Shown here in pieces: positions 1-64,000 of a stretch of 64,000 nucleotides of DNA. A model generated the notes under the pieces. It was not told where the DNA came from. It searched no databases and saw only the letters and a list, made by a program, of their open reading frames with translations. Source of the stretch: Papiliotrema nemorosa (taxonomy: Eukaryota > Basidiomycota > Tremellomycetes > Tremellales > Rhynchogastremaceae); the NCBI GenBank assembly GCA_032158125.1, contig JASKOT010000004.1, positions 1-64,000 of the forward strand. Reading direction: 5' to 3'. How positions within the stretch are numbered: position 1 is the stretch's first letter; each line of letters begins with the position of its first letter. The position numbers and the translations under genes were made by a program.

Positions 1-20
1 CTTTCATCTTACGATAGTAA

Positions 21-95
21 CCACCTAACCCCCTAACCCCCTAACCCCCTAACCCCCTAACCCCCTAACCCTCTAACCCCCTAACACTCTAACCC
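21..95. repeat. Telomeric repeat tract, C-rich strand
   Basis: About nine units of (A)CCCCCTAA, the complement of TTAGGGGG, which is the repeat type of Cryptococcus and relatives. The C-rich strand reads 5' to 3' inward, as expected at a left chromosome end. Units nearest the gene are degenerate (CCCTCTAA, CACTCTAA). The first ~20 bases of the window are not telomeric, so this could also be an interstitial tract or an assembly edge. Confidence 0.85.
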
Positions 96-840
96 TCAGC
101 TTCGAAAAAGTCCCTTCAGACTATTCCATGTTGAAAATCAACACTCTTCCTCCTTCCGGCGGTGACACACATTGGATCAATTGTTACGATGTGCGTAATA
201 CGTGGATTCATGACAACAACAGGGGCGAGACTGACGGGTAGATCCTGGACAAAATGTCACCATCCTTTTTGTCATACCTCGAGACCCTCAAATGTCGACA
301 CAATGCTCAATTCTTCCACGCAGAGGCCGAGAAACTGGGCATCAAAGTTCGAGACGATATCGAGCGTGGAAACCCTCTGAACAAAGGCGATAATCTTACC
401 GCTGAACATCCCGTGATTCGAACCAACCCCGTCACTGGATGGAAAGCCCTGTTCGTCAACCGAGGATTCAGTGATCGAATTTTGGACGTCACAAAGGATG
501 AGAGCGATTTCATCTATGACTATGTCAACAAGATTGGTATGTTCTCTAGGAGGAGCTTTGACATGGATTGACTGACTCCTAGCCATGTTGAACTTTGATT
601 GTCAAGTTAGATTCCGATGGGAGGCCGGATCCATTGCCATCTGGGACAACCGAGTGAGTACCCTAACCGATCGCCCTAGGTGTTAGTGCTGACGCCCAGT
701 CCACCTGGCACTCGGCCACATTCGACTATGAGGAAGAACGAACAGGCGAACGAGCCTCATCCGTCGGGGAAGTCCCTTACTTTGACCCAAAGTCCATCAA
801 GAGGTCAGAGGGATTAGCGCAAGAGGGGAACAAGTGGTAA
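92..840 (+). pseudogene. TauD-family Fe(II)/2-oxoglutarate dioxygenase, 5'-truncated by telomere
   Basis: This is the C-terminal half of a taurine/alkylsulfonate-type dioxygenase, which normally uses Fe(II) and 2-oxoglutarate to release sulfite from sulfonates. Exons are about 92-190, 242-536, 583-653 and 700-840, joined by introns of 46-51 nt with clean phases. The reading frame begins with SFEKVPSDYS, goes through GGDTHW and the conserved SPSFLSYLETL helix, and ends with WDNRSTWHSATFDY, which carries the distal iron-binding His, followed by the GER arginine region. In intact members the segment just before SFE is the first iron motif H-x-D. Here the sequence changes to CCCCTAA repeats at that exact point, so the His-x-Asp ligands and roughly the first 150 residues are absent. 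It should be inactive. The downstream frame is intact, which suggests a recent break. Confidence 0.85.
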
Positions 841-1233
841 CTCGGGGAAGGTGTACTATTGTAGCATATGTGTATGAAAAGGTTGTGCCTTGGAACGATC
901 GCAGACGACTTTACCTGGCGTCTTCAATGCGCGTCCTGTACAATTTAGGGGATTGCATGATGGACCGAGGTGCAACGTCTCCGCGGAGCCATGTTCAATG
1001 ATGACCCTTGTATTTTAAGTTGATAATTGATCCGACTGTCGCGTCGACTCTCCCTGCTATTGACATGCAGACGGTGCCAGAAGCTTTTGTTGACGTCCAG
1101 CAATTCGACCGATCAGGATCTTGGGCATCTCAACTTCTCAAGCGTGATCAAATGATCGTCTTCAAGGTTGCGAATCCCCGTTGGTATTGCCAAACAGTGA
1201 TTGCCTGGAAGTCAACCTTGCCCCTCTCGCGCA
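841..1233. other. Intergenic, convergent 3' ends
   Basis: The space between the 3' ends of the broken dioxygenase and the minus-strand regulator. The open frames here have no family resemblance. I see no RNA gene or repeat. Confidence 0.6.
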
Positions 1234-3851
1234 CTAGCTAGAGACGACGCACCAAGCAGCATCGTTGAAGAACCCCGTATCGTTCCCACTCATCCCTAGA
1301 TTGAAAAACTCGTCCAGACCCGGTCCGAGACCTGTACTCCCAATGTTCAGGTCCTGCTGTGAGACCCAAGACGCAAGGGCATCTGGCGGTCCACCCATAC
1401 TGCCCGATCAGCCACATCTTTGCCTGATTGATGTGCCACTCACTCTCTCGGGATCATATTGTTCGGTTCTCCTCCAGACAGGTTCGAAGTGGATACACTA
1501 GTTCCCATGGACTGATCAGGAAACCACCCTCCCGCAGTTCCAGTCGCATCCATCATAGGGGCGATAGGCGGCCAGGGGGTCATATTCTGATCCACGTTCA
1601 AGGCCCTCGCGAAACTCTCAAAGGCCACCGCTTCAAGAGGCATCTTGTAAGTCTGATTGGGCGAAATCAAGGGCTGACCTTGATCGAGCGGATGTGCGGC
1701 CGTATGAGGAGGTGTATCTCTAGCAGTGATGAGTTTACTGACTAGCGCACTTTGTACCGCTGCGATATGTGACGAATCGATAGCTGCTTCGGCCAACATA
1801 TCGGCCGCTCGACGTGAGAGGTCGAATATCTGTTGTCGGTCTGGATGTAAATGCGCGAAGCGAGTTTGAGTGCACCGGAGAAGAGAGGTCGAGGCGTATG
1901 TGAGGGCTGTATGGATAAAGTCGGGTAGACTGCGTGTGGAGCGAGGATCTTTACGCGATTCCTCGATAGCTTGAATCAAGCGTATCGCGCACATTTTGTA
2001 CTGCCTCTCAGCAGGAAGCGACGTTCAAGTGTAAGACTCACCTCTACGAATGTGGGCGGTAGCGTGAGCGGAGCATTATCTTGAGCATGTTGCAATGCTA
2101 GAGACTGTATGACCAATCTTGCGTAATTCTCATATACCTCGAAATGATCTCGTACGGCCGTGACAGCACCGCCGGAAGAGCCTTTCCTATTCCTACGAGC
2201 CGCAGCCCACCTCGACCTGGACGTCTCGCGCCAGTGTTCGAGCTGACCAGCGAAGATGAGTGAGAGGGAGGAAGGTGTACCGTGGCTATCAGCCATTGTC
2301 GAGGTTTGTAGCCCTTGAAGCCGGAACGCGTCGATCGCTTGAGATAGGATCAAAGCCCATTCCTACCATGAGCACATGCCAAGTGTGTGAAACGACTAGT
2401 CACACACCGCGGTAGAAGCAGTCAAGATATCGTCTTCTGTTGGTGATATTTGTGCGCCTTTATATTCGGACGATTGTAGTAGATAGTCGATATATCTCAC
2501 TGCCTCGGACTCCCATTGCCTCCCATTGGGTTTACCTAGATGGACGCTCAATGTCCGGTCGACCACGAAGCACCATAACCAGGTGCGGATGAATGATTTG
2601 AGGATGGAAGGCGGAAGACCCGCACGGGCAGCTTCGAGCAGTCCTACGCGGTGAAGCGCAATGTCAACAGCGGTCCTACAGGCCAAGCCCGCTCGAAGCC
2701 AGGTCATGTCCTGTTCAAATCGAGTTGGGCGTATCAGACTGGGGGTCAGTCACAGTTCAGGAATTGGCAATGGGAGGGGCAAACTCACTTCCACCAGGAA
2801 TATATAAGGTGACCCTGGACAACGTCTATACTCTTCTCTCGAGGCAGACGCTCCATTTCCGACCTGGCGAAGTCTTTCAACCTGGACCAGATGACTACAT
2901 TGTGTGATCTGGCGGCGGAGCAACAGACTGTTATGAGCCACAGCCACCACCACCACAGTTCTTGATCGCTTACTCGCGTTGAAGAGGAAGTTGTTGCGCC
3001 GTGCTATCGCGCTAGGGGCGGACTGTTCTCGATCCAGTAGGGGTAAGTGGGGATGGAGATGGGTGAAGAATGTATCGAATAGCTGTTTCGCCCTAAGCGT
3101 CAGGCCCCGTTCGCTTTATGCTCTCATTAGACTAAGAGCTCAGGTGATCGACAGGAAAGATGGTGCGATGGTGATCCACTCACTCGTGGGTGCTGATCAA
3201 GGCCATGATCAACGGCGCTTCCTCCTTCAACGTCCTCTCCAATGGCGCATAGTATTCTTCCTCTTCCCTCTGCCTCTTAGACGATTCGACCCCCTGGTAC
3301 GGCACAGGCGAAACATCCTGGACTCTCCTCGTGGCAACTTCGGACAATTCCACCAATACAGCCAAGGGATTGTGCGCATCTCCAGGAAGCGGGAGAGTCG
3401 TGGTGAGATGGTCAAGATCCGATGCGCTTTCTCGGCGCCCGACAAGTCTTTTGGGTGATCGTCGAGGACTATTAGATGTGCGTGAGAATGATGAAGGGCC
3501 TGGTTGAGGTTGAGGTTGATCCGACTCCCATAGTTCCGTATTCTCAGGTACACCCCTTCGACGTTGACTAGCACTTGTCGTACTCGTAGGTGACCTATGG
3601 TGCGATCCCAACACCTCGGAAGTATCGGTGTTTGATTTTACCCTCTTTCGCTTGATCTTCCCCCTCATACTGGGTAGATAGACACACAGCTCCGGTGATC
3701 CCAAAGACCGACATCGTGTACAAGGTTGAGAACCGTCACATCGTAATTTCTGCCTGCTACAGGCGGAACAAGCCTTGGCTATACGAATCCGATTCTGGTC
3801 GATCGAGGGGGTCACACTCGCAGGTGATTGCGCGTCGCTTTCGGCGTTCAT
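1234..3851 (-). CDS. Zn2Cys6 fungal transcription factor
   Basis: A nuclear regulator with a binuclear zinc cluster near the N-terminus (about residues 28-56): C-SA-C-SRQKLR-C-DGSQP-C-TR-C-x8-C. A basic, Ser-rich linker follows. The middle-homology (Fungal_trans) domain lies in later exons and includes LFDTFFTHLHPHLPLLD, DVVQGHLIYSWW and WLRAGLACRTAVDIALHR. The start is the ATG at 3851, just before the cluster. There are several short introns. The last intron (1400-1443) follows ...NNMIPR, and the final exon (1234-1399) reads MGGPPDALASWVSQQ... to the stop, extending past an apparent stop inside the intron. The Fungal_trans family usually controls sugar, amino acid or secondary-metabolite genes; the target here is unknown. 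The 5' end faces the 3' end of the SET-domain gene on the same strand. Confidence 0.85.
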
Positions 3852-4077
3852 CTCGAGGAGATCATACTCAGCAGGTATAGGATTGTCTTTGCGACATGGA
3901 TCGTCGAGTGTACGTATGGTTGAATGGGTCCCCCGCTATTAGGAGTTCAACACCCCCATATGTCACGTGAGGTATCACTGGTCACTACGAATAACATTCC
4001 TGCTATATGCAAAGCATCGATCGTTCGGAGTACCACGGGGTATACCCGACACGAGGCGTGGAACAAGCATGTGAAGA

Positions 4078-5839
4078 CTACGAATAGACCCCCAGGCATC
4101 CCCTCGCGACGCTTTCTTGCTCGTCCCAGAGGAGCGAGATCATTCCGTCTTCTTCCTCTGTATCCTCCCCTTCATCACCCTTCTGCACCTTTGTACGATG
4201 CTCCACTTCATCCAGCAGCTTGACACAGATTGACCCTAAATCTCTCTTGACAAGCTTTTCATTCTCCTCCGAGACGAACACTACCCTTCCGGCACCTATA
4301 GCATCCAATCGACCTCGCTCATGATCCTGCAAATGCAAGACTCGAAGAGTCATAAGTAACCCGTGGCTCGCTTCGAATGTCGGATAAGGATGTAGCGTGT
4401 TGTGTTGCCAACAATCTATCCTCTTCAAGACTTCTTCTTTCTCCACATCGACTGTCCAAAGAGGAGAGACCAGGTGGGCCACCTGGACAGTAGAGTATTG
4501 TGCACTCGACCACCTGTCCGTCTTGATTTGCTGTGAATGGTCAGACGAGCTTCCACTCGACACTGGCGGAACGGCTGCAGTAGGAGGTGTACCGGAGGAC
4601 GTGGTCGGGACTGTTCCCGAAGGGGACTCGACGAAACCGTACTCTGCCCATAGGTCGGTATTACCCAGTCCATGGTACTCAAACGTCACCTCTTCCCCTT
4701 TTTCCAATCCAGCCTCGGAAGTTGAGAGTTGAAAGGCTATCTTGCCTGGGATCAGGTGACTCTGCAGGTTACCAGGAGCTGTATGTCGTCCTAGAGGTAT
4801 AGGACGACCGGGTCCCGGTCGGGATAATTTACGAGAGGGGCAAGGGATCTGCCGAGGTTTGAGGATGGACGGGCGGGAAGAGTGGTTGGCGAGGTCGAGG
4901 ATGGGTACGAGCGCATGGTTGTATAGGTCAGTAGGGCCTGTGTAGCCTAGTGGCAGAGAGACTGAACGTGTGTTGACTGTTGTCAGTAATCAGACATATA
5001 TGATCACTATGAGCAGAGTAGGTCACACTCACCGATGAGCCAGGCCCATAGGTAGTCGTCGATGCTCAGTTTGAGCTGTTGCGATTTGAACGGTTCCTCG
5101 GTGGCCTGTGAACGTCAGCATCGTCCAGGTCCACTCATAGGCCAGGCAGAGTGCAAGTACATACCAAGATACCCTTCAGAACCTCCAAATCCACATCAAA
5201 CCTCTTCTTCACCTTGTCCACCGCCAACCTCGCCGCGGTCGGAGCGCGATTCAACCTCTTGTCCCCCTTGACGGCCCAAACGACCGGATGAAACGCAAAG
5301 TCTTGAGGGATAGTATCGAGGTAGATACTCCATGGAGACTCGTGTCGCTTTTGCGGATCCCTCGTCAATAGCAGATGCAACGTCAACAGTTGGGTTGTGT
5401 TGAGAGTCTTCTGCGAGACACTGATTTTACGCCTTTTGTCTCGATGTGCTGGGGAATGGGTTGGGACAGGGAAGAGGTGGTGTGGGATCGTACATGTTGG
5501 ATCGGCAAGGAGTGTGAGGGGGCTGAGGAGCGCTGCGGAGGGTATGACCAAGAGAGCTTCGCCAGACTGGGGTCAGACTTGCTTCCAGATCAGATGGAGG
5601 ACCGCACCTTATGGGAGGACGTCGCGACTAGGCCTCTTCCAGCGCCTGTAGAGTCAGCGATCCATGACGCAGCACAGTTAGAAGTGAGCGTCCTATCCTC
5701 GATAGGCAAGAGCGAGGGGGCCATGAGGGAACATACTTGGAATATCGACTTGATCAACATGACAGAGGTAGCCGACGAAATTCGCCCGGAGCCATTCGTC
5801 GAGTCTCTTCCACGCAGTCTGCGCGTCCGTCTGAGTCAT
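4078..5839 (-). CDS. SET-domain protein lysine methyltransferase (RKM/SETD6 class)
   Basis: A class VII SET methyltransferase, which typically uses S-adenosylmethionine to methylate ribosomal or other non-histone proteins. The start is MTQTDAQTAWKRLDEWLR at 5839. The SET core begins GAGRGLVAT, continues (after an intron) SGEALLVIPSAALLSPL, and contains the hallmark NHALVPILDLANHS substrate/cofactor motif preceded by VNTRS. It ends with GEEVTFEYHGLGNTDLWAEYGFVE, the conserved Tyr-containing C-terminal SET motif. A C-terminal helical region, matching the Rubisco-LSMT substrate-binding type, follows, with an acidic stretch (EDTEEEDG). At least six exons are needed. It shares a 151-bp divergent promoter with the phosducin-like gene. 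The exact target protein cannot be told from sequence. Confidence 0.8.
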
Positions 5840-5990
5840 GATGAGTCTCCAAGTGCTTCAATGGTGGCTGATACGGGTGGCTATATGCGACGATGCGGCA
5901 TGTTGAGTGTTGAAGCGATCTCGACGTCGAGGTTGAAAGTTCAAGTTGAGCAACCCGTTTGTTGTCGTTGTCTACGTTACTTCATCCGAC
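5840..5990. promoter_or_regulatory. Divergent promoter between SET gene and PLP2
   Basis: Only 151 bp separate the two start codons, so both genes must initiate from one compact bidirectional promoter. I see no clear TATA element. Confidence 0.5.
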
Positions 5991-7042
5991 ATGGTCAACC
6001 CAAACGAGGATACTGAATTGTGCGTATCATCTGCAGCCCATACATAGAAGAAGCAGAGTTGAACTGACTGCAGTAACGACGCGCTGCGCGCTCATGGTAT
6101 CCTTCCACCTAAACCACCCTCCCGTTCCCCCTCACCTGATATACCTCATATAACCCATGCCGACGCCGTCCAAGCCATCGCTGCCACTGCTACAAAAGAC
6201 CAACTCGATCTCCTCCTCGAAGGAGACGGGATAGATTCAGACGATGAGAGGATGTTTGAGGAGTACAAGAGGAAAAGGATGGAAGAGGTCAGGAGAGAAG
6301 AGAAGAAGGGGAGGTATGGAAGTATGGAGCCGCTCAGTAGGGAGGACTTCGTGAAGGAAGTCACGGAGGGTAGTAGGATCAACGGGGATACTGGGCTTCC
6401 AGAGGTTGAGGAGGACGACGACGACAACCATGAAGAGGGAGGAGGAGCTGTTCGAAGGGGGTTGAAGGGCACCGGGGTGGTAGTGTTCTTGTATAAAGAC
6501 TCGTGAGTATCAACCTACCTCGTTCCATTGCGTATGGAGAGGGTGAGGGGTAAGATGTTGACTCGCAGGATACCGCTCTCTCAGCATTTCCGACCTCTAC
6601 TGCAACGCCTGGCAGCAGCACATCCAGAGACGAAATTCCTCCATATCCCCGCTGGAATGTGTATCCCAAATTACCCAGACAAAAACGTCCCAACCTTGTT
6701 GATCTACCGGAATGGGGAGATCAGCGGGAACGTGGTCTCTGGTCAAGGTCTCAATGGAATGCGAACGACCGTCAAGGGTGAGCTTGCAGTGTTGTTTCAG
6801 GACAAGACAATGGCTCATATTCAGAAATGGAGATGCTTTTGGCGAGATATAGAGCTATAGAGAAACCTTCTGCTGCGTTGAATACGAAACGACAGGATGA
6901 TAGTGATGATGAAGATGGACTCGAGGATGATGTTGGGTATGTCCAGACGAGGAGTAATGGGATCAGAGGGGGCACCTCGAAGGGTGGCGGTGCAGCGAGG
7001 AGGGGTGTAGGGGAGAGTGACGATAGTGACTTTGACATGTAG
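5991..7042 (+). CDS. PLP2: Phosducin-like protein 2 (thioredoxin-fold CCT co-chaperone)
   Basis: A homologue of yeast Plp2/human PDCL3 (VIAF), an essential cytosolic co-chaperone of the CCT/TRiC chaperonin in actin and tubulin folding. Four exons (5991-6019, 6074-6502, 6569-6777, 6825-7042) give 294 residues with phases that close exactly. The N-terminus, after a 29-nt first exon, reads MVNPNEDTEF-NDALRAHGILPPK, the family signature. A charged helix (ERMFEEYKRKRMEEVRREEK) follows. The thioredoxin-like fold includes VVVFLYKDSIPLSQHFRPLL, HPETKFLHIPA and the cis-Pro region PDKNVPTLLIYRNGE. The tail is acidic (DDSDDEDGLEDD ... DDSDFDM), as usual for phosducins. The gene diverges from the SET methyltransferase. 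Confidence 0.9.
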
Positions 7043-7560
7043 CATAAGGGCAAGAGCATGCATCTGAGCATCCAAATAGCTCGAGAGAGACCTGTATGAT
7101 GGTGCGAGTGCTCTGCGATGCATGTGTCTATGGAAAGGGGTGTAAGGTGTGGTCAAAGATGGCCGAGGGGAGTGAGACGACTGTGCTTGGCGCCAGCACT
7201 CGTCGATGGGGTTGTTTCTTTGTCTTTTGTATCACTCTTTCACCATCCATCCCTCATTGTATCCATAGATCGCTGTCCGGCACTGCTTTCGGAGATCGAG
7301 GAGGTCCACAGGTGAGTGCAGGATCTGCTACTCCTCCTGAAGACGCTTGGTGGGCTGGATGAGGACGCTTGATCAGCTTCGGCTTTCGGTGGGAAGAGTG
7401 GGAGGGGATCAACGTCGTCGTTTCATTGCGGGATATCCTCACATTCACTCACAACATCTCTTGTCTCCATCCATCGTTGTTTGCATTTGCTTCCTGTCCT
7501 GTCTGGACTCTGACTTCCAGTATACAAGGACAATAGATCGACGCCGCAGTTGAGTTCGAC
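7043..7560. other. Intergenic / promoter of BSD2-like gene
   Basis: A gap of 518 bp between two plus-strand genes. The last 150 bp are pyrimidine-rich (CATCCATCC, TCTCCATCCATCG), as in many basidiomycete promoters. No coding or RNA gene is recognised. Confidence 0.5.
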
Positions 7561-9213
7561 ATGTCCCGATACAACCCCATAGACAACTCTCCTTCCTCTA
7601 CCCGGCCATCCTTTGCTTCGATCCGCCGTCCATCCCTCTCTTCACTTCGATTCGGCTCATCTAGGAGTATAAACACAACGCGTCAGCTGCCTGATCCAGA
7701 TGAGATGGACGCTGCGTTTGATGGACCCGAGGGCGATGATGACGATGATGGGGATGAGAGGAATGGGTTGTTGAGGCAACCTCAGCCCACGCGACAGAAC
7801 TCTCAGCCGATCCCCGGGGAATACGACTTTGAGAGGGACTATGTGGGTCTCGATCTATTCATGCAGGACCGTCTAGTTGACATATAGACACAACCACCTC
7901 CATCGCCGCCGCCGTTTCAACCTTACTCGTCGCATAATCCCGCACCGGGAAACACCAACGGTATCATCCCCACCACCCCTGCACCTCGACCCAACCGTTC
8001 AGCCCCTCGTCACTTCCTAGGTGGGATATTACCTAGCTCAATACTACCGCGGCAAAACTCGCCCCGGGTGGTAGGAGCAACCAATGCAGGTGTTTTCGCC
8101 AACCTTTCCGCCAGACCCGACAACCATACCAACCCCGACGGCCCAGATTATGTCCCTGAGACGGAGCAAAAAGAGGGTCCACCATCGTATCAAGCTGCAC
8201 TGCGCGATGCAGTGCCCCCTTATTGGGATACAACTGTGGTCTTACCCTCCTCATCATCCCCCTTTGGCCCATTGTCAAGCTCGATATCAGGCGATGAGAT
8301 TCTGATCGATGGAATGCCCAGTGGAAACCTCTTTTCCTTTGCATGGAACGTCATCGTCTCTGTATCCTTCCAATTCGTCGGGTTCCTCCTCACTTATGTG
8401 CTACACACGACCCACGCTGCGAAATATGGATCTCGTGTTGGACTCGGAATGACGCTTATTCAATTTGGCTTTTCACTCCGATCTCGAGCTGAAGAATTGA
8501 TCGAGACGGGTAGATTCCCCACAGACCCTGACGACCCGGCACCTCCGCCAGGGGCCAACGAGGAAGAGATTGAAGCGGATAATGCGTTAAAGGCCTTCAT
8601 GGGCGGACTACCCTGGCCTCAATCGGTACATGATCCTCTACTCGGTCCCGATTCACCCCCCGTGGTCATACACAACACTCACGAAGCGGAACTATTCGCC
8701 GAGCAACACAACATGACGCTATCGCAAATGCTCAATTTACCCAGTGCGGCGGACGTAGGTCGGGCCAACGAGTATTTCAGTTTTATGCTCATGACCATCG
8801 GGTGGTTCTTGGTCTTGACGAGTTTGGGTGGGTGGTGGCGTGTCAAGAGGTTTGAGAGGGGTTTGAAGCGTGCTCAGAGGGAATCTGAGCGTGCTCAAGC
8901 AGAAGCCAACGGGACCGCTGAACCGAATGTCACAACGACTACCACGGCGCCAACGCTTGGACCGAGAGATTTGGCTTACTACACTCAGACGTTTACGCAG
9001 ACGTGGAGAGGGGTCAACGAGCTCAGGAGGGGATTCTTCGGGATGAATGGCAGACCGATCAGAGGGAATGGGCATACGCCGTTGCCGCAAAATGACGAGG
9101 ATGTAGAGTTGTTTGACGCCGCTGGGTTCGGGTTGGAACCGATGGCGGGTGAAGGGGCGGGTGGCAATGAGGCGGCAGGGAGGGGTAGGGGGAGGGGATT
9201 GTGGGGCGTGTAG
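7561..9213 (+). CDS. BSD2/NDFIP-like membrane adaptor of Rsp5 ubiquitin ligase
   Basis: Two exons (7561-7842 and 7888-9213, 45-nt intron with GTGGGT...TAG) encode 535 residues. The N-terminal ~280 residues are cytosolic, Ser/Pro-rich and acidic (GDDDDDGDE). They contain a PPSY motif in GPPSYQAAL, the element by which BSD2/NDFIP proteins bind WW domains of Rsp5/Nedd4 ligases. Membrane segments follow (FSFAWNVIVSVSFQFVGFLL, then VGLGMTLIQFGFSL), and a third hydrophobic segment (YFSFMLMTIGWFLVLTSL) after a hydrophilic loop. In yeast, Bsd2 directs Golgi/endosomal cargo, notably metal transporters, to the vacuole. The protein is longer than yeast Bsd2 because of extended N- and C-terminal low-complexity regions. 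Confidence 0.8.
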
Positions 9214-9398
9214 GTCTTGCACGGGGTACATGTAGAGTACAAGAGTGAGCAGAAGGTGTTGGTGCTCTACTCATCGTTGTGGTCGATATGTATGTAGGTA
9301 TATTGTACTCGAGCATAGTATGGGATATCCCTGACGTGGCATTTGAGTAAATTGACGTGGCCAATTGATAAGCCTAGCGAGTCATATACGTCATCACT

Positions 9399-9479
9399 CG
9401 CCCCTTCCAACCCCCCCTCCCTCACCCCCCCCTACTCTTCTCTTTCATTCCTTTTCTTTCCTTTCATCTTATTCACTCT
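9399..9479 (+). promoter_or_regulatory. Pyrimidine-rich promoter tract
   Basis: About 80 bases almost entirely C/T on the plus strand, ending about 18 bases before the RTC3-like start codon. CT-rich tracts just upstream of the start are common in highly expressed fungal genes. Confidence 0.5.
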
Positions 9480-9496
9480 GCATACATACACGCACA

Positions 9497-10269
9497 ATGT
9501 CCGCCCAAGCTATCATCTACAAGCCAAACGAGCATGCTCCCGAATACATTGTATTCGTAGACGACGTCGAGGAGGTGAGTTTATCGGGGTAGGGGGTCGG
9601 GGTTGAGCTGATGGGTGTAGTACAAACAATGGAAAGAGGACAAGTCGATTGCTCTCTCGCGATTCCTGGGTGCTTTTGATATTGTAAGTAGACTCGACCA
9701 CAGCTCGTCTGGCACCATGGGAATGACCAGTCACATATCGGCTGGTCGCATAACACAGGGTGCCCGGCAGTGCTTATGGGTCAAAGCTCATCCACAGTTC
9801 AAATCGTCCACTTCGGGTCACACGGGAACACTGTTGAAGATCTCCAAGCAGGAGATTGAGACTGCCTTCTTTGGCGACGAGAAGAATGTCAAGGACAAGT
9901 CTGCCGAGTGCGTAGTTTGCCTTGCGTCTGCAGGGTTGGATGATCGCTGATCTCGCTTATTTCCCTCTCGACCACTTGCGTCACACGACCCGACCATCCC
10001 ATTCCATTTCATCTCCCACACCATCCCATCTCTTCCACCTGCTCTTCACTTTCTTTCTCCTGAATTGTATCTCTCCGCATTGTATCCCTACACATCACCT
10101 CGCTTCGCTCGCCGATGTCACGCTCAACAGAGCCGCGATCCAGATCATCCTCACCAACGGCCACCTCCAGAAATCCGACATGTCGCACTCTTTCAAACTC
10201 ACCAAGAACCCAGCTCAAGGTGCAGGAGAAGTCCGATCGATCGGTGCCGACCGAGGTTCTCACCGATAG
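9497..10269 (+). CDS. RTC3: RTC3-like SBDS N-domain (FYSH) protein
   Basis: A small protein of 129 residues, built from exons 9497-9574, 9621-9683, 9798-9907 and 10131-10269 with consistent phases. It begins MSAQAIIYKPNEHAPEYIVF and continues DVEEYKQWKEDKSIALSRFL, FKSSTSGHTGTLLKISKQEI and ETAFFGDEKN, the typical order of the SBDS N-terminal domain. Yeast Rtc3 (111 residues) is a single SBDS-like domain linked to RNA metabolism and stress; full-length SBDS/Sdo1 acts in 60S ribosome maturation. Only the first domain is present here. The last intron is long (223 nt) for this genome; its 3' end (CTCAACAG) was chosen because it keeps phase and gives EAAIQIILTNGHLQ. Confidence 0.8.
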
Positions 10270-10606
10270 ATGGCGAGGTCAACATCACAAGACGCATTAT
10301 GAAAGCATGAATGAGGGGAGACGAGAAGTAGTCACAATAGGAAGAAGCAATATGAAAGAAGGTGCCTCTAGGTACGAATTTGCATGCAACAAGTCATTCT
10401 ATACCCGGCGATACTTGGTGTCGCTCAACATCCAGGAGTTGGTCCCGATGTGAGTGATGGAGGTCGACGTCGCACATCTCATGCTGCTGACGCCTCTAAG
10501 TGCTCCTTACTGCCTATGCTGATGTCTTTGTTGATGCTAATGTAGAACTACAACATGGTTTCATCCTCTACCTCGACTGTCTCGCATGTCACCCTGTCCG
10601 CTCGTC
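10270..10606. other. Intergenic, convergent 3' ends
   Basis: Lies between the 3' ends of the RTC3-like and NYN genes. I see nothing recognisable in it. Confidence 0.5.
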
Positions 10607-12579
10607 TTAGACCACCTCGACGAGCTGCTCGGCCCAGTCATCCAACAGGTGAATCCCAAACCTCGACCCCCACTTCTCCCTCTTGCTCACATCTTTCCAA
10701 GCCCTCGACATGCCATCGGACCAAGACCAAAGTTCGACATTCCATCCTCTCTTCAACGCTTCCCTCACTGCACCGACAAACCCATCTCGGTTGAATTGAC
10801 CCCCTTTGGCATCCCCCGTGGCTAGCACTATCGTCCCTCTTCCCTCTTGTCGCTCTTTGTTCTCTTGATGATCTTGTTCGACCCCCTCAATGGGGTGATA
10901 CTTTACCCGATTATCACGAGCATTTATCGCTTGTAGGATTTTCAGATGTAAAATCTCATCCACGCCTTGTTCCTTATACCTCCTCAACCCTACTCCCGCT
11001 CCCATTCCCATCTCTCCCTTCGCCCCGCCATTTGTCAGAGATGGGCCTACTTTCCGTTCGATAGGCTTTGGCAAGAGAGACATGGCGGTGGGATCTTCCA
11101 CCTCGTCGGCGTAGATCTCGACGCGCTTCATGATGGATACTTCGAAACCGCACCTTACGGCCGGATCGAGATCTTGTTTGAGCGGAGAGGAAGCTACCAT
11201 GTGTAGAGTCCCCGGTGGGGTGGTGCGTCCTCGACGGAGAAGGAGAGATAAAGAGGGGAGGGAGAGGGTTCGGAGGTGTCGTGGTGGGAGGGAATCCGAG
11301 GTGGAGGAGTATAAATGGGCGAGGAGACCGTAGAGAATGTTTGAGCTGCATGGTCAGGTCGGAGGGGCCGGAGCGTCGTCAAGTTGGGAGTGTGAACTCA
11401 CTGATCGACGAAAACATGTACATCCCCATCGTACACCTTGCTTCGGAATCCCCCTTCTGCGCCTATAACCCGCCCTACCCCACTCTCCCAGACTACCTTG
11501 CCGGCTTGTTCACCCATCGCCAGGGGTAATGCCGCTTTTAGACTCTGTTTATCTTTCGGGAACGCCTTGGGGAGGTATTTCCCCAGAGCTTGAATATTAC
11601 TCGGCGCAAGGACAATCTTGCCTAGTCGTCCATCTCCCTCTCCATCCGTTCCTGGGCCTTCCATGTCATCCTCCGTATCTGTGTCTGGGGCAGATTGCGC
11701 TAGGGGCAACAACAGCTCGGCGCATAGGTTCATATACACCCTCTCCCTCATCCGCGCTACCATCCGTATAATCTTGATCCGATTTCCCCTCGTCACCTTC
11801 ACCTTGTCGAGACCGTAGTGTATCCTCAGGGTATTGGCAATGTGGACCGCTGTGTTTACCTCGTCTAAGGAAGGGAAAAAGTCTGTAAGCGTCTGAGGAA
11901 GGGGATGACCTGTCGATGCGTTTTCTTTGGCTTGAGTTTGGATTCCGGACAAGGTAGATTGGCCAAAGTGGTCCAAAATGGAACAGAGGGGTCCGGGCAG
12001 GGTGTTCGGAGCATTGTTGGCAGCGGTCGTTCCTGTCGTGGTATCAGTCTCCCCGCCGTCTGTCTCTCGCACATTGGGCACAGAAGGGGACCTGGTGTTT
12101 TGGCGAGACGTAGAATGGTCGATCCGGATCGACGGTCTAAATCGCTTCGATCCTTCCATTCTCCTTCGGATCACCTTGTGCGCAGCGCGTGGAGGGGTCA
12201 CGGACGCTACTGTAGCTTCCTTTTGCTCTTCCTGAGCATAGTCTGTTGCTTTGATATCGCGCTCATGATCGATCGTCGCTTCGATTGACTGTTCACCCTT
12301 GCCAGAGCTCTCGTCGGCCTTCACTAACGGCGAGGGCTCTCGATCGGGCGATGTTGCACCCTTCACCACTTGCTCGGGTTTCTCCTCAATACAAGGTGAT
12401 ATCTGTAACCCAGACAGAGGTATATCCCCCAGGATACTCTGCAGGAGGTCCCTCGCATCTTTCACCCCCGAGCCGTTCGATATTCTCCCCTCGACCGGTC
12501 GGATGGGTGCCGGACGGTCTCTTTCTACCGGGACATCGTATAAGATCGATGGGTCCCAAGGGGCTTCAATGGGAAGCAT
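10607..12579 (-). CDS. NYN-domain protein (LabA/MARF1-like PIN-fold nuclease domain)
   Basis: Two exons (12579-11402 and 11345-10607, 56-nt intron, phase 2) give 638 residues. The first ~370 residues are low-complexity, charged and probably disordered. The NYN domain opens with DVHVFVDHSNILYGL, where the first Asp is the predicted metal ligand, and the intron falls exactly inside this motif. It ends with GRGTIVLATGDAKGGQFNRD, GFVGAVREALKRGWNVELWS and WGSRFGIHLLDDWAEQLVEV. NYN domains are PIN-like folds often acting as Mg-dependent ribonucleases. The target RNA is unknown. A further 5' exon upstream of 12579 was considered but could not be joined in phase. Confidence 0.75.
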
Positions 12580-12812
12580 CTACACTTGCCTCGTCAATGT
12601 TGGAGTTGGTTGTCAAGACATGATTGAGGTATTGTCTATAGGCTGCTCGCCATCGGAAAGGTGCTCCATGACGTCAAAGTAGTCGTCTTCACCATCGCCT
12701 TGGACATCTTCCGCTAAAGCACAGCATCTTCTCAGTGTCACTCTTACCTCTTGTTCAAGTTAGACTGCATCTGGACATGACCTGGATGAGATAGACGATC
12801 TGTTGAACCACC
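12580..12812. promoter_or_regulatory. Divergent promoter, NYN gene / cell-surface gene
   Basis: A gap of 233 bp between two divergent start codons. It could also hold a 5' UTR intron of the NYN gene (TGTAG just upstream of its start). No clear TATA box. Confidence 0.4.
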
Positions 12813-14296
12813 ATGATATCCACGACCATCTACCTCTTGGCTCTCCTCGCCAGTGTCTCGGCTCAATCCAATGGTGAGTAGCTTAAAACGCCCACTTTCC
12901 ACTTTGCCTCGAGGGATCCACCACACCTTGTTGTAATCTTATCAATGGGTATTTTGGGTACCATGGAGGTGTCCGGATACTTATGAGATGGACAAGGGGT
13001 CTTTCATGCATGATGCTGATACTCAGTCTCGAGTGATGTTCTCACTTCTTCCACATCCGCAGCGGTGGACACTTCGACGTATGTCTCCCGTACTAAATTC
13101 TTCTCCTCAGCTGTGTCCGGCTGTCCAGGCTAAAAGAATCATTTTCAATCAGGCTATCCCATGATGAAGAGGGTACTGACTGTAGGTCTGTCGCTGCGAC
13201 CACCACTCTTTCCACCTCGACCCCACCTGAACCATCCTCATCTCCTTCCCTTTCCTCTTCCGCCCCTCCTATCTCCTCGCTCGTCGCATCGGACACTTTA
13301 CCATCTTCAACTCTCTCATCTATTGCTACCTCGACAATCTCATCGGACAGCCTGACGAGCTCTGCGGCGGTGATCACCTCCAGCACCTCCCCTTCCTCCG
13401 CCGAGGCCATCTCGTCTTCCGCGGAGGGATCATCTGCCCCTGCTGCAGCTTCTTCCTCAGAAGTCGTGACCTCCATCAGTGCATCGTCGGCCGTCGCCTC
13501 GTCAGTGGTCTCAACGACTGCTTCCACTACTCCGTCCTCGGTGGCTGTTTCTGCCGGTGTGGGATCGAGTGCAGCTGGTTCTTCCGTTCTCACCTCTAGC
13601 GGACCTGTCTCCTCCCTCATCCCTTCTTCTTCCCCACCATCGTCCGCTGTCACTTCATCTATAACATCGAGTGCCGCATCGTCACCCATCTCGAGCGCTG
13701 GTGCGACCACCACTTCATCTCAAGGACAATCTAGCAATCCCACCTCTTCCCCTTCTTCCACTGCGCCTACCTCCCAGCCTGCTCAGTCGTCCCCGGCTGG
13801 CGGCGGGACGAATACCACGTCCAATTCACCCGCTCAAGCGTCTCAAGTGGTCGTCACAGCCACCCGTACGCTCGTCAACCCAGTAACCTACACTTCGGCC
13901 GGTCAAACCTTGACTTCAGAGGGTCAAGAGACCGTCGTCGTGGTAGTCACCGCGGGAGCTACGAACACTGTAGAGGATACCGGAGGCGCGGTAGTTACGA
14001 TCACAGCGACTGATCCCGCCGCTACGACGGGAAGCGATGGCGGTGTTGTTGTGGTGACTTTGACAGCGGATGAGGCGACTACCGACGAAGGAGGAGGAGT
14101 GAGGACTGTCGTGGCTACGCGCACGACTCGGGTCCGGGTAACATACGTCAGAGGGACAGAGACAGAGACCCAGGCGGGCAGCTTGCAGACGGACAGTGGG
14201 GCGAGCGAGGTCATTGGCAAGATCGGCTGGTGGACCTTGGGTAGCCTCGTTCTGGGTGTGAGTCTCGGCCTCGGTGCGGGAAGTGGACTGGTATGA
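12813..14296 (+). CDS. Ser/Thr-rich secreted protein, probably GPI-anchored mannoprotein
   Basis: Three exons (12813-12873, a 16-nt microexon 13063-13078, and 13186-14296) encode 395 residues. Exon 1 is a signal peptide (MISTTIYLLALLASVSAQSN). The next ~220 residues are mostly Ser, Thr, Ala and Pro, a likely O-mannosylated stalk. A more ordered Thr/Val-rich region follows (VVVTATRTLVNPVTYTSAG). The C-terminus carries a small-residue patch (DSGASE) and a hydrophobic tail (WWTLGSLVLGVSLGLGAGSG), consistent with GPI attachment. It probably acts at the cell wall. The long minus-strand frame over 13093-13713 is only its low-complexity shadow. Confidence 0.8.
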
Positions 14297-14516
14297 TCGG
14301 TCAACGCGTTAGCAGAGGTAACAGCGGGAAGTACGCTTAATCAGAAACTGTTCGATATGATGTGGACAATGACAAGAACGACGAAATCGAGCTGGCTCAC
14401 TCTATACGACACATAGACATTGTAGCATTCTTTAACGCATCTCCAAAAACGCACGATTGAGCCGTGACGTGCAAGTATAATCTCATCTATGCATATACAT
14501 ATCTCTTCCCGACCAA

Positions 14517-15872
14517 CTACACCTCTTCCCACGTATACTCTGGCAACTCGAACGTTTTTTTGCTCAATGCTGCAGAACCCATAACCTTCGCTATAACGCC
14601 AAAAATTCCCGTTTTCCACACGACCCAAAGGAGGTTTCTCACTGTCCATAGACCCCATTCGCTTTGTGGATTCAGGTATGCCGGTACGGATGTTGGGATG
14701 TTTTGTATCTTTCGTGAAAAAGGGAGGATGATCGAGTTGTACCTCTCCAGCGCGCTCTCTACTGAGCTTCCTCTGTTTTCCGCCGATTGATCGAGCTCTG
14801 TCGAATGCGAAATTGTGGATATTTCTCCCGCGAGGATATACGCCCCGATGATAGCTAGTGATGTCCCCATACCAGTCAAAGGGGATGGACAGTATCCCGC
14901 ATCACCCACAAAAGCGACTCTCCCAACATACGTCGTAGGCGCTTGGATCTGTGCCGTCTCGCTGGCATAGAGATCCGTCGTCTCTCTCAACCCATCCAGG
15001 ATCTCCTCTGTAAGCCACCCCGCATCGGCGAAATCTTCCAACAGAATCTTCCTATATTCCTCTGTGCCCTTGCGCAGAGCAGATCTATATCGTTCGTTGG
15101 TCGCTTCGTCCCGATAATCCAGCTGACGGACGATATTCGCTCTACATTGTTCGGGGGTCGTATCGGGCCTGATGAAATACACTCGTCCTTTAGTCGCATT
15201 GTACCAAGTAGCGAATTTTGTATCCTCCAAAGCGGGGATCGACGGCATGGTAAAGTATGCTGCGTAGTTGTTGAACGGTCGGTAATGTTTACGTCTATCT
15301 TCCATGGTGCCTAGAGCGATATTCCTGATCCTTGACGATTGTCCATCGGCAGCGATGACCAGATCGTACGTCTCCTTCTTCCCATTCTTAGTCACCACGT
15401 GCACCTGTTCCCCGTCGTCCGTGTACTCGTCGACATAGTCGTCGAAGATTGTCGTGACCCTCGGATGATCCTTGATCAACTCATACAAGATGTCCACCAA
15501 GTCCCCCCGGAGAATCTCAAATTCACTGGTGAACCCTTGTTCACCTTCATCACCCGTAGCCGGAAACTCAGCCACCATCCCTCCATCCCCATCTACAAAC
15601 CTCAGCCCAGCTTCCGAGGTCGTACGTTCCCGAATGGCCGGAAGGGCCCCCATGAGTCTCACCACGTCCACGGCGGCTTGTCGGATATCGATAGACTGGC
15701 CTGTCGCTCGGAGTTGGGAATCTCGCTCTAGGAGGGTGATGGTGTGGTCAGAATGTGCGCGGAGTAGCCAGTAAGTCAGGACGGGACCTGCGACGCCGAT
15801 GCCGGAGATGAGGATATTGAGACCGGTCGAGCTGGACGGGTGGTCGTGGGAAGGGCCGAATTGGGATGCCAT
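14517..15872 (-). CDS. FAD-dependent monooxygenase (group A aromatic hydroxylase type)
   Basis: A single intronless frame of 451 residues. The Rossmann dinucleotide fold is near the N-terminus (ISGIGVAGPVLTYWLL, GxGxxG) followed by a terminal Glu of the second strand (TLLERD). The middle has the DG motif (DLVIAADGQSSRIRN). The second FAD motif is GDAGYCPSPLTGMGTSLAI. This order is that of NAD(P)H-dependent flavoprotein hydroxylases such as salicylate hydroxylase-like and TetX-like enzymes. The substrate cannot be told; such enzymes inactivate or tailor aromatic and polycyclic compounds. It has no intron, unlike nearly all its neighbours, which fits (but does not prove) transfer or retroposition. 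It diverges from a Zn2Cys6 regulator across ~1 kb. Confidence 0.85.
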   Translation of the reverse strand: MASQFGPSHDHPSSSTGLNILISGIGVAGPVLTYWLLRAHSDHTITLLERDSQLRATGQSIDIRQAAVDVVRLMGALPAIRERTTSEAGLRFVDGDGGMVAEFPATGDEGEQGFTSEFEILRGDLVDILYELIKDHPRVTTIFDDYVDEYTDDGEQVHVVTKNGKKETYDLVIAADGQSSRIRNIALGTMEDRRKHYRPFNNYAAYFTMPSIPALEDTKFATWYNATKGRVYFIRPDTTPEQCRANIVRQLDYRDEATNERYRSALRKGTEEYRKILLEDFADAGWLTEEILDGLRETTDLYASETAQIQAPTTYVGRVAFVGDAGYCPSPLTGMGTSLAIIGAYILAGEISTISHSTELDQSAENRGSSVESALERYNSIILPFSRKIQNIPTSVPAYLNPQSEWGLWTVRNLLWVVWKTGIFGVIAKVMGSAALSKKTFELPEYTWEEV

Positions 15873-16871
15873 CTTGAGTGATCTGATATGCTAGGGTTGT
15901 AGTTTTGTAGCTTCAGACTCAAGCCAGGCATGCCATAAACCTCGAATCGTCCAGATGAGTGTCGTGGGTTATATACCATGCATCGGTGTGAGAGTGTTGT
16001 TGATGGTCGAGGTGCGAGTTTCCAAACCAAAGTGACGCAATCCACCATCCCCGAGCCGCGGAACAAGTGGTCAATGACACCCCACTGGATACTGCATTGA
16101 TCTCCATTGCGGGAAGCCAGCTCTGCAGAGAACACACAAGACTGAGTGGTCGGTCAGGGTGCGAGAGGGACCTACGTTCCCAAGATCAGCCCGATCGGTG
16201 CAGGTGGACTGGGCTCGTAGCAATGGTGAAATATTGGCGTCCATAATGAATGTGATGGAGTACAGCCATTCCACTCTGCCGTCAATTGACCCATGTCAAG
16301 ACGGGTTTTTGGGCTGGATGTCGCTCATAATGTCTGTCTGCCTCTTGTAGGCTGAGATACACCCTGTAGGGCAGCTCTTGACCGAACACGGCGAATTCAT
16401 CATCAGGGGATCGGGCCATAGGCCAAACTGCACCGTGTCTTTGGCATTTGAGCTCAGCCCTCGGGCTGCGCAGCTGGCGGCTTGTCTGAGCATCACCGCT
16501 TCACGGACTGGTCGCGGGGACCGGCTATCCTCCATCTCGACGTGAATAGGCTGATCGCGCCTTGGGTGGGCGAGTCGTTGCGAGGCTTGAAAGGTCCGTA
16601 CAGCGGGAATGGGTCAAATCTTCCGCTATAACCCCGGGATACCGGACCCTCACATCTCATGGGGGATCGGCAGAAGTCTGGCGAGCCGGACCCCGCAGAT
16701 CGAGCAGGAGTCTAGTCAGCCCCAGACGGGATGTCCAAAACTAGAAATGTAGTACGTACAAGTATGGGACACAGCATGTGAGAACGACTCATCCCAGCAA
16801 CCTACATCTGTGTCGCCCAGGTCTCTACAACTCCGTACTTTTGCTCATCTCCTTGATACAGATCGATCCCA
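15873..16871. promoter_or_regulatory. Long divergent intergenic region, monooxygenase / Zn2Cys6 regulator
   Basis: 999 bp with no convincing gene. It contains a CGG-N4-CCG inverted element at 16635-16644 (CGGGATACCG) and further CCGGACC elements at 16641-16649 and near 16683, of the kind bound by Zn2Cys6 dimers. A binding role is only a guess. Confidence 0.35.
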
Positions 16872-19506
16872 ATGTCCGCAGGCCGAGCCGGGAAGAAAAA
16901 ATCCTTCAAAGCATGCTTTGAGGTGCGTCCTAGTCTCCAGCTCCACTGATGTTGAGTGTGCGACTAAAAAAGCGGTAAGTCTTGGGGCGGGAACAGTGCC
17001 AGTGTTCTGACTGTTCACAGAGGTGCAGTGAGTGAGGTTGAAATGTTGCGATTGAGTCTAGGTGCGAAAAGCGGGCCAGAAAAGGGCCGCTTCCCGTGTG
17101 ATAGATGCGTCACGGCTAAGAAAGACTGCAATGAGCAGACCTTAGAGCCTGGCAAGCATGCGAGGTCCCACAGGAGGGACAACAATCTAGAGGACGACGA
17201 GACACCACGCGGTCGCAAGAAAGCCAAAAGTGAGTGACAACGACATGTCCAACCGTAATAAAGCGATCTCATATTGACAGCAGCCGCGTAAGTCCCTATT
17301 CACGATGTTCATCATCTTCCGACCAAAGCTGACTGGGAAGGGTCGATAATCAACCAATACCCTGCCTCGTATGCGGACATCATCCTCAGGAGGGCGAAAC
17401 AGAGGAAGAAGTGAAAGGGCTGGAAGCATGCCTAGACAAGATCTATCGTCAAGCACCGCTATTCAAGGAGATTCTCAACGAGGTCAGTACTACGTTGCAG
17501 GTCAAGCAGGGTTGCCCGCATTGACTATGAGTCCTACATGGATCACGCGAGCGGCACATGGAGGGACAAAGAGCAGGAGCCGCATCCTGCAATCATCCAC
17601 GGTACATTAGCGTTGGGTAACCTACTATTGGGATCCAAGATAACGTCCGAACTGGAAGCTCGAAAAGCGCAAGCTGAAATCGACCAGGCCGTGAACGCGA
17701 ATAGAGCTTCTCTAGGCTCTAGTATTATATTGGGTAAGCTCGTTGGGCAGCTTGTAATTCCCTCACTGATCCGCAAGGCCTGACACTTCTTCTATATCGG
17801 CGATTCATCCTGGAGGTATCCATGGGGAATTGGTCGCTCTCAAATCAGGCTATGACATGGTGCAACGCAGCTTATCTACACCTTGACCCTATCGACCATT
17901 TCGGCGAACGTCGCCCATATCCCGTAGGATGCACCGATGCTACACCATTCACGCGGGAAGGACGACTTTTTTGGCTGGTTTACATCCTCCTCATACAGAT
18001 GTAGGCTCATCGAGGGGCTTCAGCTAAGAAACACAGAGTCACCTGTAGCCCTATCTTGTGCTTGAGCGCAATCGCGGTCGACAAAATCACCCTTCCCATC
18101 CCTGTGAGACCACCACATAAGGAGATACGATTCCCGCAGGGATACTTGCATGGTGACCGGCAGCAGACTCCAAGTCTGTACAGCGAACATGAGGCTTATG
18201 AGTGCGTGCTGCTACGCCCCTTTCGTGATGACTGAAAGGTATTCAGCTGGTTCGGTGTTTACGCCAAAACGGCTATCCTTCTCGGACGCACTCAGGATCT
18301 CGCATGTAAACACGTGATGGCGGGGACCTCCTTGGAGATGCCTGACGGTCTGGCACAGCTCAGGCATGATCTATGTACAATACAAAGGACATACAATGAC
18401 AAGCGTATGGTTGATTGTCATACGGAAGCCAGGAGTATTGCAGAGGATATGGGTTAGCAGCGATTTCAACGTGTCCTTCTTTTCCTAGAGCTGACTTTCT
18501 GCAGCTATCCGTTCCATGATACTGGCTTGCTACGACGTTGGTCCAGTCGCCGTGATGTGCAACGCTCAAACCCCAGCGTCTCTGCGAGGCAAACTTGTGC
18601 ATATATTTTCAAGATTCCCATGATGATCAATGGCAAGCTTATCAGGGTGAGTGGGCAATGCGACGAGACTGCGGAGAGACGCCTTATCCGCAGCCGTGGG
18701 GTTAGACGCACAAACCGTTTTGGAAGCGAAGGGGAAGTAAGTCTCAAGATCCTTCTCCGACGGCTGATCAACCCAGTACTCCTATCGAGATCTTCACAAT
18801 GCAATCGTGGATGTTGGTCTACCGCTCTCTTGGACAGCCTCACTACCAATCAGTGGGCGAGGAGCGAGAGAGGAAAGCTGCCCGCGATTTTTGCTTGTTT
18901 GTCTTCGCTTCCACCGCACTAGCTGAAAGTCAGACAGGCGCTTGAACTCAAAAGTCAAGAGATGGGAGTGGCTCATAACCAGCTCCAAATCTTGAAAATG
19001 ACCACACAACCCAGCACAAAAGTGAGTTGACTGCGAGTGCACACTGATACTGTTCAGACATCGGAAATAATCGACTTGTTGGGAAGTTCGCTCCGGAATC
19101 TTCGCTTGACACCGGAGACCCTTGCGGCCCCTGTTCCAGTTAGCGAACCGCATGGAGTTGAGATTGCGCCGAACACCTATTCTGGAGTATGGCATAGCTC
19201 CGACTCCCATCCGGAAGTGGGAACAACGTCAACCCAGACTATCAGGCATGGGGGGCGCCGTGGGATCGTCTCCATTGGAATTCTTCGACTCGAACACCCT
19301 TGACACAGTGAGCTTTTTTTGTTCCACCTTGCTAATGTAGCTACGCGAATCGAGCTCTCACATTTCCGCTTCCATGCATGGATTGGGCCAGGCGGAGTCT
19401 AACTCACCGGTGAGGTCAGGAAGTAACAGCCAAATACTTCTCTAACGCCTAGAGTCAACTGTTCGAGATCGATGACTTCTTGAATCCCAGTTACTATGAT
19501 GGATGA
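16872..19506 (+). CDS. Zn2Cys6 fungal transcription factor with microexons in the zinc cluster
   Basis: A nuclear regulator whose DNA-binding domain is spread over four exons: 16872-16922, 16957-16974 (18 nt), 17021-17027 (7 nt) and from 17062. Joined, they give C-FE-C-ATKKAR-C-x12-C-DR-C-VTAKKD-C, a perfect Zn2Cys6 cluster preceded by basic residues (AGKKKSFKA). A basic stretch follows (GRKKAK). Later exons carry middle-homology-type text: EEVKGLEACLDKIYRQAPLF, IDYESYMDHASGTWRDKE, HPAIIHGTLALGNLLLGS, FTREGRLFWLVYILLIQ. The last exon ends LFEIDDFLNPSYYDG before TGA at 19504. Internal exon limits between 17.2 and 19.4 kb are not all resolved. It may control the divergent monooxygenase. Confidence 0.75.
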
Positions 19507-19680
19507 AATCAGAGGGTTCAGATTGGCGAGCAATGGATGCTTTCCAGTGCACGAAGCAGATGACTACACGAAATGTGAAGTTCCTTCTTACATGGAGGTG
19601 GCTCGTTCGTAGTCACAAACAAAAACGACTGAGTGCAATACATATTCTCTTGACTATCCTTCTTAGGTATCTTCCGACAT

Positions 19681-20508
19681 TCAAGCAGCACCAACATGCC
19701 AAGCCACACCATACCTCGAGTTTGGGCCAATGTAATCCCTTGCGTACCTCTCAGGACTCGCTTGCTGCCCCGCCTTCCGAGTCACGCGATCGTAGGCGAT
19801 CGGAGCATTCTTGTTCTGAAAATACGTACTCACTATGGCTTTACCGGTATCTACAGCCATACCCGACAGGTTGAAAGTCGGAAGGTTGCGGGCCACAATC
19901 TGGTCGAGGCCGAGTGGTAGGAGGTCAGCCTTGTGGCAGCCAGTAGAGCCAAAGGAATCCACTGTCTACTTTAGTGCTCTCTTCAACACAGTTTGCGGAG
20001 CTGCACTCACTTTCGGAGGCATTGAATTTGCCGAGCAGGTCCTTCAGATGGTCCTCAACCTGGTAAATAGGCGCATCTGCGTGGTTGATCATGATGAAGG
20101 CGAATCGTGCCTCAACAGAGGGATTGATGTTGAAGAAGGCTTCGTTTACCCGTGTATAGGGAAGTTCATCGCCATTAGACGCCTTGCGGTTTTTTACGCG
20201 CATCTGCCTGGATCAGTATTCACCAGTTAATTCCGTGAGGGGTTGGGGGGATGACGAACCTTGATTTCATAGCGGATCGGCGGCGAAAATTGGGTCTCAA
20301 CGCCCGGCTGCTCCACATAGAACATCATCCACACCCTGGAACTCAACATCCCAGCAAAGAGATAGAATGACTCACGTATCCTCTTGGGGGAATGTCGTGC
20401 AGGTCTTCTTGACCCATATCTCGTCGATCTTGGAGAAGACCTGTGGCAATCAGCGTAATGTCCATGCGAGTGAACATTATCCGAGCATCGGATTCTGACC
20501 TTCATCAT
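19681..20508 (-). CDS. Unrecognised small protein
   Basis: A chain of exons with compatible phases, about 205-210 residues: MMK (20508-20500), VFSKIDEIWVKKTCTTFPQE, VWMMFYVEQPGVETQFSPP, MRVKNRKASNGDELPYTRVN followed by EAFFNINPSVEARFAFIMIN, and a last exon starting MDSFGSTGCHKADLLPLG and ending at 19681. I recognise no domain and see no signal peptide or membrane segment. The start at 20508 was chosen over the frame from 20674 because a TATA-like element (20605-20620) lies ~100 bp upstream and the earlier frame runs into intron-like sequence. The first splice donor (GTCAGA) is weak. It diverges from another unknown gene across a palindrome-rich promoter. Confidence 0.45.
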
Positions 20509-20604
20509 GACCTTGGTGTCCGTTGGAGTACCGTAGCGCGAGACTCTTTGATGTGTTGGACAAGAAAGTCTTCGTGCGGGTGATGGATCGAAGCAGACAC
20601 GTTA

Positions 20605-20620
20605 CATATATATGTATATG
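20605..20620 (-). promoter_or_regulatory. TATA element of the minus-strand unknown gene
   Basis: An alternating CATATATATGTATATG tract about 100 bp upstream of the 20508 start codon, on the left side of the palindrome cluster. Confidence 0.45.
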
Positions 20621-20656
20621 ATCAGTGAGCTCCGCGCGAATCACCATGGGTAGCTC

Positions 20657-20734
20657 CGGGTCCGTATACGACATCCAGCCGGGCCCGTTGCGGGCCCGAG
20701 TTTTGGTCCGTCTGTGGGACCGTGTCCGGGCCCG
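20657..20734. promoter_or_regulatory. Cluster of four CGG-N2-CCG palindromes in a divergent promoter
   Basis: CGGGTCCG at 20657-20664 and CGGGCCCG at 20680-20687, 20691-20698 and 20727-20734 all fit CGG-N2-CCG, an inverted pair of the triplets read by Zn2Cys6 dimers. An extra inverted repeat, GGTCC (20705-20709) / GGACC (20717-20721), lies between the third and fourth. The cluster sits between opposing TATA elements at 20605-20620 and 20786-20792, so it could control both flanking genes. Confidence 0.55.
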
Positions 20735-20785
20735 TATCTCGGGTGTCTGGAACCGGACTGCCTCCGATCAGCCAGACGATCGAGC

Positions 20786-20792
20786 TATATAG
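20786..20792 (+). promoter_or_regulatory. TATA element of the plus-strand unknown gene
   Basis: TATATAG, 46 bp upstream of the ATG at 20838, to the right of the palindrome cluster. Confidence 0.5.
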
Positions 20793-20837
20793 GACGCCTG
20801 CACGTCTACAAACGATCACTCGTTCTTCGAACAAATC

Positions 20838-22363
20838 ATGCTGGGACTCAACGCTCTGTGGAGTATCGCTTCGACTCCCGTTTCTGCAGGCAGCGCCTTG
20901 CTGTCTGGAGTGCAAAACGCATGGAAAAGCGTAGTGCAGTCGGATTCAGACAAGCGAGGGAAGGTTCACGGCGAAATCAGCGGATACGCCGACAGTGCTA
21001 TGACAACGTATGACAAGTCCATCGACCTCAGCAAGAAACACCGTGACTTCATGACCGCCGATCAATCTTCTCATCCTCAGCTCAACTCGTCAAGCGATAT
21101 ATCACCTCAACTACAGTTAGAGAGGACGCCGCGCCAGCTTGACCAACCCCCAGCTGAGCTGCTACACAATGAGTCGTGAGTGCCTTGTCTTAATCGAGGT
21201 TGAATCTGTCAGTGACGAGGTCTTCCGGACGACACCAGCAGGAATTCGACGCGCCATCCAATTCTTCCGACTTCTACACGGGGGCAAGTCTTTCTCACAT
21301 GCCCCGTCACCAGCGTTCGCCTTAAAGGATGATGCTGGGCTGGCTTGTCTCGATCTCAGTCAGGGTAGCGTAGGTGAGGGCGAGACAGTATGTTGACTAA
21401 TTTTCAGAATACTCAGACAGGCTCTGTACGAAATTCGACAATATGCAAGTGCATTTCAACAAGGGCGCATTGAATCACACATCAGGGTGAGGGCGGGCGC
21501 GGCTTCCACATTAACGGTAGAGGGTTTTTTGGATCAGCCTCGAGTGAAAAGACCACCCAAAAAGAATCCGAGGCCAGAAGTTCAGATCATGGGAGTAGGG
21601 CACAGATCACGACTGTGAGTGTTTGTGGAAAGCACATCCTGACCCTCGTAGGTCAATGCCCTTTCGTTCACACTCGTGCCCCGGCATCTCGTCTTCAGCC
21701 CTCAATTGCTTTCCCTGGGGGCTTGGCTAGGACAGTCATTGGAGTGGACGGAATCTCCGGAGATCTGTAATCAGCTCATGGAGGACTTTGTCGAAGAATT
21801 TGGTAAGTGCACCCGTCTTGTAGCAGCTGAAGTGCGCAGGTGAGACATTCCAGATTGATGGCCTCATTGGGGCTCGACTACTATCGGAGAACGAACATGC
21901 GACGTCGCAAAGCTCGTCCACTCCTTCAACCTCCACTTCCGCCAGCCTTGGCAGCGACAATGAAGCCCAGTCATCAGCGACAAACGGCCTCATTGAGCAT
22001 TCCAAGGACTCCAAGGAGGTCAACCGAATCAACTTTGGAGGTGAGCCGCGTGTCTGGGCGCAGTCTCAATGCAGGCGGGTCATCCGGTCACCTAGAATTC
22101 GCGAGCAAAACGACGCGACTGAATCAACTGCGTGTATTCCAGGTGAGCGACAACACCGACATAGCTAACCGATAGTCGGGGCGAACTATTTCTTTACTCA
22201 AGATGCTCCTTCGGGTCAAGCAGTACAACAGAAGCTTGGAACACTCGGGAGATATACAGTCGATCATCATGCTGTTTGTCTGTTGGGGAAAGATGAACAA
22301 GAAATATCTGACGTTGTTTACGGCTTTGAATGGGTTTGCGCAAGACAGCGAACCTCTGCCTGA
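20838..22363 (+). CDS. Unrecognised multi-exon protein
   Basis: Exon 1 (20838-21175) is clear: MLGLNALWSIASTPVSAGSA, then a hydrophilic region with HGEISGYADSAMTTYDKS. A later well-supported stretch reads ITT-VNALSFTLVPRHLVFSPQ, then LLSLGAWLGQSLEWTESPEI, EEFGETFQIDGLIGARLL and a Ser/Thr-rich linker. The probable last exon starts VGANYFFTQDAPSGQAVQQ and ends WVCARQRTSA at the TGA 22361-22363. Exons between 21.2 and 21.6 kb are ambiguous, and an overlapping frame (22203-22388) could be an alternative 3' end. No known domain is recognised. It is transcribed away from the palindrome-rich promoter shared with the 19.7-20.5 kb gene. Confidence 0.45.
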
Positions 22364-23027
22364 ATCGTACGTATATCAAAGGGTCTAAGCTGATACCTCA
22401 GCGTTCTCCAGTGGGTGAAGACCTCTCGAGAAGCCTATGGGTAAGTGATCAGTCTTCCGGGGCTGATAATATAGCCTTTCCGAACGCCAAAACGGGCCTC
22501 GCCACCAGGGCGTCCGTTGCACGGCGTGTCGGGCACAAGATATGTACGTTTTGTACAAGTGTAGCAATTGCGCTTCTGTCGGTGAGCCCCTTGGTAGGAA
22601 CGTGACCCGAACTACCATTGATGACTAGACGTCTGCGGCCCTTGCTTTGTCGATAACGTCCTCAAAGAACAGGAACGAATGTGCCCTCACGCAGCCTCGA
22701 AGTTCACCTTGATCGACCCGCCAGAGGCCTGATTCACCTTTGATGATGCTTGCATGAGAGAAGTAGGTGCGCCAAAACCGGTGGAGGGTGCTTTTAATAT
22801 GGAAGAAGTGAAGGTGCTTCACAAAATGATTTCGATGTGTGGTCAGAAATGTACTCGTACATACAGCGTCTCTGAATAGTTCCTCGATGACAGTATAACC
22901 TGAATCACATCCTGAGCCTAGGATGCTGTTTCCATCTAAACTTGCTGCACAAGGTATGGCAAGATCCTTGTCAGAGCATACAATGATACGTACCAGGAAG
23001 CTTTGCGGAGTAGCAGCACCTACTGTA
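22364..23027. other. Intergenic region
   Basis: 664 bp between the unknown plus-strand gene and the reductase. Short open frames here (for example around 22400-22600) could be a further 3' exon of the upstream gene, but none shows family features. Confidence 0.4.
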
Positions 23028-24161
23028 TCATGGTGTCCATATCATCCCCGCTCGGAGTTGGTCCGCCGTAGGAGGCGCCACAAGCCCAACCCCAAACATA
23101 TCCCCGATAATCTTCCCTACTGTACTATGCGGGAGATAACCCAACACGTATCTCGCTGCAAAGGCTCCGGCACCAGTATACATTCTCCCTCCTTGGCCAC
23201 TTTCAATCCGAGACACAATCCCCGCAGAGACCGTTTCGACGCTTGGGGCGCTTCGGCTAATCTTGGTGAAGGTTTTGAGGATTGTGCTGTTCAGAGACCC
23301 GATCATAGGATAGAACTTTGATGGAGGCAGAGGATCTTGGACCGTCTGAGACATGTTGTAAGTCCGGAATGAACCTCCTCATCAGAACGAGACATGCAAC
23401 TAGGGTAGAGCTTTCCCCCGACTCACCCGCAATAACGGTGACCAAGTTGATACCCAGACCCTGGACCTCTAACTGGAGAAGGTCAGAGATGGCATTGAAC
23501 GCGGCCTAGCATCAGCCTCCCCTCGGTGCTGTGAGACTTCTCACCGAGTGAGGAGTAAGGGTGGAATCACCTTGCTAGACGAATATCCCGCTTGCCAGGG
23601 TATCCCGACCGCCGCTTGACTTCCTATATTCACAATCATCGGCTTTCTCTCCTTCCCTTTGGTCTGAGAGGATGACTGTGCAGGATGGGACAACATGAGA
23701 GGTACACAAGCTTGGATCATCCGGACGGGTCCGAACAGGTTTGTCTCGTATGTCGCTCTGAGATCCTCCATGTCGACATCGAGGGTGGTATGCCTGCCCC
23801 ACACCGCCGCCTGGGGTTCAACTTCATTCCTGAGGGCTATGGGGGGTACACTCACATTGTTGATCAAGATGTCTAGTCTTCCTCCTGTCCGCTGAGAGAG
23901 TTCCTCAAGTGCATCGTCCACAGAGCTCTGCGAGGTCACATCAAGCGCGAGGGCCTAATGAGTGTGATCATCCAGAAGACTATCGTAGTTGTGTGTGCTC
24001 ACTTTACACCCAGAAGCGAGTGCCGCTTGAGTACCGGCACTGTCGATCTTTCGGGCTGTACAGTACACCTCGTAGCCTCGCTGGTGTAGAGTGGTCCCGA
24101 GTGCCACACCCAATGAATCAGGTTGCGAACACCCAGTGATCAACACGACACGCTTGGACAT
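23028..24161 (-). CDS. Short-chain dehydrogenase, AYR1-like (1-acyl-DHAP reductase type)
   Basis: A classical NADP-dependent SDR. The start at 24161 gives MSKRVVLITGCSQPDSLGVA, the cofactor-binding Gly-rich turn, followed by YEVYCTARK. After an intron come LALDVTSQSSVDDALEEL and GGRLDILINN; a 50-nt intron then joins to AAVWGRHTTLDVDMEDLRA. The catalytic region is IVNIGSQAAVGIPWQAGYSS-SK, with Ser and YxxxK intact, then AAFNAISDLLQLEVQGLGIN. The C-terminus (ILKTFTKISRSAP...GYLPHSTVGKII) matches the extra helix of Ayr1-like proteins, which reduce 1-acyl-dihydroxyacetone phosphate in lipid droplets/ER for ether-lipid and triacylglycerol synthesis. Substrate assignment is by resemblance only. Confidence 0.8.
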
Positions 24162-24904
24162 GGTCGTTCTTATGCACTGCGCGGCAGATATTACGTGAGA
24201 GGGACAGGCGTGGATGCATATGAGCCACACATATATGTGCCAGTCGCTCGAGGAGGTTTTAAGTTGAGCAATATTCAGTATGACCGTCGGTCACGATTGT
24301 GCTTGATCATCCACCCTGCAACAGACACAATCCGTTGGGATGGTGATCGCAATAATGTCCGAGGAGCATAACATATCCACAGATGAGGGACAGATCTGAC
24401 CTTTCTTGGAAGACCCTATTGTATCCGTGATACTGGACGTGATCGGCCACGGCCTTTGTCTGCCCAATACGCCCGGACTCGGACTCGGAGTACGGGTCTG
24501 GGGACACCGTTTAGAGAGCAGGTCAAGGCGCCGGCGTTTGGAGTTGCTATGAATGAGCAAAATGAACCACCGTGGCTCGTCACGGCGTCTGAAGCAAATG
24601 CAATCAAGGAGACATGGCGATTTGCTTGATTTGGAGTCTGACCTCTCGATTCGCCGGTATATCCTTCATTGCAGGTGTCCGGCGGCATGAGTACCCTTAT
24701 GAAAGAGTCAAGGGGGCGGAAGGTATCTATAAAAGACATAATCGTGACGACTAGAAGGGATGCGATGGCGATACCTTTGTACCTGGAGAGGAGGGGGAAC
24801 TGCTCTTAAATAGCCAAACGTCAAACTGTACGATACATCTCGCTGCAGTCCTATACCTAGCCATCAGCGTATCCCCACGGTGAGCTCAATATCACTTACA
24901 ATCG
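24162..24904. other. Intergenic, upstream of the reductase
   Basis: 743 bp upstream of the SDR start. It contains a 107-codon minus-strand frame (24416-24739) with no recognised features. Otherwise nothing is seen. Confidence 0.4.
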
Positions 24905-25829
24905 CTAAAAATTCTCACTGGCAGCCCAATCACTGACATCGAACCCATCTTCCCCCTTGGCCTCCCCATCCACATCCATCCCTTCTCCCCCTGTTCCACT
25001 CAACCCGCCCCACCTTCCTAGCCCACCTACAGGCGCAGAAACCGTCTTGCCTAATGTCCTCCCCGGCATGCCCCTCACTAATCTGCTTGGTAGTCCCCCT
25101 TTCTGAGCAGAAAACAATTCGGGCTGAGTGATCTGCGGTGAAGTAAATACCGGAGGGAAATCTCCCGTATCTCCACCTGCCGATTCGTGGATGCCTTGGT
25201 CCCTTTGCACAGGCTCATCAGTATCAGTACCCGTCTCCGTCTCTGTATCACTTCCCTCCTCCTCCTTCCTTTTCCTAGCAGGGATGAACGGTCTGTTCCT
25301 CGCTTTCCTCCGTGAACCCGCACCCATGTCTTCGTCCATCCCCTCCCCGTTGAATGATAGCGTACGAGGAGCTTTCGTAGGCGATGATTTCGGATCAGGT
25401 TGTGTGAAATCTGGATCGAGAGTATCAGAGTAAGGTCGGAGCTCGTTGCTTCTCCCATGGGCTAGGACGGTTTGTTGGGCTTGTTGAAACGTCTCTTGCG
25501 AGGTCATGAAGCCCCGAAGAGGGGGTATGTTGAATGTGTCGAATGGGTTTTGAGAAGTGGAAGAAACGGGGAATGATTGTGTACGGTCTAGTGTGCGACC
25601 TTGAGATACGGCTGCCTGTTAATCGCGGTACGAGTGATGGTAATCAATGGGACGAAGGTCGATGGAGCGGGAGTCTAAACCGTCTGTGCTTACCCATTCG
25701 ACCTTTCCTCCCGACGTTCTGCAATGCAGCCTGGATATCGTCCGGTATACCATGCTTCTGACCATAATGCTCGGCTGTCGTGGGCTGAGAAGCGGTAGGT
25801 CGGAGAGCTCGTTTCGAAGGGGGTAACAT
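24905..25829 (-). CDS. Probable ribonucleotide reductase regulator (Spd1/Dif1/Sml1-like)
   Basis: Two exons (25829-25694 and 25611-24905, phase 1) encode 280 residues. The N-terminus MLPPSKRALRPTASQ is followed by the core GIPDDIQAALQNVGRKGRM and then AVSQGRTLD. This follows the Pfam RNR_inhib pattern (a proline, 'QxxLxxVGxRxRxxVxxGY'), which binds or relocates ribonucleotide reductase in yeasts. The rest is disordered: NPFDTFNIPPLRGF, a basic stretch (RRKARNRPFIPARKRKEEE) that may be a nuclear localisation signal, and an acidic C-terminus (DGFDVSDWAASENF) that resembles the Sml-type tail. The protein is larger than Spd1 or Dif1 (about 120-130 residues). The identification is by motif only and could be wrong. 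Confidence 0.5.
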
Positions 25830-26139
25830 GGCGTGGTGGACAACTACCACTTTTCAGTCTCGCGTCTTCCTGCTTCTGGGCGGTCTTCTGGTCCAGAATC
25901 TCTGCGATCGATTCCCTACTCCTGACAAGGCGTGTGTTCCCTGTTATTGCGATGCTGAACGTCGTTGAATGCAATGTCAAAGTCATCGTGGTCGACGCGT
26001 CTCCATCCTCAAAACGCGTCGGGAATCCATTCATCTCTTGCACGGCGACCTTTTAACCATGTACATTCTCACACGACTACAACAGACACAGACAGATCGA
26101 ATGAGAGGGACCTCGACCTATTCAGACATTCTCATATTG
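25830..26139. other. Intergenic, promoter of the RNR-regulator-like gene
   Basis: A gap of 310 bp between two minus-strand genes. An open frame from 26043 continues toward the gene but is separated from it by GTAG-type intron sequence, so it is probably 5' leader. Confidence 0.4.
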
Positions 26140-27876
26140 TCAAACCTGCTTGGCATAGCTCAAGAACCAGTCTGCGGCCTTATCTCGACTTGGCTGAGAT
26201 ATCGCTGATTCCGACACCACGTCCCCTATAATCGGCCCATATTTGGTTCCCTTGGCGTTTCGTCTTCCAGCAATCACATCGGAGATTTCTCGAGCTCGAT
26301 GAGCAAACTTACGAGCACTCTCATCGTCCTCGCTGCGACCCACGACGTCTAGCAGAGCCTTGGTGAACTCCTTTTGGGTCGCTCGGGGACTGATCATCAG
26401 TTCCCAAGTAACACTGCTTGCTCACGCAGCATGTCGATTGCCCCATCGGCCTACGCCTAGCCATTCTGCTCTGATGCCGAAATCATGGCAGTCGAACCAT
26501 GGCGATAAGATGATCTGGGCTACCCCGGCGCTTGGACATCAACATTCACTCAGCTCCAGGGATATCGGTCGTCATCAGACTTACGCTAGACACTCATGGT
26601 ATGAGTTGCTCCCTCCGTGATGTACTACACAAGCCACATGAGGCAGGATAGAAGTCAGGTCGACGTCTAGCCATCCGGTGATCTGATCCGTGCATCACCG
26701 GAATCAATGAGATAGTTTCTACCCCATTTCCGGAGCTTCCATAGGACCTGAACGTCCTTCCTCTTGTCCAACAACACCCTGACGCTCTCCAACAGCGCCT
26801 GGGCATATTCCTCTTCGACTGCAAGATGCGAGCCGAGGGATACAAGCATTGTGGGACCTTGTCTGATCCAGGTGTACAAAGTTGGATCCTCTTGCAGGAG
26901 CGATTTGGTGGGAAGGAGAATTGGTCCACAGCAGATCACATCCGACGGTATGATGCCCGGGTAATCGAGCTCGGGTGTGGACATGCACAATACTGGTCGA
27001 GTGCGCTTGACGAATGGAGTAACGACTCCTTCGTAGCCTGCAGCATGGCGCGCTTGACTGGTGAGTCGGAAATGGGAATCGAAGAAGAAGGCAATGATGG
27101 GCGTAAGGATGAGCGCAATGGCATTGAGGGGGATGAGGTACCATGGCAGAGGGAACGAGTAGCCGATACCAACCCTGTGTCGTCAGAACTGTACCGCTTC
27201 TCTGACAAGTGCAAGGTAGGAAAAACCCACATTGGCCAGAGGAATGCGCCTAGACCTTGCGCATCCGTTGCGTTTTCTTTTAGGGTGTTTGGACTGAGTA
27301 TGACCCATTTACGACCAGACTTGACTGCTGCGTCTATACCTGGGGCAAAGAATTCATCGACAATGACGAGACGAGGGTCGACTTCGTTCATTATACGCTC
27401 AATGTCTTTGGTTGCGTGGACAATGGCCGGTCCGTCGGGGTTGGACAAGAAGGTGATCAGCGGCATGGCCTTGAGATAGCCCCATAGACCCGGTCTGGTG
27501 GTGACTCTTTGCCAGATTTCGCCTATACATCAGTCACGGGTGGCACGATGACTAGGGCGCATCATACCGTTTGAATTCTTCGCCTCGATGTAGCGTTCAC
27601 GAGAGACCACGAGATGGTTCACCGCCGAAGTCCCCTTGATCTCGTGGAATGTCACCCCGGGGATGGATCTTGTTTTCCCATCAGAATAAGTTCCGAGATG
27701 AATATCCAATTTGGACGGGTCATGGCGAGTGAGCAGAGAGTGAATCACTGCGTGGTGACAGTTGGAATGACCTCGCTCGGGGCCGAACGGGTCAGTGCAG
27801 GGGAGTTGAGGAGCTGCTCTGCTCACCATGTCAAGAACAGCAGCCGGGTCGGTTTGTCATCCCTTGGGATCGCCAT
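26140..27876 (-). CDS. UDP-glycosyltransferase (GT1-like)
   Basis: A family 1 glycosyltransferase that moves a sugar from a UDP-sugar to a lipid, sterol or small molecule. The N-terminus is MAIPRDDKPTRLLFLTW followed by GHSNCHHAVIHSLL, the acceptor-side Rossmann fold with its early His. The middle has RLVIVDEFFAPGIDAAV and WVILSPNTLKENA. The C-terminal donor domain has QGPTMLVSLGSHLAVEEEYA, then LPHVACVVHHGGSNSYHE, the HxGxNS donor loop, and AQIILSPWFDCHDFGIRAEW-LGVGRWGNR. The final exon ends WFLSYAKQV at 26140. A hydrophobic stretch (WYLIPLNAIALILTPIIAFF) between the domains could attach it to a membrane. At least six short introns are needed. Confidence 0.8.
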
Positions 27877-28099
27877 GGTGCTAGACGTTGATTCAGAATG
27901 ACCGATAACTTAAGTCTTGAGAGCAAGATGTGCATGCGTCAATAGCATCCCTCTATATACGCTGATCGCTCGTGGAGATCCTTCGGTCATGGCGGTCATC
28001 AGACTACCCGTTCTCGACGACGGAGACGCGCAGCACACAACAGCACCGGGCACCATACGTGTCGTGTGGTCCACACGCTACTCTAGCAAGCTGGGCAAG

Positions 28100-28810
28100 C
28101 TATGTCCTCCCCTCCCCTCGACTCTCGATCACCCTAGCCATCTCATCCCCCGCGACAGTTCCCAACCCCTTGAAACCGTCGACTACACCCTTCCAATCCC
28201 CATCTCCCATCTCCTGACTCATCTTCCACCTCCCTTCCATCCTGGTGACCTCGATCTCTAATCCTATAATCGCCTTTTTCAGTATCTCGACGTACTTTTC
28301 CGGCGCATCAGACACTTTCCACGTATGTTCGTACCCCTGTGCCCGCTCTTGCGTTTCCGATAGCTCCTCTATCTGTTTCTGGAGGAATGTAGCTGCTTCG
28401 GGACCCGAATGGTGGACTTTGAGTCTACCATACACTTGTACCGCAGCATAGTTCCAGGTCGGTACAACTTTACCAGTATCGGGTTTGGTGGTTGTGTAGA
28501 ATTTAGGCGTGACATAGTGGTTTACTGGCGCTTGAAACAGGATAAGAACTTCGTCCGGGATCTCCGACTTGTCGTTGAGGGCAGCGAGGATGGCCTTGGA
28601 TTGTGGGTTAGCTCGAGCGATGTGGGCCCGGAGTCTAGCGGGGGTGTCGGATGTGGACGGGGTATCAAGGAGGAATGGGATGTGGGTGGTTTGTAACGTG
28701 GGAATGGAAGGGTGAGGGATGGCAGTCGTCAAGAGGCCGAGTGGGAACTGCTTGACAAACGGGTAGAGGACCGCCGTATCCAGCTCGGCATGGACGGGGC
28801 GGATATACAT
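28100..28810 (-). CDS. PaiB-like FMN-binding protein
   Basis: An intronless frame of 236 residues matching the bacterial PaiB / FMN_bind_2 family (split-barrel flavin-binding fold). It starts MYIRPVHAELDTAVLYPFVK and contains FPLGLLTTAIP, THIPFLLD, LILFQAPVNHYVTPKFY and the hallmark VPTWNYAAVQVYGRLKV. The C-terminus has EIEVTRMEGRWKMSQEMGDG, where PaiB proteins have I-x2-I-x4-KLSQN. In Bacillus, PaiB is a regulator of sporulation and degradative enzymes and is encoded next to PaiA; fungal homologues are usually of unknown role. The PaiA-like gene is the next gene here, transcribed divergently. Confidence 0.85.
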   Translation of the reverse strand: MYIRPVHAELDTAVLYPFVKQFPLGLLTTAIPHPSIPTLQTTHIPFLLDTPSTSDTPARLRAHIARANPQSKAILAALNDKSEIPDEVLILFQAPVNHYVTPKFYTTTKPDTGKVVPTWNYAAVQVYGRLKVHHSGPEAATFLQKQIEELSETQERAQGYEHTWKVSDAPEKYVEILKKAIIGLEIEVTRMEGRWKMSQEMGDGDWKGVVDGFKGLGTVAGDEMARVIESRGEGRT

Positions 28811-29332
28811 GGCGAGGATACCGGGTGGATGGATGAGGGTTAGAGTGACTTTGGCCAGAGATGATCTATTGTTTCAGACCCGTGTGTCCAAGCTCTTATA
28901 TCGAGGAGATACTGATCAAGAACTGACACTGCTGGATAACACGGTCTATATTTGATTGCTGTTCAAGACTGACCAGATGACTCGATATCGCAGCCCAATA
29001 AGCTGATTCCCATTCGACATCTCATGAAGATTAAGCGCCGCCAAAGACACCTCTGTCAATCCCCCTCGCTCTCGCTTCCAAGCAAGTCCGCGATTGCCAG
29101 GCTCGAGATAGTCCGCTTCAGGTCGATCCGCTATCCCAGAGAGCCCCGTTTTGACGCCGAGGATTGCTATTCATGGTGGTTCAGATCCTTCGACCTTAGG
29201 CTAAACTTCTTCGGTTCATCTTAGAAGCGCTCAGAGACGATAACATCTAGAGCGCTCGACTCGACCTGTCTACATTTGACGCTCGACTTGCGCATCTGTA
29301 AACCTCGGCTTAGCCATACGCGATACTCCATC
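28811..29332. promoter_or_regulatory. Divergent promoter between PaiB-like and PaiA-like genes
   Basis: 522 bp between two opposing start codons. An open plus-strand frame (29024-29224) within it lacks family features. No clear TATA or palindrome. Confidence 0.4.
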
Positions 29333-29866
29333 ATGACCAACACGACACTCCACATTCGACCTGCCCAACAATCCGACTCTGAGGGGATAAGCCATGTAGG
29401 CCGAACTTCCTTCTACGAGACTTTTGCACATAGTTGCACTTCTCAAGATATGCAAGAATACCTCGATTCACACTATACCCCCAAGATCATCTCTTCTGTA
29501 CTTGATAATGCTTCCACAAAGTACTTCGTCGCTACGACAGACGATGACTCGGACATTGCTGGCTTTGCAAGTCTATGTTTCGACTCGGACGAGCCTTGCG
29601 TCGCAAAGTTGGAAAAGAGTGTGGAATTGCAGAGGATATATGTAGATGCGAAACATCACGGACAAGGAGTGGCTAAGAGTCTCATGGAGGCGAGTGTGTC
29701 ACTGGCAAGGGAGATGGGCTATAGGTACATCTGGCTGGGCGTTTGGGAACATAATGCGAGAGCACTCAAGTTTTACCAAAAGTTTGGGTTTGAAAAAGTC
29801 GGAGAACACGTCTTTACCGTGGGCACGGATGATCAGACGGACTGGATAGTGCTGAAAGAGCTGTAA
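29333..29866 (+). CDS. PaiA-like GNAT N-acetyltransferase
   Basis: An intronless 177-residue GNAT enzyme; the start is set at the second Met (MTNTTLHIRPAQQSD) because the preceding residues lie outside the domain. GNAT motif A is VELQRIYVDAKHHGQGVAKS, the Q/RxxGxG/A acetyl-CoA loop. Motif B reads IWLGVWEHNARALKFYQKFG, then FEKVGEHVFTVGTDDQTDW. The LGVWE-N-x2-A-x2-FY-x3-GF...G-x-H-x-F-x2-G-x3-QTD pattern is characteristic of PaiA-type polyamine (spermidine/spermine) N1-acetyltransferases rather than GNATs in general. Length matches bacterial PaiA (about 170). It is adjacent to and divergent from the PaiB-like gene. Confidence 0.85.
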   Translation: MTNTTLHIRPAQQSDSEGISHVGRTSFYETFAHSCTSQDMQEYLDSHYTPKIISSVLDNASTKYFVATTDDDSDIAGFASLCFDSDEPCVAKLEKSVELQRIYVDAKHHGQGVAKSLMEASVSLAREMGYRYIWLGVWEHNARALKFYQKFGFEKVGEHVFTVGTDDQTDWIVLKEL

Positions 29867-30050
29867 AATGTGAGTCGCATTTCTGCATACGCAACGCCTG
29901 CTGATAAGCAGAGGTGTAGACCTGAACGCGTCAAAGCAAGTTGTATCGCTATTTATACTCAATGCACGGTAGAGCTGTGCGCTACGGTCTGGAGTTAGAT
30001 GCGTCATCTGGGAAGGATGTCAACCAGTCCAAATCATCGTTGACTGCGTA

Positions 30051-32987
30051 TCAGCTCAACATTAGTAGCCGACTGCGTCGCCTGTACTCACACCCAACGT
30101 CCATCCCGATCGATTTCAAAAAATCGTTGAAATCATCCTCCGGGTCGCCAGTGTTCTGCAAAGCAGAGTCAAAGGTGAAATCAGATTGATCCTGCTGTGC
30201 GACCACCGCATCGGCCAACACGGCGGTGAATCCATCGAGTTCAACTGGAGCTGCCGGATCGGCCTTGTTTGGGACTCGACGTAGCGTCGTTCCTGCCCCT
30301 GCGCCGAACAGAAGGGAAGGCTCGTCCTCGTCCTTCTGCCCGAAAGCAGTAAACACAGCTTGGTGTGCGGCTATCATCAGCACTGTTCAAGACGCGGAAG
30401 CGTCTCGACGCACCGCTTTGCATTCGTTGCAACGCAGGCTTTATTGTCAGCTATTTTCCCATACAACGGACAGAACTTGCCCAAGTTTTCCTCAAGCCCC
30501 AGCCGGGTGGAACAGCCGCATAGACCGCCATGGCCTCATCGAGATGGACCAAGACGGTCGGTGTAAGGGATGACTTGGGCGCCCTCGCGGCTGCCGCGGC
30601 GAAAGTCACGATGGCGCTGAAGACGTGAAAGGGGAATGTGTGGAATCGACAGGCCACTTCGTGTTGCACCGCCCTGGTACGTCAGTCTCAGTTGATCAGG
30701 CGATCGTCATACGCACATTGCATCACGGAGCACCTCTGTCAGCATTCTTGAGGTGTCCAGTTCCGCGATGTAGGAGAATCTGTCATCAGCGCCGCTTTCG
30801 GAAGAGCGAATGGCCGCATACCTCATGGGTGATTCGAGCGGTTCTTCTCGATAAACACGTAATGCCTGTACAAACGAGGCTCGATGCAGAAAGTACAGTC
30901 TTCGATCAGCGCAAATATCTTGCGACCATGCAACTCACCCCTCGGCCAAGTACTCTTTCATCATGAGCCGCTGGAAGTCATGTCGCATATTTCCAGTCTT
31001 TGGAGCGTCAAGCCGGATTTGAACTGGCAGACCTGCGTCCACTGATTTCAGGTTAGCTTATCGTCGCTGAATTTGGATGAGGACGCACAATTTCTCATGC
31101 GCTTGTCCAGATCTATGATCTCGTGGTAAGCTGTGGGACCGATACGACACTGGATATCGTTGATCTTTGCCCAGAGGCGCATGTATTTGTACTATCATCA
31201 GCCTGATTTGGACGTAGGGAGGACCGAACTACCTTGAACATATGGACTGGGTCTCAGCAACGTCTTCAAATCAAGGTGAAGAGACTCACAGATTTCATCA
31301 GGGTTGTCGAGTCTGACCATGGGGTATTTTGTACTGACAATGACATCTTGCACCACTGAACCATTAGCGACTGGGTCAAAGCTTTCAAAAACCAACAAGT
31401 ATGACTTACTGCGAGGTCTGCATTGAGTCATGCTCTGCACTACATCCTCTGTATATATCTTGAAGTCGTGAGTATTTTGACCAATGATTTCTCACATCGA
31501 CTCACCTCCCAGAAGACCCTTTGTCTTTCAGCCGTCTCATTATCGCTCAGACCCCATTGGTGTCCATCAAGGTGCAATCCGAGCTGGAATCATTGGCTCT
31601 GGACTTGTCGGTGCCAGATGGTGTGGAATTTCTACACACCTGTAATGCAGAACGCATCCCTAAACCGACGACGCTCCAGAAAAGCGGTGTATCCCGCATC
31701 AGATTCTCGTGAGCGCCAACGCATCGACTCAGGAGGTTGATAGATTGCACAAGTAGGATTGAGCATGTAGTGTCTGCACAGTCAGCTGATGGATCGGTGA
31801 AGGGTAATCCCGCCGACTTACCGAGGGCGAGTGCAGCTCTACCCAAGCGGTGATACTCGAACGACGACTCGTGATCTGCCATATGAGCAGTGACTCATGC
31901 GAGAATGATCAGACAGCTTACATGCTGGCAGACTGATATCCATAGTCACTCCGAGAGAGAGGACACAGAAGACTATCGCCAATCGCTGACTACTGACGGG
32001 ATGTCCACCCGGGTATCCCGCTTCTTTTGACTGATACACATGGTCGAGATGAGGTTGAAAAGTGCTCGGGACAAAGAACGAGTTGTTGAAAGAGCCAATC
32101 TCAAAGTAAGTCTGAGCGAGATGTTGGGCGGCATCGGGGGAAGGAAGCCTTGAACATAGATCTTCTAGCGTTACGCTGGGAGCGGAGAAGGGTAGACTGT
32201 CCGAAGGTAAAGTATCCAACCCGTCTTGCTATGACTTGAGCGCAAGCCATTACACGCATGTGGTGCTCACGAGAAGATACAGGGGACCTGCCTCGCCGAG
32301 GAAGGCACTACTTCCAGGCTGTTCACCCAAAACCAATTGCCCGTGATGTTCTCTATTCAGCGAGCCCGAGCCGAGACGCTCCACGGCAGCAGTAGCAGAC
32401 GGGTTGAAAGAGGTCGATTCGCAGTGAAGTATATTATCGGGGATAGGAGGAGAGGGTTCAGGGGGAGCTTGAGCTTGGTGAACCAGGAGCGGGTGGACGT
32501 CGGTGCTAAACCTTGCGTGGGCTATCGATAGTGCGCCCTCGAGCTCTTCAATTCGCTTCTGCAGCATCTCCGTGGTGAGTGTCGACAATTTTCTGCCTGG
32601 AAGTCAGAACGACTCATGAAGATATTTGTGTGGGCACTGACCATTCGGATTCAGCTTTCCATCGGGACACATGCTGACTCGTTAGTAGCTATAACCTTGG
32701 TTAGAGACGCACAATCCGATTCCTCTCTTCTCGCAATTGTCGCAAGGGAACACCCTGTTGCACCTATACGAATAAGTCATTCTACCCTACGAGCACGGGT
32801 CCTGTAGCAAGACCCACTTCCACTTCATCCGCCGGCATTCTTGACAACTGAGAACCGAGTGCCTTCGGCCACCTCGAGGTCTTTTGACCTTTACCGAGGC
32901 GTCTTCCGTCTCATTCTCCGCCCTGTCACTGATGCCATTCCGAGTGATATTAGGCGTTGACGCTGATGGCGATTCAGAGCGACTCAT
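30051..32987 (-). CDS. Zn2Cys6 fungal transcription factor
   Basis: The start at 32987 gives MSRSESPSASTPNITRNG and an acidic/basic linker, then the zinc cluster split by one intron: C-QE-C-RRMKWK-C (exon 1) and NRVFP-C-DN-C-EKRGIGL-C (exon 2). A coiled-coil-like helix follows (TEMLQKRIEELEGALSIAH). The middle-homology domain includes DAAQHLAQTYFEIGSFNNSF, HPVSSQRLAIVFCVLSLG, YHRLGRAALAL and LHLDGHQWGLSDNETAERQR-VFWEV, typical Fungal_trans text. The last exon ends DDFNDFLKSIGMDVG, an acidic/hydrophobic tail. Many short introns; several internal joins near 30.4-31.4 kb were not worked out. Its target is unknown; the neighbours are PaiA-like and PL14-like genes. Confidence 0.8.
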
Positions 32988-34070
32988 CGTTGCCTACCAT
33001 TGACAAGCGCAAGTCATCAATCCCTATCAGTGATAGCTATTTGCTGGAATCCCATGGGCCGAATGACTTTTCGGATCCGAAACGGAGATCCCCGGGGAGA
33101 GGGGGGGGGGGGGTGTTGGTTGGTGGCATCGATACAACTGCAATGTCGAGCGAAAGTTACTGATATTCTCAGTTCCTAGGCACTCATAGCTGCCGATGCA
33201 TATCTCAGCTGGCCATATGGTGGTTCCGGAGGCGCCCAGTGTTGTGTATGTCGGACATTGTCCATAAGAGCCGCGAATGGGGTTCCATACACTCCGTCCT
33301 GGCAGATCGCCGATGCTGCCGTAATACTATCGAGCGAGTGTGACTCTGCTGATATACTTGGCATGGATGCATGACCATACTGAGCGATCGGGTGGATGGT
33401 GGTCAATAGTCACCTCAGACGTGCGGTCTCTGTCCAAGACATTCGAGTTTCACATGCCAGTTAGCGACACTTCCCGCCATTGCCTCTAGGCCTTTTGTAC
33501 CTCTCGCACTTTCTTGGCTTCGACATACAGAATCACAATTCCTACGAATTTCAATCACCACACTCATGTCTCATCTCTCTATCACTCTATGATTATTCGA
33601 TCTCATCAGCAGACACCGCGAAACCAGCCTCGCCACTCCGATTCTGAAGTGAGTTCTGTGTCGGACTTTGAGAACAGCGGAGATTGAGCGATTTTGTGGG
33701 CAGCGCGAGACTATGGACCAGAGATATACAGTTCATATAAGTAAGCAAGAGTGATATGAGCGTGACTCACCCTCTCATCCGTTTACCAGCCTTTCCCCCT
33801 CCTTCTTTACACCACGACCCACCTGGAGTGGCGTCTACCTATAACCTAACGAAAATTACGCTCATTGTATAGAATTCGGATAGAATACACAAGACACCGT
33901 ATGCTCCCGGACTCAGTGATCGTACAGTGTTGTGGATGGGCACTGATTCACAGGTTAGCGGGTCTTTCTTTGCCTTTCTTTCACGACGTGGATATAACGC
34001 TCTTCGATCAAGCGCGCAGACATCGGCTGTACCGTTTTGGCTATATCAATCTCGATAAACCACCTTCGGT
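32988..34070. other. Gene-poor intergenic region with a 13-nt G run
   Basis: 1.08 kb with no recognisable gene, between the divergent regulator and the lyase. It contains a run of 13 G at 33101-33113 preceded by CCCCGGGGAGA. A 76-codon minus-strand frame (33176-33406) has no family features. Confidence 0.5.
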
Positions 34071-35650
34071 ATGCCAAAATTGTCCACTCGTCCTCATGTC
34101 CGGAAGTCGTCTCTCTCATCCACGCTCCTGCTTGCAATGATCCTCTTAATACCTCGAGCTCTGGCTGTGCCAGTGCAGACCTCTACCGCGACTTCCACCT
34201 CCTCCAGTCCTACCTCCACATTTTCTGAGAACCCTGATCAGGCCAATCCAGCGGAATCAGCCAGCCCGACTGTCCTCGCGTTTCAGTTGGCGGAATCTGC
34301 AGTACAGTCTTCCGTTGTATACAACAACGCCTTACCTACCTCTTCCTCTCCCGAGGCAGCCACAGACCCCTCACCCATGTTCTACCTCGGTTACGACAAC
34401 GCCTGGGACTCGACCGTTGATACTCTTCAGTCGTCCCTGCCAAATATCACCACCTCGAGCTCTGATGGCTCCACTGATATTAGCGCCCAGGCGTTTCAGC
34501 AGATTCCTCAAGCGGCGAGGAACGGTCATTCGTCACTGACATATCGGCTGTATTTCCCCTTGGATTTTGATTTTTCCAAAGATGCTCGACTACCTAGTAT
34601 CTACTCTGGTAGATTGGGCTGTGCCAAGTGAGCACCCCTCAGTTCGTGCGCTATAAGAGAAAACTGACGAATAGCTGTTTCAGTACGCGAGTGCGATACA
34701 CCCCGGAAGGTCTGGGGGAGTTATACCTCTATAACCCTACTCAGAGCCAGAGCGATGCTCTGTGCGCTACACCACCTCTCTCGACCTGCGATGGCACAGG
34801 CATGCACCTTGGTCGAGGAGCATGGACGTTTCCAAAAGGAAAATGGATGACGATCCGACATGAGCTCTGGCTCAACAGTCCAGGACTTTCCGATGGAGGG
34901 TTCAACATATGGGTGGACGGCCAGCTCGTCTTGTCGTCCCATGGCGTGCGATATGGAAATAAACCCACTCGATGTCTCTCCCAAGCGGGTTTGGCTATTC
35001 GACCACCTCCTAACGAGCTATTTGACGGGTGTTTACCTCCCTCTCGGGCTCGATGGGTGTATGGACCAGCGATACGACGCAAGATCTATCGACCTATCCC
35101 TACACCCAAGGTGGTCACTCGGATCATGACGCAGACTGCTGTTCCTCCCGCGGTGACAATCACCCAGAACATCCCGGTCACCGTCACTCAAGCCACAACG
35201 GAGACACAGGTCAACCAAGTCACAATCCCCACGACTATCCAAGTCACCGCCACGGAGACTGCTACGGCCACCACAACATTCACAGAGATTCCCGAACCCA
35301 CCGATCCTCCGGTTGACGATGTCCCTGTGGAGGATCCACCAGAAGAGGATCCACCAGCCGAAGATCCTCCCGCAGACGAAGAAGCGATCCCCGTCGCCGC
35401 TGCGAAAGCCGGCCACCAGATGTCAACACCCACACCGGCGCCGGTGGCTAAGCGGGACAATGGACTGTGGAAGGGGCTCAATGGATATCCGGGAGACGTG
35501 GGATACAATGGTGCAGCACCGGCTGCACCGGGCTATCCATTTACCTTTACCGTTCTCCAGGTGATTACACTTCCCGGGCCAGTAGCGACAGTGACAGTGA
35601 CTAAACCGTTGCCTAAACCAAAACCAAAGCCAGCGAAGAAGAAGCCGTAG
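34071..35650 (+). CDS. Secreted polysaccharide lyase, PL14-like
   Basis: Two exons (34071-34627 and 34675-35650, 47-nt intron, phase 2) encode 510 residues. A signal peptide is present (STLLLAMILLIPRALAVPVQ), then a Ser/Thr-rich spacer. The lyase domain has LTYRLYFPLDFDFSKDARLP, SGRLGCANCFSTRVRYTPEG, LGELYLYNP and GRGAWTFPKGKWMTIRHELW followed by GGFNIWVDGQ, the fungal PL14/alginate-lyase-like beta-jelly-roll order. Such enzymes cleave glucuronan or alginate-like uronic acid polymers by beta-elimination. The C-terminal third is a Thr/Pro/Glu-rich stalk (five PP-x-EDPP-like repeats) ending in a basic KPKPKPAKKKP tail, with no membrane anchor. It fits with the carbohydrate cluster downstream. 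Confidence 0.75.
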
Positions 35651-35897
35651 ACCTGCTCTTTTGTCGACAGGGGTATTTACACGACTTGACGACATCATGT
35701 AGGGGCGGTCGGAAGGGACGATGGCACAATGGCCAAATACCTCACTTGATTCACTTGAGACCCCAGAAAAACATCATACACGTTGTAGAGAGACTATCCA
35801 TGGAGAAATTTCTCGTTTCCCAAAAACACTATAATGCATCTGCTAGCATCCCGAGCCCGTCAGTCGTACATACATACATGAGTGCCCTCGATCTCAC

Positions 35898-36662
35898 TCA
35901 GTCACCTGCTCCGCCCTCATCGGCATGCCTGTCCCCTAGTACACTCGCCAAAGCATCATAAATGGCTCCATGAACACTGTCAAGGGTATCGACCGCGCCA
36001 CGAGCTGCTCGAGCAAGCACTTCTGAACGAGTAGTGAGCGCCAGATACGTTGCTGGTGCAAGATACTCCGCCCCACCCCCTGCCTGTTTGCCCAAGGTCA
36101 TCAGAATAGTAGCGATAGTGCCCGTCTTTGCTGCTACCCTGAAGTCCCGCCACCTCGAGGCAGAACGGATGATCCCGTCAGACCTGATTCTTATTTAGCC
36201 AAGCCAAGACCCATCTTCTCACCTATCGTTCCTAGTGGGCTCCAATCCGCACAGCCATTTGGCGGCTATGAATCGATCTTCAATAGCACTCCTAACCTCT
36301 GTGCTATAGACGTCAGTATCGGAAGCCAGGACGGAGTGCATATCCCTAAAGAGTGCGTTGAGCTGAGTGCTCTCCGGTACGCTACTCGTGATCGTGCGTT
36401 GAGATCCAAGATCCTTGGTGAGCTCGCCCAGCCTCGTGGTCAGCCTCGAGAAGGTCTTCTTGGCGTCCCCAGAGTCTGCACAAAACGTCTTGAGGTCGTA
36501 AAAAATCGGCTCAAGGACCGCAGCGGCGAGAGTAGGATCTCTGTGTAATCTTCCCATCATCTGCGAGTTGTCCGAAACGATACCTACCGATTTACCGACC
36601 ATCCCCCCGAAGTTGACCAAGAGCAACCCAGCAGCAGCGACATTGGATTGCACGGAACTCAT
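35898..36662 (-). CDS. Two-exon paralogue family, member A (unknown function)
   Basis: Exons 36662-36223 and 36153-35898 encode 231 residues. The intron (36154-36222) is phase 2. Exon 1 starts MSSVQSNVAAAGLLLVNFGG (hydrophobic) and ends RFIAAKWLCGLEPTRND with the next Arg codon split. Exon 2 reads WRDFRVAAKTGTIATILMTL, GAEYLAPATYLALTTRSEVL and ends in an acidic tail. Shared with the other five members: a hydrophobic N-terminal helix, the motif [WYN]-[LV]-[CST]-G followed by seven residues and then the split codon, and an Ala-rich hydrophobic segment just after the intron. It is closest to member B (AAKW[LV]CGL). No known domain recognised. Confidence 0.7.
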
Positions 36663-36986
36663 GATGAGAGGCAATCGGCAAAGTCAAGGTTCTGAACTGT
36701 TCTGTACTTACTGTGGATGTCTCCTATCGCTTCTGACTGGAGTATCGCAGGCTTCTCGACAAATCAAGCAGGAGTTTCATGTAGAAGGAAAGAATCTCGA
36801 GCTCTAGCTGGACTGGGCTAGGCTTGGAGAGTCAGACATGGCACTCCACCAAAAACCCAAAAGCGACATCCATCGCCAATGTGGACTGCTCGCTACCAAA
36901 TACGGTACGAGTACAGCCAAGTCGATCTCTCAACTAGCTTTCATCTCCCCTCTCAGTATCGCCCACCGAAACATCAGACCATGTTT

Positions 36987-37817
36987 TCATTGACCGCTCT
37001 TTCTTGACGCCGACGCCGCATCTCCATAATCCTGTTGGAGGTCAAGGAGGCTGTCCGAGTCACAGAGGTAGACCCCAGTCCTAATACTCGAAGCCAGCAC
37101 ACTTGACTGTCCCCTTGAGCGAGAGATCACGGCGTCCAAGATAGGTAACCATGACGCCACCCTGGCGGCTATCTCGCTTGTGACGGGTAACGATCGCACG
37201 CCGTCTCCCACATAATCACCCAGTTTCCACAGCAGAAGCGCAGTGAGTGCAGTCTTGACCGCTCGAACGGTATCCCTGTTTCTGGACACGAGGTGTACGA
37301 TGGAGCGGTCTCTGATCGTCAGCATGCAGCTCTGGTGATTCAACTATTCTTTTCAGTTCACTGACCTCTCAGCCAGGTCATCAGTCAGCCCGCATACCCA
37401 TTTAGCGGCTCTGATGCGTTTTTCAACATCTATCGCGGCTACTAGACTGGATTCGGATCCCCCGCTCCAAAAGATTTCAGAAATTTGAGCAACTTTGACG
37501 AGTAAATGTTTCAACTTTGCTTCATCTGTACTTCGCTGAGTGAGCGTTCGATATGAGGCATGGGAAATCCGTGACGTCGTCTCTGTCAATGTACCGACCA
37601 GGTGAGCAACTTTGATGGCTGCTCCATACTGTCGAGAAAGCAGCAGCTCGGTGCTGATAGGTCTGATCAAGTCCGGGGCCAAGGTGATGTCTCGTTCAAT
37701 TGGTGCCATCGACCTTGGCAGCGAATTGGCATGTAGCAGTCCTGAGACGAGGGAGAGACCGAGGAGGATACTTCCAACCCTACTCGCTCCCGATCGCAGC
37801 GTATCGGTAGTCGACAT
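36987..37817 (-). CDS. Two-exon paralogue family, member B (unknown function)
   Basis: Exons 37817-37366 and 37311-36987 encode 258 residues, with a 54-nt phase-2 intron using a weaker GTCAGT donor. The start MSTTDTLRSGASRVGSILLG is taken because an upstream in-frame Met adds only low-complexity residues. Exon 1 has GSILLGLSLVSGLLH and ends DVEKRIRAAKWVCGLTDDLA-E with the Arg codon split. Exon 2 has DRSIVHLVSRNRDTVRAVKT, then ALTALLLWKLGDYVGDGV. The AAKW[LV]CGL-x6-R junction is shared with member A, 0.3 kb away on the same strand, so these two are the closest pair. Function unknown. Confidence 0.7.
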
Positions 37818-38576
37818 GATTTGTAACCAAACGAATAAGGCGGGAGTCGTGTAGTAGTGTGGAATACTCTCATCGCGTTGAATAGGTTGTCGATTACTCT
37901 CAGCAGGAAGCCCACAGCTCAAAGGATAGTCATCGGGGCATGAATCGCTCAGGTGAGACATCTCCTAATATCGCAATCAGCCATACTCACGGAGAACGCG
38001 AGAAGCTTCGAAGCTTGAGCTGGTCAAGAAGGCCTCGACTGCAGCATAATGAAAGTGAACGCCGTCAATCATGGGCTCATGGGACTTGGTCAGGCGCTAG
38101 GAGACAGCCATGGTGTTGCAGTTAGAAGAGCGATCCAATGAACGTTGCTTCAGCAATCCTCCAGCGATCCGCCTCGGTATCGACGTGTCTTGATGTCCTG
38201 CGATGTTATGAGAGGGTACTCAGCGATGTGTCTGCGCAGCTTGGCTCCTATACACCCTGACATTGGTGAGCTTCGGACTGAGTCTCATTTTGTCCAGACA
38301 TGTACGCCAGCGCTCCTGACATCTCATGCATGAGGACTACGAGTACTTTCTCGCCAAGCATCACCCTCGACGAGAGGTGCTGCGAAGTCGTAGCGAACGA
38401 AGGTCGCTCGCTGCTGACGTCATGTTGACGATTCCTAAACAAAGAATTCTCATTTTCTCGAACGACCGCGAGGTCTAAATGGGTGGTGTACAAGTATCGC
38501 TCAAGACAAGTCAACAAGTGCATGGCGGGCACTGAAATCACCCGGAGTCACACCACTGCAGATTGACACCCTCACG
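37818..38576. other. Intergenic, divergent from SSU1-like exporter
   Basis: 759 bp between member B and the exporter start. A 97-codon minus-strand frame (38248-38541) has no clear family relation. No RNA gene or palindrome cluster seen. Confidence 0.4.
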
Positions 38577-40221
38577 ATGCGAGAATCAGAATCAAGGGTC
38601 AAGCGATGGGGATGGCAGATGTGGGTCCTCATCCCGAGCACCTCGCTGAACATCCAGGTTCAACATGAATCTAGGGACAGGAGCCGGTCCGTGTTCTTGC
38701 CCAATGCGCAAATTCAGGCTGACGGACAGTATCTATAGTTATAGCGACCGAGATATACCCCTTCAATGGTCAACATACGATTGGGACTGTTTTCTTCATT
38801 ATCAACATTGTGGTGTATCTCGCCAATTGCACCATGGCGGTACTCCGGATGATCCGGTATCCTCAGCAATTCAAGCAGAGTTTCTTTGATCAAACAGAGG
38901 CTGTGTGGTTCCCGACAGTCATGGTTGGCATGTCGACCCTTATCACCTGTACCATCCTATACGGCGTGCCGTACTGCGGGGTAAGCGATTGGTGAGGGTA
39001 TTTCGGCGCTCATGGTAGGAATGGCTGGTGACCGCTTGTGAAGTGTGGTACTGGGTCTACATTGCCCTCGCCGCTTGTTCCGCTCTTGTAGTTCAGAGCA
39101 CATTGTGAGTCGTTTTACACGTCCCACGCGTTAACGCGGATCATTGACGCTGTAGACGGACGATACCTCGCCCGCTGGTCAATGTCGCCCCTTGTGACTG
39201 CCTCGAGGTCTACCCTTTGATGTTTGGAGGCGTGGTTGGAGCTACACTCGTACCCGAGCTGTTCAAGATCGACCAAGCAAGAGCTCTTACCATGCTGATA
39301 TTCTCCTTCTGCATGCAAGGTACGGCGGTCACACGACCCCAGCTAATTGTCAGGCTTAGGTTTCTGGATTGGTATTCTCAAGCTCTCAGTGTGGATGGTA
39401 CACGATATGACCCTCGCTCGAGCCGATCCGTAAGTACCCGGCACACTCTCGACTGACTATAGTAAACAACTCCCCGGATACCTCATCTCTGTCGGCGTAC
39501 CTGGCTTTACAGCTTATACGTTGATTGCGCTGGGTAATGCAGCGTTGGATGTTATACCGGCCAACAACGTTCTCTCCGGTCTGGGAGAAGCTGCGCCTAG
39601 TGCAGACTCTGCAGCTTCATCGATCTTCATCACGTGTGTCGTGCTCACCTTCTTGCTCATTGTAAGTGTCCCAGACCCGTGCAATCGCAATGCTAACACC
39701 CAGGGCATGGCCAGTACGTTCTGGTTCAGATGTTGAGGAGGCATGCTAACGTATAGTGTGGTTTTTGCTCATCTTTGGTTTCTTTGTGATTCGCGCATTC
39801 ATCGAAGAACCAAAGAAACCTTTCTCCAAACGATGGACGTTCGTAAGTGACCATCATCGTCGCATATGCTGGACCACCGGCTGACTCGCCAGACCTGGTG
39901 GGCATGGACGTTCCCCCTGAGTAAGCCCTCATATACGCGCCCCGCGAGTGTGTAGTGCTCATCATACAGCCGGAGTAGTCATCACCTTTGCTCGATTTGG
40001 GAAGTATCTCCCGTCTAAAGGCTTTGCTATTCTCAACGTCATTTTTGTGATAGGTATGAGCGGAATGTGAGTTCATGAATCGATCGTATTTGTCCTGTCA
40101 CTGATTGCTCAGGTGGTTCATCAATGCCGTCGGGACTGCGGGAATGCTTTGGAAGAATGATTTGCCGGGGACGATGGACGAGTTTGATATTGAGCGCATA
40201 CATGAACTGCGGGACGACTGA
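38577..40221 (+). CDS. SSU1/TDT-family exporter (sulfite or C4-dicarboxylate)
   Basis: A ten-helix plasma-membrane transporter of the tellurite-resistance/dicarboxylate (TDT) family, which includes yeast Ssu1 (sulfite efflux) and Mae1 (malate). Several small exons at the 5' end join as WQMFNMNLGTGAVSIVIATE and IYPFNGQHTIGTVFFIINIV, the conserved first helices. Later segments are FPTVMVGMSTLITCTILYGV, YPLMFGGVVGATLVPELF, GFTAYTLIALGNAALDVIPA and FWLLIFGFFVIRAFIEE. The last exon ends GTMDEFDIERIHELRDD at 40221. The substrate cannot be decided; sulfite is favoured by the NxGTGAVS and P-F-N-G text resembling Ssu1. It converges on the GH5 gene with only 80 bp between stop codons. Confidence 0.75.
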
Positions 40222-40300
40222 GTTCTTTGGCGCATCGTTTGGGGTGGTGAAATGTATTGCATAGTCTGATTAGTCGTAGCATCATGTATTATACAACATT

Positions 40301-41813
40301 CTAGTGTCTATACTCGGACACTGTGAACACAATGGCGAACAGCAACATGATCGCGACGGTAAGAGAGATGGATGCAGATGCTGTAGGATGGGCTCTACCC
40401 GGATGCTTTGGGGCGGTGTAGTTGAATCCGGCATCAACGCATCCGTTGGACAGTACCGGGAAAGCGAATGTCGATGAGTTGGAAACATCGGATGGGATGT
40501 ACGATTGAGCCACCCCTCTTCTGTAGGACCAGGTGTCGATGTCCCATTCTGTTTTCCCTGCCTATCAGCCGGCAGACGTAAGATGAACTTACAAGTCCAA
40601 TAGTACCATCCGATCACGGCTTGATCCGGGGCAGAAGGGGAATACGCCGCGAGTTGCGCCTCAAAGAAGAGCCTTTGCCATGTTCGCTTCTGTTGACTTC
40701 CTTCTTGGCCCCTCCATGAAGTGGTACTGTTTGGCGGTTGACCACTTTCCAGGCTCCATTCGCCGACGATGGTGGGTGAAATGGAATTGGAATGGAGTAT
40801 CTGGGAAATGTTGCAGATGGAGTCTAAGATTGTTTCATGCGGAAGATCATTCAAGGGCGGGAACGCGTAGTATTGATGTGTGTCTAGAGTGAAGTTGCTT
40901 TGAGAGTTGGAAGATGGGTTATAGTCTGACCAGTAGGATGGTCCCCAGAAAGCATCTACAATGAGCCTTCTTTCTCCATGGCAATACTCACCATGCGCGG
41001 TGGTGTTCATCCCGTAAGGACCGATAATCTCCTCCCCTTGACTGTAGAAATCTTTCAACAAGGTCATCGAGAAATCTCCGCCTAATCGAGGCTCATTGAG
41101 CAGCTCAATCCCTGTTGATCAGTCGAAGTTCAGACTCATATCCCGTGACTCACCTTTGACGACTCCACCATACTGATCGAGCGAGAACTCTTGGGTGAGG
41201 TTTTGGATGACTCCCAGTGTTCGGTCGATGTTCGACGTGTTGGTTGGGAACAGTACAGGTCCGATCAATCCCGAGTTATCTTGGCCATTCTGTGAACCCG
41301 GTGCACCGTGTACATCGATCAACACGGTGAATCCAACCTGTTGCGCCCACTGCACCGCTCGGATCAGGTAGGGGTACTACGAATCAGCCGTTCTTCAGGC
41401 CGGCTGCTCACCTGTCCGTTGACGTAGGGCTCCCAATCTTGCACATCTACAGCCCAATAACCGACGGGGATCCTGACCGAGTTGAGCCCGACCGATTTCA
41501 TCTCCTGAAAATCGTCCAACGTGAAGAACGAGCTGTCATCAGATACAGTCACGATGTAGTGACTCACTCCCAGTGCGACTGAAGGAGCTTCTGACATCCA
41601 GTCTTCCCTGCTGCTGCGCACAGATGCCACTCATCCTGCGAGGTATCATCATATAGAGACGGGGTGATCCTGATGGTGAGCTTGGCTGGATGGCAAAAAC
41701 TTGGGCACTCACCATCGCTCCGTTACGAGCCATCCACCCAAGTTGACACCTCTGATCGAATCTGCGAGGACCACGTGAAGCCAGCATAATGCCAGTACCC
41801 AATGGACTCTCAT
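40301..41813 (-). CDS. GH5 exo-beta-1,3-glucanase, membrane-tailed
   Basis: An EXG1-type family 5 glucan hydrolase. The signal peptide is MRVHWVLALCWLHVVLADS, then the family opening IRGVNLGGWLVTERW; a short intron follows. Next come ITPSLYDDTSQDEWHLCAAA, FTLDDFQEMKSVGLNSVRIP-VGYWA and FTVLIDVHGAPGSQNGQDNS-G. The acid/base Glu is in GIELLNEPRLGGDF, and the nucleophile Glu in TIVGEWSLESGQ. The conserved VIGWYYWTWKTE follows. The C-terminus extends past the enzyme to a hydrophobic segment (ISLTVAIMLLFAIVFTV) and a short basic tail, so it is probably anchored at the plasma membrane or wall. Such enzymes trim beta-1,3-glucan during wall remodelling or external glucan use. Confidence 0.9.
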
Positions 41814-42353
41814 TCGATGGTTCGAGATGACAAGACGAATGAGATGTCCGATGGCGAGGTGAAGTTGTTGTCGATGGTGACGTTAATTGCCCCGCAGCAA
41901 CTTCATACCAAGAACCTCGTCGTCCTCGCCAAGAGCAGGATCACACATCTCCGGTGCATCCATCGCAGCGTCTGGTCTATAGTGTTGCATGTTGAGGAAG
42001 ATCATCGGCCACCTCGAGTATACCTCGCAGGATGTCGAGTGAAGGTAACATTGGACGAGCCCAGTTCGCTGACATGGGCGGCGGCCTAATCATCGGTGCT
42101 CTCCCCGACCCTCCGCCGCCGAACAAACAACACTAGAGCTGATATGGGCTCAAGTCAGAGCGGCTGTCGGGGGATTTGGTATTACTATGGGCCTGTACAT
42201 GCATGACTCAGAGATGCGCCTCATGCACAAGCTGCCCGCCTAATCGTCCGTTTCTTCCGCGATCGGCCCTTCTCTGCAGTCTGACCGAACAGTGTCCAGA
42301 TTCCTTCTTGAGTGACTCACCATGTACGAGCTCATCTCTACCTTTCAACCACC
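41814..42353. promoter_or_regulatory. Divergent promoter, GH5 glucanase / GH63-like hydrolase
   Basis: 540 bp between opposing starts. Open frames within it look non-coding. A CCGCCGCCGAAC tract lies near 42114. No defined site called. Confidence 0.35.
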
Positions 42354-44206
42354 ATGTCGCCCGTCGAGATTGACCCAAAGATCGTTCCATGGTCATACCG
42401 AGGTGCATATCTCTGCTTGGCAGGTCGTGCAGGACTCAATGGCCGTTTGAGCCCAGAGAAGGACATCTACCTGATTTCGCATCATTACTCTGCTGGAATT
42501 CCCTTGCTCGCTCTTCGACCGCATGTGGACCCTCTCCCGGCGCCTGAGGGCTTCTCGCAGATGGACTCCGGGGTGACCTTCAGCGCCACACCATCATGTA
42601 TGACCTGGAAGATGGGACAGAAAGTGGTCGCCGAGGCGACGTTTCAGGATTTCAGGTCGATCAGGATACGCGGAACAATCCCCATGTCTTTCGATACGGA
42701 GGGTAAATTGGCAGTAGACAACTGGAGAAATTGGATCTACAGAGTCCCACCCACTCAGACTGGCGATAAGGACGTGGTGGAGCTTCAGACTACCCCAAAT
42801 AACGCAGTACGGTTCACGATTCTCAGTGGACAAGCGGAACTCACCAATGACGCCCCGTACGATTTCAACTTTCAACATCAGAATCGACGCATCGACATTT
42901 CCTCAAAGTCCAAGGGTGGGGAGTGGGAGGTGACGATCAGCGAGATTGAAACGGAGGAGGGTGATATACCGAAAGAGGATCATTCGGGACGGAGCTTTGT
43001 GGAGTGTGAGAAGGCCATGGACGAGACCTTTGAGCAATACGTCGCCGAAGTGTGCTCGTGGGCTCGACAACCCACAGCTGCAGACAGACTGGCAGCGTAT
43101 ATCATGTGGACATCCACAGTGAGACCCGGTGGATACTTTACTTCAGAGGCGGTTCTGATGTCGAAATTATGGATGGACAAGGTGGGTCTACTCTACGCTT
43201 GGGTGACTGACTCCAGTTATGGTCTTGGGATAACTGCTTCAACGGGCTTGCCCTATTGGCATCGTCAACTACTCTAGGTCTCGGTCAGATCCTTCTCCCA
43301 TACTCTCACATTACCCCTCAAGGTAGACTACCCGACTCGATGATGCGCAGCGAGCTATTGTACGACTATGTCAAACCTCCGATTTACGGCTGGACATTCT
43401 ACCAAGCTCTCGCCCTCTTGGATCCTTCATCCACCATCGATGCCCCGGCTTTCAAGGCCTTGCCGGAGGACACGTTGATGGAGGTTTACACCAAGGTGTC
43501 CAATTTCACCATGTTCTGGTACGAACATCGCGCTACAGCTCACTCGGCTATCCCTTATTACACTCACGGTAACGATAGCGGATGGGACAATTCGACAGCT
43601 TTCGATCGACAGACCGTATGTGTCGCTCCGGATCTAGCGGGACTTCTCGTGGTGCAGTGTGACTTCCTCGCCAAGTTGGCGAAGCATCTGCATGAGGAGG
43701 AATCGCAATGGGCCGAGCTGCGGGACAAAACTCTCAAAGGGCTAGTGGACGAGTTATGGAACGAGAAAGAGGGGCAGTTCATGTTTAAAGACGCTTTGGA
43801 TGGGTCCACCTGGACTTCGACCACTCTGCTCAAGTTCTTGCCCCTCGTTGCCTCCAATCATCTATCCAAGGACAAGGTGGATCGCATGGCAGACGGTCTA
43901 GAGGCGCACCTCTCAGAATGGGGACTGGCGACTGAACAACTCGATTCGGAGCACTACGAATCGGACGGGTACTGGAGAGGACCCATCTGGGCTCCACCTA
44001 CCATCATGATTGAGTCAAGTCTGCGTAGCGCGGGCAAGACCAAGTTGGCGGATACCATCGCGGAGAGGTATATCAAGTTGTGTGAGAAGAGTGGGTTCGC
44101 CGAGAACTACGATGCGGTGACGGGAGCTGGGAACAGGGATCTGTCGTACACCTGGGCTGCATCTGCGTATCTTGTCATACGGCGACAACAGGAGAATCGT
44201 ATATAA
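42354..44206 (+). CDS. GH63-like (MGH1-type) glycoside hydrolase
   Basis: Exons 42354-43181 and 43217-44206 (35-nt intron) encode 605 residues; the start at MSPVEIDPKIVPWSYRGAYL is preferred to an upstream in-frame Met. The C-terminal (alpha/alpha)6 barrel carries the family signatures KLWSWDNCFNGLALLASST, DSMMRSELLYDYVKPPIYGW, GNDSGWDNSTAF and YESDGYWRGPIWAPP, the last close to the general base region of GH63/GH37-like enzymes. No signal peptide is seen, so it probably acts inside the cell on imported sugars. Mannosylglycerate hydrolase (MGH1) type enzymes have this layout; the real substrate is not known. It lies 212 bp upstream of the GH2 gene on the same strand. Confidence 0.75.
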
Positions 44207-44418
44207 GTCTAGATACATAGTACAGATATCCTCCATGCATACGTACAAGCCTGAGATACGCTGAGTGAGCCGGGTGAGTGACCGGAGGGATCAACGGCGA
44301 TTCCACCGGGACGCTAGGTGGAGGTGGACAAAGGGGGAGCATCTCTAGTCTTATACAGGTGGAGATGCATGCAGTCGTGTTACAGTCGCCCTTCTCTCGA
44401 GCTATACGGTTTGTTACG

Positions 44419-47363
<2,945 letters not shown>

Positions 47364-47574
47364 ATGGCTGTGTAGAGATTCAAGACCTCACTGTACTGGA
47401 TCGGAATACTAATTAATGACAAAAATTGTCTGTGAAAAACCATACATATTGTATGCTCCCCGCCGGGATCGCAAAATACTATGTTGACCTATATCGTATG
47501 ACCACTACTCATCTCTTGACCCCTCAATCGCCGACCTCCACTCATACACAACGGGCGGACCGCATAGTAGTTGC

Positions 47575-49550
47575 TTAAGCTCGGAAGTTGATTTGACCTC
47601 CTCCAGCAGCTATGTTCTCGGCTGCGGTAGTCTGGACGGGAATCCTATTTTCGAGGTTGTCGCCGTGCTGAGCAGCGATATCAGACACTATCACGTCAGC
47701 CTTTGTGCGCTTCATGAATTTTTGTCACTTACAATCCACATGGGTCGATTTGAATTGTCTAGCGGGAACCTTTTGCTGGAAGAGGTAGTCGAGTTCCAAG
47801 AAAGTTCGGTCTTTGGTCTCTGCGATTCGGAAGTATGCGTAGATTGTGCCCAAAACACACATGCCGAACCAGTACCATCCACATTTTGCTTGCCAGTTCC
47901 AAGCAGTAGCGGAAAGCATTCGAGGGATCATTTGTCCGTTGACAGTGTTTCCGATAATGTAGGTGGTTCGAGCCAACACGACCGATTGAGCTCGGACTCG
48001 AGAGTTGGGAGTTTCACCAATGATGGTGTAACAGGCTGGACCGAGGGAGAGCTTGAAGGTGAGGTTGATCAAGATCATCATGACTGCCACGGCGATTCCT
48101 TCCTTTGCTTTGGGAAGGTGGGCAACACCGACGATACCGATGATGAGTTGCCAAAGACCGATAACGGTAACTCCGGCGAGGTAGAACTGTCGTCGACCAA
48201 CTCGACCCATAAGGTAAATGGCGATACCGGTAGCAACGACGTTGGTGGATTGAATGGCCATCGAGTAGTTGAAAGCCATGGTCTGGGCCATACCGGCAGC
48301 TCGGAGGCTGACATGAGCATGAAGCTAGCTGTATTGTGGTATACTCACAAGACGGTGGCATAAGAGCAGATGGGTTGACCGTTCCAAGTTTGAATCAAAA
48401 AGGTCATGCAGACAATCTCGGTTCTAATGATCAGCCAGGATTCTAAGCAGTGAGTGAGAAGATTGCTCACCGTCGCAGATTGGTACCTCGGAAACAGTCC
48501 CAGTAAGAAGAGTTGGCAGCCTCGGCTTTCTCCTTGTCGTTGGTGTATTTCATCAAAGCGAGTTGAGCCTTCATCTGATCAGGAGTGTAGTGTCCCTTTC
48601 GGGCAAGTCGGTACAACGCCTTCTCGGCCTCTTCGTATCGCTCCATTCGGACCAAGTACCAAGGACCTGAGCGTCAGTGTCAGACCCAGCATGCGGAGGA
48701 AGAAGACCCACTCTCGGGCGCAAAGAAGGCAACAAGGAAGAGAGGGACAATCCAAACCCATTGAAGCGCATAAGGGACTTTCCAGGCCCAGTTACCCTTC
48801 AATCCCAAAGATCCTCGAAGAACACCAGCGGCGAGGAAAGATCCAGTACCCCAGCACATGGATACCCAAGAAGTGAGGTAACCTCGCATGGCAACAGGGG
48901 CGATTTCTGCGGCATAGGCGGTAGTCAAGGTTTGGAAGATACCCCAGGGGATACCACAGATGATGTTTCCGGCCAAGAGCATTTCGACATTCTGGGCAAA
49001 GAACAGGCAAAAGACTATCGCACATCAGCATCTGATTGATATATAGGCAAGGGCAGAGAACTCACTGGTACCAGCCATTACGATCATGCCACCCATGTAA
49101 ATCCTTCGGGACCCATACTTGGACTGAGCCCAACCGTTGAACAAGAGACCGACGATAGCACCACACTGTTGGCCGTTGTTGATGGCGGCTTGCCATTTGG
49201 CCGAAATGTGCATTTTTCCATTGGCATCTGGGACACCGAATCGTTCAATATAGGCTTGTTGACCAAAGAAGTTGTTGACCAATCCGACATCCATACCCTC
49301 CATGACCAGCGCAAGGCTTGGTATCAGTACAAGTCATCCTCGTGCGATTTGAGACCTACGAAAGAGCCATAGACCACAAGGCGGCGGGCCAATGAAGCTT
49401 CACGACACCCTTGAAGCCGAGCTTGGTCTCCTCCTCACCCCTGAGCATCGCCTGCTCAATGAGGGTCTGCTCAGAAGACGTCTCGAATTCATTGTGGTCG
49501 ATGACACCCTCCTTCTTCTCATCTGGATACTCGCTAAAGTGCTGACTCAT
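47575..49550 (-). CDS. MFS sugar transporter
   Basis: A 12-helix sugar porter. The start at 49550 gives MSQHFSEYPDEKKEGVIDHN, an acidic cytosolic N-terminus. Conserved elements include LVMEGMDVGLVNNFFGQQAY, then QCGAIVGLLFNGWAQSKYGS-RR (the G-x3-D/N...GRR loop), IICGIPWGIFQTLTTAYAAE, WSIV-type helices, FAPESPWYLVRMERYEEAEK (the PESPRWL loop), LMGRVGRRQF, and IAETKDRTFLELDYLF at the end of helix 12 (PETKG-type). The text resembles fungal disaccharide/alpha-glucoside and lactose permeases, and its place next to beta-galactosidase suggests a galactoside or oligosaccharide substrate. The C-terminus ends GGGQINFRA at 47575. Several short introns fall between helices. It converges with the GH2 gene (about 210 bp between stops). 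Confidence 0.85.
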
Positions 49551-50392
49551 CTTGACGAATGTCGAACCCTGCTCTGAGAGTGGGGCAAGTGAGGTTCAAG
49601 TTGTTCTGTCAGGGGAAAAGGGTCTCTCCAGCGGGGCAAGAAGGGGTGATTATATACCCATCCGGCCAATTCACCGTGACTGACCCGTTGCATCTTCCAC
49701 CCGTCCGGGCCCAACGGGGCCAAGGAGTGAGGATCTTGGCGTGGGAGAGGGGAGCAATACAGTCATATGACTCACGCGTACGTCGCGCACTTTGTTCGGG
49801 ACAAAAGACACCGACATACCCAACACCAAGATCGACAAAGGGTTCAGCTCGTACCCTGCATCTCCGCTGAATGTTCCTCTTGGCGGTCTATTCTGCCACC
49901 CCGGCCCGCCAGTCTCCACAACGGGCCGTCGAGCCTCAAGGTGTATTTCGGCGCCGACGCGACCTGATTAGAGGCGTCGCCGTGTGACACGTAGCGTGAG
50001 AGGAGAGGAATGGGGGTCGGACGGTACTTTGACCGGGTCGTGACAATGATACACCTAATTCCCGATGGGCAATTTCCGGCGCCGTAAAACACCGGGCTAT
50101 GGCTCACGAGTCACCTTGCTGCTTTCGAGCCTGAACAATACCGGGTTGGCAGCCAGTGCGAGACGCATTCACCCCGTCGAGATGCATGTTCTGGGACCGC
50201 AGCATGTGTTACAGAAAGTGACCGATAGAACGGTGGCCCGTGTCTGCCCCGTCAATTACCTCCCGAAGCGACTGAACTGTTCGGGCGGATCGGGTTCAGT
50301 CCTGAACAGGATACAGCAGTATCCGGAGATGCAATTAAGTCGTTGTTTCTCCGCTTAACTCTCCACGACGACTTTGGGCAAGATGTGTGGGG
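49551..50392. promoter_or_regulatory. Divergent promoter, MFS transporter / alpha-mannosidase
   Basis: 842 bp between opposing start codons. It is rich in CGG/CCG triplets (for example CCGTCCGGGCCCAACGGGGCC near 49701) and has an imperfect inverted repeat near 50300 (GTCCTGAAC/GGATACAGCAGTATCC). It may coordinate import and hydrolysis, but no site is proven. Confidence 0.35.
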
Positions 50393-53300
50393 GATGTACG
50401 CACGCCGACTATCCTCGTCGAACTAACGAGGCCAATCATCCTCTGTTGACCAAGATTGCAGGTCATGCATCACCGTACAAGAGATCATTCGTTGACAAGT
50501 AGACTGATACGCGCTTGGATAGATTCTTCGATGGTCCTTATGCCTCGCAACACCTCGACACGTTGTTGAACAGGGCGAGATATGGTGGTTCGCCTCATGT
50601 CAAAATCACCAAATGGTCTGCGCCCGGAGATACTAAACCTGGATTTGCGGAGGCCGTCGAGAAGCTTGACGCGGAGGGAGTGGAGATCGAGAAGGGGTAT
50701 CTGTTCGGACTGAGTTGGACAAATCACTGGTTGAAGGTGGAGATGACCATCCCGGAAGCAGTAAGAAATGAGCCTATCATATGTGGGTACCATGCAGAAT
50801 CAAGGCTGACACGATAGTCGAATTTGACCCTTCTTGCGAAGCGCTCATTTTCGCCCTCGACGGGACTCCTCTGCACGGTGAGCGATTTCTTGTGATCAAG
50901 CTCATCCCAGGGATCACTGGAGGGCCCAACACGCTCAAAGATGGAAAGCCAGGAGAGCAAGAAGATCGACGGGTCGAGCATATCATTCCCCCCGAGAAGG
51001 TCCAGGCGGGATCATATGAGGTGATCATCGAGGTCTCGTGTAACTCCATGTTTGGGCTAGGTCCGTATAGGTATCAAACACCCGATGTGAGTGTCTCAAT
51101 ATCGATTGTACTCAAGCTCACGTCAATAGCCTAATCGTACCTTTCCATTGGTGTCCGCGGACATCTTAGTCCCCAATATGGAAGCCCGAGCATTGCGTTA
51201 TGACTTCCGCGTCCTCACCGAGGTTGCTCGACATCCTGATGGTCGACTACAAGGCTTGTCGCAACGCGCTCTGAAGGCCGCGGACGATATCATGAACACC
51301 TTCCGGCGTAGAGCAGGGGATACAGAGGATGGCTTCGTCGATGGCATCATCTCGAAATGCCGGAGCATCGCTTGGGGCGTCCTGGGACAGCTGGATGAAG
51401 CTGGTCTCCAGCAGGTATGTACCAGAAGCAATCAGCCTCGAGAAGGGAAGATGTGGGCCATTGGGCACTGGTACGTCCTGCCTAAAATCAGACAGCCGGA
51501 GTCTGACGTGAAGTCACATCGATACCGCTTGGCTCTGGCGATACACCCAGACTCAACAAAAGGTACAGCATTCTGCTCGTACCGCATTGACCTATAGATC
51601 GCCCGAAGCTGGTCTACCCAATGCGACCTCATGGACAGATGGCCAAACCACCAATTCGCGGCTTCCTCTGCCCAACAATACCTCTGGCTCGAGCAGCTCT
51701 ATCCTAAAGCTTTCGACCGGGTCAAGCGATACATCAAGAAAGGTCGATTTCACTATGTCGGTGGAGCATGGCTCGAACATGACTGTATGATACCAAGTGG
51801 AGAGTCGCTGGTCAGGCAGTATCTGTACGGTCAGCGGTATTTCCGCTCGCGGTTTGGCGAGTATTGTCGAGAGGCTTTCTTACCGGACACCTTTGGGTAT
51901 GCAAGTCAACTGCCCCAGATCTTGAGGTTGGCAGGGTTGAAGTACTTTTTGACCCAAAAGGTAAGCGGTTCAATGGCTTTTATGCTGATTGAAGCTCGCC
52001 TGGAACAACATCACTTCGTTCCCTTACACCACGTTCAACTGGGCCGGACTTGATGGAACTCAGGTGCTGGCTCATATGCCATCGGTAGATAACTACAACA
52101 GTCAATGCACCTTGTAAGCGTCCGTGATATCTGGCGGCTGACAAGAGCGACGAGATAGTCAAGGGAGTACGGAACAACAAGAACTTGGGAGTAACCGATC
52201 AGTGCCTCATGCTCTTTGGCAATGGAGACGGCGGAGGAGGTCCCACTCCGACTATGCTGGAAAAGGTGAGTCCTCCAGAACGAATACCCCTGACATCAGC
52301 TGGACCGGCTGAGCTCTTTGAGCATGTCAAATCCAGAAGTCCCGACGCTCAAGGTCGGATCGCCAATCGACTTCTTCGACGACCTATGCGAGAGGACGGA
52401 CGCCGGCAAGATACTGCCTACCTGGCATGGAGAGTTGTATCTTGAGCTGCATCGCGGAGTGCGTCTCGATCGGGCATACTTGGAGACAAGCTGATAGGTA
52501 GACGTATACGACACAGAGCGGCTTGAAACGGGGTAACAAAAATATGGAGACTCTGCTTCGAGAATTGGAATACTTTGGGTCCATGGCATCCATACTCGAC
52601 CCCTCGTACAAGTATCCGAAGTGAGTGCTTCTGCAAACTGAGAGAGGATCTCTGACATGTAGGAGTGGTTTGGACGCCATGTGGCAGGACACGATGCTGG
52701 CTCAGTTTCACGATTGCATCCCAGGGACAACCATCCGGGGGGCAGTTGACGACAATTTAGAGATTTACGCAAAGCGATCAGCCCAAGCTAAAGGCTTGAT
52801 AGGTATAGCTCTCAAGTCTCTCTCCGCTGCATCAGGTTGCTCAGTCATCGACCCTCTCAGGCTCAAGCGGGACCATGTATTCGAATACGAAGGTCGACTC
52901 GGCTGGCTGTCCACAGATGTATATGGACAAGGGCAGCTGGTCGACCGACAGGATGTATCGGAACCTCGAGCTCGATCAGAGGGGGATCGACATATCCTGT
53001 CGAACAGCCGGTTCAAGCTCACCATCGATCAAGGCCGGATCTGCAGCATCTTCGACCTCGCAGCAGATAGAGAACTGATCGAAGCCGGTCCTGGAGTCGA
53101 CGATGCAGGACTTCTTCTGTACGAAGATTACCCACTCACATACGATGCCTGGGATGCCGAGATTTATCACCTTCAGTCGTATTCCACTCTTCGGTTCGAC
53201 AGCGTAACGGTCAAGGAGGATCCTCTCAGGGCAAGCCTGATAGGTGAGGTATCGTTCGGCAAGTCCTCGGCGACCGTCACCGTGAGTTGAGTAACCTTGT

Positions 53301-54212
53301 CGTCGCTGACCTCAGATATCGCTGGACGCTACTGCCAAAGATGCGCAAGATGGTTTCTTACATTTCAAAGTGGACGTTGATTGGCGAGAACAGCACAAAT
53401 TCTTGAAATGTGAGTCATGTATACAGGCCATATATCTTACATCAGTTGCTTTGCCTACTAGTGTCCGGTCACCCAATGCAACGTATGGCACTCAATTTGG
53501 GACCGTCCCTCGACCGACACACCGGAATACTCTACAAGATCAAGCCAAATTCGAGGCTTGCGCACATGGATATGTCGACTTGTCAGAAGCCAACTATGGT
53601 GTGGCGCTGGTTGCCAGAGACAAATATGGTTATGCGGTCGAGAGCAATGTCATCCGTTTATCCTTGGTTCGAGCACCCACTTCTCCTGATCCAAAGACGG
53701 ACCAAGGGTCTCACGAGATCTCATTTGGGATTTATGTGCATACAACGGGCTTCGGTGCAAGCGGCGTTGATCAGGCTGCATTGGCGTACAACCACAGGCC
53801 CTATGGTGAGCATGTGAACTCATATTGTGGGTGGATGACTGAAAGCAGTTCTCTCGCATGGTGTAAGAGACCTGCCATCCTTCAAGTTGGACATCGAACA
53901 ACCTCATGGTGTCGTACTGGAGACGATCAAGCGGGGCGAGGAGGACGATAGCTCAGGCGAAAAGACGATCGTTCTCCGGCTCTACGAGGGAATCGGCGGT
54001 AGAGCGAAAGGGACTTTGAATATGTGCGTCATGATGTGTGGTGTACGCTGACGTGCAGTGAAGGGCTGTCGGTGAAAAAAGCAGAATGGACGGACATTCT
54101 CGAGCACAAAATGGAGGGCGAAGAGAATCTCATGGTGAACGGCTCACTTGTGGAGATCCCGCTGGACTTTAGGGGTTTTGAGATCAAAACTCTTCGTCTT
54201 GTCCTAGCCTAG
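50393..54212 (+). CDS. AMS1: GH38 alpha-mannosidase (vacuolar AMS1/MAN2C1 type)
   Basis: A class IIC alpha-mannosidase with many small exons. The start at 50393 gives MCGGCTHADYPRRTNEANHP. An N-terminal region reads VKITKWSAPGDTKPGFAEAV, then GLSWTNHWLKVEMTIPE. The zinc-binding motif H-C-H-I-D (followed by TAWLWRYTQTQQK) is assembled across an intron (51471-51513) that splits the Cys codon. The catalytic Asp region is REAFLPDTFGYASQLPQ. Further features: LMLFGNGDGGGGPTPTMLE, PTWHGELYLELHRG, QDTMLAQFHDCIPGT (third zinc ligand region). The C-terminal beta domains end NGSLVEIPLDFRGFEIKTL-RLVLA. No signal peptide, as for Ams1, which reaches the vacuole by selective autophagy and degrades free mannose oligosaccharides. 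The end of exon 1 (50474 or 50498) is uncertain. Confidence 0.88.
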
Positions 54213-54393
54213 AATGATTCATTGTGCGACATTGAGGATAGACATGATTCATCGAATATGGACATGAGCATCTGGTCCCTCATCAAGACCAGAATGGACG
54301 ACTGCGACTTATTCACATCTCATATGAACTGACACTTTACGGATCTCGTATCCTCACTGACCTAGCACCCTTTTCCCCAGTCACTCATCCCAA

Positions 54394-55240
54394 TCAAGCT
54401 TCATCCGGACTCTCTTCGACTCGCTCGGCTTGCGAGCTGTTTCTCGATCGAAAGCGCGCTAAAGGTCTCCCTCTCATAACAGTCGCAGTGGATTGCAACG
54501 CAAGGGCACCTACTTCGGGACTTTGGGGGGCATCGTTCGTTGCTTGCGACATCGCATCACGGACCGCTCCGTAACCTCTGCTCAAAAGGCTCGGTGTGGT
54601 CGTCACATAGGCGACAAGCTCGTCGGCCAGTGGTGCCCAGAATGTATAACCCAAACCATACGCCGAGGCGTAAATGGCGAAACTGGTGGCAATCCGAGCG
54701 TTTCGCATGGTAACATCGTTGTTCTCCAAAGCTCGCTTGGTGCTGTAGATCGTAAGCAGTATGCAATATCATCAAAAGAGAAAACACTCACCGATCATTC
54801 AGGAGACTCTCATCACCTGAGAGATTGTACAGCGAAGCCTTCAGGTGACCCATCGCTGAATCTTTCCATCTCTCGTCTCTTATCCCCGTGATAGCGTCTT
54901 CGATCACTTCGAAGTTGCTTCTCAGGGCTAGGCGTTCGGCAAGGGTGAGGTCTCCCTGCATTGCGAGCATGGTGTGCAAGGTAATTGACGACTTCACTGT
55001 GTCTACCATCTTAGTCAGATTGAAATCGGGATTTCTTTGCTGCGCGATCATTGCGCTGGTCTGCAAGCACACCAGCGATCGAATTGGCGAGCGACAAAAC
55101 GTGCTGACGTCTGGAGCAGGATCGGAAGCATCAGTCAGTCCATACGCCCGTAATATGAGTCGTGTGAGCCGAGCTGACAAGGTAACACACGTATTCGAGC
55201 TCGTCGAGTCCGGTCCACTCTGTGAATCTGTCGAGGGCAT
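54394..55240 (-). CDS. Two-exon paralogue family, member C (unknown function)
   Basis: Exons 55240-54792 and 54742-54394 encode 265 residues; the 49-nt intron is phase 2. Exon 1 begins with a polar region (MPSTDSQSGPDSTSSNT), has a helical segment SPIRSLVCLQTSAMIAQQ and ends HLKASLYNLSGDESLLND with the split Arg codon. Exon 2 has TKRALENNDVTMRNARIATS, then the hydrophobic FAIYASAYGLGYTFWAPLAD, and a basic C-terminus (MRGRPLARFRSRNSSQAER) with an acidic end. The LSGD-x6-R junction places it between the AAKWLCGL pair (A, B) and the YLTGE/YLSGD members (D, E). It is transcribed toward the GH38 gene. Function unknown. Confidence 0.7.
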
Positions 55241-55708
55241 AGTAGCAGTAGAATGCGAGAGACAGGGGTTTTGATGGTTACTGTATCAGTTGACATGAGG
55301 CTCTTAACCCTGGGCTGCTGTGGGAACGGCGAGAAAAATTCGCCGACCAAGAATCCTATCAAAGGATCCTCTGCCATTCCGAGGCAGCAAACCTCATGAG
55401 CTGACACATAAACACGGATACTGAGCAAGAACTTCTCTAGCCGATGCGCTTCTGATTCAGCCGAATCTCGCACGTGTCGCACGCTTCAGTGGTAACCTCT
55501 TATCAACGTATGTTGTGATCTCGGCAACTCTGCTTGCATCAACTCTACACGCCCTATCAGATCGAACCGTCAACGCTGACCGCCAGCCATCTTCGTCAAA
55601 TCACAGTACTTTGGGTGGCAGCAGCCATCGTCGTCATACGGCCCTTTCGTGCCTTCCTCAGTGCCTACAACTCCCCTCCAGTATTTCCGAGGCCCAGTCC
55701 GCTTGAGA
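55241..55708. other. Intergenic between family members C and D
   Basis: 468 bp upstream of member C. Nothing recognised, and no clear TATA box. Confidence 0.4.
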
Positions 55709-56422
55709 TCATCGGAGGGCAAGCGGTGCAGCTTTCTCAGATTCCCAGTACTTCTGTGCTGCATTGCTGAAGTTTTCGAATGCAGCTGGCATGAGATGGC
55801 TCGCCAGCGATTTTTCGCCCAGAGCAGCACAAACAGCGCTCAGCAGTAGACATTCACCAAAGTTTCCGGCGGCGCTGGTGGGAGCAGAAGCGGAAAGCAT
55901 CACGCTCATTCTCAGTGGATCGTTGGTCTGCGACGCAAGCAGAGAGTTGTAGACGCCATGAATATAATCGACATCTTCTTTCGAACTGTCATCAGCTCAC
56001 GGCCAAAGTGAGTTCATCACCACTCACAGTCCGACCAGATAGGATGACTCGCCAGTGAGGTAGTAACGAGAAGCTTGGGAACACACTTTGGCGAGGCTCC
56101 TCGCTTTCTCAGCGGGAGCATCTCGGATCGATTTCTCTAGGCTCTCATGATCCTCTGCGAGGGAGGTGATCCTGACTTCGTGCGTCATGGCGTCATCGAG
56201 TAACTTCCGATGCGCCGACTCGATCGCGGCAAGTTGTTTGTGCATGGCACTCTGCCAGGCGCTTGGGAAAGTGGCGGTATGAGCCGCGGCAACTAGCAAG
56301 CAACTGGTATCAAAAAAGAATTGAGCGGCACCAAGTGATTTTGTGGTACTTCCAGAGTCGGCCAGGCCTGGAGTTGAAACATTGACAGTCTCGGTATCCG
56401 TCTCAACAGTGTTTGTTCGCAT
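55709..56422 (-). CDS. Two-exon paralogue family, member D (unknown function)
   Basis: Exons 56422-56028 and 55985-55709 encode 223 residues; the 42-nt intron is phase 2. Exon 1 contains LGAAQFFFDTSCLLVAAAHT, which matches GAAQAFFIAGTLYTA of member F, and a polar helix, ending SRYYLTGESSYLVG with the split Leu codon. Exon 2 reads SKEDVDYIHGVYNSLLASQ, then NFGECLLLSAVCAALGEKSL. A TATA-like element (TATAAA on the minus strand, 56478-56483) lies 56 bp upstream of the start. No known domain recognised. Confidence 0.7.
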
Positions 56423-57469
56423 GATTTGTATACTGAATAGTTGGTTATGATACAGGTGACCTGGAGGTGCATTGCTGTTTTATACATTCTGTACCTACCT
56501 CCGAGGGCTTCTCGTGAGAACAGAAGCACGATGACAGACCAGGCTTATCGGTGCAAGAAAGATGGGAACAACTAGCAATCAAACCTTTGAAGAGTTCTCA
56601 TCAGCATGACAATCAAGATATACACAGCCCTTCATGGATGTTCGCAGGTCCCCGAGTAGAGAAGGCCTTTACTTCTCAGCCAACCCCTACATGGGATGCT
56701 ACGATGAGAACTCTACGATCATCGCAGAATCCCCTCCCACACATCCCGGCAATGCTTCTGATTCTGGTCCACCTTATCCGTTGGAGAAGGCGAAGATGGG
56801 AACGATGCTTGCACCAAAGGTTTTTCTCACCTTAAATCAGAAAGGATCGCTGACCAGCTTGACGCGTTATTCTTCGCACGCTCACGCTGAGAGGGACGCT
56901 AAGTGAATGGACCGATTGCCACTTCTTCCGAAGCAGTCGATTCGCCGCGGGCATTCAGGAGAGCTTTCGTTTTCGGGCTCTTCTCGCACAACATCCATAC
57001 CTCACAAGCTTGGAACTTTCTGGACGGGGCTTTCGGATCGACCTTGGTCCCACAACTCTTCGCCCTTGCGAGTCACGCGTCCGGTGGCCCGGCAGCCCTT
57101 CTGACCGGCACATAACGAGGAAGACGGTCGCCCCGCAAAATTTGTTGGCGGTAGAGACCTGATAAGGTCAAGAATGACGACAGACGGAAGAAATCGAATT
57201 TGCTCTCATTTACTCGCACATCACTCTTTCACCTGGTGATCATGCCTGATATTCTTCTACAGTACTTTGACAGGAGCGCATAAGATGAGATCAGGATCGA
57301 TTGGGAACAAAGGCTAGCATTCTAGCCTGTCCCAAGCCCAGCGATGCATCGGTCAAGCTCCACATCATCATAAATACGTCTGCAACTGCATGTCAAATTC
57401 ACAAGGCAGACTTGAGAAGCAAAACATTCGACCACTTCCACGCATCCGAGGCACATATAGGTAGAGTGT
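56423..57469. other. Intergenic between members D and E, possible relic
   Basis: 1.05 kb without a clear gene. It holds plus-strand frames near 56634-56906 and 56903-57115 whose text (FLTLNQKGSLTSL and QAWNFLDGAFG) loosely recalls the junction and post-intron segments of the surrounding paralogues. It may be an inverted, decayed copy, but the evidence is weak. Confidence 0.3.
56478..56483 (-). promoter_or_regulatory. TATA box of family member D
   Basis: TATAAA on the minus strand, 56 bp upstream of the ATG. Members E and F have similar elements at 59 and 28 bp. Confidence 0.45.
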
Positions 57470-58266
57470 TTACTGCCGTACTCGGTTTCTGACACCTCGG
57501 CGGTCCGGGACAGAAGCATCTGTGCCAGTTGAAGTTGCTTGGGATGGCGTCTCCGGTTGAGGATCCGCTGCTGCAAGCTCCTGATAGTGACGGAGGGAGA
57601 TTTGATAGAGCTCTCTCGCAAGACTTGGCCTCCCAAAAGCAGACGAGATCATTTGATCGAAAAAAGGTCCAGCGAGTAGGTTGCCGGCGCGGTGGGCAGT
57701 TGCATAAGCTGCAAGACTGATCAATGTATGACCGTATGTGCGGCCGAAGTCGGACACCGAGACGACCTGGTCCGTGATATCCTTCACCCGGCGGGATCTA
57801 AGAGTCAGCCAGGCGGTATTGTTGTAATAATTATTGCTTCGGCTTACAGCTCAGTAAGGCCAGAGGGGTCTCCACTGAGATAACACTGTGACAGATTTCG
57901 GAACATCCTGGCTGTAGATGTCAGCACGTGATCGGGCCCTTCTTCAATGTACTGCTCCAGTTGTTGATAGAGATCCACGAGTGATGCGATACCTTCTTGG
58001 GTGTGGCCCTCTTGCAACGAGTCAAATGTACCGCTAGCGGATAGATTCATCGCTTCCATCCTGGCCCAGTCAGCGGATGCATTTTGAGAATCCCGTATGA
58101 TGTTGCCGATACCGGTGCACATCACGCTGGCGTGATAACATAGACCGGCTTTGAAGGGTGCTCTGGGGGCAGCGGACTGAGTGGCAAGGCGCTGAATGAT
58201 GGACGCCATAGTATCGCTGGCGGAAGCCGTCGCTCTTTCAGGCGGCGATGACGGATTCTCAGACAT
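57470..58266 (-). CDS. Two-exon paralogue family, member E (unknown function)
   Basis: Exons 58266-57848 and 57797-57470 encode 248 residues; the 50-nt intron is phase 2. The start MSENPSSPPERATASASD is chosen over an upstream in-frame Met at 58305 because the TATA element at 58325-58331 would leave too little leader. Exon 1 has APFKAGLCYHASVMCTGIGN and ends LSQCYLSGDPSGLTE with the split Leu codon. Exon 2 has SRRVKDITDQVVSVSDFGRT and the hydrophobic GHTLISLAAYATAHRAGNLL, then a polar C-terminus. The YLSGD-x6-L junction is closest to member D. Function unknown. Confidence 0.7.
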
Positions 58267-58836
58267 GGTCAATTGTGAGTGGGCGTGAGTGTTAGGTGTA
58301 AGCACAATGAAAGTCCGTCGTGGTTTATATAGCTCGTCGCTGGCTGCCGTATCTCATGCGGTGGGAAAAAAAAACTAGAACACAGAAGTGCGTTTGCACA
58401 TGACCACGCCAAGGTTGAGAACGGTTCTCACCATCTAGCGCTTCGATAAAAAATGCACGGAGAGGAGTCTGAAAGGATGACGGGGGAAGGCGTGCGAGGC
58501 GCACAAGTTCTCGATGAGGAAGTAGAGAAGCAAGAGGAGGAGTCAGCACTTTTCGTGAGAAGGCAGCGGTCGTTCAGTAACACTGTCAAGAGTCGGCTCA
58601 TATGACTCGAATTACCTCACTAAGATGCGCAAGTCGTACCAACAACTGCCGAATGCCTAACTGTAGTGTCTTTGATGTCATGCTGAAAATCCTCATTCTA
58701 GCAGGAACAACTTTGATTTCTGCCTCTTTATCCACCGTCATCCAATGCATCGTGCACCGCCTAGGCAAGCTCCTCTATAGACTGGTCTTAGCGCCACTGC
58801 TCAGTTTCTCATTTAAAAACACCATCAGCGGCAGCC
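58267..58836. other. Intergenic between members E and F
   Basis: 570 bp. It has a TTATATA element at 58325-58331 (TATATAA on the minus strand) serving member E, and an A8 run near 58367. A short plus-strand frame (58602-58859) with a hydrophobic stretch is not supported as a gene. Confidence 0.45.
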
Positions 58837-59699
58837 TCAGAACGGGGGATAGGCCCTGAAAAAAGAGAGACGCCCTCTTTTGAGTTTCCACTCGCCGTAT
58901 TCTCCCCTCCCGGTCCATATCTCCCTCCTGTCGTCCGCGAGCCGATTTCCAACCTCGATCTCAACCGAGTCCTCCTCCTCCGGAGTAGATTGGGGTTCAT
59001 CACCGACCGCAGACCCTTCAATCCTCTCGAGGCCGGGGTTCACTAGGCCTATGGAGTACTTCGCGTCTCCTAAAGCGGCTGCGGTCATGGCTGAGAGAAG
59101 CGACGAGGCCAGGATGTCATTAGAGGTGTACACACTCGCAAAAGCTGCAAGGCTGGGCCATAGAGACCCTGCTTCCTCTCCCACAGCATCAGAAAGATGT
59201 AGAATTATACTGGCAGCTCGAGCGGAGCCGATCGATCTGTAGTCAGGCTGGCTTCAGCACGATAAACTCACCTCCGACCTTGGTAAACAGTCTTACTCAA
59301 GAGGTGTCCTCGAGAGAGACTGTAGCATGTGATTGCGATGTCCTTTACCGATTCGAAGGGCGTTGCGTTGATATCCTTTGCCAAGCGGTCGTACTCGCCA
59401 TTGAGACATGATCGCTCAGCCTTGCCATCACTTATATCCTGGAACTTGTACGCCGCATCTCGCGTCCTTCTGTTTGCTTGAGCCAGGGTACTTTCACGCT
59501 GCTCTTTGTGCGTTATGCATCTGGATATTGCAGTATACAGAGTGCCTGCAATGAAGAATGCTTGAGCTGCACCGGGTGAGTACTCCAGTTCTGAGGCGTG
59601 TGTGAGTGCTGAACTGCCTTCAACATAAGTGTCAGAGTCACTGTTCGAATACCGATTGCCGTTCATAATCCGTGCTGATCTGCGTGGGGGATTAGGCAT
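58837..59699 (-). CDS. Two-exon paralogue family, member F (unknown function)
   Basis: Exons 59699-59272 and 59236-58837 encode 275 residues, with a 35-nt phase-2 intron. Exon 1 begins with a basic, Ser-rich segment (MPNPPRRSARIMNGNRYSNS), contains PGAAQAFFIAGTLYTAISRC, nearly the same as GAAQFFFDTSCLLVA in member D, and ends AITCYSLSRGHLLSKTVYQG before the split Arg codon. It is four residues longer than the others between the conserved Gly and the intron. Exon 2 has ARAASIILHLSDAVGEEAGS, then SLAAFASVYTSNDILASSLL, and a long charged tail unlike the other members. A TATATAA element lies 28 bp upstream (59727-59733). Function unknown. Confidence 0.65.
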
Positions 59700-60108
59700 C
59701 GCTCATGACTTTCGAAGTTTCGGGGCTTATATAGGTCATTTTTACGAGTTCCACGCTCTATCGTGTGAAGTGCAGCGAAAGGAGAGAGCATGATCGCTCG
59801 TATAAGAAGCGACAGAAGTGCGAGCGATTTTCACCCCTCACGCAGCAGACCTGCCCATTGTATAGTAGAACGATGTAAGGAGGACTGGGAAAGGTGACCT
59901 GGGAGAATGAAGCTACGCGCCTATTGAATGCACTCCGCCAAACACGGCCTTTTGCGAGCCTATTCACCACCCCCCCCCCCCCTTCCCTCCGGTTATTCGA
60001 CCCTTCATTTTGAACCGGTCCCTTGCTCAAGAGTGGATTTGCTGAGACTTCGTCGTTCAGTCTTCTACTTTATCCTTTCCCTTTCAGACCGTTCAGCACA
60101 TAGCCAGC
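59700..60108. promoter_or_regulatory. Divergent promoter, family member F / FOX2, with 13-nt C run
   Basis: 409 bp between opposing start codons. It contains the TATA element for member F, a run of 13 C at 59970-59982, and a pyrimidine-rich tract just before the FOX2 start. Confidence 0.5.
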
Positions 60109-63100
60109 ATGAGAGATCAGACACTGGACTTCAAAGATCTCGTGGTGCTTGTGACAGGAGCAGGAGGAGGGATCGGCAAAGCGTGAGTGTAACGAGGTAT
60201 CCTCAATGACCTCCTGCTGATGACGCGCAGCTATGCCAAGTTTTACGCCTCGAGGGGAGCCAAAGTCGCCGTGAATGATGTATCATTAGATTCTGCACAG
60301 AAGGTCGTGGACGAGATCAAGAACGGTGAGTAGTGGAGACATTCGTCGACTTTGCCTTCCATAGGGCTGATTTCCTCATAGCCGGCGGTCAAGCGGTTGC
60401 AGCTCCCGGATCTGTCGCTGAAGGTGACAAGATTGTCAAAGCTACAGTCGATGCCTTTGGTACAGTTCACGTTCTGCTCAACAATGCCGGGATTCTGCGT
60501 GAGTCCTGGGGAATGAGCCTGATCATGACCCGCTGATGATCAGGCGACAAAGCGTTCAAGAACATGACAGACCAGGACTGGGATCTTGTCACCCTTGTGC
60601 ATCTCAAGGGAGCTTACAGTTGTACGAAAGCGTGTTGGCCAATTTTCAGAGGTCAAAAGGTACGCCTTGTGACCTACAATCTGGGCTGACTGTAGTTCGG
60701 TCGGGTCATCAACACCGCTTCTGCGGCGGGACTCTATGGCAATATGGGACAGTCCAACTATTCAGCTGCCAAGAGTGAATTGATCCGTCAGGTCTCATGA
60801 TTTGAGGACTGACGAGCAGTGGGTCTAGTCGGCTTCACGCGAACAATGGCTCGTGAGGGGGTCAAATACAACATCAAAACCAATGTGATCGCGCCAGTAA
60901 GTCCGGCTGTCTTGATTCCCCGTCATCACTGATCGTTATCCAGATGGCTCATTCCGCAATGACCGAGACTGTCATGCCCCCAGATATGCTAAAAGGTCTC
61001 AAACCAGAGTTCATCGCCCCACTTGTCGGTGTTCTCACCGCTAAGAACGTGAGTTCCTTGTGCTGTTCATGGCTGACATCAGGGCCCAGATGTGAATGGA
61101 CGAATCTTTGAGCTCGGGGCTGGCTTCGTCTCCGAGGTTCGATGGGAGAGATCCAAGGGTGAACCAAATATTTCGATTGAATGCTGACAGAAAGGTGCTA
61201 TATGGCGAACCGGTGATGACTCCTTTACACCTTCCGCCGTGGCTGCCAAGTGGGCCGAAGTGCAGGACTTTGATCAGCCGGAACATCCTCTCAACTCGGA
61301 AGACGGAGACATGGTTGTGAGTATGCTAGAGCTTGGGATTGGTCGCTTGCTGAAAACATAGGGCTGGCTGCAGAAGTCAAAAAAGCTCCCTCCCAACCCT
61401 CAAGGCGAGAAGATCGACTTCAAAGGCAAGACGGTCATTATTACCGGCGCTGGCGCTGGTCTCGGTCGAAGCTACGCTTTGATGTTCGGAAAGTTGGGTG
61501 CGAATATCGTCGTCAACGATGTGAGCAAGGACAACGCCAACAAGGTTGTCGAAGAGGTCAAAGCAGGTGAGCGGTCTCACTTGACCATGGGTTCGTGTCT
61601 CACAGTCAGTCGGTGCGAAGGCGGTAGCCGCTGTCTGCTCTGCCGAAGATGGAGATTCCATTGTGAAGGCAGGCGTGGACACTTTCGGCTCTGTGCATGT
61701 CCTCATCGCAAATGCCGGAATCCTTCGAGACAAGTCGTTTATGAACATGGACGAAAAGATGTGGGATCAGGTGATCGCTGTGCACCTTCGAGGCACATAC
61801 AAGGTGTGTATGATGCGTTATCATGACTGACTTCAGTGCGCCAAGGCATGCTGGCCTTACTTCCAGAAACAAAAGTATGGGCGAATCGTCACTACCGCTT
61901 CGCCCAACGGCATCTGTGAGTATGTTTTAGGATCGACTGCTGATGTTAGACGGGACTGTTGGCCAAGCCAACTACTCGACTGCCAAAGCGGCTCTGATTG
62001 GTCTTGCTCGAGCGCTAGCCATTGAAGGTGGACGAACCAACATCCTAGTCAATTGCATGGCTCCTCGAGCTGGTACTGCAATGACAGCTACCGTTTGGCC
62101 ACAGTGAGTGTTAACTGGGGTCCTCAGCTGATCAGTAGGGACCTGGTCGACGCAATGTCTCCCGACTATGTTGCTCCCGTCGTTGGCTACCTCGCATCCG
62201 AGCAGTGCCAAGATTCCGGAACTTTGTACGAGACTTTCGGCGGATACGCCGCTCAAATGCGATGGCAGAGGACTTACGGGTGAGTCCACACTGCGGAAAT
62301 ATGGCCAAAGCAATCGCCGACCATTAGCGTATGCTTCCCCAATGACAGGGAACTCAAACCCGAGGCAATCCTTGCCAAGTGGAAAGAGATCACCACCTTC
62401 GGTAAGTCGGCCTCCCATGTCAATCGCTTATAGCCTGATGAGCGGGCGACCAACCCTTCTTCGGGAGCAGAGGCCCTCGAGCAGATCATCTCCAACTTTT
62501 CCAACGTCTCGGGCTCGGAAGACTCTTCCAGCGGCTCGGACGAGTCTTATGAGGATGCCGAAGACACGGAGGAGATCAAGCAAGCCAAGCGAAATCCTCC
62601 AGCGCCGGAAGAGTTTACTTATTCCGAGCGGGACGTCATGTTGTATAATTTGGGTATCGGGGCCAAGGCAGATGAGCTTCAATGGACATATGAAAATGCA
62701 GATGGCTTCGAGGTAAGTCAGGAATACATTCAACAATGATACACGCTGACACACAGGCGCTCCCGACATTCGGTGTCATCCCTCAATTTGGGTCATCTTC
62801 CGCTATCCCAATGGACTTTGTGCCGAACTTCAACCCTGCCAAGTTGTTGCACGGGGAGCAGTATCTCAAGATCAAAGCACCCATTCCGACTTCGGCGACT
62901 TTGGTCAACCACGTTAAGCTGCGTGAGGTTCTCGACAAGGGTAAAGCAGCCGCCGTGACTGTTTTGGTGGATACCAAAGACAAATCGACGGGAGAGAGCA
63001 TCTTTGAAAGTCAAAGTACTGTCTTCTTGCGGGGCAGCGGCGGTTTCGGCGGCAAGAAGAATGGAGCTGGTGAGTATTCCCTCGCATGATAAGAATCAGC

Positions 63101-63615
63101 TCAATGAGTAGATCGAGGAAACGCTTCGGCCTTGAACACCCCTCCGAACAGGAAGCCGGATGCTGTCGTGGAGGAAAAGACGACTCTGGAGCAGGCTGCC
63201 ATTTATCGACTTTCTGGTGACTATAACCCGCTTCATATCGATCCTGCCTTTTCCAGCATGGGAGGTTTCCCCAAGCCCAGTGAGCTTTTTGTTGCTTTGA
63301 TGGTAGAATAGCTGACGGGTAGTCCTGCACGGCCTTTGTTTCTTCGGTATCGCTGGTAAACACGTCTTGAAGACTTTTGGTCCTTACGAAGACATCAAGG
63401 TCCGATTTGCCGGATCTGTCATTCCGGGGGAGACACTTGTCACTGAGATGTGGAAAGAAGGCAACAAGGTTATATTCTGTAAGCACACATATTTGTTATC
63501 CCCATCGGCGGTCTGACTGACTCTACCAGCCGCCAAGGTCAAAGAGCGAAATGCAATCGCCTTGAGCAACGCTGCGGTCACGCTCAAGACTGAAGACTCG
63601 AAAGCGAAATTGTAG
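60109..63615 (+). CDS. FOX2: Peroxisomal multifunctional beta-oxidation enzyme (MFE-2)
   Basis: A trifunctional protein of two SDR-type 3-hydroxyacyl-CoA dehydrogenase domains and a C-terminal enoyl-CoA hydratase 2, acting in peroxisomal fatty-acid beta-oxidation. Domain 1: [36 protein letters not shown], catalytic [14 protein letters not shown]. Domain 2 repeats the pattern: [51 protein letters not shown]. An acidic linker ([17 protein letters not shown]) precedes the hydratase, which has the hot-dog signature [20 protein letters not shown] and GFPKPILHGLC. The last residues are AKL, a plausible type 1 peroxisomal targeting signal. The start is the first ATG, 6 codons before the Rossmann strand. 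There are about 14 short exons. All key residues look intact. Confidence 0.93.
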
Positions 63616-63804
63616 AAGGTATGAGAGGGGTGGTACTCGGGAGGAGCAGCAGCTTTAGCGATGGTCGTAGTTGGATACAGATGCATGTAGTTGTTTGACT
63701 CGTTGTTGGTTGAGAATACAGATTGGATTTTCACACTCCCTCGATGCAGCCCTTCATCCAGTCAAGGCTGCGGCTGAGGTCGTCTCTTCATCATCGCGTT
63801 CGGC
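63616..63804. other. Short convergent intergenic region
   Basis: 189 bp between the stop codons of FOX2 and the glycine-rich gene. It contains polyadenylation-type AT-richer sequence only. Confidence 0.4.
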
Positions 63805-64000
63805 TCACCACTGACCGGGCGGTTTGGGTCGATAGTTCGGATCTCCACCGCCTCCGCCCATGCCTCTCCCTCCACCGAATCCACTCCCCTGGATCTGTGG
63901 TCCGCTGTTCCTCTGCAATACTGCTAGACGGAACCACTTCTGCGCATCGGTACCTTGACCTCTGACCCCCAGGTCGATTGTCCCTTTCTTTGGTGGATGC
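63805..64000 (-). CDS. Glycine-rich protein, C-terminal part (runs off the right edge)
   Basis: The open minus-strand frame continues to the window edge without a start. It reads KKGTIDLGVRGQGTDAQKWF, RLAVLQRNSGPQIQGSGFGG, a Gly/Arg-rich stretch (GRGMGGGGGDPNYRPKP) and ends PGQW at a TGA complementary to 63805-63807. The codon pattern and the RG/GG-rich tail look genuine, but no family is recognised from this fragment. Confidence 0.5.
   Translation of the reverse strand, partial: HPPKKGTIDLGVRGQGTDAQKWFRLAVLQRNSGPQIQGSGFGGGRGMGGGGGDPNYRPKPPGQW

Follow-up and report, generated by a model that had tools for sequence, protein, structure and literature searches.

Close to the left end of contig C4, where a TTAGGGGG-type telomere forms the start of the 64-kb window (the whole stretch of DNA analysed here), six small genes, A to F, lie 36–60 kb from the telomere. 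An earlier note had described them as one tandem family of six paralogues with a fixed intron and no known domain, and this raises the question of whether the genes share a single origin and what their products might do. As a tentative answer, we propose that they form two groups of kindred genes, A/B and C–F, likely one tandem family, and that their products are predicted soluble helical bundles which may serve as non-enzymatic binders. The two arrays are separated by about 16.5 kb with carbohydrate-use genes inside the gap (Table 1), and a PL14 lyase gene is located beyond gene A. A further frame in the gap (40282-41118, minus strand) appears GH5-like by eye, without a Pfam match.

Table 1 Features of the gene cluster and its surroundings (positions within the window; introns are predicted).
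Feature	Position	Strand	Basis
Telomere repeat (TAACCCCC)n, left end of contig C4	18..95	.	
Gene A exon 2 + stop	35898..36183	-	splice scan + model
Gene A intron, 39 nt, phase 2, GTGAGA...AATCAG	36184..36222	-	splice scan
Gene A exon 1	36223..36662	-	splice scan + model
Gene B exon 2 + stop	36987..37311	-	wider splice scan + model
Gene B intron, 54 nt, phase 2, GTCAGT...GATCAG; ambiguous, phase-0 alternatives	37312..37365	-	splice scans
Gene B exon 1	37366..37817	-	wider splice scan + model
Genes separating B from C: SLAC1-like channel, MGH1-like/GH63-related glycosidase, GH2 beta-galactosidase, sugar transporter, GH38 alpha-mannosidase	39148..53951	both	
Gene C exon 2 + stop	54394..54742	-	splice scan + model
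Gene C intron, 49 nt, phase 2	54743..54791	-	splice scan
Gene C exon 1	54792..55240	-	splice scan + model
Gene D exon 2 + stop	55709..55985	-	splice scan + model
Gene D intron, 42 nt, phase 2	55986..56027	-	splice scan
Gene D exon 1; predicted helical bundle	56028..56422	-	splice scan + AlphaFold model
TATA-like box of D, 62 nt ahead of ATG	56477..56484	-	promoter scan
Gene E exon 2 + stop	57470..57797	-	splice scan + model
Gene E intron, 50 nt, phase 2	57798..57847	-	splice scan
Gene E exon 1	57848..58266	-	splice scan + model
TATA-like box of E, 65 nt ahead of ATG	58324..58331	-	promoter scan
Gene F exon 2 + stop	58837..59236	-	splice scan + model
Gene F intron, 35 nt, phase 2	59237..59271	-	splice scan
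Gene F exon 1 from preferred start Met12	59272..59666	-	TATA box + D/F alignment; start in earlier note 59699
TATA-like box of F, 67 nt ahead of Met12	59726..59733	-	promoter scan

All six models could be rebuilt on the minus strand at the places first described, each with two exons joined by predicted splicing and encoding 241 (A), 258 (B), 265 (C), 223 (D), 248 (E) and 275 (F) amino acids. The prediction of one intron per gene stood, but the claimed range of 35–69 nt narrowed to 35–54 nt, as the donor of the 69-nt choice for gene A is weaker (GTGCGG) and its use would delete the LCG motif of A. As modelled, every intron is in phase 2, splitting an Arg codon in A, B, C and F and a Leu codon in D and E. 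The filtered splice scan left a single candidate each for C, D and E, three for A and two for F, all in phase 2, whereas the three candidates for B were all in phase 0. Since the phase-2 intron of B (donor GTCAGT) was seen only in a wider scan and its splice sites were picked partly by family resemblance, its phase provides no independent evidence, and the claim of a uniform phase holds for the modelled introns, with B ambiguous.

The motif [WYN][LV][CST]G was found seven residues ahead of the split codon in five members (A–E), as had been reported, and is lost in F, where HLLS replaces it. Four extra residues formerly ascribed to F vanished in a gapless alignment of C–F on the exon-1 side, which places the split codons in one column. 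Translation of F probably starts at Met12 (59666), yielding a protein of 264 amino acids; this start is favoured because of the position of the TATA-like box and the alignment of D with F, and gives 132 exon-1 codons in both genes. Total codon log-likelihood was positive for frame 0 in all six genes and negative for all 30 other frames, which are penalised for stops, while a synonymous-only codon score stayed near zero (-0.027 to 0.015) and did not single out frame 0. TATA-like boxes, noticed after the fact, precede three of the six genes (0.019 expected per 80 bases), and their location 62–67 nt before the start, for F the proposed one, suggests that expression of D, E and F is regulated. Genes A, B and C have no such box at a distance of up to 100 nt. 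Promoter words of 12 nt common to two or more of the genes were absent, and three 11-mers were each common to one gene pair.

Full-length permutation tests linked A to B (z = 19.7), E to F (12.4), D to E (9.6), D to F (9.4) and C to E (7.5), with 0 of 300 shuffles in each case, but detected no significant similarity of C to D (z = 1.5) or to F (z = -0.1). Before the intron, C–F align without gaps and have five invariant residues within a 46-residue block; over 30 residues, the intron register ranked first for C-D, D-E and D-F, second for C-E, sixth for E-F and twelfth for C-F. Since C scored no better than E = 0.098 for exon 1 and E = 2.3 for exon 2 with a D/E/F profile, its membership rests mainly on E and on the intron block, and the reach of the profiles is short. 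Judged by sequence, C–F qualify as one tandem paralogous family, to which C is joined through E. Tandem paralogy at low identity and a conserved intron position, both proposed before, were thereby borne out within A/B and within C–F. In C–F, the intron marks a common origin at about 20% protein identity, which makes the array a useful case for spotting hidden paralogues.

Kinship of the six genes held within each group, but is no more than suggested between the groups. None of the eight pairs connecting A/B with C–F reached significance over the full length (z at most 2.4), hhalign of the two group profiles gave E = 0.23 at a probability of 0.3%, and the intron register of these pairs ranked between 6 and 153 over 30 residues. 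Such values fit the strongest rival explanation, namely that A/B and C–F are two unrelated small families on the same chromosome arm and that intron phase and motif are coincidental or, for B, partly a selection effect. Against this stands a signal next to the intron: over the preceding 15 residues, a comparison restricted to C, D and E gave p = 0.008 for A and p = 0.018 for B against 7629 segments, with the intron register best of 180. The best local alignment of A with C also sets the intron codons in register, and strand, size class and helical prediction are alike in both groups. At 20 and 30 residues, p rose to 0.03–0.055 and the intron register was no longer best. Intron position and short motif suggest one family; as the intron choice for B is not independent, we have slightly lowered the weight of this reading and raised that of two unrelated families, which we nevertheless regard as rather unlikely.

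Following the preferred reading of a single family, local duplication would probably have produced A along with B, and likewise the trio of D, E and F, to which E connects C, and one array would have been split in two by the segment with the carbohydrate-use genes. A single ancestor of all six genes would be implied. The cluster is likely an ordinary birth-and-death tandem family that is lineage-specific and evolves fast.

Using each of the six proteins as query, no convincing further copy was found in the 19.2-Mb genome. The C–F consensus led to seven places, all inside the cluster, a recovery of members by construction, and a profile scan of C4:1-274000 gave a best match outside the cluster of E = 0.12 (99873-100148). 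Four genome matches were rejected as chance: C17 (E = 0.26; D–F exon-1 profile E = 0.14) falls within a frame that is myosin-like by eye, C3 (E = 0.58) lies near RhoGEF- and glutaredoxin-like frames (by eye) and, like C36 (E = 0.08), has no profile match, and the frame at C19 (E = 0.27) overlaps, in a different phase, a long frame that appears kelch-like by eye. The last was the least comfortable rejection, as tblastn of B against the four loci alone gave E = 3e-5 over 56 residues (36%); the A/B exon-1 profile yielded E = 0.72 at this locus.

The description of the proteins as lacking a known domain or family was sustained. None exceeded a curated Pfam cut-off (three had one row each below it, best E = 0.087) or had a convincing PDB match; matches to the LabA adhesin (E = 0.032) and to GH88 (E = 1.6) were judged chance. 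A protein-database search with the six-protein alignment scored at least 7997 candidates and returned only two frames, both encoded by this window and holding exon 1 of B and exon 1 of A, and a search with E alone (628 candidates) returned none at E up to 10; both searches require common 5-residue words, such that diverged orthologues could be missed. The control, a BSD2-like neighbour (7888-9210), obtained at least 346 matches among at least 7993 candidates, the best 120 of which reached 88% at the top, with Naematelia encephala at 68%, Tremella mesenterica at 65%, Kwoniella at 60–65% and Cryptococcus at 54–59%. This neighbour protein points to a host likely belonging to the Tremellales, with no near relative among the named species matched. 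Viral PHROGs profiles gave a best E of 0.026 (four families, each in one of the six members), and the viral structures of BFVD a best E of 0.79 against the D model. Judged by titles and abstract beginnings, none of the papers listed in literature searches describes a comparable gene family. The proteins, matching no searched family, may add a new fungal family.

What could these proteins do? In the AlphaFold predictions, only exon 1 of D forms a helical bundle at fair confidence, with all ten ten-residue blocks of residues 31–130 at pLDDT 67–95, while exon 2 of D and protein A (pLDDT 46) were modelled poorly; fold searches with the D model found generic helical matches only. A common fold is not established by these models. 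Membrane association, also raised earlier, is not supported by hydropathy: the highest 19-residue means (A 1.53, B 1.48, D 1.43, others lower) all stay below 1.6, the level for transmembrane segments in such a window, although A and B carry a hydrophobic N-terminal stretch, less clear in A. The proteins are therefore likely soluble. Exon 1 would encode the predicted bundle, its last helix ending at the L-[ST]-G motif, and the intron seven residues further on would mark the junction with another helical part, which is encoded by exon 2 and poorly predicted. The sequences likely change fast on a maintained fold, and each paralogue might bind a different partner via an altered surface, in a recognition-type or accessory role. 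Binding of other molecules would be the most likely function.

More specific roles are compatible with either answer on kinship. The genes could encode co-regulated accessory proteins of the intervening carbohydrate-use cluster, e.g. helpers in sugar sensing or uptake, a doubtful explanation to which the TATA-like boxes of D–F and the position of both arrays around the sugar transporter, GH2, GH38 and MGH1-like genes, with the PL14 lyase beyond A, lend some appeal; to our knowledge, such a cluster would not usually include as many as six diverged orphan paralogues. Slightly more doubtful is a new family of one Tremellales lineage, whose six subtelomeric paralogues would be diversified recognition or antagonism factors (self/non-self, spore-killer type) built on a shared helical fold of two parts that meet at the exon border. 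Selfish or antagonistic genes in general (spore killers, allorecognition or incompatibility factors) are improbable: the tandem, subtelomeric arrangement without known domains would suit them, and according to a study on Neurospora crassa, lineage-specific genes on the telomere side are mostly found in clusters with HET-domain genes (PMC10684091), but no HET or HeLo match was found in this genome, though control genomes gave none either. Least probable are secreted effectors that would serve a mycoparasitic or plant-associated lifestyle. Small orphan tandem proteins near a chromosome end would suit them, as would the hydrophobic start of B and, less clearly, of A, where hydropathy makes a signal peptide possible; but in D, E and F the first hydrophobic peak begins no earlier than residue 20, in C it begins at residue 17 and is weak (0.83), and the proteins have only 2–4 cysteines each.

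Among known systems, fungal HeLo-type domains are all-helical, span about 220–250 residues and have a hydrophobic N-terminus. The six proteins resemble them in predicted helicity, in length and, for A and B, in the hydrophobic N-terminus, but hmmscan up to E = 10 matched none of the six to HeLo (PF14479), nor to HET (PF06985). In Candida albicans, a subtelomeric gene family, reportedly the TLO family, is one family over many chromosome ends, whereas the genes described here occupy one end as far as detected. Lineage-specific subtelomeric expansion is common to both (PMC9713401). The telomere-adjacent lineage-specific genes of N. crassa differ from ours in their association with HET-domain genes, of which our search, run without a working control, found no match here; like ours, they lie near telomeres, have few or no domains and are taxonomically restricted, which in our case is only likely (PMC10684091). 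Subtelomeric lineage-specific families are a kind already known in fungi, and the six genes would join it.

Pairwise local alignments, each scored against 300 shuffles, sorted the six small two-exon genes A to F into two linked groups, A/B and C to F. Significant pairs were A–B (z = 19.7), E–F (12.4), D–E (9.6), D–F (9.4) and C–E (7.5); the pairs C–D (z = 1.5) and C–F (z = −0.1) were not significant, and the eight pairs between the groups reached a z of at most 2.4. In a multiple alignment, a single column takes in the split codon of each member of the C to F group and the preceding residues align gap-free, so the four extra residues which the earlier note had placed before the intron of F are not there. 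Five residues (L, I, A, S, L) are invariant in these four proteins among the 46 before the intron. Over 30 residues, the intron-anchored register ranked first of all registers for A–B, C–D, D–E and D–F, second for C–E, sixth for E–F and twelfth for the pair C–F; for the eight pairs between the groups it ranked 6 to 153, and 1 to 91 over 15 residues. In a comparison limited to C, D and E, the last 15 residues of exon 1 of A and of B matched theirs above a background of 7629 segments (p = 0.008 and 0.018; best of 180 registers), but at 20 and 30 residues (p = 0.03–0.055) other registers outscored the intron register. Given the pairwise z values and the intron-register results, C, D, E and F form one family by sequence and A and B another; their union in the single family claimed earlier is likely, but not proven.

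Rebuilt models of all six minus-strand genes contain one predicted phase-2 intron apiece, largely reproducing the original description, with intron lengths of 35–54 nt instead of 35–69 nt. In a filtered splice scan, C, D and E had one candidate each, and the alternative introns of A and F were all phase 2. As the filtered candidates of B were phase 0, its phase-2 intron, which surfaced in a wider scan, was chosen by the likeness of B to A. TATA-like boxes, spotted after the fact and with a frequency in the window of 0.019 per 80 bases and strand, lie upstream of the ATG in D (62 nt), E (65 nt) and F (34 nt before the ATG chosen previously, 67 nt before the alternative start Met12); none was found within 100 nt of A, B or C. 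From Met12, exon 1 of F has 132 codons (the last one split), equal to that of D, and both align with two one-residue gaps. Since box spacing and codon number agree, F probably starts at Met12.

Features of the window, the left end of C4 (a 923-kb contig; genome of 19.19 Mb in 68 contigs)
Feature	Position	Strand	Remarks
Telomere	18–95		TAACCCCC repeats, start of window
BSD2-like protein gene	7888–9210		database control
Ser/Thr-rich frame	13097–14296		GPI-anchored wall protein-like by eye; long open frame on opposite strand
Polysaccharide lyase 14 (PL14) gene	34059–35650		beyond and beside A; long tail rich in Thr/Val and Pro/Glu
A	35898–36662	minus	
B	36987–37817	minus	
Carbohydrate-use cluster	39148–53951		between B and C; GH2 beta-galactosidase, MGH1-like glycosidase, GH38 alpha-mannosidase, sugar transporter, SLAC1-like channel
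Frame, GH5-like by eye	40282–41118		no Pfam match
C	54394–55240	minus	
D	55709–56422	minus	
E	57470–58266	minus	
F	58837–59699	minus	probable start 59666 (Met12)

Total codon log-likelihood was above zero only in the annotated frame of each of the six genes; the 30 other frames, all below zero, carry a stop penalty. The synonymous-only preference (−0.027 to 0.015) fell short of the 0.021 to 0.068 reached by the five reference frames, which had themselves served to train the codon table, and some wrong frames exceeded the annotated one. This low preference would fit young or weakly expressed genes, and codon scores are weak proof of coding. Better proof is that the proteins are alike while the DNA of 34000–61000 showed no direct repeats of at least 30 bases.

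Pfam, PHROGs and PDB sequence searches gave no convincing match, in agreement with the proposed lack of a known domain. In its own genome, each protein found itself, sometimes its nearest relatives, and weak matches; those outside the cluster were judged chance. The reach of this search was short, as E found exon 2 of F only at an E-value of 0.40 and missed C and D. A consensus of C to F matched seven places, all within the cluster and covering all four genes, a recovery expected by construction, and revealed no fifth member; profiles run over C4:1–274000 found nothing better than an E-value of 0.12 outside the cluster. Protein-database searches returned no relative besides the window's own frames. 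The database does contain Tremellales proteins: among the matches listed for the BSD2-like protein, the closest named ones were Naematelia (68%), Tremella (65%) and Kwoniella (60–65%), with Cryptococcus at 54–59%, and the best listed match (88%) indicates that a close relative of the host is already sampled. By these named matches, the host is likely a member of the Tremellales that stands apart from the named genomes of that database. Because the word-based search may miss diverged orthologues, restriction of the family to the lineage is likely, but not proven.

The structure model of D (four rows, intron read through; mean pLDDT 59.6) has ten blocks at 67–95 from residue 31 to 130 and blocks of 52 or less from residue 131 on. 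The blocks from 31 to 130 contain four long predicted helices (30–51, 53–74, 81–101, 105–123), of which the last ends at the motif [WYN][LV][CST]G. The model of A is poor (pLDDT 46; exon-1 blocks 41–140 at 57–78), yet all-helical, with helices 43–60, 65–86, 96–114 and 121–137 before the motif, in an order like that of D. Fold searches of D returned generic helical matches only. The previous suggestion of membrane association is weak (highest 19-residue hydropathy window 1.53). From the helical prediction, the family divergence and the lack of a detected enzyme domain, we infer that A to F may be non-enzymatic binding proteins, in which a helical scaffold would be conserved and surfaces changed.

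TAAC(4,5) is described as the telomere motif of Cryptococcus and Kwoniella (PMC11185503). Exact three-unit arrays of the terminal repeat also occur in C8, C19, C36, C41, C48 and C49, at the contig end in C19, C36 and C49. The MGH1-like glycosidase between B and C also matches trehalase and GH63 profiles. Subtelomeric lineage-specific families, to which the likely A to F family would belong, are of a known kind; the family itself had no convincing match in the databases searched.
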